Part shown: in pieces, positions 1 to 64,000 of the stretch | Layout of the letters: the number at the start of each line of letters is the position of its first letter | How positions within the stretch are numbered: position 1 is the stretch's first letter | Assembly (NCBI RefSeq): GCF_008041945.1 | Contig: NZ_VKAD01000001.1 | Coordinates: 930,001 to 994,000, forward strand | DNA length: 64,000 nt | Reading direction: 5' to 3' | From: Reinekea thalattae | Lineage (GTDB): Bacteria > Pseudomonadota > Gammaproteobacteria > Pseudomonadales > Natronospirillaceae | Made by a program: the position numbers and the translations under genes | Notes under the pieces: model-generated | Seen by the model: only the letters and a program-made list of their open reading frames with translations | The model's database searches: none | What the model was told of the DNA's origin: nothing

Positions 1-774
1 ATGTTCACAAACCAAATTAAGGGCAACGAAGAGCTGCGTATTAAGCAATTGCAGCACGCGCGCTTTATTAACACCTGCATGAAAACAACTCTCTCTGGTG
101 CTGCCGCAAGTGATGGCTTAGCAGATGGTAAAGTTGTTAGTGGTGTCGGTGGCCAGTTTAACTTTGTCACCATGGGTCATGAAATTCCTGACGCTCGCTC
201 TATTCTAATGATGCGTTCTTGCCGCCGCCGTGGTGCCGAAGCAGTCAGTAATATTGTTATGAATTATGGTCACGTCACCGTACCACGCCATATGCGCGAC
301 ATTGTGGTCAGCGAATACGGCATTGCCGACTTACGTGCAAAAACCGACCAAGAGATCATTGAAGAGTTGCTAAAAATCACCGACTCACGCTTCCAAGAAG
401 ATCTGATCCAAAAGGCCAAGCAAGCGGGCAAGTTGCGTCCAGATTACAAACTGCCTGAAAGCGCCAAGCACAATACCCCTGAAGCACTCAGCCAGCTGTT
501 AGCAGACTTTAAAGAACAGTTCCCTGCCTTCCCGTTCGGTTGCGATCTAACCGACCAAGAAGTGGCTATTGGTGGCGCATTGCGCCAGCTAAAAACCAAC
601 GTCGATAAAAAATGGCCATTGGTAAAAGCGTTGCTGTCTAAGGTGTCTGTAGAGCGTAAAATGGAAACCAAGGAATACTTAGAACGACTTGGCTTGTATG
701 AGGTTAAAGGCATCAAGCAACGCATTCTAAGAAAGCTGGTTATCAGCGTTTTACCATCCCAACTAAATCGCTAA
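1..774 (+). CDS. Acetyl-CoA hydrolase/transferase family protein, C-terminal part
   Basis: The visible 257 residues match the C-terminal domain of the acetyl-CoA hydrolase/CoA-transferase family, which moves CoA between short-chain acids or hydrolyses acyl-CoA in the cytoplasm. Seen here are the glycine-rich GVGGQFNFV segment and the conserved stretch through HVTVPRHMRDIVVSEYGIAD. Family members are usually 500-700 residues, so the ATG at base 1 is almost certainly internal and the gene begins before the window. The long tail after residue 130, with PFGCDLTDQE, is typical of the longer proteobacterial members. The exact substrate (acetate, propionate, succinate, 4-hydroxybutyrate) cannot be told from this half. 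Confidence 0.8.
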   Translation: MFTNQIKGNEELRIKQLQHARFINTCMKTTLSGAAASDGLADGKVVSGVGGQFNFVTMGHEIPDARSILMMRSCRRRGAEAVSNIVMNYGHVTVPRHMRDIVVSEYGIADLRAKTDQEIIEELLKITDSRFQEDLIQKAKQAGKLRPDYKLPESAKHNTPEALSQLLADFKEQFPAFPFGCDLTDQEVAIGGALRQLKTNVDKKWPLVKALLSKVSVERKMETKEYLERLGLYEVKGIKQRILRKLVISVLPSQLNR

Positions 775-820
775 ATTAAACGCGCAAATGTAATCAACTG
801 ATAGGATTCTGGCTCAGACT

Positions 821-840
821 CTGCTATATCTTAATAGCAG
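821..840 (+). terminator. Small hairpin downstream of the CoA-transferase gene
   Basis: CTGCTAT at 821-827 pairs with ATAGCAG at 834-840 around a 6-nt loop, 47 nt after the stop codon. No T-run follows, so intrinsic termination is uncertain. Confidence 0.3.
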
Positions 841-981
841 TGGCTGGGTCAGTGTTCTATTTGTTCAGCCGATATTGTCTATACTGATAACGGTTCAAAG
901 CAGCCGATAAACAGAGGCAACAGGGTTACATCAGCCTATTTTTAGTGCCTTTTAGCAAGCACCCAGAAAATTGAGTCGTCG

Positions 982-3336
982 ATGAAGTTACAAAACAGAT
1001 TTATTACAAACATCGGGTTTCTAGTTGGCATCATCTCACTGCTCTGTATTTTCTTTATTCAAAAAAATATTCGCCAATACAACTCCGAACAATTGGATCG
1101 CCAATTGTCAGCTCAACTAACCACCAGTAGCGACTACTTTAATGAGGTTATAAATAACACCCAGTCCAATCTAAACCTAATTGGACAAAATATCCTGGTG
1201 CAAGATTACCTCGCTGCAACACAAGTGGATCATAAGCAATACGCACAGGCGTTGATCGTCCGTCTATTCAATCAATACATTACTCTGAATGATGTTTACT
1301 CTGAAATCAGCATCATATTACCAGACGGACAAGAGGCTATTTCGGTTCAGCAGACGCCTTCTGAAAATGAACCTATTAGCTACGACTCAAGTCTTGCACG
1401 AATAGAGTCAGACCACCTAGAGTACATCAATAACATTTCGTTTCTCTTGGAACATACTCAAGAGGATGATCGCCTTGCTGCCTATTACCCTATTATCAGT
1501 ATTCCGCAACAGCATCCGCTAGGCTTCCTCAAAATATCCATTAGTCTGCCGTTGATCTCAAACAAGCTCAGCTCTAAGTTATTTATTATCGGCTTTTATT
1601 ACGACAGTAAAAATATAATAGACGACACCATCAGCGCTGAATTTGGCCTCAGCATGACAGATAATCTGGATAGCAAAGATTACTTTTATCAGCAGAACGA
1701 AATTTTTGATGATTTTTATATTCGCACTATTCGCAAGGTCGATGTCTTAAGCGCAGAAACAAAGGCGCTAATATTAAGCAGCTGGCTGTATATTGCTCTG
1801 GCGATTATCCTAATTGTGCTTATCAGTATCATTATTTTAAGAAAAACGATTCTAGAGCCTTTAGACCTATTTGCAGGCCTAGTAGAGCGGTCTGATATCT
1901 ACAGTCATAAACCAGAGAAGTTCGAAAAATTTAATGACTATGAATTTAAAGCCCTCACCCGCAGCCTCAATAAACTCATGGTTCGCTTGCAGCGTTCATC
2001 TGACACCCTTAAAAAACAAGCGCTGACCGATGAACTAACTGGCTTGCCTAACCGCGCCGCCTTTTATGAGCTCATTGAAATTCATAAAAAAAGAGACAAC
2101 CCTGATCGTCTATCGGTTATGTTTTTAGACCTCGATGGCTTTAAACAGATCAACGATAACTACGGCCACCTAACCGGTGACCTGTTATTAAAAGCCGTTG
2201 CAGAAAAATTAAAATCCTGCATCCGCAGAGATTATAGAAACAAAGATTCATCGCGCCGAGATACTGTTATTCGGTTAGGTGGCGACGAATTTGCCATTAT
2301 CATTAATAAAGACAGCCAAGCCGATGTGGTCGCCAATAAAATTATTAATGAGCTTAGAGAAGGCATCGAGATTGCCAATCACACCCTCTATACCGGCGTT
2401 AGTATTGGCATTGCGATTTATCCTGACCACACCATCGATCCAGAACTGCTCATACAGTACGCCGACATTGCGATGTACGATGCCAAGCGAAACGGTAAGA
2501 TGCGCTACTCTTTCTTTTCTGAAGAACTGGCCGAAGGCGAACGTGAAAAAATGTCGATTGAAACGGCAATTCGCCAAGGCATTCAACACAAGCGTTTCTT
2601 TGCTTATTTTCAGCCAAAGATCAATTGCCAAACAGGCGAAATTGTTGGCGTTGAAGCATTAGCTCGGCTGAAAGACGAACACGGAAATCTCATTCCGCCT
2701 TCCAGCTTTGTACCGTTGGCGCATGAATTTGGCATGCTCGATCACATTACATTAACCATGGCGGAACAAACCTGCCAAATGTTACAGATCATTCAGAACC
2801 CTGAGCTGGTGATATCGCTAAATATTACGCCATCACAATTAAATGACTCAAAATTAATCGTCGATATCCGAAAAATTATCCATCGCTACCGAGTCTTTAC
2901 GCGCCAAATTGAGTTTGAAATTACTGAAGAAGAGCTGATTAATAACGAGCTTGAAACCAAGAATAATCTCGACTTTATTCGTCAGTTCGGCTTTAAGACT
3001 GCGCTGGATGATTTTGGTGCTGGTTATTCTTCTTTGGGTTATCTGAAAAAATTCCAGTTCGATACCCTGAAGTTAGATAGAGCCTTTATCAGTACTGACG
3101 ATTACGACAGTGAAGCCTCTATTGCGGTGATAAAATCGATCAAAACATTGGCGACAACACTGGATATGGACATTGTCTCTGAAGGCGTCGAAACACAACG
3201 GCAAGTCGACTTTGTTGAAAGTTTAGGCATCCATATTATCCAAGGCTACTACTACTCTAAACCGATTCCTGCGGCGGACTTTTTAAAGATGTATGAACGA
3301 AACACCAAGATGTTTACAGAACAAAGCAACTCCTAG
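982..3336 (+). CDS. Membrane-bound GGDEF-EAL cyclic-di-GMP protein
   Basis: A 784-residue bifunctional c-di-GMP protein. A transmembrane segment at about residues 10-27 and another at about 266-288 enclose a periplasmic sensor region of about 235 residues with no family I can name. A GGDEF domain (about 345-500) has an intact RLGGDEF motif near residue 431. The four residues placed where the RxxD inhibitory site belongs read SRRD, so product inhibition may be absent. The EAL domain (about 520-775) keeps EAL, the DDFGAGYSSL segment, the Lys of LKLDR, SEGVET and QGYYYSKP, so phosphodiesterase activity is expected. Which activity dominates cannot be read. It is a single gene, with a strong terminator shared with the convergent neighbour. 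Confidence 0.93.
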   Translation: MKLQNRFITNIGFLVGIISLLCIFFIQKNIRQYNSEQLDRQLSAQLTTSSDYFNEVINNTQSNLNLIGQNILVQDYLAATQVDHKQYAQALIVRLFNQYITLNDVYSEISIILPDGQEAISVQQTPSENEPISYDSSLARIESDHLEYINNISFLLEHTQEDDRLAAYYPIISIPQQHPLGFLKISISLPLISNKLSSKLFIIGFYYDSKNIIDDTISAEFGLSMTDNLDSKDYFYQQNEIFDDFYIRTIRKVDVLSAETKALILSSWLYIALAIILIVLISIIILRKTILEPLDLFAGLVERSDIYSHKPEKFEKFNDYEFKALTRSLNKLMVRLQRSSDTLKKQALTDELTGLPNRAAFYELIEIHKKRDNPDRLSVMFLDLDGFKQINDNYGHLTGDLLLKAVAEKLKSCIRRDYRNKDSSRRDTVIRLGGDEFAIIINKDSQADVVANKIINELREGIEIANHTLYTGVSIGIAIYPDHTIDPELLIQYADIAMYDAKRNGKMRYSFFSEELAEGEREKMSIETAIRQGIQHKRFFAYFQPKINCQTGEIVGVEALARLKDEHGNLIPPSSFVPLAHEFGMLDHITLTMAEQTCQMLQIIQNPELVISLNITPSQLNDSKLIVDIRKIIHRYRVFTRQIEFEITEEELINNELETKNNLDFIRQFGFKTALDDFGAGYSSLGYLKKFQFDTLKLDRAFISTDDYDSEASIAVIKSIKTLATTLDMDIVSEGVETQRQVDFVESLGIHIIQGYYYSKPIPAADFLKMYERNTKMFTEQSNS

Positions 3337-3409
3337 TCAGTAATAACCAAGCTGCACTGTTAGTTGTTAGTTGCTAGAGCAAGCACGCTATCGATAAAAA
3401 CAACAGCAC

Positions 3410-3437
3410 AAAAAAAGCCCAACAATGGGCTTTTTTT
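3410..3437. terminator. Bidirectional terminator between convergent genes
   Basis: A perfect 12-bp stem (3410-3421 with 3426-3437), GC core GCCCA/TGGGC, loop ACAA. Poly-A before and poly-T after make it work on both strands, ending the GGDEF-EAL gene (+) and the M15 peptidase gene (-). Confidence 0.85.
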
Positions 3438-3453
3438 AAAATTTAATATGCGA

Positions 3454-4611
3454 TTAGACGACGCGAATATGCCAAGGCTCGTAACGTACACCGAGTTTAT
3501 TATCGGCCGTATATCGAATACGGACATAACCTAAGCTCTGTAGCTTTTTAAACTCGTCTGTTTCAGCAAAGGCTGCAGTAAAGTTGCTTAAGCCTGCCCC
3601 AACCTGACCAACATCGAAATCACCGACAGCATGGTAGGAGTGCCCTGGCGGCGCAAGAGAGCGAGAAGCACGAGACATGTTACCGCTGGCATGAACCACC
3701 TTTGCCAAAAACAGTTGTGATTGCTTAACGATATTGCGCACACCACTGGTTAGGATCAGTGTTGGACCAATTTCGTTACGAATCTTGTAGTAAAACTCTT
3801 CCGAATGCCCGCGATAAACAAAGTGACCTGTTTTTGGCACCTTGACGACATCGCTGGTTGCAATGATGTTGGTTGGATTATCGACGACCTTATCGCCATA
3901 AAAACCTAACCGGCTGGAATCTGCATAGAACAACATTTCTAAAAAGGCTTTTTCTTCTGCAGTGAATGCGCCTATTTGTGGAGCTGAATTGGCGTATTTC
4001 ATAGCATCATCTAATGAAATGAGGTTAAAGTTGCCAAAGCCGACATAACGTTGAACGCGGTTAATACGCTCCAACGTCTGTACTAAAATACGGTATTCGT
4101 CTTCAATCAAGATAACATCATCAGTGAAGTCTTGTTCAAAGTTGTTAATTTTTTCTTGCGTCGTCTGAGCAGAAGCAACCGGTACGGCGATTTTAGCTTT
4201 TTCTGCGGCTTCTTTGTCGGCTTCAGAAAGTACGATTTCCTCTACCGGCTCAGGTTGTGGGCCTACCGCAGGGAAAGGTTCGTTTTGAGCAACCGGTGCT
4301 TGTGGGAATTCAGAAGGAGTCAGCGATTCCGCTTTCTGCTGTTGCGCATAAGACACGGCCGGTCTTGAATGCACTGGCGATGCTGGCGGCTCAGCCAGTT
4401 GCAGCGCTGGGCTTGGACTGGTCAATAAGCCTTCATCACCAATAGCTTCAAAGGCTTCAGGAACCTCTAATGTCGCCTGTGTCGCTCGCGCCTCAATATC
4501 AGGTCGATACGGCGAAGAACGGCGTAAGAACATATCTAAGGATGCGTAGCCGGCACTGGCAACTACCGCAGACGCTGACAACGATTGAATAATAAAATCA
4601 CGGCGCTTCAC
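3454..4611 (-). CDS. Tat-exported M15 (VanY-type) D,D-carboxypeptidase-like protein
   Basis: Predicted periplasmic zinc peptidase acting on D-Ala-D-Ala ends of peptidoglycan. The C-terminal 130 residues carry the family zinc motifs: SYHAVGDFD (the SxHxxGxxxD pattern, about residue 323-331) and EPWHIR near the end (about 378-383). The start chosen is the GTG at 4611, preceded by GGGGAAG. It gives KRRDFI followed by a hydrophobic stretch, a twin-arginine (Tat) signal. A start 38 codons upstream would bury this signal. Between signal and catalytic domain lies a Pro/Ala/Glu-rich linker of about 120 residues, presumably spanning periplasm or cell wall. 385 residues in total. Peptidase family is well supported; the substrate is inferred. 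Confidence 0.82.
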   Translation of the reverse strand: MKRRDFIIQSLSASAVVASAGYASLDMFLRRSSPYRPDIEARATQATLEVPEAFEAIGDEGLLTSPSPALQLAEPPASPVHSRPAVSYAQQQKAESLTPSEFPQAPVAQNEPFPAVGPQPEPVEEIVLSEADKEAAEKAKIAVPVASAQTTQEKINNFEQDFTDDVILIEDEYRILVQTLERINRVQRYVGFGNFNLISLDDAMKYANSAPQIGAFTAEEKAFLEMLFYADSSRLGFYGDKVVDNPTNIIATSDVVKVPKTGHFVYRGHSEEFYYKIRNEIGPTLILTSGVRNIVKQSQLFLAKVVHASGNMSRASRSLAPPGHSYHAVGDFDVGQVGAGLSNFTAAFAETDEFKKLQSLGYVRIRYTADNKLGVRYEPWHIRVV

Positions 4612-4811
4612 TAAACTTCCCCAAATCCAGATTTCTTTGCAAAAACTGACACAATACTGACTTAAGTATCGCTTATTTTCAAAAAATCGCGAATATTTTT
4701 CAACGGCATAGGCTGTACACCGCATTATCGCTCGAATTTACCATAAAAATCAGTTAAACGATGCCTAAGATTGAAGCATATCAGGGATTGGTTCTCATTT
4801 CGAACAGTGCT

Positions 4812-5243
4812 TTAGTGCTGCGCAGCTGACTTAGCCTTAATAAAGTGAGAATGATAAAGGTGCAGCAGCTCATTGACTCGGCGTATGCGGTGATCTTCGT
4901 ATTTATCTAGATCACCATCGGCTAAGGCCACTCGCCACATATCCACGATCAATTCGAAGCGCTGCTCTTCATCCCAATTATCGGTAATCACCTTAGTGAA
5001 TTGATACAGATCGTGTGATTCCTGCTGCTGTTGGTAAGCCGTATCGATAAGCTGCAATACTTCCACCAATGGGCTGCCGGTACGTCGCACTAAGATATTG
5101 GCAATGCAATCCCGCTCGCGTTGATCGGCATCCAAATCTGCCAGCATAACTTCGATTAGCAGCGCAGCGGCGCATTCGTCCACCGACAACGGCTGATCCG
5201 GCTCAGACTTGTTTTCAAAAAAGGCCAAAATGCGATCTAACAT
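4812..5243 (-). CDS. TerB-family protein
   Basis: A 143-residue soluble, acidic, all-helical protein that matches the TerB/DjlA-N domain (COG4103 type): acidic helices with ALLIEVMLADLDAD near the N-terminus and ALADGDLDKYEDHRIRRV near the C-terminus, the two symmetrical metal-binding-like acidic segments of the fold. TerB-like stand-alone proteins are widespread and need not confer tellurite resistance; no other ter gene is nearby. It lies 200 bp upstream of the start of the M15 peptidase on the same strand and has its own leader. A GGAGATAAC ribosome site precedes the ATG. Function unknown beyond the fold. Confidence 0.75.
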   Translation of the reverse strand: MLDRILAFFENKSEPDQPLSVDECAAALLIEVMLADLDADQRERDCIANILVRRTGSPLVEVLQLIDTAYQQQQESHDLYQFTKVITDNWDEEQRFELIVDMWRVALADGDLDKYEDHRIRRVNELLHLYHSHFIKAKSAAQH

Positions 5244-5428
5244 GGTTATCTCCTATCTACTACCTATTATTTACAGAGCGAGTCTAGGGCCAATCTAAGG
5301 TAAAAAATGACCTATGCATTGAGTCAATTGCCCAGATCAACCGTTAGGTGGCTAACAAACTATACTATTTGCCGTTGTTTCATTATCTTTCAATCGTGGC
5401 TTGCTTATTTTTGGAGTAAATATTCAGT

Positions 5429-5827
5429 ATGACTATCACGACACCTGCTCTACTTTTTCCAGCAATATCACTGTTACTGCTGGCCTACACCAACCGTTTT
5501 TTAGTCATTGCCCAGCTGATTCGATCTCTCTACAAGCAAAACGATGAAAACCCCGACATGGATATACGCAACCAAATACTGCATCTCAGAGTACGTATTA
5601 TCGCCATACGCCGCATGCAAGTGGCCGGCATTCTGTCGTTTATTCTCTGTGTTATTACCATGTTCACCATCTACATTGAGCGCGAAGTGATCGCACATCT
5701 CATGTTTGGCGCATCACTGATTTTGCTGCTAGCGTCTCTGTGCTTTAGCCTTTACGAAGTTCAAATTAGCGGCCAAGCACTGAATTTGCAGTTGAAGAAT
5801 CTGGAAAACAAAAGCGAAGATAAATAA
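5429..5827 (+). CDS. DUF2721 family membrane protein
   Basis: A 132-residue inner-membrane protein. Hydrophobic segments at about residues 5-27, 64-84 and 88-110 flank a basic cytoplasmic loop containing RNQILHLRVRIIAIRRMQ. This three-helix layout and the paired helices after the IRRMQ motif are typical of DUF2721, a family of unknown function common in proteobacteria. The gene is divergent from the TerB-like gene; the 185-bp gap holds both promoters. A GGAG site lies 13 nt before the ATG. It faces dapE tail to tail. Confidence 0.72.
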   Translation: MTITTPALLFPAISLLLLAYTNRFLVIAQLIRSLYKQNDENPDMDIRNQILHLRVRIIAIRRMQVAGILSFILCVITMFTIYIEREVIAHLMFGASLILLLASLCFSLYEVQISGQALNLQLKNLENKSEDK

Positions 5828-5855
5828 TGGCCTATGTTTTTGCCTAACTCACTCT

Positions 5856-5890
5856 TGCCTAGCTTCAGTAAGCTACACCAAAGCTAGGCA
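5856..5890. terminator. Inverted repeat between convergent genes
   Basis: TGCCTAGCTT (5856-5865) and AAGCTAGGCA (5881-5890) form a perfect 10-bp stem with a 15-nt loop, between the stops of the DUF2721 gene and dapE. It has no clear T-run on either side, so it may act as an mRNA 3' stabiliser rather than a strong terminator. Confidence 0.4.
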
Positions 5891-5896
5891 GAAAGA

Positions 5897-7030
5897 TTAA
5901 GCCAGCAAATTAACCATCAGCTGATAATAAACCTCGGTCAGGGTATTAAGATCATCAACACTGACGCATTCATCAACCTGATGAATAGTTTTATTCAAAG
6001 GTCCCAATTCCAAAACCTGAGCGCCCGTTGGCGCAATAAAGCGGCCATCTGAGGTACCACCGGCGGTCGATAATTCAGGCTCACGGCCGGTTGTCGATTT
6101 CACTGCGGCAATAGCCGCTTCAACCAATTGGCCACGCTCTGTTAAAAACGGTAAACCCTTGAGCTCAAAGTTAAGTTCATATTCAAAATCGAATTGATCC
6201 AGCAATTCGGCCACGCGCTGCTGCAATTGCTCTGCTGTAACTTCGGTGCTAAAGCGGAAGCTAAACATAATTTCAGCTGAGCCCGGAATAACATTCGTTG
6301 CCCCTGTGCCCGCCTTAATATTTGAAATCTGGAACGATGTCGCGGGGAAAAACTCATTGCCCTGATCCCAAACTTCTTTGCTTAATGCTTCGATTGCAGG
6401 CGCAGCAAGATGAACCGGGTTCTTCGCCAAATGCGGATAGGCAACATGGCCCTGAACACCCTTTACGGTTAAGTAACCCAGCATAGAGCCACGTCGTCCA
6501 TTCTTAATAACGTCACCAAGTTGCTCAGTACTAGAAGGCTCACCGACCAAAGCCCAATCGATTTGCTCGCCTCGACGGGTCAACTCTTGCATCACGGCAT
6601 CGGTACCGTGGTAAGCATCACCCTCTTCATCGGAGGTGATTAAATAACCTAAGCGACCCTTATGATTTGGGTAATCGCGGATAAATCGTTCGGTGGCAAC
6701 GACAAACGCAGCGACACTGCCTTTCATATCGGCAGCGCCACGGCCGTATAGCATGCCCGCATCGATAGTGGCTTGAAACGGAGGGAAACGCCACTGATCA
6801 GCGTCACCTGCGGGAACAACATCGGTGTGTCCAGCAAACACTAAAAAAGGCTCGCGCTGTTCACCATGTACAGCCCAAAGGTTATCGACATCTTCTATGC
6901 GCATGTGCTCTATATCGAAGCCACATTGGCTTAAGCGGTCCGCGATCAGAGGCTGACAACCCTCATCCTTTGGCGTAACAGATTGACGTTGAATTAGCTC
7001 GCAGGCCAGCTGAATGGTTTCAGAGTTCAT
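5897..7030 (-). CDS. dapE: Succinyl-diaminopimelate desuccinylase
   Basis: Cytoplasmic di-zinc M20 peptidase-family enzyme that hydrolyses N-succinyl-LL-2,6-diaminopimelate to LL-diaminopimelate and succinate in lysine and peptidoglycan precursor synthesis. Metal and catalytic motifs are intact: [10 protein letters not shown], the GRGAADMKG segment, SDEEGDA and the C-terminal GTSDGRF and HQVDE segments. The ATG at 7030 is preferred over the TTG five codons upstream because the protein then begins [13 protein letters not shown], aligning with the usual DapE N-terminus, and has 377 residues, close to the 375 of E. coli. It is monocistronic here and divergent from a small membrane-protein gene. 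Confidence 0.96.
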
Positions 7031-7099
7031 AAAAGACTTACTCAATTAACATAAAGGTCGTTATCATACGCATTTACAGTCCCATAATTAAGGTTAAAA

Positions 7100-7405
7100 A
7101 TGAGCGCCAGAAACAAAGTCGTTTTATGGCTAAAAGAACATACCGAAAACAGCGCCCGAGCGATTCGCCAATTCACCACCGGCGGTTTTATCTTTAGTTT
7201 TGGGTTGTTCATTATCATTTTGGCAGAAAGGCTGATACCGCCGAGCCTGCAACAAGAGCTGGCAGCATTACTCGGTCTGCTACTGTTAATCACGGGCGCT
7301 GCCATCGCATTATGGGGCTATCTCAGCCTTAGCCTGTTTAAAATCGCCCTACACCTACTCGATAAAGAAGAGCCAAAAACTGATGACTCAAGCGCCAGAC
7401 ATTGA
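7100..7405 (+). CDS. Small two-helix membrane protein, unknown
   Basis: A 101-residue protein with a basic N-terminus (KVVLWLKEHTENSARAIRQF), two hydrophobic helices at about residues 27-47 and 54-84 with a short PPSLQQ turn between them, and an acidic hydrophilic C-terminus. This is a hairpin inner-membrane topology. The last 23 bases overlap the start of the next gene in another frame, so the two are translationally linked. I do not recognise a named family. AAGGTTAAAA precedes the ATG as a weak ribosome site. Confidence 0.65.
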   Translation: MSARNKVVLWLKEHTENSARAIRQFTTGGFIFSFGLFIIILAERLIPPSLQQELAALLGLLLLITGAAIALWGYLSLSLFKIALHLLDKEEPKTDDSSARH

Positions 7406-7772
7406 AATCTACATACCAAAACTCACCACCGAGGCTGCCATTCAATGGTTGCAGGGTTGCTTTAGTCAAGTGCAATTAACGGCTAAAAAGAAAGGCATGC
7501 CTAAGCATGCTCAGCCGATTTTATGTCAGCATCAGCAACAAGAGATTGCCGGACTGGTTTTCGAGAAGGTATCTGGTCACTACACCAGCATTTGGCTCGA
7601 CTCCAACCAACTGCCTTGGCGCAATGACCAAGAATTTGCCTACGCCGCAGCACAACACTTTAACTGCGCTGTACGCTTTGTTGCGCAAAGCTGGCAACAG
7701 CAACAAGACCCTGATGCATGGTCAGAAATCACCCCCCAAGGCGATGTACAGGAGCTGATTTGGGCTTCTTAA
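7383..7772 (+). CDS. Conserved-looking small soluble protein, unknown
   Basis: A 129-residue soluble protein starting inside the previous gene (23-bp overlap), so the two probably form one operon. It is rich in Gln and Trp (AQSWQQQQDPDAW). No catalytic motif is evident. The composition and the segment SGHYTSIWLDSNQLPWRNDQ suggest a compact alpha/beta fold. The codon pattern agrees with the neighbours, which supports real coding. No family is recognised. Confidence 0.6.
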   Translation: MTQAPDIEIYIPKLTTEAAIQWLQGCFSQVQLTAKKKGMPKHAQPILCQHQQQEIAGLVFEKVSGHYTSIWLDSNQLPWRNDQEFAYAAAQHFNCAVRFVAQSWQQQQDPDAWSEITPQGDVQELIWAS

Positions 7773-7829
7773 CGCTGCGACTCTCGCCTCTGCCTGCCAA
7801 GTAACAACCAACGATCAAGACCAAAGACT

Positions 7830-7877
7830 GTCTTTTAAAGCATTCGTGTTTTAAAGCATCCGTCTTTTGAACAGTCG
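7830..7877. repeat. Three 16-bp imperfect tandem repeats
   Basis: Units at 7830-7845, 7846-7861 and 7862-7877 share GTsTTTTaaAgcattC-like sequence. Copies 1 and 2 differ at only two positions. They lie 57 nt after the preceding stop and just before the next terminator hairpin. One of about ten such loci in the window. Confidence 0.75.
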
Positions 7878-7899
7878 GCCTGAAAAGCAGGCATAAAAA

Positions 7900-7917
7900 A
7901 AGCGGCTAATGCCGCTT
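7900..7917 (-). terminator. Terminator of the cold-shock-domain gene
   Basis: AAGCGGC (7900-7906), loop TAAT, GCCGCTT (7911-7917). Read on the minus strand it is followed by a run of seven T, so it ends the gene that stops at 7962. Confidence 0.75.
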
Positions 7918-7961
7918 ATCGTCAACTACTCACGCTATCCCGATGAGCGGGACACACATGA

Positions 7962-8429
7962 TTAATGGTTTTGACGCAAAATAGTAACGTCTTCTGCTTG
8001 CAAGCCTTTAGAGCTTTCAACCACACCAAACAGTACTCGTTGACCTTCCTGTAACGAACGGTGACCTCGGCCACGAATTGAGCGAAAGTGGACAAAAACA
8101 TCCTCGCCATCTTCTCGGGTTAAAAAGCCAAAACCCTTGCTGACGTTAAACCATTTCACCACGCCTTCTTCACGGTCGTCTTCTTCAAGCACTTCTGACT
8201 GTGAAATAACAATGGCTAAAAAGCTAACAAGTGCCACAACCGCCACAATAAGTACGAACGCTATGCCTTTAGCAGGCGTAAAAGAAAAATCAGCCAACTC
8301 AACAATCGTTAACTCAGCAACACCCGTCACCAACGTTAACAAGGCCGTAATGACAAACGGCACAGGTAAGGCGACTAATAAACATATACCAACACGAACT
8401 AACCAAAACTTAAACTTCATAGTAAACAC
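7962..8429 (-). CDS. Membrane-anchored cold-shock-domain protein
   Basis: A 155-residue fusion of two transmembrane helices (about residues 8-36 and 53-78) and a C-terminal cold-shock domain (about 89-153). The domain has both nucleic-acid-binding motifs: [12 protein letters not shown] (RNP1, K-G-F-G-F) and DVFVHF (RNP2). Classical Csp proteins are about 70 residues and soluble, so this one would place an RNA/ssDNA-binding domain on the cytoplasmic face of the inner membrane. Starts are GTG at 8429 (AGGA site 8 nt upstream) or ATG at 8420. Similar fusions exist in pseudomonads (family knowledge), but their role is poorly defined. Confidence 0.85.
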
Positions 8430-8444
8430 TCATATTCCTATCAA

Positions 8445-8478
8445 AGATAAACATCTAACAAAAATAAACACCTAACAA
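8445..8478. repeat. Two 17-bp imperfect tandem repeats
   Basis: AGATAAACATCTAACAA at 8445-8461 and AAATAAACACCTAACAA at 8462-8478 differ at two positions. They lie in the leader of the cold-shock-domain gene, in the divergent promoter region. Confidence 0.65.
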
Positions 8479-8651
8479 AACAAACTCAGCTGGCCTCTGT
8501 CATAATAGTTTAGTCGTTCTTTATAAAATAATGTCAATGAAGCAGAACGGGATCATCACTATTATCAAAAAAGTTAACCAAAAAGCGCAACCAAGTAGGC
8601 ATAATGCCAAACTTTACGGCAAAATGGCAATGAAACTAACGAGACCAATTT

Positions 8652-8858
8652 ATGAACGACCACGATAAAATCATCGATTTAGAAAGCCGACTAACCTACA
8701 TGGATGATACGGTTGAACAGCTCAATCAGATTGTCAGTGAGCAACAACTTAAAATAGACTTTTTAGAACGACAGCTAAAACAGATCGCCAGCGACTATAA
8801 CGAATTCAAAGAACAGCTCGCGCCCGACATTGTCGACACTAAACCACCACACTACTGA
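8652..8858 (+). CDS. slyX: SlyX family protein
   Basis: A 68-residue coiled-coil protein. It has the SlyX signature: an N-terminal IDLESRLTYMDDTVEQLN heptad region, LKIDFLERQLKQI in the middle, and the terminal KPPHY motif. SlyX is small, conserved in gammaproteobacteria and of unknown biochemical role. The usual length is about 70 residues, so this copy is complete. The gene stands alone, about 100 bp upstream of plsB on the same strand. Confidence 0.9.
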   Translation: MNDHDKIIDLESRLTYMDDTVEQLNQIVSEQQLKIDFLERQLKQIASDYNEFKEQLAPDIVDTKPPHY

Positions 8859-8965
8859 TTTATCGCCAGCGTCCGCTAGGGTACGCAATTCAAGGCTGCT
8901 ACAATGGCAGTTTAGAATCGAAGCGGCTAGAATAGCCGCTCTTTTATTAGAGGTATTCATCGTCA

Positions 8966-11413
8966 ATGTTTGTCTTACGTCGCATCGTGCAAAAGGTTTT
9001 ATTCTGGTGGGTTCGCGTGGCCGAAAACCCGCATCACACTAATTTTGATGAACTGAAAAAACATAAAAACTGTATCTATGTACTCGAACATCAATCTACT
9101 TCTGATGCGCTAGTTTCTGACCACCAGCTGCAAAAGCACGGCTTGGCCAGTATTTACGATGAACTCGACATTCCAAATCTTAGCAATGAATCCCGTCTAT
9201 TGACCGTACATTCACGTAATTCTGTGATTCGGGCTAAAAAAGAAGGTATTAACAGCCGCCTTAAAAACCTATTAGAGTTTTTAGCCGATAACCCAGAGCA
9301 GGACATTCTGTTGGTGCCTGTTGCGCTATTTTGGGGGCGCGCCTCTTCCGCCAAACTGGGCGCTGTTAACGCGCTTTTCAGTTCCAACTGGACTGTGATT
9401 GGCCGTTTTAAAAAGCTGTTCACCCTAATATTTAATGGCCGCGATACCTTTTTTGAAATTAACGAACCCATTTCCTTACGCGAAATTTTTGATGAAACTC
9501 CCGACTTATCGATCGCTTCACGTAAGGTCGCGCGTATTCTTCGAGTGCATTTTCGCCGCGTACGTACTGCTGCCATTGGCCCAGACTTATCGCACAAGCG
9601 TGTACTCATTGAACAGCTACTGAAAACCGACCCAGTACGCAAAGCAATTAGTGCGCACTCCAAGGCCAAAGGCGTTCCTATTGAAAAGTCACGCAAAGTC
9701 GCCTTAAAAAATGCACAGGCCATTGCTGCGGATCTTTCCTACAGCACGATCCGCATGTACGACATTGTGCTTACCAAACTTTGGAATAAGATCTACAACG
9801 GTATCGAGCTGCACGGTATTGAGCCAGTCAGAGAGTTAGCCAAAGATCACGAAATTGTCTACGTACCCTGCCACCGAAGCCATATTGACTACCTGCTATT
9901 AAGTTACACCTTGCACCGTAACGGCCTAAGCGTGCCGCACATTGCTGCCGGTGAAAACCTAAACATGCCCATTGTTGGTGGCATTTTGCGTCGCGGTGGT
10001 GCTTTCTTTATTCGCCGTAAATTTGGTGGCGATAAACTCTATACCGCAGTCTTCAATGAATATATCCATACTGTATTCTCACGCGGCTTCCCGGTGGAAT
10101 ACTTTGTCGAAGGCGGCCGTTCCCGTACAGGCCGTATGCGTTCACCGGCAACCGGTACACTGGCAATGACGGTACGCAGCCACTTACGCAATTCAGAAAA
10201 ACCGATTGCGTTTATTCCGGTCTATATCGGTTACGAAAAAGTCTTTGAAAGCCGCTCTTATGTTGGCGAACTAAAGGGCAAGGATAAAAAGAAAGAAAAC
10301 CTGTTCGACTTAGTAAAGTCAGTGAAACATTTAAAAAATTACGGCCGTGTTTACCTGAATTTTGGTCAGGCGATTTCATTAAACAGCCAGCTGGAGCAAC
10401 ATAAGCCGGACTGGAATGAAGCGACCTATGGCCCGAACGACCGCCCTGAATGGATGTTTTCTTTTGTTGATCAATTGGCGATTCAGGTGGTTAAACGCAT
10501 TAACTCAGCCGCGGCGCTAAACCCTATTAACATGGTCGCGACTGCCCTGCTTTCTACTCCGCGACAAGCCATTGAAAGCAGCCTGTTGTTAGAACAGTTA
10601 AAGCTGTTGAAAAGCCTTCATCAGGCGGTACCACTGAGCGAGCATATTACACTGCCAGAGAGTCGCCCTGAAGAATGGGTTGAATACGCCGTTGGCATGG
10701 GCACCTTGCAACGCATTCCACAAAAGCTGGGTGATCTATACGGTTTGGATGGTCAAAACACCATTACCATGTCGTATTACCGTAACAACGTGCAGCATAT
10801 CTTTGCACTGCCATCGTTAATTGCTGCGTTAGTGGTGAGAGCCGAAGGTGTCGCAAAGTCGGCACTGATGGAACAGATCGGAATGATTTTTCCGTACATT
10901 CAAAACGAACTGTTTATTGAGCTGTCTGGCGAAACACTGCAAGCCAAAGCCGAGCAAACATTGGCGTTTATGGCTGAGCAAGGCATTCTGTCAATCGACA
11001 AACAAGGTCTTGTTCAAGCGCCAGACAAAGCCTCAGACAATAACTTACAGTTGCAGTACCTTGCCAATATTATGCTACCAACGCTGGAGCGCTACCTCAT
11101 TACGCTTTCAGTCTTGGTGCGCTTAGGCTCAGGTAACTGCTCGCAAGCCATTCTTGAAAACCAATCGCAGCAAATGGCGCAGCGACTGGCATTGCTTAAC
11201 GGCTTGGATGCACCAGAATTCTTCGACAAAGCCCTGTTTAAAAGCTTTATTCAAGCTCTTAAAACCAAGGGTGTGTTAACGCTCAACGAAGAAGCAAACT
11301 TGGCTTACGATGAACGTATCCATAACATTATCTCGCAAGCTTCGTTTGTTATCCCAGATGATGTCTGGCACAACATTCACCAAATCATTCAGCGATCAAC
11401 GCAAGAAGGCTAA
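8966..11413 (+). CDS. plsB: Glycerol-3-phosphate 1-O-acyltransferase
   Basis: An 815-residue inner-membrane-associated enzyme that acylates sn-glycerol-3-phosphate at position 1, the first step of phospholipid synthesis. The acyltransferase motifs are intact: the HX4D box HRSHID (about residues 303-308), GGAFFIRR, VEYFVEGGRSRTGR and IPVYIGYEKV. Length equals the usual 800-830 of gammaproteobacterial PlsB. The first residues (MFVLRRIVQKVLFWWVR) match the family N-terminus, so the ATG at 8966 is taken. Its last four bases overlap the tail of rsmJ on the opposite strand. Confidence 0.96.
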   Translation: MFVLRRIVQKVLFWWVRVAENPHHTNFDELKKHKNCIYVLEHQSTSDALVSDHQLQKHGLASIYDELDIPNLSNESRLLTVHSRNSVIRAKKEGINSRLKNLLEFLADNPEQDILLVPVALFWGRASSAKLGAVNALFSSNWTVIGRFKKLFTLIFNGRDTFFEINEPISLREIFDETPDLSIASRKVARILRVHFRRVRTAAIGPDLSHKRVLIEQLLKTDPVRKAISAHSKAKGVPIEKSRKVALKNAQAIAADLSYSTIRMYDIVLTKLWNKIYNGIELHGIEPVRELAKDHEIVYVPCHRSHIDYLLLSYTLHRNGLSVPHIAAGENLNMPIVGGILRRGGAFFIRRKFGGDKLYTAVFNEYIHTVFSRGFPVEYFVEGGRSRTGRMRSPATGTLAMTVRSHLRNSEKPIAFIPVYIGYEKVFESRSYVGELKGKDKKKENLFDLVKSVKHLKNYGRVYLNFGQAISLNSQLEQHKPDWNEATYGPNDRPEWMFSFVDQLAIQVVKRINSAAALNPINMVATALLSTPRQAIESSLLLEQLKLLKSLHQAVPLSEHITLPESRPEEWVEYAVGMGTLQRIPQKLGDLYGLDGQNTITMSYYRNNVQHIFALPSLIAALVVRAEGVAKSALMEQIGMIFPYIQNELFIELSGETLQAKAEQTLAFMAEQGILSIDKQGLVQAPDKASDNNLQLQYLANIMLPTLERYLITLSVLVRLGSGNCSQAILENQSQQMAQRLALLNGLDAPEFFDKALFKSFIQALKTKGVLTLNEEANLAYDERIHNIISQASFVIPDDVWHNIHQIIQRSTQEG

Positions 11414-12189
11414 TCGTCTGTCAGCGCCTTTTTGGCGTAGATATCGAATCGACTGCTCTTACCAATAAGAGCGGTCGATGGCTTTTTATCATCCAACCAA
11501 GGCGCGTTTTTAGGCCTTTTCACCACCACTCGATAATTTGCTAACGCCAATGCTGGCGCAAGTAATGAGTCGGCATCTGCATCGGCACCAACAAGCTGGT
11601 GAAAAATCGCCATATCCTTTTTTACCTTGGCCGACTTAGAACGGTCAGGAAACATTGGGTCCAGATAAACCACATCAACAGAAACCGTCTCAGCAACGGC
11701 ACCCAAGTTCAGTAACGAGCCATTTAGTAAGGTTAAGCGAGCCGATAGATCTGTTAACTCAGAAGCAGACAAGCGTTCTAAACCATTTTGTAACAGCAGA
11801 TTGACCACCGGATGACGTTCAAACATATAGACAGTCGCACCTTGTGAGGCCATGACAAAGGAATCACGAGCCAAGCCTGCGGTGGCATCTAAGATTGTTA
11901 AATGCTTACGTTTTTTTAAACCAACCGCCTTACACACAGCTTGACCAGCGCCGCCGCCGTAAAGACGTCGATGCTCTGAACTGGATGATAAAAAATCAAC
12001 ACTGACCGCATGCACCTTCGGCCAATCGCTGCTAGCAATTGAGAGCTGGCCATTGTCGATCAGAATAAAGGCTTGATCGCTCGGTTGGTTTGGCTGAATG
12101 TCGATCCAATCCAAAGCTTGGCAAGTCTGCAACAGAGACTGGTGGCTCGGCTCACTGGTATCTGGGCAATAGAGGGCAATAGGCTGCAT
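11410..12189 (-). CDS. rsmJ: 16S rRNA (guanine-1516-N2)-methyltransferase
   Basis: A 259-residue SAM-dependent methyltransferase of the RsmJ family, which methylates G1516 of 16S rRNA. It has the SAM-binding segment ILDATAGLARDSFVMASQG, followed by the acidic VYMFERHP strand that contacts the ribose, and the motif IV-like VDVVYLDPMFPDR. Length matches the E. coli enzyme (about 250). The gene overlaps plsB tail to tail by four bases with no room for a separate terminator. Confidence 0.93.
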   Translation of the reverse strand: MQPIALYCPDTSEPSHQSLLQTCQALDWIDIQPNQPSDQAFILIDNGQLSIASSDWPKVHAVSVDFLSSSSEHRRLYGGGAGQAVCKAVGLKKRKHLTILDATAGLARDSFVMASQGATVYMFERHPVVNLLLQNGLERLSASELTDLSARLTLLNGSLLNLGAVAETVSVDVVYLDPMFPDRSKSAKVKKDMAIFHQLVGADADADSLLAPALALANYRVVVKRPKNAPWLDDKKPSTALIGKSSRFDIYAKKALTDD

Positions 12190-12213
12190 GAAAGAGTCGC
12201 TCGATAATTGCGG

Positions 12214-12603
12214 TTAAACGTAGGTATCTACACCAAACAAACTGGGGTTTTGTGCGCTTAATGAATCAGCATCCTCTGCTGCCACGGATAAATATTGGTT
12301 CACCGCAGCCTGAGCATTGCCACCGCTGGCGCGTTGTACAGGATGCTCAGGATAATACTGATGATTGCCAGACTCAGTCTGGGCTGAAGAATTAACACTA
12401 TATAAAGCTTGGGCTTGGCTGGTTGCACTTTGCAAATCGACATTGGTCGATTGTGATGAGGCCGCTGCCTCTTCTGTTGCGCTGTCGACAGTTTGCGCAA
12501 AGCCACCGGATTGGCCTGCAGAATCATCCGTTAACGGTGCGCTATTGCGGCGGCCAGAAGCCGCCACCGATTGATACGCATTAATAGAAGCCGGTATTTT
12601 CAT
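12214..12603 (-). CDS. Small Ala/Ser/Gln-rich protein, unknown
   Basis: A 129-residue protein rich in Ala, Ser and Gln, predicted largely disordered, with no signal peptide or membrane segment. The two ends look most constrained: MKIPASINAYQSV at the start and AAVNQYLSVAAEDADSLSAQNPSLFGVDTYV-like sequence at the end. It lies directly upstream of rsmJ on the same strand (24-bp gap) and may share its transcript. I do not recognise a family. Codon use in frame is normal, and a competing 75-residue frame inside it looks like a shadow. Confidence 0.55.
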   Translation of the reverse strand: MKIPASINAYQSVAASGRRNSAPLTDDSAGQSGGFAQTVDSATEEAAASSQSTNVDLQSATSQAQALYSVNSSAQTESGNHQYYPEHPVQRASGGNAQAAVNQYLSVAAEDADSLSAQNPSLFGVDTYV

Positions 12604-12672
12604 GAATAGTCTAAATCCGATCAGCTCGATAATTTAACTAGGTCAGTCACCAATTAGGCTAGCCGCCCTGAA

Positions 12673-13485
12673 TTAAAAAGCACCGCTAAAAGCGATGGCG
12701 AACAACAGCGCACCTAACAATAATCGATATATTACAAAGACTAAGAAACCACAGCGTTCGATCCAACGCAAGAACAAAACAATACAACCCAGCGCACTGA
12801 TAAAAGACAATGCCACACCAAGCAAAATTGCCGAAACATCGTAGGCCGCAGGCGATTGCACAAGCTCAACTGTTTTTAATCCTCCGGCACAGAGAATTAA
12901 CGGTATCGACAACAAAAAACTAAAGCGCGCAGCTTCTGATCGGCTTAACCCCAAAAGCAGCCCTGCTGTCATGGTAATACCGGATCGGGACGTTCCCGGG
13001 ATCAATGCAACTGCCTGAGCGATACCAATGAACAAGCTGTTGCGCCAAGTTAATTGCTGATTCTGAGACTGCTTTTTAGCAGCACTGTCGGCATACCAAA
13101 GCAACAGACCAAATAACACCGTTGTTGCGCCAATCACTAAAATACTGCGCAGGTGCGTCTCAATAAGATCGCCAGCAAAAAAACCAACAATGAGCGCAGG
13201 AATAGTGCCGATAATGATAAACCAAGCTTGGTTTACCAACGCCTTCTGATATGGCTTTTTCAATAAAAAATAGACAAAGTTAACACTGATATCAGCGATT
13301 AAGCGGCGAAAATAGATCATCACCGCCATTAGCGAGCCGACATGCACAGCAACATCAAATGCCAAACCCTGATCCGGCCAACCAAATAATTGAGAGGGCA
13401 AAATAAGGTGTGCCGAGCTCGATATCGGTAAAAATTCCGTTAAGCCCTGAATCACCGCAAGAACAACTAATTGGTAAAATCCCAT
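12673..13485 (-). CDS. uppP: Undecaprenyl-diphosphatase
   Basis: A 270-residue polytopic inner-membrane enzyme (BacA/UppP family) that dephosphorylates undecaprenyl pyrophosphate to recycle the lipid carrier of peptidoglycan synthesis. Both catalytic segments are intact: QGLTEFLPISSSAHL near the N-terminus and IPGTSRSGITM at about residues 160-170. About seven or eight hydrophobic helices are visible and the length matches the family (265-275). It follows tsaB on the same strand with a 114-bp gap that contains a tandem repeat. Confidence 0.96.
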   Translation of the reverse strand: MGFYQLVVLAVIQGLTEFLPISSSAHLILPSQLFGWPDQGLAFDVAVHVGSLMAVMIYFRRLIADISVNFVYFLLKKPYQKALVNQAWFIIIGTIPALIVGFFAGDLIETHLRSILVIGATTVLFGLLLWYADSAAKKQSQNQQLTWRNSLFIGIAQAVALIPGTSRSGITMTAGLLLGLSRSEAARFSFLLSIPLILCAGGLKTVELVQSPAAYDVSAILLGVALSFISALGCIVLFLRWIERCGFLVFVIYRLLLGALLFAIAFSGAF

Positions 13486-13502
13486 ACTGCTCGTCTCTTT
13501 TG

Positions 13503-13546
13503 TTAAGCACCGAATGCTAATTTATTAAGTATTAAATGCTAAGTGA
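13503..13546. repeat. Two 22-bp imperfect tandem repeats
   Basis: 13503-13524 and 13525-13546 share TTAAGyAyyrAATGCTAAkTkA-like sequence, with a third partial copy (TAAGTACCAATAG) following. They lie between the tsaB stop and the uppP start. Confidence 0.5.
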
Positions 13547-13599
13547 TAAGTACCAATAGGAAAGCAATCAGTACCGATATCGACCTAAAACTAATCTAA

Positions 13600-14304
13600 C
13601 TAACTACCCACCTTAGGTTTATTGTCCCAAGTAACTTTATCACGCAAATAAATCGGGATTGCTTCTTCTGGTGCAACCGCTTGCGCCGAATTAGATTCTA
13701 ATAGCTGTTTTGCTAACGCTAAGCTGTGCTGAGCGTGTGGCAATAAAATATCGCCTAACACTTGCCCAGAAAAATGTTGTAACGACTCTGCTAATGGATA
13801 ATCGGTTTGCCAACCATTCCCAACTAAAACCGCCTGAGGATCCAGCTCTAGCTGAAGATCTTTCGGGGCAATGACAACTTCATCGCTGACCGACTGTGGA
13901 ATATTACCTAATTGAGCAAGTTGATAACGGCAAAAATACCATTCTGACATTCGCGCATCTAACGCCACCCAAATGCTTTTGGCACCAGTTAAAGAGGCGC
14001 TGTACGCAACCGACTGTAAAGTACTGACAGGCAATATTGGGCAGTCGGCCGCCAACGCTAAACCCTGAGCAACCGATGTTGCAATACGCACACCGGTAAA
14101 GGAACCCGGCCCACGCCCGACAACAATCAGATCGAGATCACTGGCAGTAAGTCCAGCCTGCTGTAACAACTGTTGGATTTCTGGCAGCAGAATTTTGGCA
14201 TGTTCACGCGGACGCGATTCATGGAAAGTGTACTGCTGGTCAGCCGCTTGCAAAGCAATAGAGCACAGATCAGCAGTCGTATCGATAGAGAGTAAATTCA
14301 TCAT
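13600..14304 (-). CDS. tsaB: tRNA threonylcarbamoyladenosine biosynthesis protein TsaB
   Basis: A 234-residue ASKHA-fold protein that partners TsaD in making N6-threonylcarbamoyladenosine (t6A37) of ANN-decoding tRNAs. The family N-terminus LLSIDTTADLCSIAL is followed by HAKILLPEIQQLL and the conserved VGRGPGSFTGVRI motif (about residues 62-74) and the VALDARMSEWYF segment. TsaB lacks the metal-binding His of TsaD, consistent with a scaffold role. Two ATG codons begin the frame (14304 and 14301); no clear ribosome site separates them. Confidence 0.94.
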   Translation of the reverse strand: MMNLLSIDTTADLCSIALQAADQQYTFHESRPREHAKILLPEIQQLLQQAGLTASDLDLIVVGRGPGSFTGVRIATSVAQGLALAADCPILPVSTLQSVAYSASLTGAKSIWVALDARMSEWYFCRYQLAQLGNIPQSVSDEVVIAPKDLQLELDPQAVLVGNGWQTDYPLAESLQHFSGQVLGDILLPHAQHSLALAKQLLESNSAQAVAPEEAIPIYLRDKVTWDNKPKVGS

Positions 14305-14416
14305 GTAGATTAACTAAAACCAAAAACGCCGCGAAGTTTAGCATAGTTGCTCGATTAACACAGAGCATTGCTTTACTGCTCAGGCTTTCCGCAAGCACAA
14401 CCATTCGCGCAATAAA

Positions 14417-14448
14417 AAACCCGCATTAACCGAAGCTAATGCGGGTTT
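14417..14448 (-). terminator. Terminator of the histone H1-like gene
   Basis: A perfect 12-bp stem pairs 14417-14428 with 14437-14448 (core ACCCGCATTA) around an 8-nt loop. A T-run follows on the minus strand. It lies 56 nt after the stop at 14505. Confidence 0.85.
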
Positions 14449-14504
14449 CTTTGCCCTGCTGGATCGCTATTTTAAGCCAGCAACGCCTGCATCTAAGCTA
14501 AGCA

Positions 14505-15209
14505 TTAAGCTTTTGCTTTACGAGCTTTAGGCTTTGATTTTAGCTTTTCTGCCTGTTGCTTTTTCAACGCAGAGATCTTGGTCTTAATTTTACGACCTGC
14601 GGCAGCAATTTTAGTCTCTTCTTTTTTCTGGAAAGCCTTCACTTTACGAACATTGGCTTTTTCGCGAGTCAGAAGCCATTTTTCTTCGAAAGAAGCTAAG
14701 GCTTTTTCTAAATCGCCCGCTTTTTTCTCTTCTAGGCCCTGTGCAAATGCCGTTACTCGCTCTGCAGACTTCTCTTTAACAGAATCGATAGAACCTTCTA
14801 CACCAGCAAGCTTCAAGTTGAAAGCAGCTTCTTTTGCTGCTGCTTTTGCTTCAGCTAGATTAGCCTGTGCTTTTGCTAGGCCTGCTTTAGCAGCGTCTAA
14901 CTGACGAACTGTTGCAGCTGTTTTACTAACACGAGCCTTAGCAGCAACGGTTGCTTTCTTCTCTTTAGCCTTGGCTAAACCTTCAGTTGCTTTTTCTACT
15001 ACTAAGTTTGCCTTTTCTAGTGCTTTTTCAGCAGCGGCTACAACTTTGTTAGCAACAACAGGTTGCGCTACTGGTTTTTTTGCGGCTGCTTTTTTAGCTG
15101 CTGGCTTCTTAGCGGCTGTTTTTTTCTTTGCAGTGGTCTTTTTAGCAGTTGTTTTTTTAGCTGCTGGTTTAGGTCCGCGCTTAGCGGGAGTTTTCTTGGC
15201 TGCTGCCAT
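14505..15209 (-). CDS. Histone H1-like / AlgP-like Lys-Ala-rich protein
   Basis: A 234-residue strongly basic protein. The first 60 residues are Lys/Ala/Pro repeats (KKTTAKK, KKPAAKK and variants) like the tails of eukaryotic H1 and of AlgP in Pseudomonas. The centre (about 65-150) is an Ala/Lys/Glu-rich long helix, probably a coiled coil, and the end is again basic (KPKARKAKA). It is presumably a nucleoid-associated DNA-compacting protein. In AlgP the KPAA repeats sit at the C-terminus, whereas here the repeat block is N-terminal. The ATG at 15209 has AGAGGAAA six nt upstream; an in-frame start eight codons earlier lacks one. Confidence 0.8.
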   Translation of the reverse strand: MAAAKKTPAKRGPKPAAKKTTAKKTTAKKKTAAKKPAAKKAAAKKPVAQPVVANKVVAAAEKALEKANLVVEKATEGLAKAKEKKATVAAKARVSKTAATVRQLDAAKAGLAKAQANLAEAKAAAKEAAFNLKLAGVEGSIDSVKEKSAERVTAFAQGLEEKKAGDLEKALASFEEKWLLTREKANVRKVKAFQKKEETKIAAAGRKIKTKISALKKQQAEKLKSKPKARKAKA

Positions 15210-15903
15210 TGTAGGTTTCCTCTTTCCACACACTTAATAAATTAAGAATAGTTATATTTTATAAGTTTTGTCGTTAAATTATGATTTTTAATCAAAAATT
15301 TGTTTAATAATAAACCAAATTTCATTCAATTTAAAAAAAAATACTGTTTTTTAAAAAACAAAAACAATTTTCAAAGAATATAATAATCAACTAAGCAAGT
15401 TAATGTGATGTTAGTCACCCTTTAGTAGAAGCCAATAGCGCTGAAATGAAATGCACTAGTAGATTGAACAGTTTTACAAAAACAAGACTGTGCAAACGCT
15501 GTTTTCAATTAGGGTAACTTTGAATATTTTTTTGCTTTTTTGTTTCTCGTTGTCGTGATCTGCCCGTTTGATGTTGTTTTATTTTTAGCTGCTTACTCTT
15601 TCTGCCTACTTATCTTCGTACCGACTTATCTCTCTAGCAACTTATCTTTCCACCGACTTAATCTTCCTATCTAACTTCTGAGTCACTTCACTTTTGTTCA
15701 ACTCATAATGAACAGATACCGCTTGGCAAAGCTGTAACGATGAAACACTGCTAATTGTTTAGCCAATTTCTCTGATTAAATTACGCATTTGGCGGTTTAT
15801 TTTCTCTTTAACCTTCAATACTGAAAGCCGTTTCATTAAAATAACTAACACCCTCCCATTGCCGCGACAGGATAATGGCCAATTAGGCTGTTTATAAAAA
15901 CTT
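15210..15903. other. Long AT-rich intergenic region between H1-like gene and rsmC
   Basis: About 690 bp without a convincing gene. The first 200 bp upstream of the H1-like gene are extremely A/T-rich with T- and A-tracts, plausibly an UP-element/curved promoter or an H-NS/MvaT-like target. The right half contains an array of 16-bp repeats (15608-15671). No RNA gene was recognised. Confidence 0.6.
15608..15671. repeat. Four 16-bp direct repeats with ACTTATCT core
   Basis: The core ACTTATCT starts at 15608, 15624 and 15640, with a variant ACTTAATCT at 15656, so the period is exactly 16 bp. A degenerate copy (CTTACTCTT) precedes at 15592. The second half of the unit varies (often ending CCG). 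It could be a slippage product or a phased binding-site array. Confidence 0.75.
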
Positions 15904-16938
15904 ATGCACGCAACTTTGCAAATTCTTGATCGTCATCGAGACACGCTCAATAACCATAAAATTCATTGGTTCGACAGCCCAGAACAGAGCGATCTAATAA
16001 AGCCGCACGACCAACAGTACAATCTGAACTGGAGCAGCAACAACCAGTTATCTATCGATGATTTAAGCATCACAACAGCTGAGTTAAATATTTTATTTTT
16101 CCCAAAATCGAAAGAACGTTTAGATTGGTGGCTTGCTAAGATTAGCAGTCAATTAGCTGAAAACCAGCAACTTTGGGTTGTCGGTGAAAACAACAGCGGA
16201 ATTAAGAGTATAGAAAAACGCATCGGTCGCTATTTTGATAGCTTTAAAATCGACAGTGCGCGTCATTGTGCTTTAGTTGAATTGCGTCTTAAACAACCTC
16301 TTGAGCAATCCTCAAGCGATTGGCAAAGCTATGAAGTGAAGCTTGAAGCAATTAATGAGCAAACCAACAAGGAAGCAGATGAAACAGCAACCGATGCTCA
16401 ATCTGCGAATAAAATTTATAGCTTGCCCGGTGTTTTTAGTGCCGCCAAGCTCGATAAAGGCAGCGACCTGCTGATCCAACATTTACCCAAGCTGCGTGGC
16501 AAGGTCTTAGAATTCGGTTGCGGTGCAGGCGTGCTTTCATTGGCAATTGCGCGCCAGCCGTCGGTCAGTGGACTGGTTGTAACAGACATCGATGCGCTGG
16601 CGATTCATTCAACCCAAAAAACGCTAACCGCCAATGCATTGCAAGACAAAGCGACGTTGCATTGGTCTGATGGATTGCACAACCTACCTCAGCAGCAATT
16701 TGATGCCATTGTTACCAATCCGCCATTCCATCAAGGCATTAAAACCGCTTACGCGGCCAGCGAACACTTTTTTAGCCAAGCGCATCTCTGGCTAAAACCT
16801 GGTGGTCAGCTAATTTGGGTCGTGAACGACTTTTTACGTTACGAGCCATGCTTGGATGCACAGTTTGATACCACTGTTGAACTGACTCGCCAGCGTGGCT
16901 TTAAAGTCTTGTCTGCAACAAAAAAGGCTAAGCGATAA
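15904..16938 (+). CDS. rsmC: 16S rRNA (guanine-1207-N2)-methyltransferase
   Basis: A 344-residue two-domain enzyme of the RsmC family that methylates G1207 in 16S rRNA. The N-terminal half is a degenerate methyltransferase-like RNA-recruitment domain. The C-terminal half (from about residue 165) has SAM motif I VLEFGCGAGVLSLAIA, the acidic VTDIDALA strand, and the catalytic VTNPPFHQG (NPPF motif IV). The length agrees with E. coli RsmC (343). No strong ribosome site precedes the ATG. Confidence 0.93.
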   Translation: MHATLQILDRHRDTLNNHKIHWFDSPEQSDLIKPHDQQYNLNWSSNNQLSIDDLSITTAELNILFFPKSKERLDWWLAKISSQLAENQQLWVVGENNSGIKSIEKRIGRYFDSFKIDSARHCALVELRLKQPLEQSSSDWQSYEVKLEAINEQTNKEADETATDAQSANKIYSLPGVFSAAKLDKGSDLLIQHLPKLRGKVLEFGCGAGVLSLAIARQPSVSGLVVTDIDALAIHSTQKTLTANALQDKATLHWSDGLHNLPQQQFDAIVTNPPFHQGIKTAYAASEHFFSQAHLWLKPGGQLIWVVNDFLRYEPCLDAQFDTTVELTRQRGFKVLSATKKAKR

Positions 16939-16971
16939 TTAAAAAAACACCCTTTTAGCAGCCAAAACAGC

Positions 16972-17042
16972 CGTTAGTAAAACTGAAACCCGCTAGTAAG
17001 ACGACAATCGTTAATAAACTAATGTCTGCTAGCAAGACAACA
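16972..17042. repeat. Four degenerate ~18-bp tandem repeats
   Basis: Units begin at 16972, 16990, 17009 and 17026 and share CGyTAgTAAgACgACAA-like sequence. They start 34 nt after the rsmC stop. Unit length varies from 17 to 19 bp. Confidence 0.55.
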
Positions 17043-17199
17043 ACATCGGTTTCGGTTGCTGAAAGGGGAATTCTAAGGTCGATCCTGACCAGCCAGCCGA
17101 CGGACTATGAAGTCTGCATAGCTAGAGCAAGTGACAAACAATCAATGCAGTAATGAAAACAACAGATAGGGAATAAAAGGCAGCAAGCCAACGCTACTT

Positions 17200-17928
17200 C
17201 TACTTAGCTTCGCCAACAAATAGATAGCCCTTAGAGCGGACCGTTTTAATGCGTCGAGGGTGAACCGGATCGTCACCAATTTTAGGGCGAATACGAGAAA
17301 CCCGCACATCGACAGAACGGTCTTGGCCATCGTATTCAATACCACGTAACTTACTAAAGATATCTTCACGCGATAACACTTCACCAGCATGACTGGCTAA
17401 TAACCAAAGCAGATCAAATTCGGCGCTGGTTAGATCAATCGATTTACGATTCAACCAGGCTTCTCGCATTGAGTTATCGATCACCAATGGGCCAAAAGCC
17501 AGACGATCATCGGGCAGTTTTTTATCATCGTCGAGCGAGCGTAATTGACGACGTAAATAGGCGTTACACTTTGCCAGAATCAGGCGAGGTGAAGCGGCAC
17601 GCGACAGAAAATCATCAGCGCCCATGTCTAAACCCAACACCTGATCCAATTCATCGACTCGATGACTGAGTAAAAAGATACCGCCATGAAAATCTTTGCG
17701 GCTTAGCTTACAGATGGTTAAGCCCGACTCGGCTTTCAAATCCATCTCGATAATCACAATATCGGGCTGCTCTTCTTGAATGCGAGCCAACGCCATAGTC
17801 GAATCAGCTTGCACCGAAACTTCATAGTCATTACCAGAAAGGTACTGCTGTAATGAAGCCGCAGAATCGACATTATCGTCGATCAGCAAGATCTTCTTTT
17901 TAGAGTCACTGTGTGAAATTGGCGCCAC
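17200..17928 (-). CDS. Orphan OmpR-family response regulator with atypical receiver
   Basis: A 242-residue receiver plus winged-helix DNA-binding protein. The receiver has the acidic pair ILLIDDN (Asp17, Asp18), but the position that is the phosphoacceptor Asp in OmpR reads Glu61 (PDIVIIEMDL; codon GAG at 17748-17746). The usual switch Lys of the KPF motif is Arg110 (FLSRAAS). Ser88 keeps the Thr/Ser switch. The C-terminal domain (about 145-240) is normal, with SAEFDLLWLLASHAGEVLSRE and DVRVSRIRPKIGDD. No histidine kinase is adjacent. A phosphorylation-independent or constitutively active regulator is therefore inferred. The GTG at 17928 has GAGG 4 nt upstream; an ATG ten codons earlier does not. 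Confidence 0.88.
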   Translation of the reverse strand: MAPISHSDSKKKILLIDDNVDSAASLQQYLSGNDYEVSVQADSTMALARIQEEQPDIVIIEMDLKAESGLTICKLSRKDFHGGIFLLSHRVDELDQVLGLDMGADDFLSRAASPRLILAKCNAYLRRQLRSLDDDKKLPDDRLAFGPLVIDNSMREAWLNRKSIDLTSAEFDLLWLLASHAGEVLSREDIFSKLRGIEYDGQDRSVDVRVSRIRPKIGDDPVHPRRIKTVRSKGYLFVGEAK

Positions 17929-18168
17929 GATTACCTCAACATTGCATGAGAGCCACAAGTATTGAAATTTATAGTCATTAAAGGATTTAATCTAGCCGCA
18001 TTTTTGCAAATTGCGAACCATGACCATCAATAGGTCGCTGTTTTTATTCTTGTCGTACTTTCTAAGAGAAAATATAGCTTAGTATTTCTATTATTTGAAT
18101 TATGCCTTTCATAAAGAATAGTATAGATAACTAAGCTAAGCTCAGGCAGGGAAGTTAAAAATAGACTG

Positions 18169-18201
18169 AATTCCGCAGAATACTGACGATTCTGCGGAAT
18201 T
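18169..18201 (-). terminator. Hairpin downstream of upp
   Basis: AATTCCGCAGAA (18169-18180) pairs perfectly with TTCTGCGGAATT (18190-18201), loop 9 nt. On the minus strand TATTTTT follows after seven bases. It lies 36 nt after the upp stop and probably ends the mks-upp transcript. Confidence 0.6.
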
Positions 18202-18236
18202 GAAAATACCGTCTAGGCAAGCTTATCTATACGAAC

Positions 18237-18866
18237 TTATCGAGTTCCGAAAAGTTTATCGCCAGCGTCACCTAAACCCGGAACGATGTAACCTTGCTCA
18301 TTCAGGCATTCATCCATCGCGGCAACGTAAATATCAACATCTGGGTGCGCATCTTCAATCGCTTTAGCACCTTCGGGCGCGCCAATTAGGCAAAGCCCCA
18401 TAATGTCTTTACAGCCCTTTTCTTTTAACAGGTCAATCGTTGCAATCATAGAACCGCCAGTCGCCAGCATTGGGTCGACAATTAATGCGGTACGTTGATC
18501 AACGTCTTCAACCACTTTGTCAAAATAATAGACCGGCTCTAACGATTCTTCATCACGATAAAGACCAACAACGCTCACCCGAGCAGAAGGGATCAGCTGC
18601 AAAACACCGTCCATCATGCCTAGGCCTGCACGCAAAATAGGTACAACGGTGATTTTTTTACCCTTAAGGCGTTCCACTTTTAAAGTGCTGTTATCCCAAG
18701 CGGTAATTTCGACATCGTCTGTCGATACCGAACGAGTTGCCTCGTAAGTTAACAGGTTGCCAATTTCGGCAGCCAGCTCTCGGAATTGTTTTGTCGATAT
18801 GCCCTGCTCACGCATGACACCAACTTTATGCGCCAGCAACGGGTGCTTTATCTCAATAACGGCCAT
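18237..18866 (-). CDS. upp: Uracil phosphoribosyltransferase
   Basis: A 209-residue cytoplasmic salvage enzyme that joins uracil and PRPP to give UMP. It has the PRPP loop [16 protein letters not shown] (about residues 130-145), the uracil-binding C-terminus [16 protein letters not shown], and [14 protein letters not shown]. The length is that of E. coli Upp (208). Its ATG lies only 4 bp after the mksB stop, with a GGGGAT ribosome site overlapping the mksB end, so it is probably translated from the mks message. This is not a usual partner of condensin genes. Confidence 0.96.
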
Positions 18867-18870
18867 CTGT

Positions 18871-21800
18871 TTATATCCCCTCTAAAAAATCGAGCTCTGC
18901 TTGCTTACGAATCACTTTACGGTGATTCGCCCATAATTCTTGAATTTTTTCTTGATTACATTGCTGTCGGTCGACCAACACTCGCGTTTGCAACTCGCCG
19001 CGCTTCTGGCCATTCAGTAGCGGTACTTTTGAGAACACGAACTGATTCGAAATTAAGTCCATAAACGGCCCAGACTTACTGGTTGGCATAATAAACAGCA
19101 GCTGCAACCCAAGGCTTTCGGTCAAATAACGAATCACTTCTTTGGATCGTGTTTCATCCATTTTAGAGAAAGCTTCATCAACCAATACCATGCGTAAATG
19201 GCTGTCACCTTCATTAAAGCGGAACGCAGAAGTAATCGCCGCCGAGCGAATAATGTAAGCTGGCGTTTCCAGCTGGCCGCCAGAACCGGTGCCGTATTGG
19301 CTCAAAGCAATCGGCTGTTTGCCTTCTGGTTGCTTGTAAATTTCATAGCTGCGGTAATTACGATAATCGGAAATTCGCTCCAGCTCACGTAACGCTCGCT
19401 GCTCGTCATTATCGAGCAACATCGCCATCAGCTGATCACGAATCACCAACGAACGTTTACTTAATTCGGCATTAAACAAGGTATTGCCTTCGCCGATCGA
19501 TGGGCTTTTATAAACCTCATCAAAAAAGTGGAAGTATTCTTTGTATTCTGGCACCCAATCCCAACCGAACCAGTAGTTTTCGCGGTCGGCACCAAAGCGA
19601 TGATGTTCTAGCTCTTTGTTCAGGTCTTCGAGAACTTTCTTACCCTCGTTAATGGCCTGATAAATAGAGTGACAAAGGTTGGTAACGAACACGCTGTTAA
19701 AGCTTTCACGCAGCTGCGCTAGTTGATCGACCTTTTCTACCAGCAGATTATTTTTAATGCGGTTGTGAACCTGATCGACCTGCTTACGCAATTGCACCAT
19801 GCCTTTAAAGAAGCTGACATCGTGCAAATTGCTGTAGTTAAGTTCCACCACAACGGCATCTTGCGGCTGGCATTCTTGATTGTGCTCTTTCAGCAACAGC
19901 TCGACATCGTGCGCTTTAGCATTAAGCTCACTTTCAATAGAACGGCGCTCCGCTTCTTCTTTGTCGGCACTGGACTCACGTGCTTGCTGGTCGGCTTCGG
20001 CCAGTATTTTTTCAACTTCAAAGTTTGGCCACAGCTCAACAATTTCGTGCAGGTAAGCTTCTTTTTGCTCGGCATGCAGTTCGGTTTTTTCTTGCTGTTC
20101 GCTGAGCGTATTACACTGGCGCGTTAATGAATTGATACGCTCTAACAGCTGGCCTTTTTCGCTGTCGCCTTGGCGAATTTTGGTTTCTAACTGTTCTAGC
20201 TGCTCGGCAACTGTTTGGTATTCATCATCGATGCCTTGCGCATTGGATAAGTCCAATGCTTCAAGCGATTGCTCAGCCTTATGAATTTCGCGCTGAGTTT
20301 CCAGCATGTCGCGCATTAAAGTGCCGTGCTCGCAATGATGCAGGCGATTCACATCGACATACAGCTGTTTAGCTTGCTGCGCTTGTTCTTGTACTTCGTT
20401 AGCTTGGCTTGCCAACTCATTGAGTTCTTTTTGCTTGGCTTGGCGAGCGTTTTCGCGTGCGGATTCACCAAATACCAATTCACTTTCTGGAATGTCGCAA
20501 CGATACATGGCATAAGCGCCACTGCCTAAACCATTGGCACAAACGCCGCGACGGGTTTGCTTAAGTTGCTCAACATTCTGGCATTGCACAACACTTCCGT
20601 AGCTTGCGGTGACATAGGCTTTTGCGACAGCATGATCGAACTGCATAAGATGCAGAACAGAATCTGCCGGCACATTTACCTTAGCGGCATCTTGGCGCGC
20701 CTTACTGCCTTGAATAACCCGAGCGCGGTTTTCACGCGGCAAGTTACGCACAATTTTAATGGCTTCTTGCTCGTATTCGGTTTCTACCAAAATGGCAAAA
20801 CGAACGCCGCCTAAATAGCCTTCGAGTGAGGTTTGCCACTCTTTATCGGTAATTTCAACGTGGTCACACAATACGCGCGGATCAGCTTGTGGGCATTCTT
20901 TGCGAATCGCCTCTAAGGCAAGACGCACATGATAGGGGTAATTCACCTGCGCGCTGGCAAGGCTATCGATATCTTGCTGTTTGCGGCTTAAATTTTGACG
21001 AACCTGCGCCAGCTTTTGCTCGCGGCGATCCACCAAACGCTGCAACTGGTCGCGCAACGAAACGCCACCTTCTTGCGAGGCTTCTTCAAACCAAAGCTGA
21101 CGCCAGCTGTTTAATACGTCTTGCTGTTGCAACGCTTGGTCAAGATGTTCTTCTAACGGCGAAATATCGACCCAATCTTGCGTTAACATGCGCTGAAAAT
21201 CGATCGCCTGCGCGCCAAACTGGCTGACTTGCTTGGCCATTTTGGTTAAGCCTTTATCGGCTAATGCTGGCAGTTCTAGCGCCATTGAAGTTTTGTGCAA
21301 CTGCTGCTGAACAGACTGGCTGGCCGCAAGGCTTTGCTCAACTAAATTACTTTGTTGCAATAAAGTGGCGGATTTTTTTTCTAACTGTTCTTTGCTTTGT
21401 CGCGCCCGCGTTTCAAAGCGATCCTTTTCTTGCAGTGCTTCAATACCACGGCGCTGCGCTTCGAGTGTGACTAATTGTTCGCGTGTTTGTAGCCTGCGTT
21501 GCTCGCTGACTTCCAGTTCGGTGGTTAATTTATCGAACTTGCTGCGAACCGATTGCTGTTCTTTTTTGGCATCCAAATAGCGTTTTTGATCGACATAAAA
21601 ACGCGACTTAGCGGCTACATAGTCGGCAACGTTATAGTCAATCCAACGGTCGATATAGTTGCCAGACTGGCCGCGTGCTTTATCTAAACGAGTAATTTGA
21701 ACATTGAGTCGGTTGGCTTCGTTTTCTAAACCGTTGATGGTTTTCATCAAATCCGAAACAGTACGAATAGCTTCGCCTAAATCCTTTTTCTCGAGGATTT

Positions 21801-22500
21801 CTTGGGCGACAAAACCGTCGATGCTTTTCACCGGCTTATAAGCCATAAAGCGAGAAAAAGCCCGCGCTGCGTTCATTGCTTCGCGTTCGCTAATGGCATC
21901 ATCGCGGCCACGCAAGGCAGCATAAAAACGTCTTAAATACTGTTTCTTGGTGTCGTACTTTTCAGCCTTTTCAATACCGCGCGACTGTAGGTGTTTTGCT
22001 AATTTATCCAGCGATACCACCTGCGAACCGGCATCGGTTTCTTGTAAAAAGTCGGACTTGCTAAGTTCAGTGCCCGGTAAAATCAGATAATCGATATGCG
22101 ATTGGCGCGCCACCGGCGTGTTACCGGCTTTATCCAAATAAGCAGAAACACCAATTACCGCAGTAAAGGGCTCGGCGTTTTCACCCTTGGTTGGGTAAAA
22201 CACGGCAGCAAGATAACCGACGGTTGGGTCCGGCCGCGCGTAAGAGCCATCGTCACAACCTAATACATAAGAAGCCAGTGTTCGTACTTGCTTACCACGG
22301 CCACGCTGAGTCGCTTCATCTTGGCCTGGGTTGTATTGAAACAGAGTATCGTGTGCTGCGGTCATAATGGTTTGCAGCGCATCGGCAGCGGTGGTTTTAC
22401 CAGAACCATTACCACCAGAAAGCAAATTAATCGGGCCAAAATCAAATTCTAACGCTGGGATATTGCCCCAATTGATGTAGACGAATTTTTTCAAATGCAT
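18871..22500 (-). CDS. mksB: MksB, SMC-like ATPase of the MksBEF condensin
   Basis: A 1209-residue SMC/Rad50-like ATPase, the motor of the MksBEF bacterial condensin (JetC in Wadjet systems). The Walker A motif GGNGSGKTT is at residues 29-37. Long coiled coils run from about 280 to 450 and from 690 to 900, with a hinge-like globular segment between (about 490-640, containing [20 protein letters not shown]). The signature-like GTGSGGQLE and Walker [14 protein letters not shown] are near the C-terminus. It would entrap and compact DNA with the MksF kleisin and MksE. The gene follows mksE by 6 bp. No nuclease subunit gene (MksG/JetD) is present on either side. Confidence 0.9.
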
Positions 22501-22506
22501 TGGGCG

Positions 22507-23244
22507 TTATTCCTTTTCTATCGCTGAGTCTGAGCCTTCGGTTTCAGCTTCGGCCTGCTCTTCTGCGCTCTTTTCTTCTAACGACTCTTCTGAGTCTTGT
22601 TCATCTGATGGCTCTTCATCTAAGTTCTGACCTTCTAATGCCGAAAGCACATCGTCGGAAACATAATGAATAATCATCGGCCGAATCCGAATCCATAAGT
22701 CTTGCGACTCTTCTGCAATTTCTTGGTTTAACTGGATTAAACGCAACTGCTTTAAGCGAGCAAACAGCGCGCGGCGCTCCGTGAGTTTCTCTGGCAAGGT
22801 GCGGCGCAATAAATTACGTAACGCGATGCTGATGTTTTCGATAGACACCATAACGCAACCCTGCTCATCGAGCTGGCCTTCTTTTAAGGCGCGATCATAC
22901 AGGCTGCGCATGGCGATAACGCAGGCGACTTCGGCTTGCGTTAACTTAACTCTCATGCCGCTATTGAAGGGCGTATCCTGATCGCTCACGCCGGGGATTT
23001 CTGCACCGGGTGGGAACAGACGAACAAAGTTAAAGCGTGCGTCGTGGTTAATGCGAATCGATAAAATAGACAAGTATTCGACAACCAATTCTTCGACGCG
23101 TAAATAGCGGTCGTACAGCACCTGTTCGGTTTGGCTTTCGTCACGGCACAACACGCCGTAATCCAACAGGCGAATCATCAACTCGCTGTATTCGTTGCGG
23201 CTAATGCCGGCTTTTTCTAACTGAAGATCCAGTTCTTTAAACAT
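22507..23244 (-). CDS. mksE: MksE, accessory subunit of MksBEF condensin
   Basis: A 245-residue protein with the winged-helix accessory-subunit layout of MksE/JetB (DUF4194 type). The conserved middle contains [22 protein letters not shown] and the helices [21 protein letters not shown], followed by a strand with IRPMIIHYV. The last 50 residues are an acidic Glu/Ser-rich tail, probably disordered. MksE binds the MksF kleisin and modulates the SMC motor. It lies between mksF (47-bp gap) and mksB (6-bp gap). Confidence 0.86.
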
Positions 23245-23291
23245 GGGTTCTGCTCTTTCCTTTGGTACGCAACGTACGCTCTGTGCGTATG

Positions 23292-24782
23292 TTAACGCGC
23301 ATCTTTTTCTGCCTGAGTGCTAGCTGCTGGCTGACATAAACGAATTTCAAACACATCTTGGCGCTCAAAATAATCTGTCGTCGCCGCCTCACCTTCTACC
23401 GGCGTCACTTCAAAACTTAAATCGCTGGCCAGCGAACTGCGGCTGCCAACTTCAATCACGTGTGATAAGGCCAATAAATCCGTAGCGCTGCTGACGGGTA
23501 ATTGATCGCTGCGCACCGTTTTACCGGCGGCTAAATTCTTCGCTAAATAGTCGCGCACCTGCCGATCGTTAACCAAAAAGGCCTGATCCAACAGCTGCTG
23601 CACCATTAATTCTTTTTGCACATCGGTATCGAAATCGTCGAGCTGTTCGTTCACCATATTCAATTCAAATTCGCGCCGCGCTTGGCGGTTATGAATGTGC
23701 ACACTGGCGGGGTCTAACAAACCGACCTGCGGCACCGACATTAACTCACCTGCCAAGCTCAATAGCCGATCCTGCTCTTGCGTCGGCTTTTCAGCAAAAC
23801 GAGTGCAAACTTGGGCAATATCATTATGGCTGGAACTGGCCAAATAGCTCATCTGCCGAATAATAATATCGGCGCGTTTGGTAAAGCCTTGCAACGCTCG
23901 GCGCAAGGCTGGCAGCATGATATCGCTGGCAGATTGCATACGTGTTTCGATGCTGTCCAAAATCATAAACAACAGGCTTTGGCCTTCTTGCACCATTTCT
24001 GGCAACAAGGCTCGCAGCCTTAGTTCAACTTGCTGCTTAAAGGCCTTTGGCTGCTTGCGAATTTTTGCGCTCTGCTTGGCGATTTCATCGCGGTACTTTT
24101 CAACGCTGTCGGCAGAAAGACGAATGGCTAAATCGGGCTGGAAACGCTTTTCCATAAAGTCGAAAAAGTCCGCCGTGGCCTGTTGCACCAGCATTTGGTC
24201 GCCCATTTGCTGCACCAACGAACGCTTACGGTCGTCCAACTCAGAAATGATGTCGGTAAAGTCACTCAAAATGCGCTCAGAATATTCCCAAGCATCGAGT
24301 AAGTCGTAGGCTTCGCCGTTCAGCAAAAAGGAGTTCATGGCGTTACGCACGTTACGGGTATTACGATGACGCGTACGCACCGAGGCAGAGTCGGCATGAA
24401 TAAAGGGTTCGGTAAACAACCGGCCATGACGACTAAAGTTAAAGCTGCTTTGCAGCGTGGCTTCATCGACCTGCTTTTCCACCCAGCCGTATTCGATCAG
24501 CTGATTCAGCACCCAACTGGCTTGGTCGCGCGCATTACGAAAACGGCTCGGTTCGGCATCGCCCTCTTCGCTCGCCAAAACCGGCGCGCGTACTAACGCC
24601 GCACTGAAGGTTTCAATGACATCATCACGCGACAACGCATGGCCGTAGTCCGCACTGGAGCTGGTATACAAGCGACGATACAGCTCGCGCAAGCACTCAA
24701 TAATCTGCTCGCGGTACTTGGTGGTTACGGGTTTAAAAAATTGCTCTCGGCTTTGCTCGAAAAACATAATAAAATCAGTCAT
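23292..24782 (-). CDS. mksF: MksF, kleisin subunit of MksBEF condensin
   Basis: A 496-residue mostly helical protein matching the MksF/JetA kleisin, first gene of the operon. It opens with [19 protein letters not shown] and has an N-terminal winged-helix region with [19 protein letters not shown] and the basic [15 protein letters not shown] segment. Long helices (about 180-330) follow, then a C-terminal domain ending in [14 protein letters not shown]. It would bridge the MksB head domains. The operon order mksF-mksE-mksB is standard. The 180-bp gap to the divergent bcp gene should contain the promoter. Confidence 0.86.
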
Positions 24783-24978
24783 TTGGCTAACTTATACTAA
24801 CAGGCAATAATAACCGAAAAGCGGCCATAGAGCACCTTTGATTGCGCTTTTCCGGCACCATTATGTGAACCATACGACTCTGTAAAGCGTTGTTAGTTAG
24901 GCAAAGGCGCGGTAGCCTAGCCGCCACTAATTATTATTAACGCCAAAATCGCGTTATTTCTTATTGAGGAGCTTAACT

Positions 24979-25455
24979 ATGTCTGCACTTAACTTGCCTA
25001 GCGTCGGCGCACCCGCACCGGTATTTAGCACCGTCAACCAAGAAGACAAAGCCGTCTCTTTAAGCGATTTTAAAGGCAAAAAGGTTGTACTGTACTTTTA
25101 CCCAAAAGCGATGACGCCGGGCTGTACCACCCAAGCCTGCGGCATTCGTGACACTAAAGCCGAATTTGCCAAGCGCAATGCCGTTGTACTTGGTATTAGC
25201 CCAGATGCACCAGTGCGATTGGTGAAATTTATCGAAAAAGAAGGTTTAAACTTCGACCTATTAAGCGATGAAGACCACGCCATTGCCGACCAATACGGCG
25301 TTTGGGCACTGAAAAAATTTATGGGTAAAGAATACGAAGGCATTCACCGCCTGACCTTTATTATCGACGAGCAAGGCAACTTGGCGCACATTATCGAAAA
25401 GGTGAAAACCAAAAGCCACCACGACGATGTGCTTGCTATTTTAGACAGCCTGTAA
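24979..25455 (+). CDS. bcp: Thioredoxin-dependent peroxiredoxin (Bcp/PrxQ)
   Basis: A 158-residue atypical 2-Cys peroxiredoxin that reduces H2O2 and organic hydroperoxides using thioredoxin. The peroxidatic Cys lies in MTPGCTTQACGIRD and the resolving Cys is five residues later, the Bcp arrangement. Other family marks are LYFYPK and HRLTFIIDEQG. The ATG at 24979 has GAGGAG eight nt upstream, while the in-frame start five codons earlier has none. It is divergent from mksF and is followed by ansA on the same strand after a 151-bp gap. Confidence 0.95.
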   Translation: MSALNLPSVGAPAPVFSTVNQEDKAVSLSDFKGKKVVLYFYPKAMTPGCTTQACGIRDTKAEFAKRNAVVLGISPDAPVRLVKFIEKEGLNFDLLSDEDHAIADQYGVWALKKFMGKEYEGIHRLTFIIDEQGNLAHIIEKVKTKSHHDDVLAILDSL

Positions 25456-25463
25456 CGCTCATT

Positions 25464-25486
25464 AGGTGCAGCGCGGCTGCGCCTTT
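25464..25486 (+). terminator. Weak terminator after bcp
   Basis: AGGTGCAGC (25464-25472), loop GCG, GCTGCGCCT (25476-25484), one G-T pair, followed by only a short TT run. GC-rich stem close to the stop codon. Confidence 0.5.
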
Positions 25487-25489
25487 GCC

Positions 25490-25519
25490 TTAAGCTATTA
25501 GTCTTTAAGCTATTAGCTT
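25490..25519. repeat. Two 15-bp tandem repeats
   Basis: TTAAGCTATTAGTCT (25490-25504) and TTAAGCTATTAGCTT (25505-25519) differ at two positions; a third partial copy (TTAAACTACAG) follows. They lie between bcp and ansA. Confidence 0.65.
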
Positions 25520-25606
25520 TTAAACTACAGCCCTCTTTTAAACTGATCGCCAACGCATAGCCGCAGCGCTCACTCTTTCACGATTAACACCAGCTAGGTA
25601 ACTCAG

Positions 25607-26587
25607 ATGTCTCACTTTTTAATTATTAACACCGGCGGCACCATCGGCATGACGCAAGGCGAAAACGGCCTTGAACCTAAAGCTGGCGAACTGGAGCGCG
25701 CGTTAAACTCCAACCACCCAGATTTAGCCGAATGGCAACAACACAGCATCAGCTGGAAACACTGGCAACCGCTGCTGGACTCTTCCGAGCTGCAACCAGA
25801 AAACTGGTTCCAAATCCGCAAAGACATCTTAGAAGCGCCAGAAGAAATCGACGGCTTTTTAGTCATTCACGGCACCGACACCTTGGCGTTTTCGGCTGCT
25901 GCGTTAAGTTATTTGATGTCCGGTTTTGACAAACCTATCGTGATGACTGGCGCCATGTTACCGGTAAGCGCAGAAGGCACAGACGCCACAGCAAACCTAA
26001 AGTTAGCGCTGAAAGCCTTAACCGAACAACGCAATGAAGTCGTCGTTGCCGTTGGCCCGCAAACCTTACCGGGCAGCCGCGTTACAAAAACATCGACCTC
26101 ATCGTTCAGCGCTTTCAGCTCACCTAACTGGCACGAAAGCAGCTGGCAACAACCGAGCAGCCAACAACCATTAAGCTTTAGCAAACCGTGGAAAAAACAC
26201 AGCATCGCCGTGATCACCCTATTCCCCGGGCTTTCAATTGAACCGTTAATGACACCAGACAGCTGGCACCACCGCGCCATTCTGATCAACGCCTTAGGCA
26301 ACGGCAACGCCGCCTCGACTACCGAGTTTTTACGCTTCTTAAAAACCGCCAAAGAGAAAAATATTCCAGTATTTGTACGCAGCCAATGCCTCGACGGCGA
26401 AGTGGACTTTTCACTCTACGCCGCAGGTTCACTATTTAAAGATTGTGGCGCCATCAGCTGTGGCACCATGACGTTTGAATCGGCAATAACCAAAATACAA
26501 CTGCTGTGTTCCGAGTTTGAAACAGCCGAAGAAATTGTTACCGCCTTCCAGCAACCGCTGGCGAGAGAGTGGCAGAAAGAGGTTTAG
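25607..26587 (+). CDS. ansA: Type I L-asparaginase (cytoplasmic)
   Basis: A 326-residue amidohydrolase converting asparagine to aspartate and ammonia. Both catalytic Thr motifs are intact: INTGGTIGM near the N-terminus (Thr12 region) and the HGTDTLAFSAAALSYL segment at about residues 88-102. PIVMTGAMLPVSAEGTDA is the third conserved block. There is no signal peptide, so it is the cytoplasmic low-affinity type rather than periplasmic AnsB. It ends about 80 bp before the convergent SIR2-HerA cassette. Confidence 0.92.
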   Translation: MSHFLIINTGGTIGMTQGENGLEPKAGELERALNSNHPDLAEWQQHSISWKHWQPLLDSSELQPENWFQIRKDILEAPEEIDGFLVIHGTDTLAFSAAALSYLMSGFDKPIVMTGAMLPVSAEGTDATANLKLALKALTEQRNEVVVAVGPQTLPGSRVTKTSTSSFSAFSSPNWHESSWQQPSSQQPLSFSKPWKKHSIAVITLFPGLSIEPLMTPDSWHHRAILINALGNGNAASTTEFLRFLKTAKEKNIPVFVRSQCLDGEVDFSLYAAGSLFKDCGAISCGTMTFESAITKIQLLCSEFETAEEIVTAFQQPLAREWQKEV

Positions 26588-26595
26588 GTTTTTTT

Positions 26596-26646
26596 TGGGT
26601 AAGGTCTTTAGATGTTGAACTTTATCAATATAAACTACCTTACCCA
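26596..26646. repeat. Inverted repeat at the ansA/HerA junction
   Basis: TGGGTAAGGT (26596-26605) and ACCTTACCCA (26637-26646) are perfect 10-bp inverted arms around a 31-nt spacer. They lie in the short gap between convergent ansA and the HerA gene, where a run of T precedes the left arm. They could serve as a 3' structure or mark the edge of the inserted cassette. Confidence 0.5.
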
Positions 26647-26667
26647 TTACAAAGACAAATTAACTGA

Positions 26668-28446
26668 TTAGCTTTCACTCCAAAGCGCTTCTATATCGAT
26701 ATCGTCACTATCAGGCTTACTTCCCTTATCCATTTCTTTAAACTGAACAACCATTGGAATATCAAATGACGTACCGGTGATGACTGAGCAGCCTTTAGGT
26801 AAATTAGGGATCATCTGTCTAGAAAGATCATCCAAGGAGCTAATGGTATTCTCCAATAATTGCAAGTCTCGATCATTGACTAAGCGATGTATAAAAAAGT
26901 TATGTAGTTGAGACATGATAGTTGGAGAAATATCAGCAGGCCTCTGACTGGATAAAGTCAGAAAAAAACCAAACTTTCGCCCTTCCTTAATGATTTCTTC
27001 AAACAATTCTAGTCTATAATCTTTCCAGCTTTCACTTTCTCTGTTCGACTGGGTCGAAAGAATATTATGAGCCTCATCAATAATCAGATGAAAGGTTTTT
27101 TCAGGTGGACTTTGATTTATAACTGTCTGTTTATGAATACCGTAGTAATACTTAGCAAGCAAAAGAGGCAATATCTTTTTGATTTCTTGATTGGTTTTTC
27201 GTAAAGAGATGATTGAGAGCAGCTTAGTTGAAGGTAGATCTTCACCTACATAAAAAACACGGTCAAGTGACGTTAACGATGCCTCAACCCTCTTCAATAG
27301 AGGCTGTATATGATCAAACTGAACATAACCGCCAACTAGGTCAGAAAGTAATTGACTGTAGATTCTCAATCTAAGTTCATCGAATGATGACAGGTGCTCT
27401 GCATCAATACCCTCCACTGCGGCTCTGCAATGAACATTATATGTAGCGCTACCATCCCCTCCGTCAAAAAAGTCATTAGCTCCAACAATAAAAAACTTAT
27501 TTTGGCTACTATGCCAGACTATTTTACCAATAACTTCTTTCAAATCTTGCGACTCTACAATATTTGAAATTTCACGAATCAAGTCAACAAACTCTTTCCT
27601 TGGTGCGGTACTTAAAAAAGCTCGTTCAATCGTTTTTTTAACGTAAGTAGTTAGACTATTTTGAGTAGCTTGATACCTCTTCCTTCCAGAAACAATACGC
27701 TTTAAAAATGGCTTTTGAGTGTTTTCAGTCGCTTTAAATAAGATGCCAAAAATTTCTTCATCCCAAAAAATGTCTTGTGTTAAAGGGAATTTATCGCCAT
27801 CTTGGCGTCCTGTATCGAGATTGAATACCTCCTTAAACCCAGTATCTGGAATTAGCTGGCCTTGGGTGTATTCACCATTAAAGTCGATCACAACAAAGTG
27901 GCTTTTATTGTGTATGTTATCTCGTTTGTTTTGGAATAGTGTCGTATAAAGATTCGTTAGTGTATTCGACTTGCCACTCCCAGTATTACCGAAAACACCA
28001 ATATGTGTATTGAACAACCTTCTCCAAGGTAGTGACACTGCTATCTCTTCCTTGAGTGTTTCACCAACTATAAAATTCTCATCAGGCTTGCCATATATCG
28101 ATTTAACTTGAGCCTCACTCATCAAGTAAGCAATATCGCGAATCATCGGTAAATGCTTAATCCCTTCGTGAAATTTATCAAACTGGAAATACCCGATTGG
28201 TGTTAATTCTACTTTTCGAATATAACAATTGTTCTCTTCATCCTTGAGTCTTTCATCCAAGTACTCCCCTTGAACTCTAGCGACAATATCTTTAAATCCA
28301 CGGCGAATTAATAAAAACTCCTGAATCGAAACACCGTTGAACTTTTCACCATTGTAGAAAAGAGTGTCTTTATTAGACTCCTCATAAAGCTGAAGGACAA
28401 TGCTAGTGCCTTTAACCGAAACCACCTCACCAATAGCAATACTCAT
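26668..28446 (-). CDS. HerA-like ATPase of a SIR2-HerA defence cassette
   Basis: A 592-residue HerA/FtsK-type translocase ATPase. The N-terminal 130 residues look like a HAS-barrel (VVSVKGTSIVLQL). Walker A is GNTGSGKS at residues 153-160, Walker B LIIDEAHNIL at about 445-455, followed by the sensor-like LTLSSQRPADISP and a conserved C-terminal Arg-containing segment. HerA proteins form hexamers; with a SIR2 partner they form a complex that depletes NAD+ on phage infection (known for SIR2-HerA systems). Its ATG overlaps the SIR2 stop (ATGA), so the two are translationally coupled. Base composition is more AT-rich than neighbouring genes, suggesting acquisition by transfer. Confidence 0.88.
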   Translation of the reverse strand: MSIAIGEVVSVKGTSIVLQLYEESNKDTLFYNGEKFNGVSIQEFLLIRRGFKDIVARVQGEYLDERLKDEENNCYIRKVELTPIGYFQFDKFHEGIKHLPMIRDIAYLMSEAQVKSIYGKPDENFIVGETLKEEIAVSLPWRRLFNTHIGVFGNTGSGKSNTLTNLYTTLFQNKRDNIHNKSHFVVIDFNGEYTQGQLIPDTGFKEVFNLDTGRQDGDKFPLTQDIFWDEEIFGILFKATENTQKPFLKRIVSGRKRYQATQNSLTTYVKKTIERAFLSTAPRKEFVDLIREISNIVESQDLKEVIGKIVWHSSQNKFFIVGANDFFDGGDGSATYNVHCRAAVEGIDAEHLSSFDELRLRIYSQLLSDLVGGYVQFDHIQPLLKRVEASLTSLDRVFYVGEDLPSTKLLSIISLRKTNQEIKKILPLLLAKYYYGIHKQTVINQSPPEKTFHLIIDEAHNILSTQSNRESESWKDYRLELFEEIIKEGRKFGFFLTLSSQRPADISPTIMSQLHNFFIHRLVNDRDLQLLENTISSLDDLSRQMIPNLPKGCSVITGTSFDIPMVVQFKEMDKGSKPDSDDIDIEALWSES

Positions 28447-29636
28447 AAACTGGAAGCCTGTATAATTTGATGATCAGCCTCTGAAGGGGTTTCTGATTTA
28501 GATTCACACAACTCTTCTTTAGGCTGATTTACAGTAAACCGTGTTGAGTTAAACCTAGCAAAATCCATATCGCCTTCATCTGAATAAATAAACTGAACAT
28601 TCGAGAAGCCTTCAAACTTTTTCTGCATAGATTTATATTCATATTGATTGAAGCAAGATACGTACAAAGTCAACGATGGATTGGATAATGACCTTTTTAC
28701 TAGGCTTAAAATATGTTCGTCTGCAAAAGAAAAACCAAATGTGATAAGCACTGAATTAGGCCGCTCTAACTCATAGCTTAAATGGCGTAAAATTTGATAA
28801 TAGGTTTCTTCGAATACAGTCTCATGGAATTTCCACTTGGTTGGATTGACTATCGGTATCTTATTATAGTTCCCCCAGAAGGAACTGATATCAAGAACTT
28901 CGAGGTCGTTATCACGCTTGAAGCTATCAATAGCTGCAACTATTTTCTCATCATTCTCAACAATATCTTTAAAGGCACTTAGTAACTCTTTTTCATCATC
29001 ACTAAAATCAAAATAAAATTCACAATCGCCATAATTTATTATGATTTCACCATCTGCCTCACCCTTCTCCCAATTAATGGAACCATGTGCGTGAAGGAGG
29101 TTTATTTGCGGAATATACTGATCGTAACGGTCAGAAAAACTTCTATTTACGATTCGATGGTTAAAGCTCTCAATATTAAATATTCGCCTCTGAAAACCAG
29201 AACCACCATCATTCACATAAAACCTTTCTTCTTTACTGATTAACAACTCTTCGCTGGCAGATTCAAAGCAATTATCATAGTTAGTAGTAAATATATTCGC
29301 TCTTTTACTATTTGACTTTTGCCGATTTAATAGCTGAATAAGGGTTTTCATAAAGAGTTTATATTGATCGGTAACGCCCTGCTTTTCTTCATCACAACCT
29401 TCTTGCACTAATAGACCGGGTTTAATGCAAGTATTGTAATAGTGCATAAACAGCAAAGTCTTTACTTGATCATCACTCTCATATTTTTTTGCCAGCGTTT
29501 CGAAGGTACAGTTATTCCCGTCTTCATCTTTAATTTTCAAAGCCAATGTTGGTAAAAAACCATATGATGCGCCCGCACCGATTAAAAAATTTAGGTTTTG
29601 TTCATAAACATCAAGTAAGTTAAATTTATCAGTCAT
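28443..29636 (-). CDS. SIR2-domain NADase-like protein of a defence cassette
   Basis: A 397-residue protein with a SIR2-like Rossmann domain: the NAD-binding GAGAS at residues 20-24, TTNYD at 117-121, and the catalytic His of LHAHGSINW (His184). GFSFADEHI near residue 305 is the SIR2_2-type distal motif. No zinc-binding Cys cluster of deacetylase sirtuins is seen, so NAD+ hydrolysis is more likely than deacylation. The C-terminal 90 residues are variable and end in an acidic/Ser-rich tail. It is first in the cassette, before the HerA gene. The ribosome site is weak (GGA about 7 nt upstream). Defence role is inferred from the gene pair. Confidence 0.86.
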   Translation of the reverse strand: MTDKFNLLDVYEQNLNFLIGAGASYGFLPTLALKIKDEDGNNCTFETLAKKYESDDQVKTLLFMHYYNTCIKPGLLVQEGCDEEKQGVTDQYKLFMKTLIQLLNRQKSNSKRANIFTTNYDNCFESASEELLISKEERFYVNDGGSGFQRRIFNIESFNHRIVNRSFSDRYDQYIPQINLLHAHGSINWEKGEADGEIIINYGDCEFYFDFSDDEKELLSAFKDIVENDEKIVAAIDSFKRDNDLEVLDISSFWGNYNKIPIVNPTKWKFHETVFEETYYQILRHLSYELERPNSVLITFGFSFADEHILSLVKRSLSNPSLTLYVSCFNQYEYKSMQKKFEGFSNVQFIYSDEGDMDFARFNSTRFTVNQPKEELCESKSETPSEADHQIIQASSL

Positions 29637-29944
29637 TTGAAATCCATATCTAAGAGTTACGCTATACCGATATAGCCTAGATGTTAGCTTCGAAAATCGC
29701 TTAGTTACCGTCGACTATAAAATAGTAAATACATTACTGCATTCAGAAAGTCACTTTCAACGTTAGCTTAATATTAGTTACTAAACCCACCAACCTTACG
29801 ACTTTCTCTTGTATTTACCTTGCATCTCAATAAACAATACCAACCTATTGCGGATAATCGGTTATCCTGCCACTCAACCGATAGACACTATTTAGTATTC
29901 AGCCGCGAGGCTATTTGCCTTTTGGCACTGTAAGGAGTTTTATT
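29637..29944. other. AT-rich gap upstream of the SIR2-HerA cassette
   Basis: About 300 bp between the divergent SIR2 gene and a short conserved-looking gene. It must hold both promoters. The only clear structure is a 16-bp dyad at 29661-29676. No regulator gene, tRNA or repeat typical of an attachment site was seen. Confidence 0.5.
29658..29679. promoter_or_regulatory. Dyad upstream of the SIR2 gene
   Basis: GCTATA-CCGA-TATAGC (29661-29676) is a perfect 6-bp inverted repeat extended by TA/TA outside one mismatch. It lies 25 nt upstream of the SIR2 start codon, a position fit for an operator or leader hairpin. Function is inferred. Confidence 0.4.
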
Positions 29945-30334
29945 TTGACCACTGGTAGCTGGGAGCCTGGCGCTCCTACCTCAAAACCGAGCGAGGCGTT
30001 ATTGCTCAGTGCTGCGCAGTATGTAAATGCGGAGCAGTTTGGCGATGCGCCTGCGGCAGAGGTTGCTGGGTTGCAATCGCATATGCAGATGAACCGCGAA
30101 CACTGGAGTGCGGTGCTAGAAACATTGGATAGCGACACGCTGAAAAAGCTGGCGCGCTTTTTTACTTTGGCCGAAAGCCATTGGGCCGATTGGTTTGGTG
30201 GCGATAAAAACCCGACCATTTGGGTGTGCAAAGAGTTAAAGGCGCGTGGTGAGTTCCCAGATAAGGAGCTGACGGCGTGGATTAAAGCAAATACTGAAAA
30301 CCGATTTTTACCGTACGGTAATGTGTTGGGTTAG
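29945..30334 (+). CDS. Small hypothetical protein
   Basis: A 129-residue soluble protein. TTG at 29945 is taken as start because AGGAG lies 7 nt upstream; a start ten codons earlier has no such site. The centre is helical with AVLETLDSDTLKKLARFFTLAE, then the aromatic HWADWFGGDKNP and a C-terminal IKANTENRFLPYGNVLG. This pattern resembles conserved hypothetical proteins of marine gammaproteobacteria, but I cannot name a family. It ends in a strong terminator. It marks the return to ordinary base composition after the SIR2-HerA cassette. Confidence 0.65.
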   Translation: MTTGSWEPGAPTSKPSEALLLSAAQYVNAEQFGDAPAAEVAGLQSHMQMNREHWSAVLETLDSDTLKKLARFFTLAESHWADWFGGDKNPTIWVCKELKARGEFPDKELTAWIKANTENRFLPYGNVLG

Positions 30335-30380
30335 GTTTCTTCGTTTTTGATGCTAAACACCCTAAACAGCAAACAAACTA

Positions 30381-30405
30381 AAAACGAGGCCATGAGCCTC
30401 GTTTT
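30381..30405. terminator. Bidirectional terminator
   Basis: AAAACGAGGC (30381-30390), loop CATGA, GCCTCGTTTT (30396-30405), perfect 10-bp stem with A-run and T-run on either side. It serves the two convergent small genes at 29945 (+) and 30421 (-). Confidence 0.88.
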
Positions 30406-30420
30406 TTTATGTGTTTTGGA

Positions 30421-30795
30421 TTAGAAGAACTTATCGATTGGCCAAACGCTGGCGAGCCGGTCTTCTACGCGCTCAATGTGGCAAACATCGGTATGGATTC
30501 GTGCAATGGCAGCCATTGAAAGCTGAAATTCAGTTTGATCATCGATACCACTGACTTTAATGGTAATGCTGATTCGCTGATGTGTTCGTAACTGCGCTCT
30601 AAACTCGACCTTTTCATTCGAGAGATCTTGCAACACGCTGTTTAACCCTTGCTGATTCAATAAAGGCTCAGCAAGCGTTAACCACCAGACGCGTTCCCAG
30701 CATGTTGCTGAAATACGGCGACGCGGCGGCAAAGGGGGAAACTCCGCACTAGAATAGGATACGGCTCTATTTAAGCTAGCTTCTTTCATTTGCAT
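30421..30795 (-). CDS. Hypothetical protein
   Basis: A 124-residue protein with no signal peptide or membrane helix. The first 30 residues are polar with a Pro-rich PPLPPRRR stretch. The rest looks alpha/beta with RTHQRISITIKVSGIDD and a terminal LASVWPIDKFF. A good ribosome site (AGGTGG, 4 nt) precedes the ATG, and the gene has its own terminator. No family recognised; it might be a small regulatory or PilZ-sized protein, but no defining motif is present. Confidence 0.55.
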   Translation of the reverse strand: MQMKEASLNRAVSYSSAEFPPLPPRRRISATCWERVWWLTLAEPLLNQQGLNSVLQDLSNEKVEFRAQLRTHQRISITIKVSGIDDQTEFQLSMAAIARIHTDVCHIERVEDRLASVWPIDKFF

Positions 30796-30973
30796 GGACC
30801 ACCTAAACGTTCAAACTCTTAGCGTTTTCGATTGTTTAGATAAGTTTACGTTCGTAAAGTTATCACCTAGTGTTCAAATAATGCACAGCTTATGGTGAAA
30901 AAAGCAACAGGGTTCGAAGAGATTAGGCGCACATTCGCGCTATTTAGTCGTTAAAATTAGACATTACGCACAT

Positions 30974-31288
30974 TTACGAGCAGTAAAGATTATACAAAAC
31001 ACTGATGATTGCTTCGGCTTCTTTACTGGCAATGCGGTAATAAACGGTTTGGGCTTCTTTACGTACGGTCACTAGCTCGTCGCTACGCAGACGCGCTAAA
31101 TGCTGAGAAAGCGCAGACTGGCTCAGCGGTATTTTCTCGTTCAACTCGCCTACGCATTTTTCGCCACCGGCTAGATTACACAGTATTAATAGGCGGCTTT
31201 CGTTGCTTAATGCTTTGAGCAAGCTTGCGGCACCGGCTGCGTTTCTTTCTAGTTCTTCTATTGGTAAGGCGGATTGAGTATCTGTCAT
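30974..31288 (-). CDS. ArsR-family regulator, BigR/YgaV-like
   Basis: A 104-residue winged-helix repressor. The DNA-recognition helix lies in PLSQSALSQHLARLRSD and the wing follows (TVRKEAQTVYYRI). Cys37 (in RLLILCNL) and Cys103 (in LYCS at the end) sit where BigR, SqrR and YgaV carry the pair that forms a tetrasulfide link with sulfane sulfur; a further Cys45 is present. The metal-binding ELCVCD box of ArsR is replaced by EKCVGEL. A persulfide- or redox-responsive repressor is therefore inferred. No sulfide-oxidation gene is adjacent; targets are unknown. Confidence 0.8.
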   Translation of the reverse strand: MTDTQSALPIEELERNAAGAASLLKALSNESRLLILCNLAGGEKCVGELNEKIPLSQSALSQHLARLRSDELVTVRKEAQTVYYRIASKEAEAIISVLYNLYCS

Positions 31289-31340
31289 AGCTATTTAGTT
31301 ATCATGCGGTTGAGGGTTGAAATGAGTGTAATCGAACTCA

Positions 31341-31394
31341 AGCTTAGGTACTAACTTTAGCCTAGGTACCAACTCTAGCTTAGGTTATTGGCTC
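31341..31394. repeat. Three 18-bp tandem repeats
   Basis: 31341-31358, 31359-31376 and 31377-31394 share AGCyTAGGTAcyAACTyT-like sequence; the third is degenerate after GGTT. The cluster lies 52 nt upstream of the ArsR-type start codon, where operator copies could sit. Confidence 0.65.
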
Positions 31395-31656
31395 CTGTTT
31401 TGAAGCAACTGTCGCTGAGTGTCATTACAGGCGACAGCATACGGGTTTTAGCGTTGCGATTCATCGTCATTTCGGGCGACTTCCTATATTTTTGGCGTAA
31501 ATCAGGGCAAACTAGCGCCTTAAATAGCGCGATGTCTTAAATTGATGAAGCTAGCTGAATGAACCCTGTTTGACATGCAACCAAGCTTTGCTGTCGGCGA
31601 GATCGCCAACTTCTACGATGGCGGCGCGGCAATTTAAGCATATCGCCCTTCTCTGA

Positions 31657-31701
31657 CTTATTTTTAGGCGGCTTATTTTTAAACGCCCTATTTTTTAGAC
31701 T
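31657..31701. repeat. Three 15-bp tandem repeats upstream of pepA
   Basis: CTTATTTTTAGGCGG, CTTATTTTTAAACGC and CCTATTTTTTAGACT occupy 31657-31671, 31672-31686 and 31687-31701. They end 19 nt before the pepA ATG, inside its probable leader. Confidence 0.65.
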
Positions 31702-31720
31702 TTAAATAAACGGATACCTG

Positions 31721-33187
31721 ATGAAATTATTTTCTGCCTCTTTTGATCTCTCTTCTGTTGCCCAGCAGCAGCTGTTTGTTATCCATTTTAGCGACAAAGA
31801 AAGTAGCAGCATCGCTGCACTTAAAGCTAGTTCTAGCGTGGTAGCGCAGCTGTTAAACAGCGATGCTATCAGCACAAAACTGGGCAACGTCACGCCGTTA
31901 ATTGGCCATAGCGATTTACCGGCTCAGCGCATCAGCTTTATTGGTGCTGGCAACTCTGCGGATTTTAACGAAACCGCCTTCTTTAAAGTGGTGGCGAGTC
32001 TGGCAGGCGAACTAAAAAGTTCAACCGTGACATCTGCTGCGTTTACCCTTGATGACCTAAAACCTGCACAGCGCTCTATTGAATGGACCGCCGCTAAAGC
32101 CAGCGAAGCGCTATTGGCCGCTCTGTACAAATACGATACAACCAAGAGCAAAAAGAACGAGCCAATCAGCGTTACCGAAGTTGCATTACTAAGCAGCCAA
32201 GGCGATTTGGATTCTGCCATTAGCACAGGCCAAGCAATGGCTAAAGGTGTAAACGTTGCGCGTGAACTCGGCAACTTACCGGCGAACATCTGCGACCCAG
32301 ATTACCTAGCACAGCAAGCGCGTGAATTAGGCCAAAACTACAGCCACATCGATGTCGATATCTTAGAAGAAGAGCAGCTGTTAGAGATGGGCATGGGCGC
32401 TTTTATGGCAGTTTCGCAAGGCAGCGACAAGGCTGGCAAAATTATTGTAATGAAATACAACGGTGCCAGCGCCGATGAAAAACCACACGTTTTGGTTGGC
32501 AAAGGCCTAACCTTCGATTCCGGCGGCATCAGCATTAAACCGGCTGCCGGTATGGAAGAAATGAAATGGGATATGCTCGGCGCGGCGTCGGTATTTGGCG
32601 CAATGAACACCATTGCCGAACTAAAGCCTAAGCTGAATATTATCGGCGTTGTGGCAACAGCAGAAAACATGGTTTCTGGTGGCGCAACTCGTCCGGGCGA
32701 TGTTGTTACCTGCATGAACGGCAAAACCGTTGAGATCATCAATACCGATGCTGAAGGCCGCTTAGTACTGTGCGACACGCTCACCTACGTTGAACGTTTT
32801 GAGCCGGCTTCGGTAATTGATATCGCGACATTAACCGGCGCTATTGTTGTTGGCCTTGGCCACCATGCTACAGCGGTTTACGCCAACAAAGACGAGCTGC
32901 AAGCGCAAATCGTAACAGCTGGGCAAGAAACTTGGGATCGCGGTTGGGCAATGCCAATGTGGCAAGATTACCGCGAGCAATTAGACTCACCCTATGCCGA
33001 CTTACGCAATGTTGGCAGCCGAGCTGGCGGCTCTATTACCGCAGCGCTGTACCTTTCTGAATTTGCCGAAAACTACCCTTGGGCGCATTTAGATATTGCC
33101 GGTACTGGCTGGGAAAATGCTAAAGCTGGAGCAACCGGTCGCCCTGTTGGCATGTTGGTGCAATACTTGTTGAATCAACAAGGCTAA
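31721..33187 (+). CDS. pepA: Leucyl aminopeptidase
   Basis: A 488-residue M17 di-zinc aminopeptidase, usually a hexamer, that releases N-terminal residues from peptides; PepA of E. coli also binds DNA in Xer recombination and carAB control. The metal and active-site segments are intact: VGKGLTFDSGGISIKP, the MKWDMLGA segment and the signature NTDAEGRLVL. The length matches the family (about 500). It is followed by holC, the usual gammaproteobacterial neighbour. Confidence 0.96.
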   Translation: MKLFSASFDLSSVAQQQLFVIHFSDKESSSIAALKASSSVVAQLLNSDAISTKLGNVTPLIGHSDLPAQRISFIGAGNSADFNETAFFKVVASLAGELKSSTVTSAAFTLDDLKPAQRSIEWTAAKASEALLAALYKYDTTKSKKNEPISVTEVALLSSQGDLDSAISTGQAMAKGVNVARELGNLPANICDPDYLAQQARELGQNYSHIDVDILEEEQLLEMGMGAFMAVSQGSDKAGKIIVMKYNGASADEKPHVLVGKGLTFDSGGISIKPAAGMEEMKWDMLGAASVFGAMNTIAELKPKLNIIGVVATAENMVSGGATRPGDVVTCMNGKTVEIINTDAEGRLVLCDTLTYVERFEPASVIDIATLTGAIVVGLGHHATAVYANKDELQAQIVTAGQETWDRGWAMPMWQDYREQLDSPYADLRNVGSRAGGSITAALYLSEFAENYPWAHLDIAGTGWENAKAGATGRPVGMLVQYLLNQQG

Positions 33188-33303
33188 CGAGACTGAAAAG
33201 CCAACTGGCAGCAATGCCTGCTGACTAAACGTGCGCTTGTTAAACAGCTTAGCAAGCGCACAGTTTCTCATCTGCTGACCAGCTAACAGGCTTTAAATAG
33301 GCT

Positions 33304-33351
33304 CAGATTTGAACAAACACTGATTTAAGTAGACACTGATTTGAGCAACCA
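33304..33351. repeat. Three 16-bp tandem repeats between pepA and holC
   Basis: CAGATTTGAACAAACA, CTGATTTAAGTAGACA and CTGATTTGAGCAACCA occupy 33304-33319, 33320-33335 and 33336-33351, exact 16-bp period. Confidence 0.7.
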
Positions 33352-33372
33352 ACAAACGAACGAACACACCGC

Positions 33373-33807
33373 ATGACTAAAATAGACTTTCATATCTTAG
33401 CTTCTCACCAAGACATTGAACGCCTGCAGTATGTTGCAAGGCTGGTTATGAAAGCTCAAGCGCGCGGTCATGATATTTTAATTGCCTGTGCATCTGCAGA
33501 ACAAAGCAAAGCAGTAAGCCAAGCATTATGGGCTGCTAGAGCCGATGCCTTTTTGGCCCATACCGAAATCGATCAGGCGGCACACTCGTTACAACTTAGC
33601 CATACGGACGACTGCGGTACGCACCACGATATTTTGATTAACCTGTGCGAGCAGGTGCCGAGCTATTTTTCACGCTTTATTCGAGTTTTTGAAGTTGTCA
33701 GCCAGCAGCCGGATTTATTAGAATCGAGCCGAGCTCGCTATCGTTATTATCAAGACCGAGGTTACGAACTCAATCGACACGATCTACGCCAGCGGATGCC
33801 ACAATGA
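33373..33807 (+). CDS. holC: DNA polymerase III chi subunit
   Basis: A 144-residue protein of the HolC family, which links the polymerase III clamp loader to SSB. The opening KIDFHILASHQDIERLQYVARLV and the basic RFIRVFEVV segment fit the family, as does the C-terminal ARYRYYQDRGYELNRHDL. The usual length is about 145. The stop overlaps the next start (ATGA). The position between pepA and valS is the classic arrangement. Confidence 0.93.
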   Translation: MTKIDFHILASHQDIERLQYVARLVMKAQARGHDILIACASAEQSKAVSQALWAARADAFLAHTEIDQAAHSLQLSHTDDCGTHHDILINLCEQVPSYFSRFIRVFEVVSQQPDLLESSRARYRYYQDRGYELNRHDLRQRMPQ

Positions 33808-34403
33808 GTCAGACATCAAATAAATCCTTGATCAAAGAGTTGGAAACCATTCGCCAAAGTCTCGATGAGATTTTAGAAAATGCAGAAATTCCAACCCTGG
33901 ATGACATCATCGACCAGGCAGCGCTCGGCCAAAAAAGTTTAGACGGCATCAACCCAGACAACCCTTTCCTTTCCAGCGATTCGCTGTCCGAACTGATCAA
34001 AATTCGCAATGAAGCGGTTGCCCGCTTGCAAGAAAGCAAACAGGCGGCAAATGCCAATAAGCCATCAATAACCAGCGCCAGCTCTGCCTCGACAACATCA
34101 GCACAATCACCATCACAAACACCAACAGGTGCGGCACAAGAGGCCGAACCTCTAATACCTAACGAGCAAAGCGCCGAAGCCGTAACGCTTTCGGCTGATG
34201 CCGACCAGCTCATCGCCCATATGGACAGCTGCTTCCGCAGTTGGAAAAACCAGTTAGTTAGAAAGTACGTGAAAAAATTTGAGCAAGAATTAAACAGCCA
34301 GCTAGAGCATGACTTCCAGCTCTTTGTGCAAGAGCAGCTCAAACAGCATCAGCTTACCGAAACCGATCAGTTGCTTAATCGACGCAAACCGCCGTCGAAA
34401 TAG
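33804..34403 (+). CDS. Conserved hypothetical protein between holC and valS
   Basis: A 199-residue protein. The N-terminal 80 residues contain a conserved-looking IPTLDDIIDQ motif and a PDNPFLSSDSLSELIKIR stretch. The centre (about 85-130) is a Ser/Thr/Ala/Gln-rich disordered linker. The C-terminal 70 residues are a basic-acidic helix probably forming a coiled coil (WKNQLVRKYVKKFEQELNSQLE). Genes in this slot are conserved in Pseudomonas relatives, with unknown function. Translational coupling to holC (ATGA) suggests a link to replication, which is inference. Confidence 0.75.
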   Translation: MSQTSNKSLIKELETIRQSLDEILENAEIPTLDDIIDQAALGQKSLDGINPDNPFLSSDSLSELIKIRNEAVARLQESKQAANANKPSITSASSASTTSAQSPSQTPTGAAQEAEPLIPNEQSAEAVTLSADADQLIAHMDSCFRSWKNQLVRKYVKKFEQELNSQLEHDFQLFVQEQLKQHQLTETDQLLNRRKPPSK

Positions 34404-34439
34404 TGCCATCGAACGAGCCATAAAAATCACAAACAGCAC

Positions 34440-34468
34440 CTGAACTCTTCAACACAAACAGGTATAAT
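34440..34468 (+). promoter_or_regulatory. Candidate valS promoter
   Basis: TATAAT at 34463-34468 with CTGAAC at 34440-34445, spacing 17 bp, 55 nt upstream of the valS ATG. The -10 is perfect, the -35 weak. Confidence 0.5.
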
Positions 34469-34523
34469 GCGCCGCTTTATGCCTTATTGACCGTTGCCTG
34501 TATAACCAGAATCAGAGAATCTC

Positions 34524-37412
34524 ATGGATAAGACTTACCAGCCGAATCAAATAGAACGTAAACACTACGACCAGTGGGAAAGCAATCACTACTTCCGCCC
34601 GAGCGGCGAAGGTGATCCTTACTGCATTATGATTCCGCCACCGAATGTCACCGGCAGCCTGCACATGGGTCATGCTTTCCAACAGACTATTATGGATGCT
34701 CTGATTCGCTACAACCGAATGATGGGCAAAGATACGCTTTGGCAACCGGGCACCGACCATGCCGGTATTGCAACGCAAATGGTGGTTGAGCGTTTACTTT
34801 CTGCTGAAGGCAAAACGCGCCACGACTTAGGCCGAGAAACCTTTATCGACCGTGTTTGGGAATGGAAAAACCAGTCTGGTGGCACCATCACCAACCAGAT
34901 GCGCCGCTTGGGCGATTCGGTTGATTGGGAGCGTGAACGCTTCACCATGGACGAAGGCCTAAGCGAAGCGGTACGCGAAGTGTTTGTACAGCTGTACGAC
35001 GAAGGCCTGCTTTATCGCGGTAAACGTCTAGTCAACTGGGACCCTAAATTCCACACGGCGATTTCTGACTTAGAAGTGGAAAACCACGAAGAACAGGGCC
35101 ACTTGTGGCACTTCCGTTATCCATTGGCCGACGGTGCCAGCACAGCAGACGGCAAAAATTACTTGGTCGTAGCCACCACTCGACCAGAAACCATGCTCGG
35201 CGACTCTGCTGTTGCGGTGCATCCAGAAGACGAGCGCTATGCTTCGTTAGTCGGTAAATTTGTTGATTTACCGTTGGTTGGCCGTCGCATTCCTATTATT
35301 GCTGACGACTACGTCGATATGGAATTCGGTACCGGCTGCGTCAAAATCACCCCAGCGCACGACTTTAACGACTATGAAGTAGGTAAGCGTAACGGCGCGC
35401 AACTGATTAACATCTTCAATGCCAGCGCGGCGATTTTACCTGCAGCTCAAGGCTTTGATTACGAAGGCAAACCATTGGCCGATTTTGACGGCAGCTTGCC
35501 TGAAGGCTATGCCGAGCTAGATCGTTACGATGCGCGTAAAAAGATCATTGCCGACTTTGATCAGCTTGGTCTACTCGACTCCATTAAAGATCACACCCTT
35601 ATGGTGCCTCGCGGTGACCGCTCTGGCGCAACGGTTGAGCCTTGGCTCACCGACCAATGGTATGTTGCCGCTACAAAGCTGGCAGTACCTGCGGCCGATG
35701 CGGTGCGTTCTGGCCAAATTGAATTTGTGCCGAAAATGTTCGAAAACGAATACTTCCATTGGATGGACAACATCCAAGACTGGTGTATTTCGCGCCAACT
35801 TTGGTGGGGCCACCAGATTCCGGCTTGGTACGATGCTAACGGCAAAGTTTATGTTGCTCGCAGCGAAGCCGAAGCTCGCAGCAAATACGGTTTAGATGCT
35901 TCTGTAGAACTTAACCGCGATGAAGATGTACTCGACACCTGGTTCAGCTCTGCATTGTGGACTTTCTCTACGTTGGGCTGGCCACACGATATGGAAACCG
36001 TACAACGTTTCCACCCGACTGACGTACTGGTAACCGGTTTCGACATCATTTTCTTCTGGGTGGCGCGCATGATCATGATGACCATGCACTTCATCAAAGA
36101 TGAAAACGGCAAACCACAGGTACCGTTCAAAAAAGTTTATGTTACCGGTCTAATTCGCGACGAACACGGCGCGAAAATGTCGAAATCGAAAGGTAATGTT
36201 TTAGACCCGATCGACTTGATTGACGGTATCGATCTAGACAGCCTCGTTGCCAAGCGCACCAGCGGTATGATGCAACCGAAGCTTGCAGCCAAGGTAGAAA
36301 AGAACACTCGCAAAACCTTCCCTGATGGCTTTAGTGAGTCTGGCACCGACGCACTGCGCTTTACTCTAACCTCGTTAGCATCGCTGTCGCGCGATATTAA
36401 CTTCGATGTAAAACGCCTCGAAGGTTACCGCAATTTCTGTAATAAATTATGGAACGCTGCGCGCTTGGTACAGATGAACACCTTTGAAACTATTGAAGGT
36501 AGCGACGAATTTGGTGCGCCGTTGGATTGCGGCCAAAATGGTGGCGAGCTTGAACTGTCGCTGGCCGATAAGTGGATTCAATCGCGCTTACAAAACCTGA
36601 TAACAGAAGTTCATAAACACTACGCGCAATATCGTTTTGACCTGATGAGCCAGTCGCTCTATTCCTTTATTTGGGATGAATACTGCTCTTGGTATCTTGA
36701 ACTTTCTAAGCCGGTATTTTGGAACGAAGACAGCAGCGAAGCTCAGTTACGTGGCACACGTAAAACGGTTGTCAGCGTACTAGACAGTTTGCTTAAACTG
36801 ATCCACCCAATCATGCCGTTTATCTCTGAAGAGATTTGGCAAAGCATTAAGCCTGTCACTGGCGCAACCGGCGACTCAATTATGCTTGAGGCCTTCCCTA
36901 TCGCTGAGCCAAGTAATGTTGATGCCAGTGCCGAAGCCGATCTTGAATGGGTTAAGGGTGTCATTACCGGCGTACGTAATATTCGCGGTGAAATGAACAT
37001 TGCACCGAGCAAAGCCATCGCTATTTTATTGCAAAATGGTACTGCCGAAGATGAGCGCCGCTATAAAGAAAACGAAACCTTCTTAAAGCAACTGGCTAAG
37101 TTAGAAAGCATCACTTGGGTTAATGAAGGCGACGAAGTTCCGCCAAGTTCGACGGCTCTTGTTGATCATTTAAAAGTGTTGGTACCAATGGCTGGTTTGA
37201 TCGATGTTGATGCTGAAAAAGCGCGCATTAACAAAGAAATCGATAAAACCAAAGCCGAACTGGCACGCGTTGAAGGCAAGCTCAACAATGAAAAATTTGT
37301 TGGTAAAGCACCAGAAGCGGTGATTGCTAAAGAGAAAGAAAAAGCAGCTGCGTATCAAAGTAAGTTAGCGGATTTAACCGGCCAGCTAACGCAACTGGAT
37401 GCGCTAAAATAG
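34524..37412 (+). CDS. valS: Valyl-tRNA synthetase
   Basis: A 962-residue class I aminoacyl-tRNA synthetase. The HIGH-type signature is [14 protein letters not shown] near residues 34-47 and the KMSKS loop is [11 protein letters not shown] at about residue 550. The editing (CP1) domain contains [10 protein letters not shown]. The C-terminal 70 residues are the Lys/Glu-rich coiled coil that grips the tRNA. Length matches E. coli ValS (951). Confidence 0.97.
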
Positions 37413-37493
37413 CCGAAAGCAAACGGACTTTCGCAAAAGTCGGTGCCACATTCGTTGTGCACCGACCCACTTTTTCGAACAAAGAGAGTGACT

Positions 37494-38102
37494 ATGGCTT
37501 ATCGTTTTTTTGCTTATCTTGATCGCCTACGTTGGATAAAACGCTGGGGTTTAAAACGCAATATCACCAACGAAAACGTCATGGAACACAGCTGGCAGGT
37601 TGCTACCATCGCTCATGCATTGGCGATTATTCGCCAAGATGTACTGAAGCAACCATTGGAAGGCTTTACTGCCGAACAGGTTGCGACAACCGCTCTGTAT
37701 CACGATTGCAGTGAAGTCATCACCGGTGATCTACCAACACCGATCAAGTACCATTCTAAAACCATTACCGACGCCTATAAACGCATAGAAGATGAAGCGG
37801 AAAATGAGCTGCTATCGCTGCTGCCTGAAGCGATGAAGGCGCGCTATCAACAACATCTATTGCACAGTGAAACTCATCCAGGTATTGCCGAGCTGGTGAA
37901 ATCGGCGGACTTGATCAGCGCCTATTTAAAATGCCAAAGCGAAATTAGGGCGGGAAATATTGAGTTTAACGATGCCTTTCAGGATATCGAAAACAGCATC
38001 CGGCAACGAAATTCAAAAGAAGTGGAGTATTTTATGAGTCACTTTGTCGACTCCTATGTACTGACGCTCGACCAGTTATTAAGCCAACACCATCCAAAGT
38101 AA
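37494..38102 (+). CDS. yfbR: 5'-deoxynucleotidase (HD domain)
   Basis: A 202-residue HD-domain phosphohydrolase of the YfbR family, which removes phosphate from dNMPs. Metal-binding HD elements are seen: MEHSWQVATIAH, YHDCSEVITGD with HD, and AELVKSADLISAYLK carrying the distal Asp. The ATG at 37494 is chosen because AGAGAG precedes it by five nt and the protein then opens MAYRFFAYLDRLRWIKRW, as in YfbR, with nearly the E. coli length (199). A start 17 codons upstream adds an unrelated segment. Confidence 0.9.
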   Translation: MAYRFFAYLDRLRWIKRWGLKRNITNENVMEHSWQVATIAHALAIIRQDVLKQPLEGFTAEQVATTALYHDCSEVITGDLPTPIKYHSKTITDAYKRIEDEAENELLSLLPEAMKARYQQHLLHSETHPGIAELVKSADLISAYLKCQSEIRAGNIEFNDAFQDIENSIRQRNSKEVEYFMSHFVDSYVLTLDQLLSQHHPK

Positions 38103-38220
38103 CGCTCGCGGATAAGCGGCTAAGTATTAATTTCTATCTAGCCAAGCCTAAACAGCTGATCAGCTTCATTGGAGACATCCAATAAAGCTGACAAGAACCA
38201 ACACCAACCATCAGCAAATT

Positions 38221-38886
38221 TTATTGCGGCACCGACAAACCTAGACCGCCTAGAATAATCGTCGCAATCGTCTTAGTCGCCTGTTCAAAATCTTCTGGCT
38301 CGTAAGCTTCTTTGCCCAACGCCCATTGAATTTGCGTAGCAAAATCGGCGTAGTGCTGGGTGCTACTCCAAATTAAAAAGATTAAATGAATCGGTTGGAT
38401 TGGTTTGATCTTACCGGCGTCGATCCAAGCTTGGATCACCGATGCCCGCTCTTTAACCCACTTACCTAAGTCATCCGATAAATAGGGTTCTAAATGCGGT
38501 GCGCCCTGAATGATTTCAGTGGCAAAAATTTTCGACGCCAATGGATGCGTAGAAGAATAATGAATTTTTTCTTCGATATAGCTGTACAACACTTGGGCTG
38601 GATCTGAGTCGACGGTAATATCATTAAATGACTGGTTCCACATCACTAAGATGTCAGCCAACAAGGCACCATAAAGACCGTGCTTACTTTTAAAGTAATA
38701 CAGAATATTCGATTTAGGCAGCCCAGCGCGTTTAGCCACCGCATTTAAGGATGTGCCCTTAAATCCATTTTTGGCAAATTCGACTTCAGCAGCCTGAATG
38801 ATGATGGATTCATTTTTTTGCCGAATCCGACCTATTTTTTTTGATGTTCTGAAAGCTTCATTCAGACGATGTTGCGCGCTTTCCAC
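38221..38886 (-). CDS. TetR-family regulator, RutR-like
   Basis: A 221-residue TetR-type repressor. The helix-turn-helix lies at GTSLNAVAKRAGLPKSNILYYFKSK and the C-terminal ligand domain matches the RutR group closely: FATEIIQGAPHLEPYL, IQPIHLIFLIWSSTQHYADFA. RutR senses uracil/thymine in E. coli. No rut or pyrimidine-degradation gene lies next to it, so the ligand is uncertain. The GTG at 38886 is preceded by AAGGAGAT; the ATG 16 codons upstream lacks a site. It follows the histidine kinase gene on the same strand after 69 bp. Confidence 0.82.
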   Translation of the reverse strand: MESAQHRLNEAFRTSKKIGRIRQKNESIIIQAAEVEFAKNGFKGTSLNAVAKRAGLPKSNILYYFKSKHGLYGALLADILVMWNQSFNDITVDSDPAQVLYSYIEEKIHYSSTHPLASKIFATEIIQGAPHLEPYLSDDLGKWVKERASVIQAWIDAGKIKPIQPIHLIFLIWSSTQHYADFATQIQWALGKEAYEPEDFEQATKTIATIILGGLGLSVPQ

Positions 38887-38955
38887 GCCTATCTCCTTAC
38901 TACGATTATGGCTATTGCTGGCACACTGTACCACAACCCAGAGAATATACTCAGA

Positions 38956-39627
38956 CTATGGCAACCAAAGGTCAATGACCGCGCCTTCTTTTTCAGCTAG
39001 GTTGCTTAATTCTATGTAGCCTTTGCGATCTTTATTCACATGCAGCTGAGCTATTTGCTGACAGAAATACAAACCTAAACCCGTTGCGCCTGTACGATAA
39101 TTCAATGCTTCTGGCTCGTGTGGTGTGCCTAGCATGGCTTTAGGAAAGCCTTCACCATCGTCAGTCATGCGGATATTTAACCAACCGTCCTGCTCTTGTA
39201 TTAAAAATTTAATTGACGCCTTGGTATAACGAATACTGTTGGTGATCAGGTTAGTAAGCAGACCTTCTACCAAATTAGGGTCGATGTACCAAAGACCTTC
39301 TGGCGTGTTGTCACGAATTTTGACATCAATACCGCGCGCTTTTAATAAGTCGCCATGGCGAGAAATTGAATCTTCAACCACATCGTTGACCATGACATCT
39401 TCAAAGCCAGCCACCAGCTGCCCCTGTTCCATTCGATAAAGGCCCAGCATATGAACCATGCCATTATTTATGCGAGCGCATTCCAGTTGGATTCGCTGGA
39501 TATCCTCAGCCACCTGGATGTCTAATTCACTGGCACGATCAACAAGGTGCAGCAATTGGCTGTCTATCAGCCCGAGTGAATTTTTAACATCATGAACGGT
39601 CGATGCCATCATTGTTTGAATATCCAC
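38956..39627 (-). CDS. Soluble histidine kinase
   Basis: A 223-residue minimal sensor kinase with no transmembrane or recognised sensory domain. The H-box is ASTVHDVKNSLG (His12), followed by a dimerisation helix pair. The HATPase domain has NLITNSIRYTK (N-box), DDGEGFP (G1) and GATGLGLYFCQQIAQLH (G2). It lies 9 bp downstream of the receiver-TPR gene, so these two are a cognate pair. Input is probably through a partner protein. Confidence 0.88.
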   Translation of the reverse strand: MDIQTMMASTVHDVKNSLGLIDSQLLHLVDRASELDIQVAEDIQRIQLECARINNGMVHMLGLYRMEQGQLVAGFEDVMVNDVVEDSISRHGDLLKARGIDVKIRDNTPEGLWYIDPNLVEGLLTNLITNSIRYTKASIKFLIQEQDGWLNIRMTDDGEGFPKAMLGTPHEPEALNYRTGATGLGLYFCQQIAQLHVNKDRKGYIELSNLAEKEGAVIDLWLP

Positions 39628-39636
39628 GAAAACCTC

Positions 39637-41256
39637 CTAAAGCTTGGAAAACTGTTCTTTGAGCTTTTTATAACGCGTGTATTGGCCATGCTCTCGCGGC
39701 AAGTAATCTAAACGTTCCAAATAACCTCGACATTCTTTTACGATCACCGGGTTAGGTTTGGCCGCTTTCATCATGCGCACTTGAGATTGAACCAGATTCA
39801 AAATAATACCTGAGTGACGAGGTGACAGCTCCATTGCCTGCTTAAACAGTTGTATCGCTTCACCGTATGAATCTTTTTCATACAGTTTAATACCGCGAAC
39901 ATTCAACTCGTGGGCTTGCTGACGTATGGCCAGAGAAACTGGCTCGGCTTGTAATAATTTTAACTCTTTGATGATGGCAGGCTTTCGCTTAAAGCGTTGC
40001 GAGAAGCGACGAACCAATTCATCACCATCGTTATAACGGCCCGCTGCGTAAAAAGTACCAACAAGGGTTAACGCCGAAATAGAATTAATGTGATCGACAT
40101 TATCTAGCGTCATCGCTAGCAGTCGATCAAGCTTATCTCCAAAGGTATGCGAACTTGGATCACTCGAAGTTTTCACAGAAATCGCATCAAGAAAGACTCG
40201 AGCATTCACTTCTTGACCATATTTGGATCGCATCCGTTTAGTGATTCGGATAATTTCTTTGCCGATCTCGCGCGCACGAGAACGTGAATTAGGAATTTCT
40301 TGCTCAATAGACAGGTTATGAACATAACGCTGATAAAGCTCGACCGATTCATGCATGGTATTGGTCGACATCGTCACAAGATCTTTTAAGGATAAACTCG
40401 CACGATGATAGTCGCCGTTTTCGAGTGCAACCGACGTGAGACGATTTAATCGAGAAAAATTTTGTGGCGACAGGCGAATGGCTTGCACTAAAACCTGCTG
40501 TTGCTCTTTTTTATTACCGCGTTTACCTAACACATAGGCAAGATAATCGTAGGCTTCGATTTGATTCAAATCGTTCAAAATCAAATCGCGCAAATTATCT
40601 TCGGCAGTTTCTAATTCACCTTTGGCGATTAAAATTTTGCACAGCTCCATATGCGCCCAGCTTTGGTATCGACGATCTAACAGGCCCTGTAAAAAACTTT
40701 CTGCATCACCATAACGCTTACGCTGTATAAGCGACTCTGCATAAAATTTTTGCGCCTGTGCACGATAGCGAGGATAGCGCTTAATCACCTGAACCGAAGC
40801 TTTACCTAAACGCACCCAATCTTTGCGATCGCGTAATACTGAAATTTTGTGCATGATACGACGGCGTTCAAACCAACGCGAAATACGAACGTTCAGAATA
40901 TCGGCAGTAAAGGGTTTAGACAGGTAATCGTCTGGCTGGTGCTCCATTGCACTGACCACAATGGGCTTAGAAGTATCGCCGGTAATTAGGACAAAAATCG
41001 TTTTAGGCGTAATCAGTTTGTCGTGTCGCCATTCTTCTAGCAGGCGTAAACCATTTCGACTGTCACCTAAATTATAGTCACAGAGAATGAGATCAAAGCT
41101 GTTTTCCTGTAACATTTTGGTAGCTGAGTTGGCGTCATAGGCGTCCATCGCCGTTTTAAACCCTAAACTGTACAGCATCGATTTGGTTGACCGTCGCACT
41201 TCGGCAAAGTCATCGACAATGAGTACTTTTAGGCTTTGTAATTCTTTTAGATCCAT
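39637..41256 (-). CDS. Response regulator with TPR effector region
   Basis: A 539-residue protein. The N-terminal receiver (about residues 8-125) is canonical: acidic pair Asp15-Asp16, phosphoacceptor Asp60 (LILCDYNLG), switch Thr in VLITGD and Lys in LSKPF. From about 140 on, tetratricopeptide-like helices run to the C-terminus, for example ESLIQRKRYGDAESFLQGL and GIKLYEKDSYGEAIQLFKQAMELSP. There is no DNA-binding or enzymatic output domain, so the output is likely protein-protein contact. It is the first gene before the kinase; 123 bp separate it from the divergent TPR-barrel gene. Confidence 0.88.
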   Translation of the reverse strand: MDLKELQSLKVLIVDDFAEVRRSTKSMLYSLGFKTAMDAYDANSATKMLQENSFDLILCDYNLGDSRNGLRLLEEWRHDKLITPKTIFVLITGDTSKPIVVSAMEHQPDDYLSKPFTADILNVRISRWFERRRIMHKISVLRDRKDWVRLGKASVQVIKRYPRYRAQAQKFYAESLIQRKRYGDAESFLQGLLDRRYQSWAHMELCKILIAKGELETAEDNLRDLILNDLNQIEAYDYLAYVLGKRGNKKEQQQVLVQAIRLSPQNFSRLNRLTSVALENGDYHRASLSLKDLVTMSTNTMHESVELYQRYVHNLSIEQEIPNSRSRAREIGKEIIRITKRMRSKYGQEVNARVFLDAISVKTSSDPSSHTFGDKLDRLLAMTLDNVDHINSISALTLVGTFYAAGRYNDGDELVRRFSQRFKRKPAIIKELKLLQAEPVSLAIRQQAHELNVRGIKLYEKDSYGEAIQLFKQAMELSPRHSGIILNLVQSQVRMMKAAKPNPVIVKECRGYLERLDYLPREHGQYTRYKKLKEQFSKL

Positions 41257-41379
41257 TTAAGACTGATTCTTCTTAGCGAATAAAGGTTAAAGTGGCTCAC
41301 TATTTAAAGCTAGCTTAACTATAATAAATTGCGTTAACTGGCCGATATTTATTTAAAATTTGGAAGCACTCTATAAATA

Positions 41380-42681
41380 ATGAAAAAGCTGACTCCCATC
41401 TCCGTACTCGTTCTTTCTATATTATTCGCTTTCGTACATGCCAATGATCTCGAAAACTTGAGCGAACAAGAACTGATAGAGCAATTAGAATGGTCGATTA
41501 ACTCTAACAAGCTCGATTATGCTCACGTTTTAGTCAACACCCTAACGGAAAACAGATCTATTGATAATAACTTTTTCTGGCTCAAAGGAAAGCTGTTATT
41601 CATGAGCAAAAAGTATGGCGACTCGGCTATTGCTTTTCGATCAATTTCCTATAGCAGCCCTCATTATTATCAAGCACGGCTGCACCTAAGCGATGCTTTA
41701 TTTCATATGAAAAAGTATCGGCAGGCGCATTATGTTCTAAAGCAATTATTGGCATTGGATCCACCAAAGGACATCGCCAAGCAAGCACGTAAACAGCTAA
41801 AGCAAGTCGAAGAGCAACTGGCTATCGACCGACCTCAAGTCAGCGCCCTAGCTGAAATTCGACTGGGACGTGACAGCAACAGCAATTACAGCCTAGCAAC
41901 GCCCAATGATTACCCGACAGCGCTGCGCAGTTCAGACAGTATAGACTCTAATTTCATGAGCTTCCGATTAGCGGCGGATTGGCCGATTAAAATCAACGAT
42001 AATTTTGCCAATCACTACGGTATCGACTTCTCCGGTAGCCAGTTTTACCAAAACAGCAGCGCTAATTATCAACGGCTCACGCTGATCAATGAACTTATCT
42101 ACCCTGAACAAAACACCAGCCTGCCAATGTCTGCCGGCTTAGTGTGGAAGGATGATAGCTACTGGCAAACCGAATTAACCGGGGCTTTTCAGTATCATTC
42201 CGATAATCAACAACAGACTCGCTCTGACTTTAAGCTTGGCAGCAATATCAACCTGTCAATGAGTGATGATAATTCCAGCCAAGTTGAGTATTTCAGTAGC
42301 CTAGATGTCTACTTCGACACCACAGCAAGCAAGCACCGCTACCAATTAAAGCTCAATACCGTTTCTGAATCCTCAACGCTGGACTTCCCTGCAGACTGGT
42401 TTGGCTTCCAGATTGGCTACGATATCGAAAAGACACTGTCAGATAAGTATCAAATAAACCTTGGCATTGCTCACCAAATGCGCCGTTACAACGATAAAGA
42501 CCCTGACGAAAACAAATACCGCCAAGATAGCGTTTTAAACGCCCATCTGGAGTGGCAATGGCAGATTAATCGTCATTTAACAACCAGCAGCTATATAGAC
42601 TGGCATGATGTTAACAGCTCGATTGGTGATTACGGCTATCAACGCTATACATTGTCTCAAAGCCTAACAGCTGCCTTCTAA
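41380..42681 (+). CDS. TPR plus beta-barrel outer-membrane protein (Slam-like layout)
   Basis: A 433-residue exported protein. Signal peptide KKLTPISVLVLSILFAFVHA, cleavage after about residue 21. An N-terminal periplasmic TPR-like region (about 25-150; SKKYGDSAIAFRSISYSSPHYYQARLHLSDALFHMKKY in short repeats) is followed by about 280 residues of alternating amphipathic strands with aromatic girdle residues, ending in F (LTAAF), the barrel signature. This TPR + DUF560-like order resembles surface lipoprotein assembly modulators (Slam), although this one is shorter, and no identical family can be asserted. A small hairpin spans its stop codon (42673-42688). Confidence 0.72.
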   Translation: MKKLTPISVLVLSILFAFVHANDLENLSEQELIEQLEWSINSNKLDYAHVLVNTLTENRSIDNNFFWLKGKLLFMSKKYGDSAIAFRSISYSSPHYYQARLHLSDALFHMKKYRQAHYVLKQLLALDPPKDIAKQARKQLKQVEEQLAIDRPQVSALAEIRLGRDSNSNYSLATPNDYPTALRSSDSIDSNFMSFRLAADWPIKINDNFANHYGIDFSGSQFYQNSSANYQRLTLINELIYPEQNTSLPMSAGLVWKDDSYWQTELTGAFQYHSDNQQQTRSDFKLGSNINLSMSDDNSSQVEYFSSLDVYFDTTASKHRYQLKLNTVSESSTLDFPADWFGFQIGYDIEKTLSDKYQINLGIAHQMRRYNDKDPDENKYRQDSVLNAHLEWQWQINRHLTTSSYIDWHDVNSSIGDYGYQRYTLSQSLTAAF

Positions 42682-42801
42682 TGAAGGCGCCATATTGCTA
42701 GACACCTGTATATTTGAATATTCTTTTTCCTATCTAGCACGAATAAAGTTAGTTTTTTTTGGTATTGTGTCGGCTCTACTTTCAAAATCACGGAACAGAA
42801 T

Positions 42802-43320
42802 ATGTCTGAACGCCCGAATTCTTTTGACAAAGCCGACTTACTAGAGTGTGGCCACGGCCGCATGTTTGGCCCAGGCAATGCTCAATTACCTGTCGACAAC
42901 ATGTTGATGATGGATCGCGTTACCCTTATTTCTTCTGAAGGTGGTGAATACAATAAGGGCATTATCCGCGCCGAATTAGATATCAATCCAGATTTATGGT
43001 TCTTCCAATGTCACTTCCCTGGCGACCCTGTTATGCCAGGCTGCTTAGGCTTAGACGCTATGTGGCAGCTGGTTGGTTTCTTTTTAGGTTGGCGCAACAA
43101 CCCAGGCAAAGGTCGCGCGCTCGGCGTTGGCGAGCTGAAATTTAAAGGCCAAGTCATGCCAACGGCTAAAAAGGTCGTGTATAAGCTAGAGATTAAGCGA
43201 GTAATTGAAAGCAAGCTCGTTATGGGTATTGCCGATGGCATCGTCGAATGCGACGGTGAAGAAATCTATTTTGCAAAAGACCTTAAAGTAGGCCTTTTCA
43301 AACCTGAAGACACCAAATAA
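42802..43320 (+). CDS. fabA: 3-hydroxydecanoyl-ACP dehydratase/isomerase
   Basis: A 172-residue cytoplasmic enzyme that dehydrates 3-hydroxydecanoyl-ACP and isomerises trans-2- to cis-3-decenoyl-ACP, starting unsaturated fatty acid synthesis. The catalytic His71 sits in [12 protein letters not shown], and the active-site Asp in [10 protein letters not shown]. The length is identical to E. coli FabA (172). It is followed by fabB after a 10-bp gap in the usual operon. Confidence 0.97.
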
Positions 43321-43330
43321 GGACACACAA

Positions 43331-44554
43331 ATGAAACGCGTTGTTGTCACAGGCATGGGCATTGTCTCATGCATCGGTAACGATATAGACACCGTTACCG
43401 ACTCGTTAAAAGCAGGCCGATCTGGCATTAGCTTTGACCAAACCTATGCAGATATGGGCATGCGCAGCCATATTAGCGCCAAGCCTGTTATCGACCTTGC
43501 CGAGCACATTGATCGTAAATCAATTCGCTTTATGGGTGATGCGGCTGGCTATGCTTATGTCTCTATGGATCAAGCCATTAAAGACGCAGGCCTCACTGAA
43601 GAACAGGTATCGAACCCTCGCACCGGTATCATTGCCGGCTCTGGTGGCGCTGATTCAGCTAGCCAAACCGAAGCTGCTGATATTATGCGTGAAAAAGGCG
43701 TAAAACGCGTTGGCCCTTACCGAGTAACCCAAACCATGGGTTCTACTGTATCTGCTTGTCTTGCAACTGCGTTTAAAATTAAAGGCGTTAACTATTCAAT
43801 CTCTTCTGCTTGCTCAACCAGTGCTCACTGTATTGGTAACGCAATGGAACTGATCCAATTAGGTAAGCAGGATGTTGTTTTTGCTGGCGGCGGTGAAGCC
43901 TTACATTGGACCATGAGCTCGTTATTCGACGCCATGGGCGCATTATCAACCAAATACAACGACAACCCAGAAGCGGCTAGCCGAGCATACGATGCTGACC
44001 GTGATGGTTTTGTTATTGCTGGCGGCGGTGGCATGGTTGTCTTAGAAGAGCTAGAGCACGCAAAAGCACGCGGCGCGACCATTTACGGTGAGCTAGTTGG
44101 CTATGGCGCAACTAGCGATGGCTACAACATGGTAGCTCCAAGCGGTGAAGGCGCTGTACGTTGTATGCAAATGGCTCTCGACAATGTCGACGGCAAAATT
44201 GATTACATCAACGCTCATGGCACAAGCACACCGGCTGGCGACATTACAGAATTAAACGCTGTACGCCAGGTATTCGGTGACGAGCTGCCTGCTATTGCTT
44301 CGACAAAATCGCTAACCGGCCATAGCCTTGGCGCTACCGGCGTACAAGAAGCGATCTACTCTCTTATCATGATGGATAAAAAGTTTATCGCTGCGAGTAA
44401 AAATGTCGATAACCTAGACCCTGAAGCAGGTGACAACATCAACATTGTCACAGAGCTGCAAGAAAACGCAGAGCTGAACCTTGTGATGTCAAACAGCTTC
44501 GGCTTTGGCGGTACAAACGCAACACTTGTCTTTAAACGCTACTCGGACGCTTAA
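43331..44554 (+). CDS. fabB: 3-oxoacyl-ACP synthase I
   Basis: A 407-residue condensing enzyme that elongates cis-3-decenoyl-ACP. The catalytic Cys161 lies in SSACSTSAH, and the two His in [11 protein letters not shown] and [12 protein letters not shown]. The C-terminal [10 protein letters not shown] is typical. Its stop codon lies inside the first copy of a 16-bp tandem repeat. The operon terminator is at 44686. Confidence 0.97.
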
Positions 44555-44616
44555 GTGCTTTTTAACTTAAGTGCTTTTTAACTTAAGTGCTTTCCTAACT
44601 TAAGTACTGTTTTAGC
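44551..44616. repeat. Four 16-17-bp tandem repeats beginning at the fabB stop
   Basis: TTAAGTGCTTTTTAAC at 44551-44566 and 44567-44582 are identical; 44583-44599 (17 bp) and 44600-44616 are diverged. The first copy contains the fabB TAA stop, so the repeat grew at the gene end. Confidence 0.8.
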
Positions 44617-44685
44617 AGATAATTGCCGAGACGCGGAAATACATCAAAACGGGCATCCATCTGTATTCAAGATGCCAACATAAAT

Positions 44686-44723
44686 AGCCAGCCACAACAG
44701 TCACTGTTGCCGCTGGCTTTTTT
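44686..44723 (+). terminator. Terminator of the fabA-fabB operon
   Basis: AGCCAGC (44686-44692) pairs with GCTGGCT (44712-44718), and CAACAG (44695-44700) with CTGTTG (44704-44709), with a small CA/CC internal loop and TCA hairpin loop. A T-run ends at 44723. Confidence 0.85.
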
Positions 44724-44839
44724 ATTGCCTGACGCTTTAAATTAGACGAAGACCATAAAAACTGACAAGCCTCAAGTTACACAGCACCAACCTCGTTATT
44801 ATTAAAAATCCTGCCACCACTTAATAATATATATCGATC

Positions 44840-45757
44840 ATGGCACTAAACGATTACGTCACTACTTTTGGCCAATACCTCAAAGCCAAATACGGTGAAA
44901 AAATTTACAAGCTATCGTTGCATGCCAACGTTACCTGTCCAAATCGAGATGGCAGCAAAGGCATTGGCGGCTGTACTTTTTGCAACAACAAAAGCTTTTT
45001 CCCCAACCACATGAATGCAAATGCCAGCATTAGTGAACAGATTGAATGCAACGTTGTACAGCTGCAAAAAAAAACCCAAGCAAAAAAATTTCTCGCCTAT
45101 TTTCAAGCCTATTCAAATACCTACGGCGACATCGAATACTTAAAAAAAATATATGTTGAGTCTCTTAAACCTGACTGCGTTATTGGTTTGTGTGTTGGCA
45201 CTCGACCCGATTGTATTTCGAACGACGTATTAAATTTATTGCAAAAAATTAAAGACCTAGGCTTCGAAGTATGGATTGAATTGGGGCTGCAAAGTGCCCA
45301 TGACGTAACGCTCGAACGAGTCAATCGAGGTCATACTTTCGTTGAATATCAAGACGCTGTTCGACGAATAAAAAACGCTAAAATTAATCTCTGTACTCAT
45401 CTAATTGCTGGACTTCCCGGTGAGAATAAATCAATGATTTTAGACTCTTGGCAGCAGGTACTTAATGAAGGTGTACAAGGCATAAAGTGGCACCCATTAC
45501 ATATTGTTAAAGGCACTCAACTGGCTCGTCAATGGCGTCAAGGTGAGTATCAACCAATCACTCAGGAAGACTATATTGATATTGTCTCGGATGCCCTAGC
45601 AGCAACCCCTGCGGAGGTTATCGTGCATCGAGCAATGTCCACAGTCGCACAAAAACAACTGTTATTAGCGCCGCATTGGACTGAGAATCGCTGGCCAATA
45701 ATGACAGGTATTGAAGCTAAATTAGCGCAAGCAAAACAGTTAAAAACCAGCGCCTAA
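44840..45757 (+). CDS. yhcC: Radical SAM protein, TIGR01212/YhcC family
   Basis: A 305-residue radical SAM enzyme. The cluster-binding Cys pattern is Cys33-x11-Cys45-x2-Cys48 (CPNRDG...GGCTFCNN), as expected for the YhcC group rather than the usual CxxxCxxC. The core continues with CVGTRPDC, WIELGLQSAHD and HLIAGLPGE. The YhcC group is widespread and of uncertain substrate, proposed to act in RNA or nucleotide modification. Single gene here. Confidence 0.88.
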   Translation: MALNDYVTTFGQYLKAKYGEKIYKLSLHANVTCPNRDGSKGIGGCTFCNNKSFFPNHMNANASISEQIECNVVQLQKKTQAKKFLAYFQAYSNTYGDIEYLKKIYVESLKPDCVIGLCVGTRPDCISNDVLNLLQKIKDLGFEVWIELGLQSAHDVTLERVNRGHTFVEYQDAVRRIKNAKINLCTHLIAGLPGENKSMILDSWQQVLNEGVQGIKWHPLHIVKGTQLARQWRQGEYQPITQEDYIDIVSDALAATPAEVIVHRAMSTVAQKQLLLAPHWTENRWPIMTGIEAKLAQAKQLKTSA

Positions 45758-46021
45758 TTGAATTTTTTTTAACCCTAAAGGAAGACATTATCGATAAATA
45801 ATAAGCCAACTCCCCAAGTAAAAAAGATAATTTCTCAGCCACAAAATAACCCCTTTACAATCATGACCAGTTAGACAAAAACTAGAAGTGCAGTCGGTTA
45901 TTTGACACAATCAGCTTTTAAATTTGAACAGATCTTAGCTTGGCATTTTGACTCGCTAAGAAATACCTACTCATCACATCTTCTTATTGTTTTTGATGTA
46001 TTAAGAGGACAGAGAAACTTA

Positions 46022-46216
46022 ATGATCTCTCAAGACCAAACACTCGAAGCTCTAGAGCAAGCCATCGAAGATGCCGAAGCTGCTAAACGAGCATTCGTCA
46101 AAGAAAACCCAAACGGCACTGGCGACAAAGCCGAACGAATCCGGCTGTATAACCGTGTTGAAGCTGCTCGAAAATCATTAAGAGAATACAAGAGATTAAA
46201 CCCTCAGCCGCTTTAA
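46022..46216 (+). CDS. Small helical protein, unknown
   Basis: A 64-residue protein starting MISQDQTLEALEQAI, acidic in the first half and basic in the second (KSLREYKRLNPQPL), predicted as a two-helix coiled coil. The ATG at 46022 follows AGAGAAACTTA; a TTG at 45902 would add 40 residues of different character. The gene is closed by a good terminator, which supports it being real. I do not recognise the family. Confidence 0.6.
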   Translation: MISQDQTLEALEQAIEDAEAAKRAFVKENPNGTGDKAERIRLYNRVEAARKSLREYKRLNPQPL

Positions 46217-46249
46217 CTCCCTTCTCTATAAATCCAAAATAATCACTCT

Positions 46250-46274
46250 AGCCTAACTCTGTTGTTAGGCTTTT
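46250..46274 (+). terminator. Terminator of the small protein gene
   Basis: AGCCTAAC (46250-46257), loop TCTGTT, GTTAGGCT (46264-46271), followed by a T-run. Confidence 0.8.
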
Positions 46275-46324
46275 ATACAATGACCTACAGGGCACATCGA
46301 CAACTTCACAAAACAGACAGATCG

Positions 46325-46370
46325 GTCTATTTATTGAGCTTTGGTTATGTATAATCACGCCTAAATAGAC
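46325..46370 (+). promoter_or_regulatory. Promoter of lipoprotein gene 1 with inverted arms
   Basis: TATAAT at 46350-46355. Perfect 9-bp inverted arms GTCTATTTA (46325-46333) and TAAATAGAC (46362-46370) flank it with a 28-nt spacer. The same layout recurs in all four units. The predicted leader is about 150 nt. Confidence 0.6.
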
Positions 46371-46512
46371 AGTTGGCTCTGATTTTCATTCCTACCACCT
46401 CGTTAATCTAAAAAACCATCGTCACACTCTCAACCCAGCACCTCTATCGGTGCCTTTTGCATAGCTTCGATTGAGCGGCTGCATTAGGACCTGTTGTATA
46501 AAGGAAAAAGCA

Positions 46513-47994
46513 TTGAAACCATTACATCTCATTTTTGTTTGCAGCCTAGTATTTTTAGTTAGCTGTAGCTCTTCAAGCGATAATTCTTCACCTGCTGATA
46601 CCGACGGCGATGGCGTGAGCGACAATGCCGATGCATTCCCTAATGACCCTGCTGAAACTACTGATACAGACAGTGATGGTGTTGGTGATAACGCAGATGC
46701 TTTCCCTAATGATCCATCTGAAACCACCGACACAGACGGCGATGGTATTGGCGACAATGCCGATGTAGATGATGACAACAATGGTCTGATTGATATAAGT
46801 AGCCTAGAACAACTTGACTGGATACGTAATAACTTGGCTGGTACATCTCTAGACGATGGCATATCACTGAATGGCAGTGACGAGGGTTGTTATATCGTTA
46901 CTGGTTGCAACGGTTATGAGCTTACTCAAGACCTCGATTTTGACACCAATGACGATGGCGTGATGAATGCGGATGACACCTATTATGACTATGACGGTGA
47001 TAGCAGTAACAGTGGTTGGTTACCAATCGGCACAGAGGCAGCACCTTTTACTGCCATTTTTGAGGGCAACGACTATGAAATAAAGAACCTCTACATCAAC
47101 CGCCCATCGGCAGATACAGAAACCAGCGGCTTAAATATTGGGCTATTTGGCTATATAGATGGCAGCACCAGCACAGCAGAACTTCGCAATATTGGACTAG
47201 TCGGTGAGCTAATGAGCGTCACAGGTTATGAAAACACAGGCGGGCTTGTTGGTTACGCAAGCGACAGCAGCATTACAGCAAGCTACACCACCGGCGCAGT
47301 TACTGGGGATACAAACACAGGCGGGCTTGTTGGTTACGCAAGTGACAGCAGCATTACAGCAAGCTACACCACCGGCGCAGTTACTGGGGATACAAACACA
47401 GGCGGACTTGTTGGTTACGCGACAAACGACAGCAGCATTACGAAAAGCTACGCCACCAGCACAGTTACTGGGTCAGGCAGGTATACAGGCGGGCTTGTTG
47501 GTCATTTGAGATCTAGCAGCAGCATTACAGCAAGCTACGCCAGCGGCGCAGTTACTGGGCAGCACGACATAGGCGGGCTTGTCGGTTATATGATTTTTGG
47601 CAGCAGTATTACGGCAAGTTATGCCACCGGCGCAGTCGTTACTACCTTCGTCGATAGTACCGGCGGGCTTATTGGGCTTGTGATCGCTACCAGCTCCGTC
47701 AGTACCATTAGTATTACCAAGAGCTACTGGGCGACCGATAGCAGCGAGCAAAGTGACGCCACTGGCTCAATATCTGGTGATGCGCTGGAGCTTGATGATA
47801 CCACTGGCGCAACCCTCGCCGAGCTAAAATGCCCAACTGCAGCGAATAACATCACTTGCTTATCAGAAACAACAGGCGAAACGCTTTATGCCGGTTGGGA
47901 TGCTATTGATCACGATAACGATGATACAACAGATCCAATTAGCCCTTGGGTTTTTGGTGACAGCGATACATTACCAACGCTGTCGTTTGATTAA
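46513..47994 (+). CDS. Tandem lipoprotein 1: calcium-type repeats plus GLUG repeats
   Basis: A 493-residue predicted outer-membrane or surface lipoprotein. TTG start with AAGGAAAA upstream; signal peptide with lipobox LVSC (Cys18; Ser at +2 favours the outer membrane). Three DTDGDGVSDNADAFPNDP-type thrombospondin-3-like calcium repeats follow (about residues 27-95), then a constant region (LDWIRNNLAGTSLDDG, CNGYELTQDLDF, GWLPIGTEAAPFTAIFEG, IKNLYINR) and six GLUG repeats of the TGGLVGYASDSSITASYTTG type, two of them exact 27-residue copies. The near-constant C-terminus ends DTLPTLSFD. Ligand unknown; adhesin or surface-coat role is inferred. First copy of four. Confidence 0.85.
   Translation: MKPLHLIFVCSLVFLVSCSSSSDNSSPADTDGDGVSDNADAFPNDPAETTDTDSDGVGDNADAFPNDPSETTDTDGDGIGDNADVDDDNNGLIDISSLEQLDWIRNNLAGTSLDDGISLNGSDEGCYIVTGCNGYELTQDLDFDTNDDGVMNADDTYYDYDGDSSNSGWLPIGTEAAPFTAIFEGNDYEIKNLYINRPSADTETSGLNIGLFGYIDGSTSTAELRNIGLVGELMSVTGYENTGGLVGYASDSSITASYTTGAVTGDTNTGGLVGYASDSSITASYTTGAVTGDTNTGGLVGYATNDSSITKSYATSTVTGSGRYTGGLVGHLRSSSSITASYASGAVTGQHDIGGLVGYMIFGSSITASYATGAVVTTFVDSTGGLIGLVIATSSVSTISITKSYWATDSSEQSDATGSISGDALELDDTTGATLAELKCPTAANNITCLSETTGETLYAGWDAIDHDNDDTTDPISPWVFGDSDTLPTLSFD
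47232..47393 (+). repeat. 81-bp near-perfect duplication of one GLUG repeat
   Basis: 47232-47312 and 47313-47393 are almost identical (one mismatch seen, AGCGAC against AGTGAC). They encode two successive 27-residue GLUG repeats, evidence of recent in-frame slippage within lipoprotein 1. Confidence 0.85.
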
Positions 47995-48043
47995 GCTGTC
48001 GCTGAGTTGAACTTTTTAACTTTGCCGTGAGCCTACAAAATTG

Positions 48044-48067
48044 AAAGGAGCCATCGGCTCCTTTTTT
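48044..48067 (+). terminator. Terminator of lipoprotein gene 1
   Basis: AAAGGAGCC, loop ATC, GGCTCCTTT followed by T-run to 48067; 9-bp stem. Identical in units 2 and 3. Confidence 0.88.
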
Positions 48068-48133
48068 ATTTTAATAGCGTCTATACAATTACCAATAAAG
48101 TTACATCGACAACCTCACAAAATATACAGACTG

Positions 48134-48179
48134 GTCTATTTATTGAGTTTTGGTTATGTATAATCGCGCCTAAATAGAC
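48134..48179 (+). promoter_or_regulatory. Promoter of lipoprotein gene 2 with inverted arms
   Basis: TATAAT at 48159-48164 between GTCTATTTA (48134-48142) and TAAATAGAC (48171-48179), spacer 28 nt, as in the other units. Confidence 0.6.
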
Positions 48180-48321
48180 AGTTGGCTCAGATTTTCATTT
48201 GCACCCACCTCGTTAATCTAAAAAACCATCGTCACACTCTCAACCCAGCACCTCTATCGGTGCCTTTTGCATAGCTTCGATTGAGCGCTGCATTAGGACC
48301 TGTTGTATAAAGGAAAAAGCA

Positions 48322-49746
48322 TTGAAACCATTACATCTCATTTTTGTTTGCAGCCTAGTATTTTTAGTTGGCTGTAGCTCTTCAAGCGATAATTCTTCAC
48401 CTGCTGATACCGACGGCGATGGCGTGAGCGACAATGCCGATGCATTCCCTAATGACCCAGCTGAAACTACCGATACAGACGGCGATGGTGTTGGCGACAA
48501 TGCCGATGTATTCCCTAATGATCCATCTGAAACCACCGACACAGATAACGATGGTGTTGGCGACAATGCCGATGCATTCCCTAATGACCCAGCTGAAACT
48601 ACCGATACAGACGGTGATGGTGTTGGTGACAATGCTGATGCATTCCCTAATGACCCATCTGAAACCACCGACACAGACGGTGATGGTGTTGGCGACAATG
48701 CAGATATAGACGACAACGACAATGGCTTAATCGAAATCAGCAGCCTAGAACAACTTGACTGGATACGTAATAACTTGGCTGGTACATCTCTAGACGATGG
48801 CATATCACTGAATGGCAGTGACGAGGGTTGTTATCTCGTTACTGGTTGTAACGGTTATGAGCTTACTCAAGACCTCGATTTTGACACCAATGGCGATGGT
48901 TTCATGGACGCTAACGATGACTACTATGACTATGACGGCGATAGCAGTAATAGTGGTTGGCTGCCAATCGGCACAGAGACAGCACCTTTTACTGCCATTT
49001 TTGATGGCAATGGTTATGAAATAAAGAACCTTTATATCAATCGCTCATCGGCAGATACAGAAACCAGCGGCTTAAATATTGGGCTATTTGGCTATACAGA
49101 TGGCAGCACCAGCACATCGGAGATTCTCAATATTGGACTAGCCGGTGAGCTCATGAGCGTCACAGGTGATCAAAACACTGGCGGACTTGTTGGTTATGCA
49201 ACAGAATTCAGCAGCATTACTGTAAGTTACGCCACTGGCGCAGTCACTAGCTCGCGTAGTGCAGGCGGGCTTGTTGGCAAAAGCGAAAAGATTAGCATTA
49301 CAGCAAGCTACGCCACTGGCGCAGTTACTGTGTCCTCGTTTTATGCCGGCGGGCTTGTTGGCTTGGCGAGTACCGATAGCAGCATTACAGCAAGCTACGC
49401 CATCGGTGCAGTTACTGGATCGGATTATACAGGCGGACTTGTTGGCGCTGTGTCTGGCACTGACGTTAGCATTAGTGCCAGTCACTGGGCGAGCGACAGC
49501 AGTAACCAAAGTGACGCTATTGGCACTTCTTTCGGTACGTCGACCGTTGACGCCACTGGCGCAGAGTTGACTCAGCTGCAATGCCCAACTTCAGCGAATA
49601 ACATCACTTGCTTATCAGAAACAACAGGCGAAACGCTTTATGCCGGTTGGGATGCTATTGATCACGATAACGATAATACAACAGATCCAATTAGCCCTTG
49701 GGTTTTTGGTGACAGCGATACATTACCAACGCTGTCGTTTGATTAA
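48322..49746 (+). CDS. Tandem lipoprotein 2: calcium-type repeats plus GLUG repeats
   Basis: A 474-residue paralogue of the previous gene. TTG start, lipobox LVGC at Cys18. It has five DTDGDG/DTDNDG calcium-type repeats, the largest number in the array, followed by the same constant block (GLIEISSLEQLDW, CNGYELTQDLDF, GWLPIG) and only four GLUG repeats of different sequence (GGLVGKSEK, GGLVGLAST). The last 55 residues (CPTSANNITCLSE to TLPTLSFD) are nearly identical to copies 1, 3 and 4. So the extra calcium repeats coincide with a shorter GLUG part. Confidence 0.85.
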   Translation: MKPLHLIFVCSLVFLVGCSSSSDNSSPADTDGDGVSDNADAFPNDPAETTDTDGDGVGDNADVFPNDPSETTDTDNDGVGDNADAFPNDPAETTDTDGDGVGDNADAFPNDPSETTDTDGDGVGDNADIDDNDNGLIEISSLEQLDWIRNNLAGTSLDDGISLNGSDEGCYLVTGCNGYELTQDLDFDTNGDGFMDANDDYYDYDGDSSNSGWLPIGTETAPFTAIFDGNGYEIKNLYINRSSADTETSGLNIGLFGYTDGSTSTSEILNIGLAGELMSVTGDQNTGGLVGYATEFSSITVSYATGAVTSSRSAGGLVGKSEKISITASYATGAVTVSSFYAGGLVGLASTDSSITASYAIGAVTGSDYTGGLVGAVSGTDVSISASHWASDSSNQSDAIGTSFGTSTVDATGAELTQLQCPTSANNITCLSETTGETLYAGWDAIDHDNDNTTDPISPWVFGDSDTLPTLSFD

Positions 49747-49795
49747 GCTGTCGCTGAGTTGAACTTTTTAACTTTGCCGTGAGCCTACAAAATTG

Positions 49796-49819
49796 AAAGG
49801 AGCCATCGGCTCCTTTTTT
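49796..49819 (+). terminator. Terminator of lipoprotein gene 2
   Basis: Same AAAGGAGCC-ATC-GGCTCCTTT stem as unit 1, T-run to 49819. Confidence 0.88.
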
Positions 49820-49885
49820 ATTTTAATAGCGTCGATACTATTACCAATGTAGTTACATCGACAACTTCACAAAATATACAGACTG

Positions 49886-49931
49886 GTCTATTTATTGAGT
49901 TTTGGTTATGTATAATCGCGCCTAAATAGAC
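49886..49931 (+). promoter_or_regulatory. Promoter of lipoprotein gene 3 with inverted arms
   Basis: TATAAT at 49911-49916 between GTCTATTTA (49886-49894) and TAAATAGAC (49923-49931), spacer 28 nt. Confidence 0.6.
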
Positions 49932-50083
49932 AGTTGGCTCAGATTTTCATTTGCACCCACCTCGTTAATCTAAAAAACCATCGTCACACTCTCAACCCAG
50001 CACCTCTATTAGCGCCTTTTGCATAGCTTCGATTTAGCGGCTGCATTAGGACCTGTTGTATAAAGGAAAAAGCATTGAAAGCA

Positions 50084-51535
50084 TTGAAACCATTACATCT
50101 CATTTTTGTTTGCAGCCTAGCATTTTTAGTTGGTTGCAATCCTTCAAGCGATAATTCTTCACCTACTGATACCGACGGCGATGGCATGAGCGACAATGCC
50201 GATGCACTCCCAAATGACGCATCTGAAACTACTGATACCGACGGCGACGGCATAGACGATAACAGTGATAACTGCCCATCAGCCACCAACGAAGACCAAG
50301 CCGATAGCGACGGTGATCTAGTCGGTAATGCCTGTGACATCGACGACAACGACAATGGCTTAATCGAAATCAGCAGCCTAGAACAACTTGACTGGATACG
50401 TAATAACTTGGCTGGTACATCTCTAGACGATGGCATATCACTGAATGGCAGTGACGAGGGTTGTTATCTCGTTACTGGTTGCAACGGTTATGAGCTTACT
50501 CAAGACCTCGATTTTGACACCAATGACGATGGCGTGATGAATGCGGATGACACCTATTATGACTATGACGGTGATAGCAGTAACAGTGGTTGGCTGCCAA
50601 TTGGCACAAAAGACAGCCCCTTTACTGCCATTTTTGAGGGCAACGACTATGAAATACGCAACCTCTATATCAACCGAAGCTATGGCGATAACGAAACAAG
50701 TGGAAGTTATATTGGTCTTTTTGGCTATCTAGACAATGGCAGCTCAGTCAACGCCGAAATACGCAATATTGGCTTAACCGGTGAACTTATGGATGTCACT
50801 GGTGGCGCATATACAGGTGGGCTGGTCGGCTATATGCAATACACTACCATCACTTCAAGCTACACCACCGGCAAAGTCTCTGGAGCTGGGAGCCGTGTAG
50901 GTGGGCTGGTTGGTCACATGGGATTTTCTAACATGACTTCAAGTTACACCACCGGCACAGTCACTGGTGGCGCGAATTATACAGGCGGGCTTGTTGGTAG
51001 TAGTTATTACAACAACATTGTAACAAGCTACTCTAGCGCTTCTATCTCTGCTCAGTATGCTACAGCTGGGCTTATTGGCCAAGCGGTTGGTGATAATATC
51101 GTAGCAAGTTACGCCACTGGTACAGTCGCTGGGGGAAATTTTACAGCCGGACTTATTGGCCAAGCGTATAATAGTAGCATCACAGCAACTTACTTTAGTG
51201 GATCATTCGATCGTGCAAGTGGTACAAGCGGCGGACTCGTTGCTCTTATAGAGAATAGCAGCTTGACAGCCAGTTACTGGGCAACAGACATCAGCAATCA
51301 AAGTGACGCTGTTGGTGAGAATACTGACTCGACGGTTGACGCCACTGGCGCAGAGTTGACTCAGCTGCAATGCCCAACTTCAGCGAATAACATCACTTGC
51401 TTATCAGAAACAACAGGCGCAACCTTGTATGCCGGTTGGGATGCTATTGATCACGATAACGATGATACAACAGATCCAATTAGCCCTTGGGTTTTTGGTG
51501 ACAGCGATACATTACCAACGCTGTCGTTTGATTAA
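50084..51535 (+). CDS. Tandem lipoprotein 3: divergent calcium repeats plus GLUG repeats
   Basis: A 483-residue paralogue. A 9-bp duplication (ATTGAAAGC) gives two possible TTG starts, 50075 and 50084; the second fits the other copies. Lipobox LVGC. Its calcium-repeat block differs: three units, with the canonical thrombospondin-3 form DNCPSATNEDQADSDGD...NACD including two Cys, not seen in copies 1, 2 and 4. Six GLUG-type repeats include variants TAGLIGQAV and SGGLVALIE. The flanking constant block and C-terminus stay close to the others, so the middle seems to have been replaced or to have diverged independently. Confidence 0.85.
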   Translation: MKPLHLIFVCSLAFLVGCNPSSDNSSPTDTDGDGMSDNADALPNDASETTDTDGDGIDDNSDNCPSATNEDQADSDGDLVGNACDIDDNDNGLIEISSLEQLDWIRNNLAGTSLDDGISLNGSDEGCYLVTGCNGYELTQDLDFDTNDDGVMNADDTYYDYDGDSSNSGWLPIGTKDSPFTAIFEGNDYEIRNLYINRSYGDNETSGSYIGLFGYLDNGSSVNAEIRNIGLTGELMDVTGGAYTGGLVGYMQYTTITSSYTTGKVSGAGSRVGGLVGHMGFSNMTSSYTTGTVTGGANYTGGLVGSSYYNNIVTSYSSASISAQYATAGLIGQAVGDNIVASYATGTVAGGNFTAGLIGQAYNSSITATYFSGSFDRASGTSGGLVALIENSSLTASYWATDISNQSDAVGENTDSTVDATGAELTQLQCPTSANNITCLSETTGATLYAGWDAIDHDNDDTTDPISPWVFGDSDTLPTLSFD

Positions 51536-51584
51536 GCTGTCGCTGAGTTGAACTTTTTAACTTTGCCGTGAGCCTACAAAATTG

Positions 51585-51608
51585 AAAGGAGCCATCGGCT
51601 CCTTTTTT
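51585..51608 (+). terminator. Terminator of lipoprotein gene 3
   Basis: Same 9-bp stem as units 1 and 2, T-run to 51608. Confidence 0.88.
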
Positions 51609-51674
51609 ATTTTAATAGCGTCTATACAATTACCAATAAAGTTATATCGACAACCTCACAAAATATACAGACTG

Positions 51675-51720
51675 GTCTATTTATTGAGTTTTGGTTATGT
51701 ATAATCGCGCCTAAATAGAC
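51675..51720 (+). promoter_or_regulatory. Promoter of lipoprotein gene 4 with inverted arms
   Basis: TATAAT at 51700-51705 between GTCTATTTA (51675-51683) and TAAATAGAC (51712-51720), spacer 28 nt. Confidence 0.6.
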
Positions 51721-51862
51721 AGTTGGCTCAGATTTTCATTTGCACCCACCTCGTTAATCTAAAAAACCATCGTCACACTCTCAACCCAGCACCTCTATCG
51801 GTGCCTTTTGCATAGCTTCGATTGAGCGCTGCATTAGGACCTGTTGTATAAAGGAAAAAGCA

Positions 51863-53281
51863 TTGAAACCATTACATCTCATTTTTGTTTGCAGCCTAGT
51901 ATTTTTAGTTAGCTGTAGCTCTTCAAGCGATAATTCTTCACCTGCTGATACCGACGGCGATGGCGTGAGCGACAATGTCGATGCATTCCCTAATGACCCA
52001 GCTGAAACTACCGATACAGACGGCGATGGTGTTGGCGACAATGCCGATGTATTCCCTAATGACCCGTCTGAAACTACCGATACCGACAGCGATGGTGTTG
52101 GTGATAACGCAGATGCATTCCCTAATGATCCATCTGAAACCACCGACACAGATAACGATGGTGTTGGCGACAATGCGGATGTAGATGATGACAACAATGG
52201 CTTAATCGAAATCAGCAGCCTAGAGCAACTTGACTGGATACGTAATAACTTGGCTGGCACATCTCTAGACGATGGCATATCACTGAATGGCAGTGACGAG
52301 GGTTGTTATATCGTTACTGGTTGCAACGGTTATGAGCTTACTCAAGACCTCGATTTCGATACCAATGGCGATGGCGTGATGAATGCGGATGACACCTATT
52401 ATGACTATGACGGCGATAGCAGTAATAGTGGTTGGCTGCCAATCGGCACAGAGGCGGCACCTTTTACTGCCATTTTTGATGGCAATGATTTTGAGGTGTT
52501 TAACCTTTACATCAACAGAGCCGCTACCGATGCTGAAACTAGTGGTGAGAATATCGGCTTATTTGGTTACGTGAACCGCACCTCGACCAACGCGGAGATA
52601 CGCAATATTGGCTTAACTGGTGAGCTCATGAGTGTCACAGGTGACAAATATACAGGTGGACTTATTGGTACTGCTGATTACACCAATATTACTGCAAGCT
52701 ATGCCACCGGCGAGGTCACAGGTGACAAAGATGCAGGTGGACTTATTGGTAATGCTTATGAAACCAATATTACTGCAAGCTACGCCACCGGTTCGGTCAC
52801 GGGTGACAGTTATACGGGCGGATTTGCTGGCGTTTCTGCTTACAGCAGCATAACGGCAAGCTACGCCACTGGTACAGTCACAGGTGTCAATAATACAGGC
52901 GGGTTTGTTGGCGAGATAGGTTTCGGAAGCATCGTGGCAAGCTACGCCACAGGTGCAGTTATTGGATCGAATTATACAGGCGGGTTTGCTGGCTCAAGTT
53001 TCAACGGTTTGGTAGCTGGTCACTGGGCGACCGATAATAGTGGCCAAATTGAAGCTATTGGCGATAACAGCGGTACGACAGATGACAGTATTGGCGCAAC
53101 ATTGGATCAGCTGCAATGCCCAACTTCAGCAAATAACATCATTTGCTTATCAGAAACAACAGGCGAAACGCTTTATGCCGGTTGGGATGCTATTGATCAC
53201 GATAGCGATTCAGCAACAGATCCAATTAGCCCTTGGGTTTTTGGTGACAGCGATACATTACCAACGCTGTCGTTTGATTAA
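51863..53281 (+). CDS. Tandem lipoprotein 4: calcium-type repeats plus GLUG repeats
   Basis: A 472-residue paralogue. TTG start, lipobox LVSC as in copy 1. It has four calcium-type repeats, then the constant block with a variant FDGNDFEVFNLYINRA, and five GLUG repeats, of which three are of the TGGFAG/TGGFVG form. The C-terminus is slightly changed (NNIICLSE, DHDSDSATDP). It is the last unit; the downstream terminator is weaker than in the others, suggesting this is the older edge of the array. Confidence 0.85.
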   Translation: MKPLHLIFVCSLVFLVSCSSSSDNSSPADTDGDGVSDNVDAFPNDPAETTDTDGDGVGDNADVFPNDPSETTDTDSDGVGDNADAFPNDPSETTDTDNDGVGDNADVDDDNNGLIEISSLEQLDWIRNNLAGTSLDDGISLNGSDEGCYIVTGCNGYELTQDLDFDTNGDGVMNADDTYYDYDGDSSNSGWLPIGTEAAPFTAIFDGNDFEVFNLYINRAATDAETSGENIGLFGYVNRTSTNAEIRNIGLTGELMSVTGDKYTGGLIGTADYTNITASYATGEVTGDKDAGGLIGNAYETNITASYATGSVTGDSYTGGFAGVSAYSSITASYATGTVTGVNNTGGFVGEIGFGSIVASYATGAVIGSNYTGGFAGSSFNGLVAGHWATDNSGQIEAIGDNSGTTDDSIGATLDQLQCPTSANNIICLSETTGETLYAGWDAIDHDSDSATDPISPWVFGDSDTLPTLSFD

Positions 53282-53330
53282 GCTGTCGTTGAGTTGGACT
53301 TTTTAACTCAGCCGTGAATCTACAAAATTG

Positions 53331-53351
53331 AGAGGAGCCATCGGCTCCTTT
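53331..53351 (+). terminator. Terminator of lipoprotein gene 4
   Basis: AGAGGAGCC, loop ATC, GGCTCCTTT: the stem of the other units with one G-T pair; the T-run is broken by a C. Confidence 0.7.
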
Positions 53352-53573
53352 CTTATTTTAACGGATTATGTTCTTTAACCTGTGTGGCCCATCATCCGCT
53401 TGTGCCCATATCTCTCTCTCCAGAAAACCCTGCGACTATTTATTCTGACAATAATATAAAGCACGCCTTGATCTAAAATTTTTAATATACTTCTGTTACT
53501 TCTTTTATTTGGGCCTAAACAGCATTAACGCTGCCCTATAAAATAATTTGATCAATAAAAGTGAAAACCTACT

Positions 53574-54851
53574 ATGTTAAAACGTAAACCCTATTGTTTA
53601 GTGCTTGGCGGCGGCGGCGCAAAAGGCGTTTATCACATTGGTGTCTGGCAAGCGCTCAGAGAACTGCGTATTCCAGTTAATGCTTTTATTGGCAATTCTA
53701 TTGGTGCCATTATGGGGGCTTTTTTCGCTCAACATGACGAAGACAAACTGATCGAAATATCCGAAAACATCGATATCAACTCTCTGATTCAATTTGCCGA
53801 CGAAGAACACAGCGACAAAGGCAACTCTCTTCGTCAATCGATAAAATACTGGCAAGCGGCTTCACAAAAGTTAATCCAGCGTAAGGGGCTAGATACCCGC
53901 CCTATTCGCAAGCTGCTCGAACAAGCACTCGATGAACAGCGCATTCGACAGTCTGGTTATGACTTTGGCATAACGACCATTAACGTTAGTGACCTTCAGC
54001 CCAGAGACGTTTTCATAGAAAACATGGAAGCAGGCGAGCTGATTAATTACGTACTTGCCAGTGCCTCCTTCCCTGGTTTTGAACAACCCACTATTGCTGG
54101 AAAAAAATACATCGACGGCGGACTTTACGACAACCTTCCCTATCGCATGGCACGGCAACGCGGTTATCGCAAAATCATCTTAGTGGATATTTCAGGTATT
54201 GGCGTCAGTCGCCGCCCTAAAACCGAAGGCTCAGAAACTATCTATATAAAAAATTCGATCGATATGGGCAGTGTTTTCGACTTCAGCTCAGACTTTATGG
54301 TGCAATACCGACAACTCGGCTATCTAGATACCATGCGAGTGTTTGGCAAACTCAAAGGTTATCGTTATTTTTTAAAAAACAAAGATCGCTTAGAGAAAAA
54401 GTGGCAAGCCAAACAGCAACATAACGAATCCTTAGCCAAGCTAAAAAAATACTTTCCAGATGAGATGAAGCACGACCGACGTGACTTACTCAAAATTGTC
54501 GATACCTGTGCTCAATTATTGCAGGTAGATAAAATTAAAGCCTACAGTTTTTCTGATCTGATCAGCGCCATCAACGAAGAGCTAGCAGACACTGAGAACA
54601 AAGCTAAGCGCTTTTTGGCTAAGCATCACCTAGACAGCGATCAAGCTACGTTAAAGTTACTCGATGCGCTAACAAAAGAAGTGATGACGCGCGAATTGCT
54701 CAGCGAAAACCCTTACTACTATTATTTGCTGATGAAAGATCACAACCATAAGCGAACGATCGCGATCGCAGAAAAAGCACTTTTCGGCTTAGTTCCTGAG
54801 TTGGAGATTTTGAAGTTTTATTTAACCGATGTGCGCGACTTTCAGGCTTAG
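53574..54851 (+). CDS. Patatin-like phospholipase
   Basis: A 425-residue serine lipase-like protein with the patatin catalytic dyad. The oxyanion motif GGGGAKG is at residues 12-18, the nucleophile Ser42 in GNSIG, and the Asp in DGG at about 181 (YIDGGLYDNLP). No signal peptide is visible, so it acts in the cytoplasm or is exported by another route. The C-terminal 200 residues are charged and helical, with no family I can name. The ribosome site is weak. It is not obviously linked to the lipoprotein array upstream. Confidence 0.88.
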   Translation: MLKRKPYCLVLGGGGAKGVYHIGVWQALRELRIPVNAFIGNSIGAIMGAFFAQHDEDKLIEISENIDINSLIQFADEEHSDKGNSLRQSIKYWQAASQKLIQRKGLDTRPIRKLLEQALDEQRIRQSGYDFGITTINVSDLQPRDVFIENMEAGELINYVLASASFPGFEQPTIAGKKYIDGGLYDNLPYRMARQRGYRKIILVDISGIGVSRRPKTEGSETIYIKNSIDMGSVFDFSSDFMVQYRQLGYLDTMRVFGKLKGYRYFLKNKDRLEKKWQAKQQHNESLAKLKKYFPDEMKHDRRDLLKIVDTCAQLLQVDKIKAYSFSDLISAINEELADTENKAKRFLAKHHLDSDQATLKLLDALTKEVMTRELLSENPYYYYLLMKDHNHKRTIAIAEKALFGLVPELEILKFYLTDVRDFQA

Positions 54852-54980
54852 CATTCTCTCAGCTGAGGCAATACAGTACTCGGAGATAAGTACAAAGCAC
54901 GAAAGCTGGCCACCTTTTACTGGCGCTATCGATTTACTGACGCATCGATTTGAGTGTTGACGGATTGATACACGGCTTGC

Positions 54981-55349
54981 TTATTGGCGAAACAATAAAC
55001 GGATTAATTTACCTATTCGCCCAAGTGATTTTTTTTCAAACTGCCAAAAAAAACGTAACTGGCCTGCCAAAAAACCAAAGCAAATAAGCAGCAGTTGATA
55101 AGTCACAAAGCCAGAGAAAATCAGCGCGACCTTAACACCCAGACCGCTTTGAAGGTTAACGCCAAACAACGAAAACAGGTTTGGTACCAGCCAGGCGGTA
55201 CTTGAGCCTGTCACTGAAAACACCAGTAAGATAACCACAAACTGATAACCGCTGGACACGCCCCAACGCTGCTTGAGCTTTTCAATCCAAGTCTGTTTGC
55301 TGCTGTCGTCTAACGGGGCCGATTTAACGGTAGAGCCCTTTTCATTCAT
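54981..55349 (-). CDS. DUF6787-like small membrane protein
   Basis: A protein of 122 residues (135 if it begins at 55388). After a polar N-terminus comes QRWGVSSGYQFVVILLVFSVTGSSTAWLV, a first helix, then a second helix (KVALIFSGFVTYQLLLICFGFLAGQLRFFWQFEKK). The pattern of a basic W-x-V-S-S-x-Y-Q start and GQxRFFWxFEKK end resembles DUF6787, common in Bacteroidetes, known only by sequence. The ATG at 55349 begins MNEKGSTVK. The gene is last of the minus-strand cluster after the SCO/PCu(A)C genes, with a 56-bp gap to the preceding gene. Confidence 0.6.
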   Translation of the reverse strand: MNEKGSTVKSAPLDDSSKQTWIEKLKQRWGVSSGYQFVVILLVFSVTGSSTAWLVPNLFSLFGVNLQSGLGVKVALIFSGFVTYQLLLICFGFLAGQLRFFWQFEKKSLGRIGKLIRLLFRQ

Positions 55350-55405
55350 AAATAGATGTTTCTGTCCAAGCAATGATGTATGCATCATTGCGTATTAATT
55401 AAGGG

Positions 55406-55906
55406 CTATTGATTATTAACAACTTGGCGCGTTGTGACTAAGCACAGGGTTGAAAACTGATCGGTTAGGAATGCCTGTTTACCCTCAATTTCTTTACTTT
55501 TTAATACCGAGGTACGCTCATTTAACTTGCCTTCATATTGCCATTTACTAAAGGCTTCGTGCCGAGCATCAGCACAGTTTGTTTGTAACACGTAGCTTTC
55601 AATGACGGAGGTATCACACTGGCCATTCGCATTGCGCACACCATGAAACGTAACATGGCTATCTCGGTCTCGGTAGCTGGTAACCGCCAAAGCGTTAAAC
55701 AGGTGAACATCATCAACCTTATTCTGCTGCTCGAGCATACGATGCGGGTTTTCTTTTAAACTTAGCCGAGCTAAGTCTCTGAGCGCTTCAGAACAAGGAA
55801 TAGACTGCTCAGCGGCGATCCGATCCATCGAGGTTTCTTGCGCCTGTACGGGTAAACTCAAGGTTGAAAAAATAGCCACAAGTGTCGTAACTGCATTCAA
55901 TTTCAT
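55406..55906 (-). CDS. Exported hypothetical protein
   Basis: A 166-residue predicted periplasmic protein. Signal peptide MKLNAVTTLVAIFSTLSLPVQA with cleavage at AQA. Four Cys remain (CSEAL, QCDTS, NCADA, LCLVT), possibly two disulfides. The ATG at 55906 has TTGGAGCAGATT upstream; a TTG four codons earlier would overlap that site. It lies 80 bp after the PCu(A)C gene and may belong to the cyo transcript. Function unknown. Confidence 0.7.
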   Translation of the reverse strand: MKLNAVTTLVAIFSTLSLPVQAQETSMDRIAAEQSIPCSEALRDLARLSLKENPHRMLEQQNKVDDVHLFNALAVTSYRDRDSHVTFHGVRNANGQCDTSVIESYVLQTNCADARHEAFSKWQYEGKLNERTSVLKSKEIEGKQAFLTDQFSTLCLVTTRQVVNNQ

Positions 55907-55986
55907 AATCTGCTCCAAACAACCGATCCAGACAACGGCTCAGCCAATGACTTGTTAAGCCATTGGCGCGTCCGGTTTATTATCCA

Positions 55987-56523
55987 TTAATGCGAGTGGG
56001 TGTGCGAATGAGAATGTGAGCCAGAGTTTGAATCTAGATTCTGCACATGCATCATCACCTCATAACGAGAACCATCATCTGCGATTAGCGTTACCGGAAA
56101 TGATTGCCCATCGACGAAAGACGATTGAATTGCCACAAACATTAGGTGATAACTGTTTGGGCCAAAAACGACCGTTTCATGAGCGGGAATGTCGATATGC
56201 TTAATCATCCGCATAGACATAGTGTTATTTTTAATTTCCATCGAATGATATTCAACATGCTCAGCAACTGGCGTTTCAGCAGCCACTAAACGGATGTTAG
56301 CATCACTGTGATTACTGATTTTAAAATAACCTAAGCTCACCTTAACGCCTGGAATGGTCGCTTTAGCACGCGCGTCAGAAATAACCAAAGCCGATTCAGT
56401 CTGGTGAGTCGCATGAGATGAGTGCGAAGAATGTGTATGGGAAGAATGAGTATGATCGGTAGCCTGCGCTAAAAAATGACTACAACTTGCGATTATGGCT
56501 AAGCCATAAAACATAACTTTCAT
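55987..56523 (-). CDS. Copper chaperone PCu(A)C with His-rich ends
   Basis: A 178-residue periplasmic copper chaperone. Signal peptide to about residue 22. The Cu(I) site fits the H(M)X10MX21HXM pattern: His and Met in VEYHSMEIKNNTMSMRM and the distal HLM in SYHLMFVA. Unusually, both ends are His-rich: THSSHTHSSHSSHATH after the signal and SHSHSHTHSH at the very end, which should add Cu/Zn buffering. It lies 2 bp after the SCO gene, so the pair is co-transcribed with cyoABCDE. Confidence 0.9.
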   Translation of the reverse strand: MKVMFYGLAIIASCSHFLAQATDHTHSSHTHSSHSSHATHQTESALVISDARAKATIPGVKVSLGYFKISNHSDANIRLVAAETPVAEHVEYHSMEIKNNTMSMRMIKHIDIPAHETVVFGPNSYHLMFVAIQSSFVDGQSFPVTLIADDGSRYEVMMHVQNLDSNSGSHSHSHTHSH

Positions 56524-56525
56524 GA

Positions 56526-57152
56526 TTAATCCTGTGTGTTAACTGAATTTGATTCAATCACGCGCTCAATACGTGCGGCTAACTCAACAGGTGTCGTACT
56601 GTGACTCATGGCGTCTACTAACTGGCCATTCGGGTCAATGACAAAAAACCGTGACGAGTGATCAACGGTATAACTGAGCACGGACGATTCCATCTCAACA
56701 ATATCAACGTAGACACCAAACATATCGGTGACTGAATCCACTTCTGCTTGAGTGCCGGTCAAGCCAAGAATGCGCTTGTCAAAATACTGAGAAAAATCGT
56801 ACAGCGACTGGTAATCGTCTCGGCCTGGATCAACGCTAATAAAAAAGCCCTGCACCTGCTCGTAAGCATCTGGCTCAAGCAAGCGAAATGCTGTCGACAT
56901 AACCCCCATCGATGATGGGCATACCTCTGCGCAATTCAAAAAGCCAAAATAAAGCACCAGAGTTTTGCCAAGGTAATCATCAGTATCGATCGGACCGTTC
57001 AGGCTAGTTAGCTGAAACCGACCACCCAGCTGATCGAGTGATTTTTGCCGTTCACCGACAGGCACCGTAATATTGGATAAATAAAGCGCAAGAATAATCG
57101 CGATAAAAATACCGCCAGCCAGAATCGCCCAGCGAGCTGGGTTCATCTTCAT
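56526..57152 (-). CDS. SCO1/SenC-family copper chaperone
   Basis: A 208-residue membrane-anchored thioredoxin-fold protein. An N-terminal helix (AILAGGIFIAIILALYL) is followed by a domain with CxxxC as NCAEVCPSSM and the copper-binding His in VDHSSRFFVIDPNG. SCO proteins deliver copper to haem-copper oxidases, classically to CuA. Here the oxidase is a quinol oxidase lacking CuA. The start overlaps the cyoE stop (ATGA), so it is translationally coupled. Confidence 0.92.
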   Translation of the reverse strand: MKMNPARWAILAGGIFIAIILALYLSNITVPVGERQKSLDQLGGRFQLTSLNGPIDTDDYLGKTLVLYFGFLNCAEVCPSSMGVMSTAFRLLEPDAYEQVQGFFISVDPGRDDYQSLYDFSQYFDKRILGLTGTQAEVDSVTDMFGVYVDIVEMESSVLSYTVDHSSRFFVIDPNGQLVDAMSHSTTPVELAARIERVIESNSVNTQD

Positions 57153-58075
57153 AGCAGATCACCAACCACCTGATGAGTGATCAGGCTCGCTAGCGGCTCT
57201 TCGGTATGTACGATCCGTGAGAAATCTAACGAAATCAAAATACAAAAAACAAAGATACTCACAATCGAGAAAATAGTTAGCTGCTTGCCCCACTGTTTAG
57301 CGGGCATTTTTTGGAAACCGGCCTTAGCAATATACAGCCAATACAGACTCACTAAACCCATACCTAATGCATAGAAGCTACCGGCATAACCTAAATAAGT
57401 CAGCGCCATCGCGGCAACAGCAAAGGCTAGAATATAAGCAATGATATGAACTCGTGCTTTAGAAATACCCGCCTGAATCGGTAACACAGGGATATTGGCA
57501 GCCTTGTAATCTTCGAAACGATAGATCGCAATAGCGTAAGAATGAGGCATTTGCCAAATACAAAAGGTTAAAAACAAAATGGCAGCACCGGCATCATACT
57601 GACCGGTGACCGCGCAATAACCAATAACCGGTGGACAAGCGCCTGAGAAGCCACCGATCAATGTTCCGTGTACCGAATGGCGCTTATAATAGAGTGAGTA
57701 AAGGCCCACATAAACCAAAACACCCAGCACACCGAAACCAAACGCCACTGGAGTGGTGTAGCGATACAATACAGCAAAGCCAATAACACCCAGCAGCGTA
57801 GCAAATATCAATGCATGCGAGACAGGAACAACCTTAAGAACCAGCTCACGCTCACAGGTGCGTTTCATTTTTGCATCGATATCTCTATCGATGTAATTAT
57901 TAAATACGCAGCCTGAAGCGACGATGCATACCAATCCAACACAAACCGCCAGCAGCAAGAACCAATCTATCTGGCCCTGTGAGGCCAAAAAGAAACCGCC
58001 CGCCGCGGCAATCAAATTGCCACGGATAATGCCCGGTTTGGTCAGTCTTAAATAATGTCTCAGCATAGGGATCAT
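57149..58075 (-). CDS. cyoE: Protoheme IX farnesyltransferase
   Basis: A 308-residue polytopic UbiA-family prenyltransferase that farnesylates protohaem to haem O for the Cyo oxidase. The Asp-rich substrate site is NNYIDRDIDAKM with the following KRTCERELV, and a second YxxxRHSVHGTLIGG loop is present. About eight hydrophobic helices. It starts 4 bp after cyoD. Confidence 0.95.
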   Translation of the reverse strand: MIPMLRHYLRLTKPGIIRGNLIAAAGGFFLASQGQIDWFLLLAVCVGLVCIVASGCVFNNYIDRDIDAKMKRTCERELVLKVVPVSHALIFATLLGVIGFAVLYRYTTPVAFGFGVLGVLVYVGLYSLYYKRHSVHGTLIGGFSGACPPVIGYCAVTGQYDAGAAILFLTFCIWQMPHSYAIAIYRFEDYKAANIPVLPIQAGISKARVHIIAYILAFAVAAMALTYLGYAGSFYALGMGLVSLYWLYIAKAGFQKMPAKQWGKQLTIFSIVSIFVFCILISLDFSRIVHTEEPLASLITHQVVGDLL

Positions 58076-58079
58076 CCGA

Positions 58080-58418
58080 TTAGTGACCCATTAACATGTT
58101 GTGATTTAGATGCTGCATGATCCAAAGTGAGCCCACTAAGATAATCGCTACAATAACCACCACAAACACTGCAGATGTGGTATTCCACATCTGTTCAGAG
58201 GAGGTGTTCATATGTAAGAAGAAAATCAACTGGACCAAGATCTGCGCTACCGCACAGATCAAAATCACTGGAATCAGCAACTGTGCTGGACCTACTTCAT
58301 TAGCAACCATTAAGAATGGAATAACCGTCAGTACAATCGATAATAATAAACCGATGACATACTCTTTGACGCTACCATGTGCTTGACCGCCATGTGTCTG
58401 TTCAGAAGACGTACTCAT
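58080..58418 (-). CDS. cyoD: Cytochrome o ubiquinol oxidase subunit IV
   Basis: A 112-residue membrane subunit with three helices, starting in the tail of cyoC (1-bp overlap). The polar N-terminus has TSSEQTHGGQAHGSVKEY, then helices including VLTVIPFLMVANEV, typical of CyoD/CcoQ-type small subunits. It assists assembly of subunits I and III. Confidence 0.93.
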   Translation of the reverse strand: MSTSSEQTHGGQAHGSVKEYVIGLLLSIVLTVIPFLMVANEVGPAQLLIPVILICAVAQILVQLIFFLHMNTSSEQMWNTTSAVFVVVIVAIILVGSLWIMQHLNHNMLMGH

Positions 58419-59032
58419 TAAAGGACTCCCATCAGATAAACAACGCTAAAGACACAAATCCAAATGACATCAAGGAAGTGCCAGAATAAGCTTAAGCAAG
58501 CCAGACGAGTTTTGTTTGCCGAGGTTAAGCCATCACGCTTAAAGTGAACAAACAACACTAGCATCCATAATAGGCCAGCAAAAACGTGTAACCCGTGCGT
58601 GCCAACTAGCGTATAAAAAGCAGACCAAAAAGCGCTGCTGTGGAAAGTGGCACCCTCGTGAGTAAAGTGATGGAACTCATAGAGCTCCATACAGAGAAAC
58701 GCAAAACCTAACGCAAAGGTGATCGACAACCAAATGATCAGCCCGCGCATCTTGCCTGCATTGGCTTGCAGCATGGCAATACCAAAGGTAAAACTACTGA
58801 GCAACAGCAAAGCCGTTTCACCGGCAACAAACGGTAAGCTGAACAGCTCTGTCGCCTCAATTTGGCCAGCAAAGCTGTTAGAGAAAACCGCGTAGGTCGC
58901 AAATAGCGTACCGAACAGTAAGCAATCGCTTAGGATATAAATCCAAAAGCCAAACAGGGTATCGCCAGCGTAGTCATGATGATCGTGATCATCATGAGCG
59001 TCGATTCCGTGTAATTCAGTATTTGTAGTCAT
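58418..59032 (-). CDS. cyoC: Cytochrome o ubiquinol oxidase subunit III
   Basis: A 204-residue subunit III (COX3 family) with five transmembrane helices. The N-terminus carries DAHDDHDHHDYAGDTLFGFWIYILSDCLLFG, followed by HHFTHEGATFH and LVGTHGLHVFAGLLWML, the family's conserved His-containing segments. Overlaps cyoB by 1 bp. Confidence 0.95.
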   Translation of the reverse strand: MTTNTELHGIDAHDDHDHHDYAGDTLFGFWIYILSDCLLFGTLFATYAVFSNSFAGQIEATELFSLPFVAGETALLLLSSFTFGIAMLQANAGKMRGLIIWLSITFALGFAFLCMELYEFHHFTHEGATFHSSAFWSAFYTLVGTHGLHVFAGLLWMLVLFVHFKRDGLTSANKTRLACLSLFWHFLDVIWICVFSVVYLMGVL

Positions 59033-61074
59033 TATGCACCCTCAACTGACGTTTTAGCGGCCTTTTGAGCCTCAAATACATTCGCCAAGTGTTGTCCTTC
59101 AATCTCTTCGACTTCGGCAACTTCAACAAAGTAGTCTTTATTGCGCTCTAAGCTATAAGCAATCCAAGAGGCCAAAATACCAATGCCGCTGGCAATCACT
59201 AGCCACCAGATGTACCAGATAAAGCCAAAGCCTAACAGCGCTGCAAAGCCACTAATGACCAAGCCCGCCCAGGTGTTCTTAGGCATGTGAATACGCTTAT
59301 AGCGATCTGGTTTTTGGTAAGCCGTACCTTCTTCTTTGCGATAGAAGTGCTCGTCACGATCATGAATTTTCGGTAACAAAGCAAAGTTATAAAACGGCGG
59401 CGGAGAAGAGGTTGCCCACTCAAGAGTACGCGCATTCCATGGATCACCAGTGGTATCCATATTCTGTTTGCGATCTCGAATACTGATAAATACCTGATAC
59501 AACTGCGAGGCAATACCAGAGGCGATAATGAATACGCCACAGGCAGAAATCCATAACAATGGCGCCCAATCTGGATTATCGGCAACGTTAAGTCGACGTG
59601 TCATACCATTAAAGCCAAGCACGTAAATCGGCATAAAGGTGACAAAGAAGCCCGTTGTCCATAGCGCACAGGAGATCTTGCCCCACTTCTCGTTCAGCAT
59701 GAAACCAGTCGCTTTAGGGAACCAGTAAGTAAAGCCAGCAAAGTAGCCAAACACGGCACCACCAATAATCACGTTATGGAAGTGAGCAATAACAAACAAA
59801 CTGTTGTGTAAAACAAAGTTCGCCGCAGGTACTGCTAACATCACACCAGTCATACCACCAATGGTAAAGGTGAATAAGAACGATATGGTCCACCACATAC
59901 TGGCTGAGAATTCGACCCGGCCTTTATACATGGTAAACAACCAGTTAAATATTTTAACGCCCGTGGGTATCGAAATAATCATCGTGGCAATACCAAAGAA
60001 GGCATTCACACTCGCGCCTGCACCCATGGTGAAGAAGTGGTGTAACCAAACGATGAACGACAGCACCATGATCACGGCTGTTGCCAATACCAGCGAGGTA
60101 TAGCCAAACAGGCGTTTGCGCGAGAATGTCGCTGTAATTTCAGAAAAGATACCAAAGGCAGGCAAAACAAGGATATAAACTTCCGGATGCCCCCACGCCC
60201 AGATGAGGTTAACGTACATCATCTGGTTACCGCCCATATCATTGGTAAAGAAATGGGTGCCAATGTAACGGTCTAGCGTCAGTAGCGTGAGCGTTACGGT
60301 CAAGATCGGGAACGCCAATACGATCAGAGTATTTGCGCACAGCGATGTCCAAGTAAACACCGGCATTTGCATTAGCTTCATGCCTGGAGCACGCATTCTT
60401 AAAATGGTGACCACAAAGTTAACACCGGTTAGCAGAGTACCAATACCGGATATCTGCAACGACCAGAGCCAGTAATCGACACCAACCCACGGACTGTACT
60501 CCATCCCCGACAGAGGCGGATAAGCCAACCAACCTGTTGCTGCGAATTCGCCAATAAAGAGTGATGCGTTAATTAAGATGGCACCAACAACAAATAACCA
60601 GAAACTTAAAGAGTTCAAGAACGGGAACGCGACATCACGCGCGCCAATCTGTAGCGGCACAATAATGTTCATCAGACCAACAACGAGCGGCATCGCGACG
60701 AAGAAGATCATGATAACGCCGTGCGCAGTAAATATTTGGTCGTAATGTTCTGGCGGTAAATAAGAAGCATCAATCGTTGAAGCTGCCTGCTGCGTTCGCA
60801 TCATCAATGCATCGGCAAAGCCTCGCAGCATCATCACCAAAGCAACGATGATATACATTATGCCGATCTTTTTATGATCGACCGAGGTAAACCATTCCTT
60901 CCACAAGTATTTCCATTTGCCAAGGTAGGTCACTAATCCTAAAAGGCTAAGACCACCAACAACGACAGCAATCATAACTGGAAAAACCACAGGATCATGG
61001 AATGGGATAACATCCCAATTTAACTTCCCGAAAATTGGATCGGGCGTTGCATACACATCACCTTTATAGGCCAT
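59032..61074 (-). CDS. cyoB: Cytochrome o ubiquinol oxidase subunit I
   Basis: A 680-residue catalytic subunit carrying haem b, haem o and CuB. Conserved helices and ligands include [15 protein letters not shown] (haem His), [12 protein letters not shown] (CuB His and the Tyr), [11 protein letters not shown] (CuB His pair) and [12 protein letters not shown] (haem His pair). It has the extra N- and C-terminal helices of bo3-type enzymes. The ATG at 61074 is chosen because AGGAG lies 6 nt upstream; it overlaps the cyoA end by 11 bp. A longer frame starting at 61125 has no support. Confidence 0.96.
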
Positions 61075-61948
61075 TTCGTACTCCTGAGTGTGTCTCGATG
61101 ATGTCCTTGAATCTAAGCGGTTCAATGGAGGTATAGTAAGTGACAGGGTGAGGTTTCTTAATCTGCTCTTTTTCGTTCGCTTTTAATGCTGCGTAAGCCG
61201 CATCATCTAAAGTCTGAGCATTCGTTTGAACATCCTCAACCCACTGATTAAAAGTAGCTTCATCGGTTACATGCGCCTGAAAACGCATATTGGCAAAACC
61301 AAAGCCACTGTAATTAGCAGACATACCGCGATAGCTTCCTGCTTCCGTCGCCATTAGGTTTAGACGGTTTTCCATACCTGCCATGGCGTACACTTGACTG
61401 CCTAACTGTGGAATAAAGAATGAATTCATGGTGGCATCTGAGGTCACCAAAAACTCCACGGGCCGATCAACTGGGAAGCTCACTTCATTTACCGTCGCAA
61501 TTTCGTGCTCTGGGTAAATAAATAGCCACTTCCAATTCATAGCAACAACCTGAATCGTCAACGGCGGCTTATCAGAAACGATCTCCTGCCGCGGATCCAA
61601 AGAATGGGAGGTTTGATAAGTTACCCAACCCAATGCTGCAATAATCAAGCATGGAACGGTCCATACAACGATTTCAATTTTCGTCGAATGTTCCCAATTC
61701 GGCTTGTATTCAGCATCTTTATTGGTGTGGCGATACTTATACGGGAAATAAAACGCCATAAACAACACGGGCACGATGACAATAGCCATCAGCAGTACTG
61801 ACGTTATGATTAATGCTTTCTGCGCGCTACCGATGCTACCTTTCGGATCGAATAGAACCATGTCGGTGCTGAAGAGTACGCCCAAAAAAACAACGGCGAC
61901 CGTGGCCACCAGTGCCAAGGCAATTTTATTAATAAACCTTACTTTCAT
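61064..61948 (-). CDS. cyoA: Cytochrome o ubiquinol oxidase subunit II
   Basis: A 294-residue subunit II, first gene of the cyo operon. Two N-terminal helices then a periplasmic cupredoxin domain ([39 protein letters not shown]) that lacks the CuA ligands, as expected for quinol oxidases. E. coli CyoA is a lipoprotein with Cys in its signal; here the equivalent stretch ([22 protein letters not shown]) has no Cys, so lipid anchoring is lost or absent. A GGAGAAAAG site precedes the ATG. Confidence 0.95.
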
Positions 61949-62657
61949 CTTTTCTCCGACTTAACAAAATGCTAACGGATTAATTTTGAGTGTGAATACA
62001 GGACAGTCACTTGCTCATTTCGCTATAAAATAGTGTTTCGGCAAACAAACTGCTGACGTCTTATTATCTACACTTTTACGCTTGTTCGAACTAATAATTT
62101 GGTACCAGCTTGACCAAAATAACATCAGCTCAACCCATATTGGCTTACTTTAGAAGGAAATACGCTGTTTGTGAAAGAATAGTTTATTTCGCAGAGCCAT
62201 AATTGCTTAATATTCAAACAATCGCTGTTCGCTTTAGTATAAAAACCGACCAACCTGCAACACCATCACACAACCAACGTCAACTCCGCTGCAGATAAAA
62301 ACACAATCGATTAAAAAGACAGCAACAATAAAGCAGTGCTAGCCAATCACCCAATAACACCTATTCAGTTAATAACAATAAGTACAAGTAAGTGAAGTGA
62401 GAGAGAGAGCGTGTGTGTGAGTAGATAGATAGGAGAGAATGAGTAGATAGATAAAGTAGGTAGGCGACGACACAAACGTAACAGAAAGCTGAAAAGCTAA
62501 GTAAGAATGAATAAAAAGATAATCAAACAGATGAACAAACTGGTAGGCAGGTGAATCAACAAACAACTCGCCCAGAGCTCAGCAACATACGCAACCGATA
62601 AAACTATCGCCAGCTAAGCTCCAGCAAGTCAAAAACAGTCTAGCTTTAACTCCAATA
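61949..62657. other. Long intergenic region between cyoA and the flavodoxin gene
   Basis: About 700 bp without a supported gene. The left part should contain the cyo promoter (minus strand), but no clear -35/-10 pair or ArcA/FNR-like dyad was identified by eye. The right part (62396-62462) is a purine-rich simple-sequence tract. An open frame on the minus strand here is made of that tract and is not counted. Confidence 0.5.
62396..62462. repeat. Simple-sequence tract of GA, GT and GATA type
   Basis: Starts with (GA)n, then (GT)n, then two 22-bp copies (62419-62440 and 62441-62462) each containing GAGTAGATAGATA. Almost free of C over the tract. Unusual in a bacterial chromosome and prone to slippage. 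Confidence 0.7.
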
Positions 62658-63176
62658 TTAGGATAAAGCTTGCTTTAAAGACGAAAGCCAAGCACCGATG
62701 CGCTCAGAGGTTTTTTCCGCTTCATTAATCTCATCAATACCACAACCACACCACTGCTCTTCAACTTCTGCCAATGAGAAATCGTATTGATAAAGCTGCT
62801 TAGGGATAAAGCCAATGGCACGAGCGCCTGCTGAAGTAAAAGATTGATAGAGCTTGCCCAAGGCACTGCAAAAATTCTCTGAATGCTTGTGCGAATCGCC
62901 AGCGCCAAAAAACGCCACCGTCTTTCCAGCAAAATCAACATCACCGGTATCAATATCCAACAGAGCATCAACCCAAGAAAAATGCGTATCACCCTGCCCC
63001 CAAGTCGAACTGCCTAAAAACAACACATCGTAAGCCAACAGGTCATCTATTTCGTCAAAGTCATCTTCCATATTAAAGATGTCTTCTTCATCAATATTAA
63101 ATGCCTTAACCAACGCCTCCACAATTTTCATTGAAGTGCCGCCAGCCGTTCCAACAAACACACCCATTTTTGACAC
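62658..63176 (-). CDS. Flavodoxin
   Basis: A 172-residue long-chain-type flavodoxin. The FMN phosphate loop is altered to GTAGGTSMKIV (usually GTxTGNTxxxA), followed by SSTWGQGD (the 50s-60s loop) and FFGAGDSHKHSENFCSALGKLY, the standard third FMN segment. It would carry electrons for a reductase in the cytoplasm. The GTG at 63176 has AGAGGAAA 5 nt upstream; the start 16 codons earlier would put that site inside the coding region. Single gene. Confidence 0.85.
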   Translation of the reverse strand: MSKMGVFVGTAGGTSMKIVEALVKAFNIDEEDIFNMEDDFDEIDDLLAYDVLFLGSSTWGQGDTHFSWVDALLDIDTGDVDFAGKTVAFFGAGDSHKHSENFCSALGKLYQSFTSAGARAIGFIPKQLYQYDFSLAEVEEQWCGCGIDEINEAEKTSERIGAWLSSLKQALS

Positions 63177-63755
63177 CGCTATTTCCTCTTGTTGTTTTAA
63201 ATTTAAAGTCGTTTTGAAATTCAAACTGCTTTCGAATTAACAGGCTAAAACCCATCACTCAGTAGAGGCTGTATTGCAATCACTAGACCAAGGCATCGAC
63301 CTAACAATGAACACGACTAAACAATTGAAATAAAAGAGGAATCTGCTGATTCGCTGCGCTGAACAAAAAACATCTAGCCAGACATTGTGATCTTTATAAC
63401 TGTCAATTTTGCCACAACGATCTACGATCAACTTTACCATTTGGTAAACGCCGATATTGCTAGAAAAGCAGCACTGTATTGCAGCGAAAAGAACGAGCCA
63501 AAAAAAACTTGAAACAGGCCTCAGTTTGCGATCTTTCCTTCCTCTCACAACTGATATTCCGCTGAAAAAAAGCCCGACGAGCCTTGTAATTCTGGACTGC
63601 AGAACAATATTGCAAAGATTAAGTATGGTGTGCCCGTTATTTAGTTGATCTAACGCAACGAGACGTTCACACTCCGCTGGCTAACTACGCGATCCAATAT
63701 TGAATGCGGTCGATCGCATCGCTAAAACCATGACAAGAGAGGTCAAGATATCCCT
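63177..63755. other. Intergenic region before pntA
   Basis: About 580 bp with two short open frames that lack ribosome sites and family features. It should contain the divergent promoters of the flavodoxin gene and pntA. No RNA gene or repeat was recognised. Confidence 0.45.
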
Positions 63756-64000
63756 ATGTCACTGAACATTGCAGTGCCTATTGACACCACTGCCGGAGAA
63801 ACACGGGTTCCTGTCAGTCCTGACACGACCAAAAAACTGATTGAATTAGGCTTTACCGTCAGCATCGAAAAAGGTGCCGGTGCTCAATCACAGTTTTCTG
63901 ATCAAGATTACCTAGACTCAGGCGCAACGATTGAATCTGACGTCGCTAAGCTTTATGCCAATGCTGACGTACTACTAAAGCTCAACGCACCTGAAGCTAA
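63756..64000 (+). CDS. pntA: NAD(P) transhydrogenase subunit alpha, N-terminal part
   Basis: The first 81 residues begin MSLNIAVPIDTTAGETRVPVSPD, then KKLIELGFTVSIEKGAG and SGATIESDVAKLYANADVLLKLNAP. This is the conserved N-terminus of the PntA/alanine dehydrogenase fold. The RVP-S-P-T-type segment and QDYLDSGATI favour transhydrogenase subunit alpha, which couples hydride transfer between NADH and NADP+ to proton entry. The gene runs off the window, so the length and the membrane part cannot be judged. Confidence 0.82.
   Translation, partial: MSLNIAVPIDTTAGETRVPVSPDTTKKLIELGFTVSIEKGAGAQSQFSDQDYLDSGATIESDVAKLYANADVLLKLNAPEA

Follow-up and report, generated by a model that had tools for sequence, protein, structure and literature searches.

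Pathogens under immune pressure provide the best-known examples of surface-protein repertoires in which the ends are constant and the centres variable. In the vlsE/vls system of Borrelia and the Msp2 system of Anaplasma, as described in the relevant section of PMC4534519, conserved 5' and 3' ends flank a variable centre, and copies recombine with one another; both systems rely on a single expression site with silent or pseudogene donors in the same genome. Tandem full copies of outer-membrane protein genes occur in Ehrlichia, where the same section ascribes the variation to differential expression. The lipoprotein loci ospC and dbpA of Borrelia, as presented in the relevant section of PMC11389397, are recombination hotspots with exchange both within and between species.

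The window analyzed here, a stretch of 64,000 nucleotides from Reinekea thalattae, contains at positions 46274-53400 four complete lipoprotein paralogues in tandem, whose leaders, signals, C-termini, and terminators are near-identical and whose GLUG centres are divergent (see Table). In contrast to vls and Msp2, none of the copies looks incomplete, and another genus shares one of the centres. The array shares with Ehrlichia the tandem arrangement of full surface-protein copies, but the proteins are different, and the section cited does not ascribe the variation in Ehrlichia to gene conversion. Whereas the exchange reported for ospC and dbpA takes place among the species of one clade, that in the present array would connect genomes saturated at the synonymous sites of housekeeping genes. 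The anatomy of constant ends and variable centres is here present in a gammaproteobacterial genome, with evidence for a centre that crossed genera while the frame stayed local.

Table. Coordinates of the array and its elements within the window
Feature	Position	Strand	Remarks
Unit 1	46274-48079	+	Leader, CDS 46513-47994, TTG start, 493 aa, terminator-like hairpin 48043-48065
Unit 2	48080-49831	+	Leader, CDS 48322-49746, TTG start, 474 aa, terminator-like hairpin 49795-49817
Unit 3	49832-51620	+	Leader, CDS 50075-51535, TTG start, 486 aa, terminator-like hairpin 51584-51606
Unit 4	51621-53400	+	Leader, CDS 51863-53281, TTG start, 472 aa, terminator-like hairpin 53330-53352
Conserved leader block, unit 1	46319-46355	+	Palindrome-like AGAYYRGTCT, then TATAAT (46350-46355); possible operator and -10 element
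Conserved leader block, units 2-4	48128-48164, 49880-49916, 51669-51705	+	Same block as in unit 1
Calcium-type repeats, unit 1	46595-46765	+	66 bp; copy number varies
Calcium-type repeats, units 2 and 4	48406-48705 (unit 2), 51947-52181 (unit 4)	+	66 bp
GLUG repeats, unit 1	47232-47636	+	Period of 81-84 bp; variable centre
Junction of units 1 and 2	47887-48369	+	Shares 482 of 483 bases with the junction of units 3 and 4 (51428-51910); spans C-terminus, terminator, spacer, leader, and signal
Centre of unit 3, including calcium repeats and core	50164-51194	+	86.9% identity over 1032 aligned bases to Psychrosphaera gene 2 (L047)

The ends and the centres of the units have different histories. Probably, the ends are homogenized within each genome by gene conversion, and the beta-solenoid centres stem from a pool that is exchanged across genera. 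The locus would then serve as a repertoire: four outer-membrane lipoproteins are predicted, in each of which a lipid anchor and a short, Asp-rich stalk of the calcium type are combined with a conserved core and a beta-solenoid of GLUG repeats. Recombination between units, by gene conversion or unequal exchange, would prevent the units of one genome from diverging in leader, signal, core, C-terminus, and terminator; the solenoid centres would be swapped for those of other copies, including copies in other genera, with the common core and C-terminus supplying the homology for the exchange.

The four tandem paralogues with a common leader, TTG start, lipobox, and terminator that had been proposed in a preliminary description are indeed present, and the tandem spacing is regular, although the start-to-start distances are 1809, 1753, and 1788 bp instead of the 1762-1809 bp given there. 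The start of unit 1 was chosen from the alignment with units 2-4 (the list of open reading frames has 46471). Unit 3 has a further TTG at 50084. Each unit is closed by a terminator-like hairpin of 10 pairs followed by a T-rich sequence, which bears out the proposed individual terminators. The case for individual promoters is mixed: each leader carries a perfect TATAAT, but a promoter scan of the plus strand found no promoter-like site with at least 9 of 12 matches upstream of any unit and did not support a full sigma-70 promoter. The AGAYYRGTCT site and the TATAAT are possibly the operator and the -10 element of each unit; a 20-base pattern, which was derived from the leaders themselves, has four matches in the window against 0.01 expected. 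Scans of the window for Rfam families (at the gathering cut-off) and for tRNAs yielded no match; the locus is hence not accounted for by any known RNA family or by insertion at a tRNA.

The constant-variable-constant anatomy, which the relevant section of PMC4534519 describes also for vlsE and Msp2, would be compatible with a programmed antigenic or phase variation in which expression is confined to a single unit at any moment, with the rest serving as donors. Such a program is unlikely, however, because all four units possess a leader, a start, a stop, and a terminator-like hairpin, because the ten places that match the protein of unit 2 in a protein-level search of the genome all fall within the array, and because no leader contains a homopolymer longer than six bases. 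Neither a silent cassette nor a single expression site was found, and all four units look intact; the silent-cassette type (one expression site and promoterless donors, as in vls and Msp2) was therefore rejected on the basis of the sequence. Slippage-type phase variation of the kind found in mycoplasmas, which needs a long run of one nucleotide or of a short unit at the promoter, was rejected as well, since each leader has only one A6 tract, the same in all four. The four intact units point to a repertoire rather than a silent-cassette switch. Nothing in these seemingly complete copies shows programmed switching; all four are probably made, perhaps under the control of one regulator acting at the common leader site.

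All four proteins have an N-terminal signal and a lipobox cysteine (LVSC or LVGC; residues 15-18, in unit 3 residues 18-21; by inspection), which predicts that they are lipidated. The residue at position +2 is Ser in three units and Asn in unit 3. Together with the solenoid-like model, the lipobox and the Ser at +2 make a location at the surface plausible. The GLUG-type repeats (4-6 per protein) were confirmed by matches to Pfam Glug (PF07581) in all four proteins (39.7-66.5 bits; curated cut-off 20.5 bits). The thrombospondin-3-like calcium repeats were supported in part: D-x-D-x-D-G type repeats with visible spacing are present in each protein (3-5 copies), but Thrombospondin type 3 (PF02412) matched only one of the four, at 19.8 bits and thus below the curated cut-off of 25 bits. 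The calcium-type repeats are separated from the GLUG part by a further conserved core of 88 codons.

The predicted structure shows regular short strands at residues 231-380 (block pLDDT 82-96), and a structure search retrieved 3n6z (E 1.4e-4), followed by IgA1 proteases; a search by sequence points the same way. According to the model, the GLUG part is probably a solenoid like that of B. ovatus BACOVA_03286 (PDB 3n6z), with which, as with the GLUG part of IgA1 proteases, it shares the repeat and probably the fold. The proteins differ from both in their lipid anchor, their Asp-rich stalk, and their occurrence in four tandem copies. They also differ in that no protease domain was found: at E values up to 1, Pfam matches were limited to Glug and the one weak TSP_3, and NCBIfam matches to ZmpA/ZmpB fall in the GLUG part, far below the cut-off. 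An identity as IgA1 proteases was rejected for want of a metalloprotease domain in these searches. The proteins may serve in surface binding or adhesion; with less certainty, the solenoids would be the binding parts (for adhesion or glycan binding), and their diversity may be maintained because partners, surfaces, or phages differ. The four natural variants make the function of the GLUG repeat testable by comparison.

A base-by-base alignment of the four units established that the constant-variable-constant profile is real. The identity between units amounts to 92-100% in most alignment windows of the leader and signal; most GLUG windows lie at about 53-79%, and the last three full windows of the C-terminus at 86-100%. 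The proportion of synonymous differences (pS) is 0.03-0.10 in the C-terminus versus 0.18-0.72 in the pre-GLUG segment and 0.43-0.63 in the GLUG part; the N-terminal coding end varies more than the C-terminus does (0.12-0.53 for signal and calcium repeats, 0.16-0.32 for the core). The tandem layout and the near-identical ends would agree with a tandem duplication in the recent past, after which strong diversifying selection acted on nothing but the GLUG part, and the almost identical adjacent 81-bp GLUG units of unit 1 suggest a recent internal duplication. However, selection on amino acids would not raise the synonymous divergence of the centres above that of the C-terminus, dN/dS is <1 and gives no sign of positive selection on the centres, and the centre of unit 3 is nearer to that of another genus than to those of the neighboring units. 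A duplication with fast protein change is largely contradicted by these results and very improbable.

The nearest array-bearing relative is an uncultured Psychrosphaera, a marine bacterium of only distant relationship, whose two-gene array has its own leader and signal peptide. These are near-identical between its genes but unrelated to those of the window (30-47% identity in the leader windows). Its two genes share 85-98% identity in leader and signal and 98-100% in the C-terminus, versus 48-87% in the centre windows (most <77%); past the coding end, identity drops to 78% and then to 38%. The centre of unit 3 differs from that of gene 2 by a pS of only 0.25 in the pre-GLUG segment and 0.22 in the GLUG part, versus 0.75 for fabB and 0.76 for gcvP between the two genomes, which indicates synonymous saturation. 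This common centre suggests that centres are exchanged between species, with the ends remaining local. A second link connects unit 4 with gene 1 over 65 codons, but the two are distant in the GLUG part (pS 0.74), so the cross-genus link is clear for just one whole centre. GC content is 0.47-0.48 in the Psychrosphaera genes (flanks, 0.36-0.39) and 0.47-0.49 in those of the window (flanks, 0.44-0.45). The genes designated fabB and gcvP, as well as those for radical SAM, efflux pump, and glycogen debranching proteins, are what we take them to be from their sequences; FabA and patatin were named from Pfam matches.

Purifying selection alone could in principle hold the ends for the sake of regulation, secretion, and folding, with the centres drifting and gene conversion playing no part; leader and C-terminus are plausibly functional, and the Psychrosphaera genes have a similar C-terminal motif. 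Yet the spacer between terminator and leader is equally conserved in the two near-identical junctions, which lie 3.5 kb apart and whose match includes non-coding DNA. Moreover, ends that are near-identical within a genome have an unrelated leader and a C-terminal pS of 0.43-0.50 between genomes. This contrast largely contradicts the explanation, and we give it little credence.

In a Sawyer-type runs test of the four units, the observed value was reached in none of 10,000 shuffles, a result that uneven constraint along the gene can inflate. Tree tests of the sequences reject a single history for the gene segments. A clade of the window units alone is rejected for the pre-GLUG segment (AU 1.8e-7), and each of three tested cross-genus pairings is rejected for the C-terminus (AU 5e-10 or less). 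For the core, neither the window-only clade (AU 0.56) nor the pairing of unit 4 with Psychrosphaera gene 1 (AU 0.19) is rejected, but the pairing of unit 3 with gene 2 is (AU 0.007). Runs test, dS contrast, and tree conflict reveal a mosaic of segments of differing age, as in gene-converting multigene families, and together with the second array in another genus they substantiate the earlier notion of cassettes suited to recombination. An assembly artefact, to which exact repeats of up to 265 bp could mislead short-read assembly, is most improbable because the centres differ in all four units, the array lies inside a 2.25-Mb contig of a 5-contig assembly, and the anatomy recurs in a separate array of a second genome.

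A broader interpretation, which we offer tentatively, is a cross-genus pool of interchangeable solenoid centres in marine gammaproteobacteria, in which each carrier lineage keeps its frame uniform by gene conversion and captures foreign centres by way of the homologous core and C-terminus. The constant frame of each lineage (promoter, signal, C-terminus, and terminator) would be uniform across the array, so that captured binding domains would fall at once under local expression and secretion. This suggests a route by which bacteria may acquire ready-made binding domains. Among 369 sampled genomes of the class, with two candidates scored per genome, no further shared centre emerged. When the whole array was searched against DNA across the class, three foreign matches resulted, each at 73-78% and confined to the calcium repeats of unit 2. 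A portion of the unit 3 centre had no match in a DNA search of plasmids; the protein search of plasmids returned 31 records, all with <60% identity, and in none did a single place cover 80% of the query. Virus contigs contained no confirmed relative. Literature searches for GLUG combined with motif, tandem arrays, or thrombospondin gave nothing on point among the matches listed.

The presence of the core is sporadic: it occurs in one of seven genomes of the window's genus, namely the window's own, and in one of eight Psychrosphaera genomes. The refuting condition of the preliminary description, that relatives carry single invariant genes outside any tandem arrangement, does not apply as worded: the core was found in none of the other six genomes of the genus, and the search for homologous arrays turned up tandem relatives in three other genomes. 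Gammaproteobacterial proteins with the same core, a GLUG part, and a related C-terminus are found in Psychrosphaera, Marinibactrum, Bermanella, and a further genome (G008), in tandem in three of the four. Marinibactrum and G008 have three-gene arrays; on comparison, homogenization like that of the window was not borne out for their leaders. A dispersed pair in G008 (L039/L040) is 97-99% identical around the start versus 63-78% in much of the GLUG part, and in Bermanella one open reading frame holds two cores.

The ends and the centres of the four tandem lipoprotein genes have separate histories: the ends are near-uniform inside each of two genomes, whereas one centre is common to both genera. 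The four genes, all on the + strand, and one open reading frame of 104 aa lie between a radical-SAM-like gene and a patatin-like phospholipase gene (see table), on a contig of 2.25 Mb in a genome of 2.94 Mb. All protein-level matches to unit 2 across the genome (10/10) fall inside the array, and no further leader copies were found elsewhere in the genome.

Coordinates of the array, its surroundings and related loci (positions in the window unless a locus is named)
Feature	Position	Remark
16-bp tandem repeat	44550-44614	3.9 copies, immediately behind fabB
Radical-SAM-like gene	44840-45757	name presumed; flank of array
104-aa ORF	45902-46216	between radical-SAM-like gene and array; no Pfam match
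Palindrome-like AGAYYRGTCT, then TATAAT	46319-46355	also in the three other leaders
Unit 1-4 CDS	46513-47994, 48322-49746, 50075-51535, 51863-53281	
Antisense ORFs over calcium repeats	46422-46862, 48240-48803, 49984-50436, 51781-52278	146-187 aa; in 4/4 units
Patatin-like phospholipase gene	53574-54851	other flank of array
Psychrosphaera gene pair (L047)	9743-11461, 11885-13471	CDS in locus; tandem
Three tandem GLUG-core genes (L037)	G008:C1:5000000-5015000	divergent array; same family as the window's genome
Dispersed copies in G008	L039 5571-7145, L040 4535-6130	
Two adjoining open frames of ~2400 aa	G310:C1:439009-452531	several GLUG cores each

In each of the four proteins (472-493 aa), 3-5 Asp-rich repeats of the calcium type are followed by a conserved core and 4-6 GLUG-type repeats. 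All have a lipobox, with Asn at +2 in unit 3 and Ser in the other three units, and the final 21 residues are identical in all four. The constant-variable-constant layout proposed in the preliminary description is borne out by base-by-base alignment of the units. Identity is high from leader through signal, drops in the calcium-type repeats, which vary in copy number and type (most in unit 3), reaches 82-100% over most of the core, falls across GLUG (53-79% for the most part), and returns to 90-100% in the C-terminal coding windows. The final stretch of unit 4, including its terminator, is at 86-90%, and the outermost leader of unit 1, which adjoins another gene, is divergent (77-81%). The antisense open reading frames over the calcium repeats probably arise incidentally from the repeat codons.

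The codon alignment gives the following proportions of synonymous differences (pS) between units: C-terminus 0.03-0.10, core 0.16-0.32, signal and calcium repeats 0.12-0.53, pre-GLUG segment 0.18-0.72, GLUG 0.43-0.63. At non-synonymous sites GLUG has changed by 0.27-0.33 per site, which is below the synonymous figure and therefore does not support average positive selection. In a runs test on 431 polymorphic of 1541 gap-free columns, 0 of 10000 shuffles were as extreme, although uneven constraint along the gene may contribute. The junction between units 1 and 2 equals that between units 3 and 4 in 482 of 483 bases, with three mismatches in 635 bases when extended downstream; the matching tract covers coding end, terminator, spacer, leader, and signal, which speaks for gene conversion or unequal exchange.

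A scan of the genome collection returned four loci. The tandem pair of the uncultured Psychrosphaera adjoins what we take to be efflux-pump genes, in surroundings unlike those of the window. Its two genes agree in leaders and signals (85-98%) and C-termini (98-100%) but only at 48-87% in the centre windows (most below 77%); beyond the coding end identity is 78%, then 38%. Compared with the window's leaders, theirs show no likeness (alignment windows of 30-47%). By contrast, unit 3 matches Psychrosphaera gene 2 at 86.9% over 1032 bp, including an unusual calcium-repeat form, with a pS of 0.25 before GLUG, 0.22 in GLUG, and 0.30 in the core. Over 401 codons of fabB the same two genomes differ at pS 0.75, and in gcvP at 0.76 (779 and 948 codons, one gene read in two overlapping loci); the window genome differs from G002, a member of its own genus, at 0.71-0.74. 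Vertical descent cannot credibly account for the likeness; transfer of at least the centre can. Unit 4 and gene 1 are alike in the 65 codons preceding GLUG (pS 0.32) but not within GLUG itself (pS 0.74). Between the two arrays, C-termini stand at a pS of 0.43-0.50, which is under saturation, so an earlier transfer may have reached beyond the centres. The Psychrosphaera genes exceed their flanks in G+C (0.47-0.48 vs 0.36-0.39), whereas the window genes are close to their flanks (0.47-0.49 vs 0.44-0.45). This hints at the Psychrosphaera genome as recipient, although composition is biased by the repeats.

Tree tests on the six sequences, segment by segment, bear on these pairings. For the segment before GLUG, the tree joins gene 2 to unit 3 and gene 1 to unit 4, each with support 95, and a clade of window units alone was rejected (AU 1.8e-7). 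Such a clade was also rejected for GLUG (AU 0.016), where gene 2 groups with unit 3 at support 100. The C-terminus tree sets the window units apart from the Psychrosphaera genes (support 100), and all three cross-genus pairings tested were rejected (AU 5e-10 or less). The core runs against the simplest story: a window-only clade (AU 0.56) and the pairing of unit 4 with gene 1 (AU 0.19) were not rejected, whereas that of unit 3 with gene 2 was (AU 0.007), so exchanged and homogenised tracts overlap in a complex manner.

The ends may have been homogenised by gene conversion, and the centres would have been brought in via homologous recombination in core and C-terminus, with all four genes presumably being expressed. 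Gene conversion between conserved ends of surface-protein genes is described for vlsE and Msp2, and full-length tandem copies for Ehrlichia (PMC4534519); in Borrelia, lipoprotein alleles are exchanged both inside a species and across species (PMC11389397). The array acts partly like these systems, but it lies outside the definitions of silent cassettes and of slippage. Among the open-licence papers listed, none dealt with an array of GLUG lipoproteins.

With at most 10 candidates scored per genome, the window's order has the core (E 1e-15 or better) in 25 of its 390 genomes and the window's genus in one of seven, the window's own; the Psychrosphaera family has it in 7 of 395. Within the genus Psychrosphaera, one of eight genomes carries it (E 1e-5). 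In a comparison with L061 and L062, loci of two relatives of the genus, the genomes G002 and G005 lack the array between the same two flanking genes (interval 45757-53574). G002 has there what is presumably a glycogen-debranching gene, and G005 presumably the same kind of gene plus others (about 12 kb); as both carry other genes in place of the array, the spot is variable. In several core-bearing genomes (e.g. G310, G126, G359), cores are repeated within a single very long open frame; the two G310 frames resemble a gene array joined up into giant proteins. The L037 genes have signals that by eye are of the secreted rather than the lipoprotein type, and their leaders are not homogenised. The dispersed copies L039 and L040 agree at 97-99% near the start and at 63-78% across much of GLUG, the same constant-variable pattern without tandem arrangement.

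Modelled with AlphaFold from 10 sequences (mean pLDDT 64, pTM 0.65), unit 4 has confident short regular strands at residues 231-380, with calcium repeats and C-terminal end at low confidence. Among solved structures, 3n6z matches this model best (E 1.4e-4) and is the sole one at 0.001 or better; next come IgA1 proteases, then weaker matches mostly to beta-helix proteins, e.g. pectate lyases. Searches with sequence profiles also reached IgA1 proteases in their GLUG part (E 3.5e-5), and there was a weak match to thrombospondin (E 0.02). Pfam and NCBIfam gave no match to a catalytic domain in the four proteins. The likeliest build is a binding solenoid on a lipid-anchored stalk, and we infer a role of the solenoids in cell-surface adhesion or glycan binding.

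A promoter scan gave no + strand match upstream of any of the four units. Each unit is closed by a terminator-like hairpin, and each leader has TATAAT just 3' of the palindrome-like site, a possible common operator that, within the window, is confined to the four leaders.
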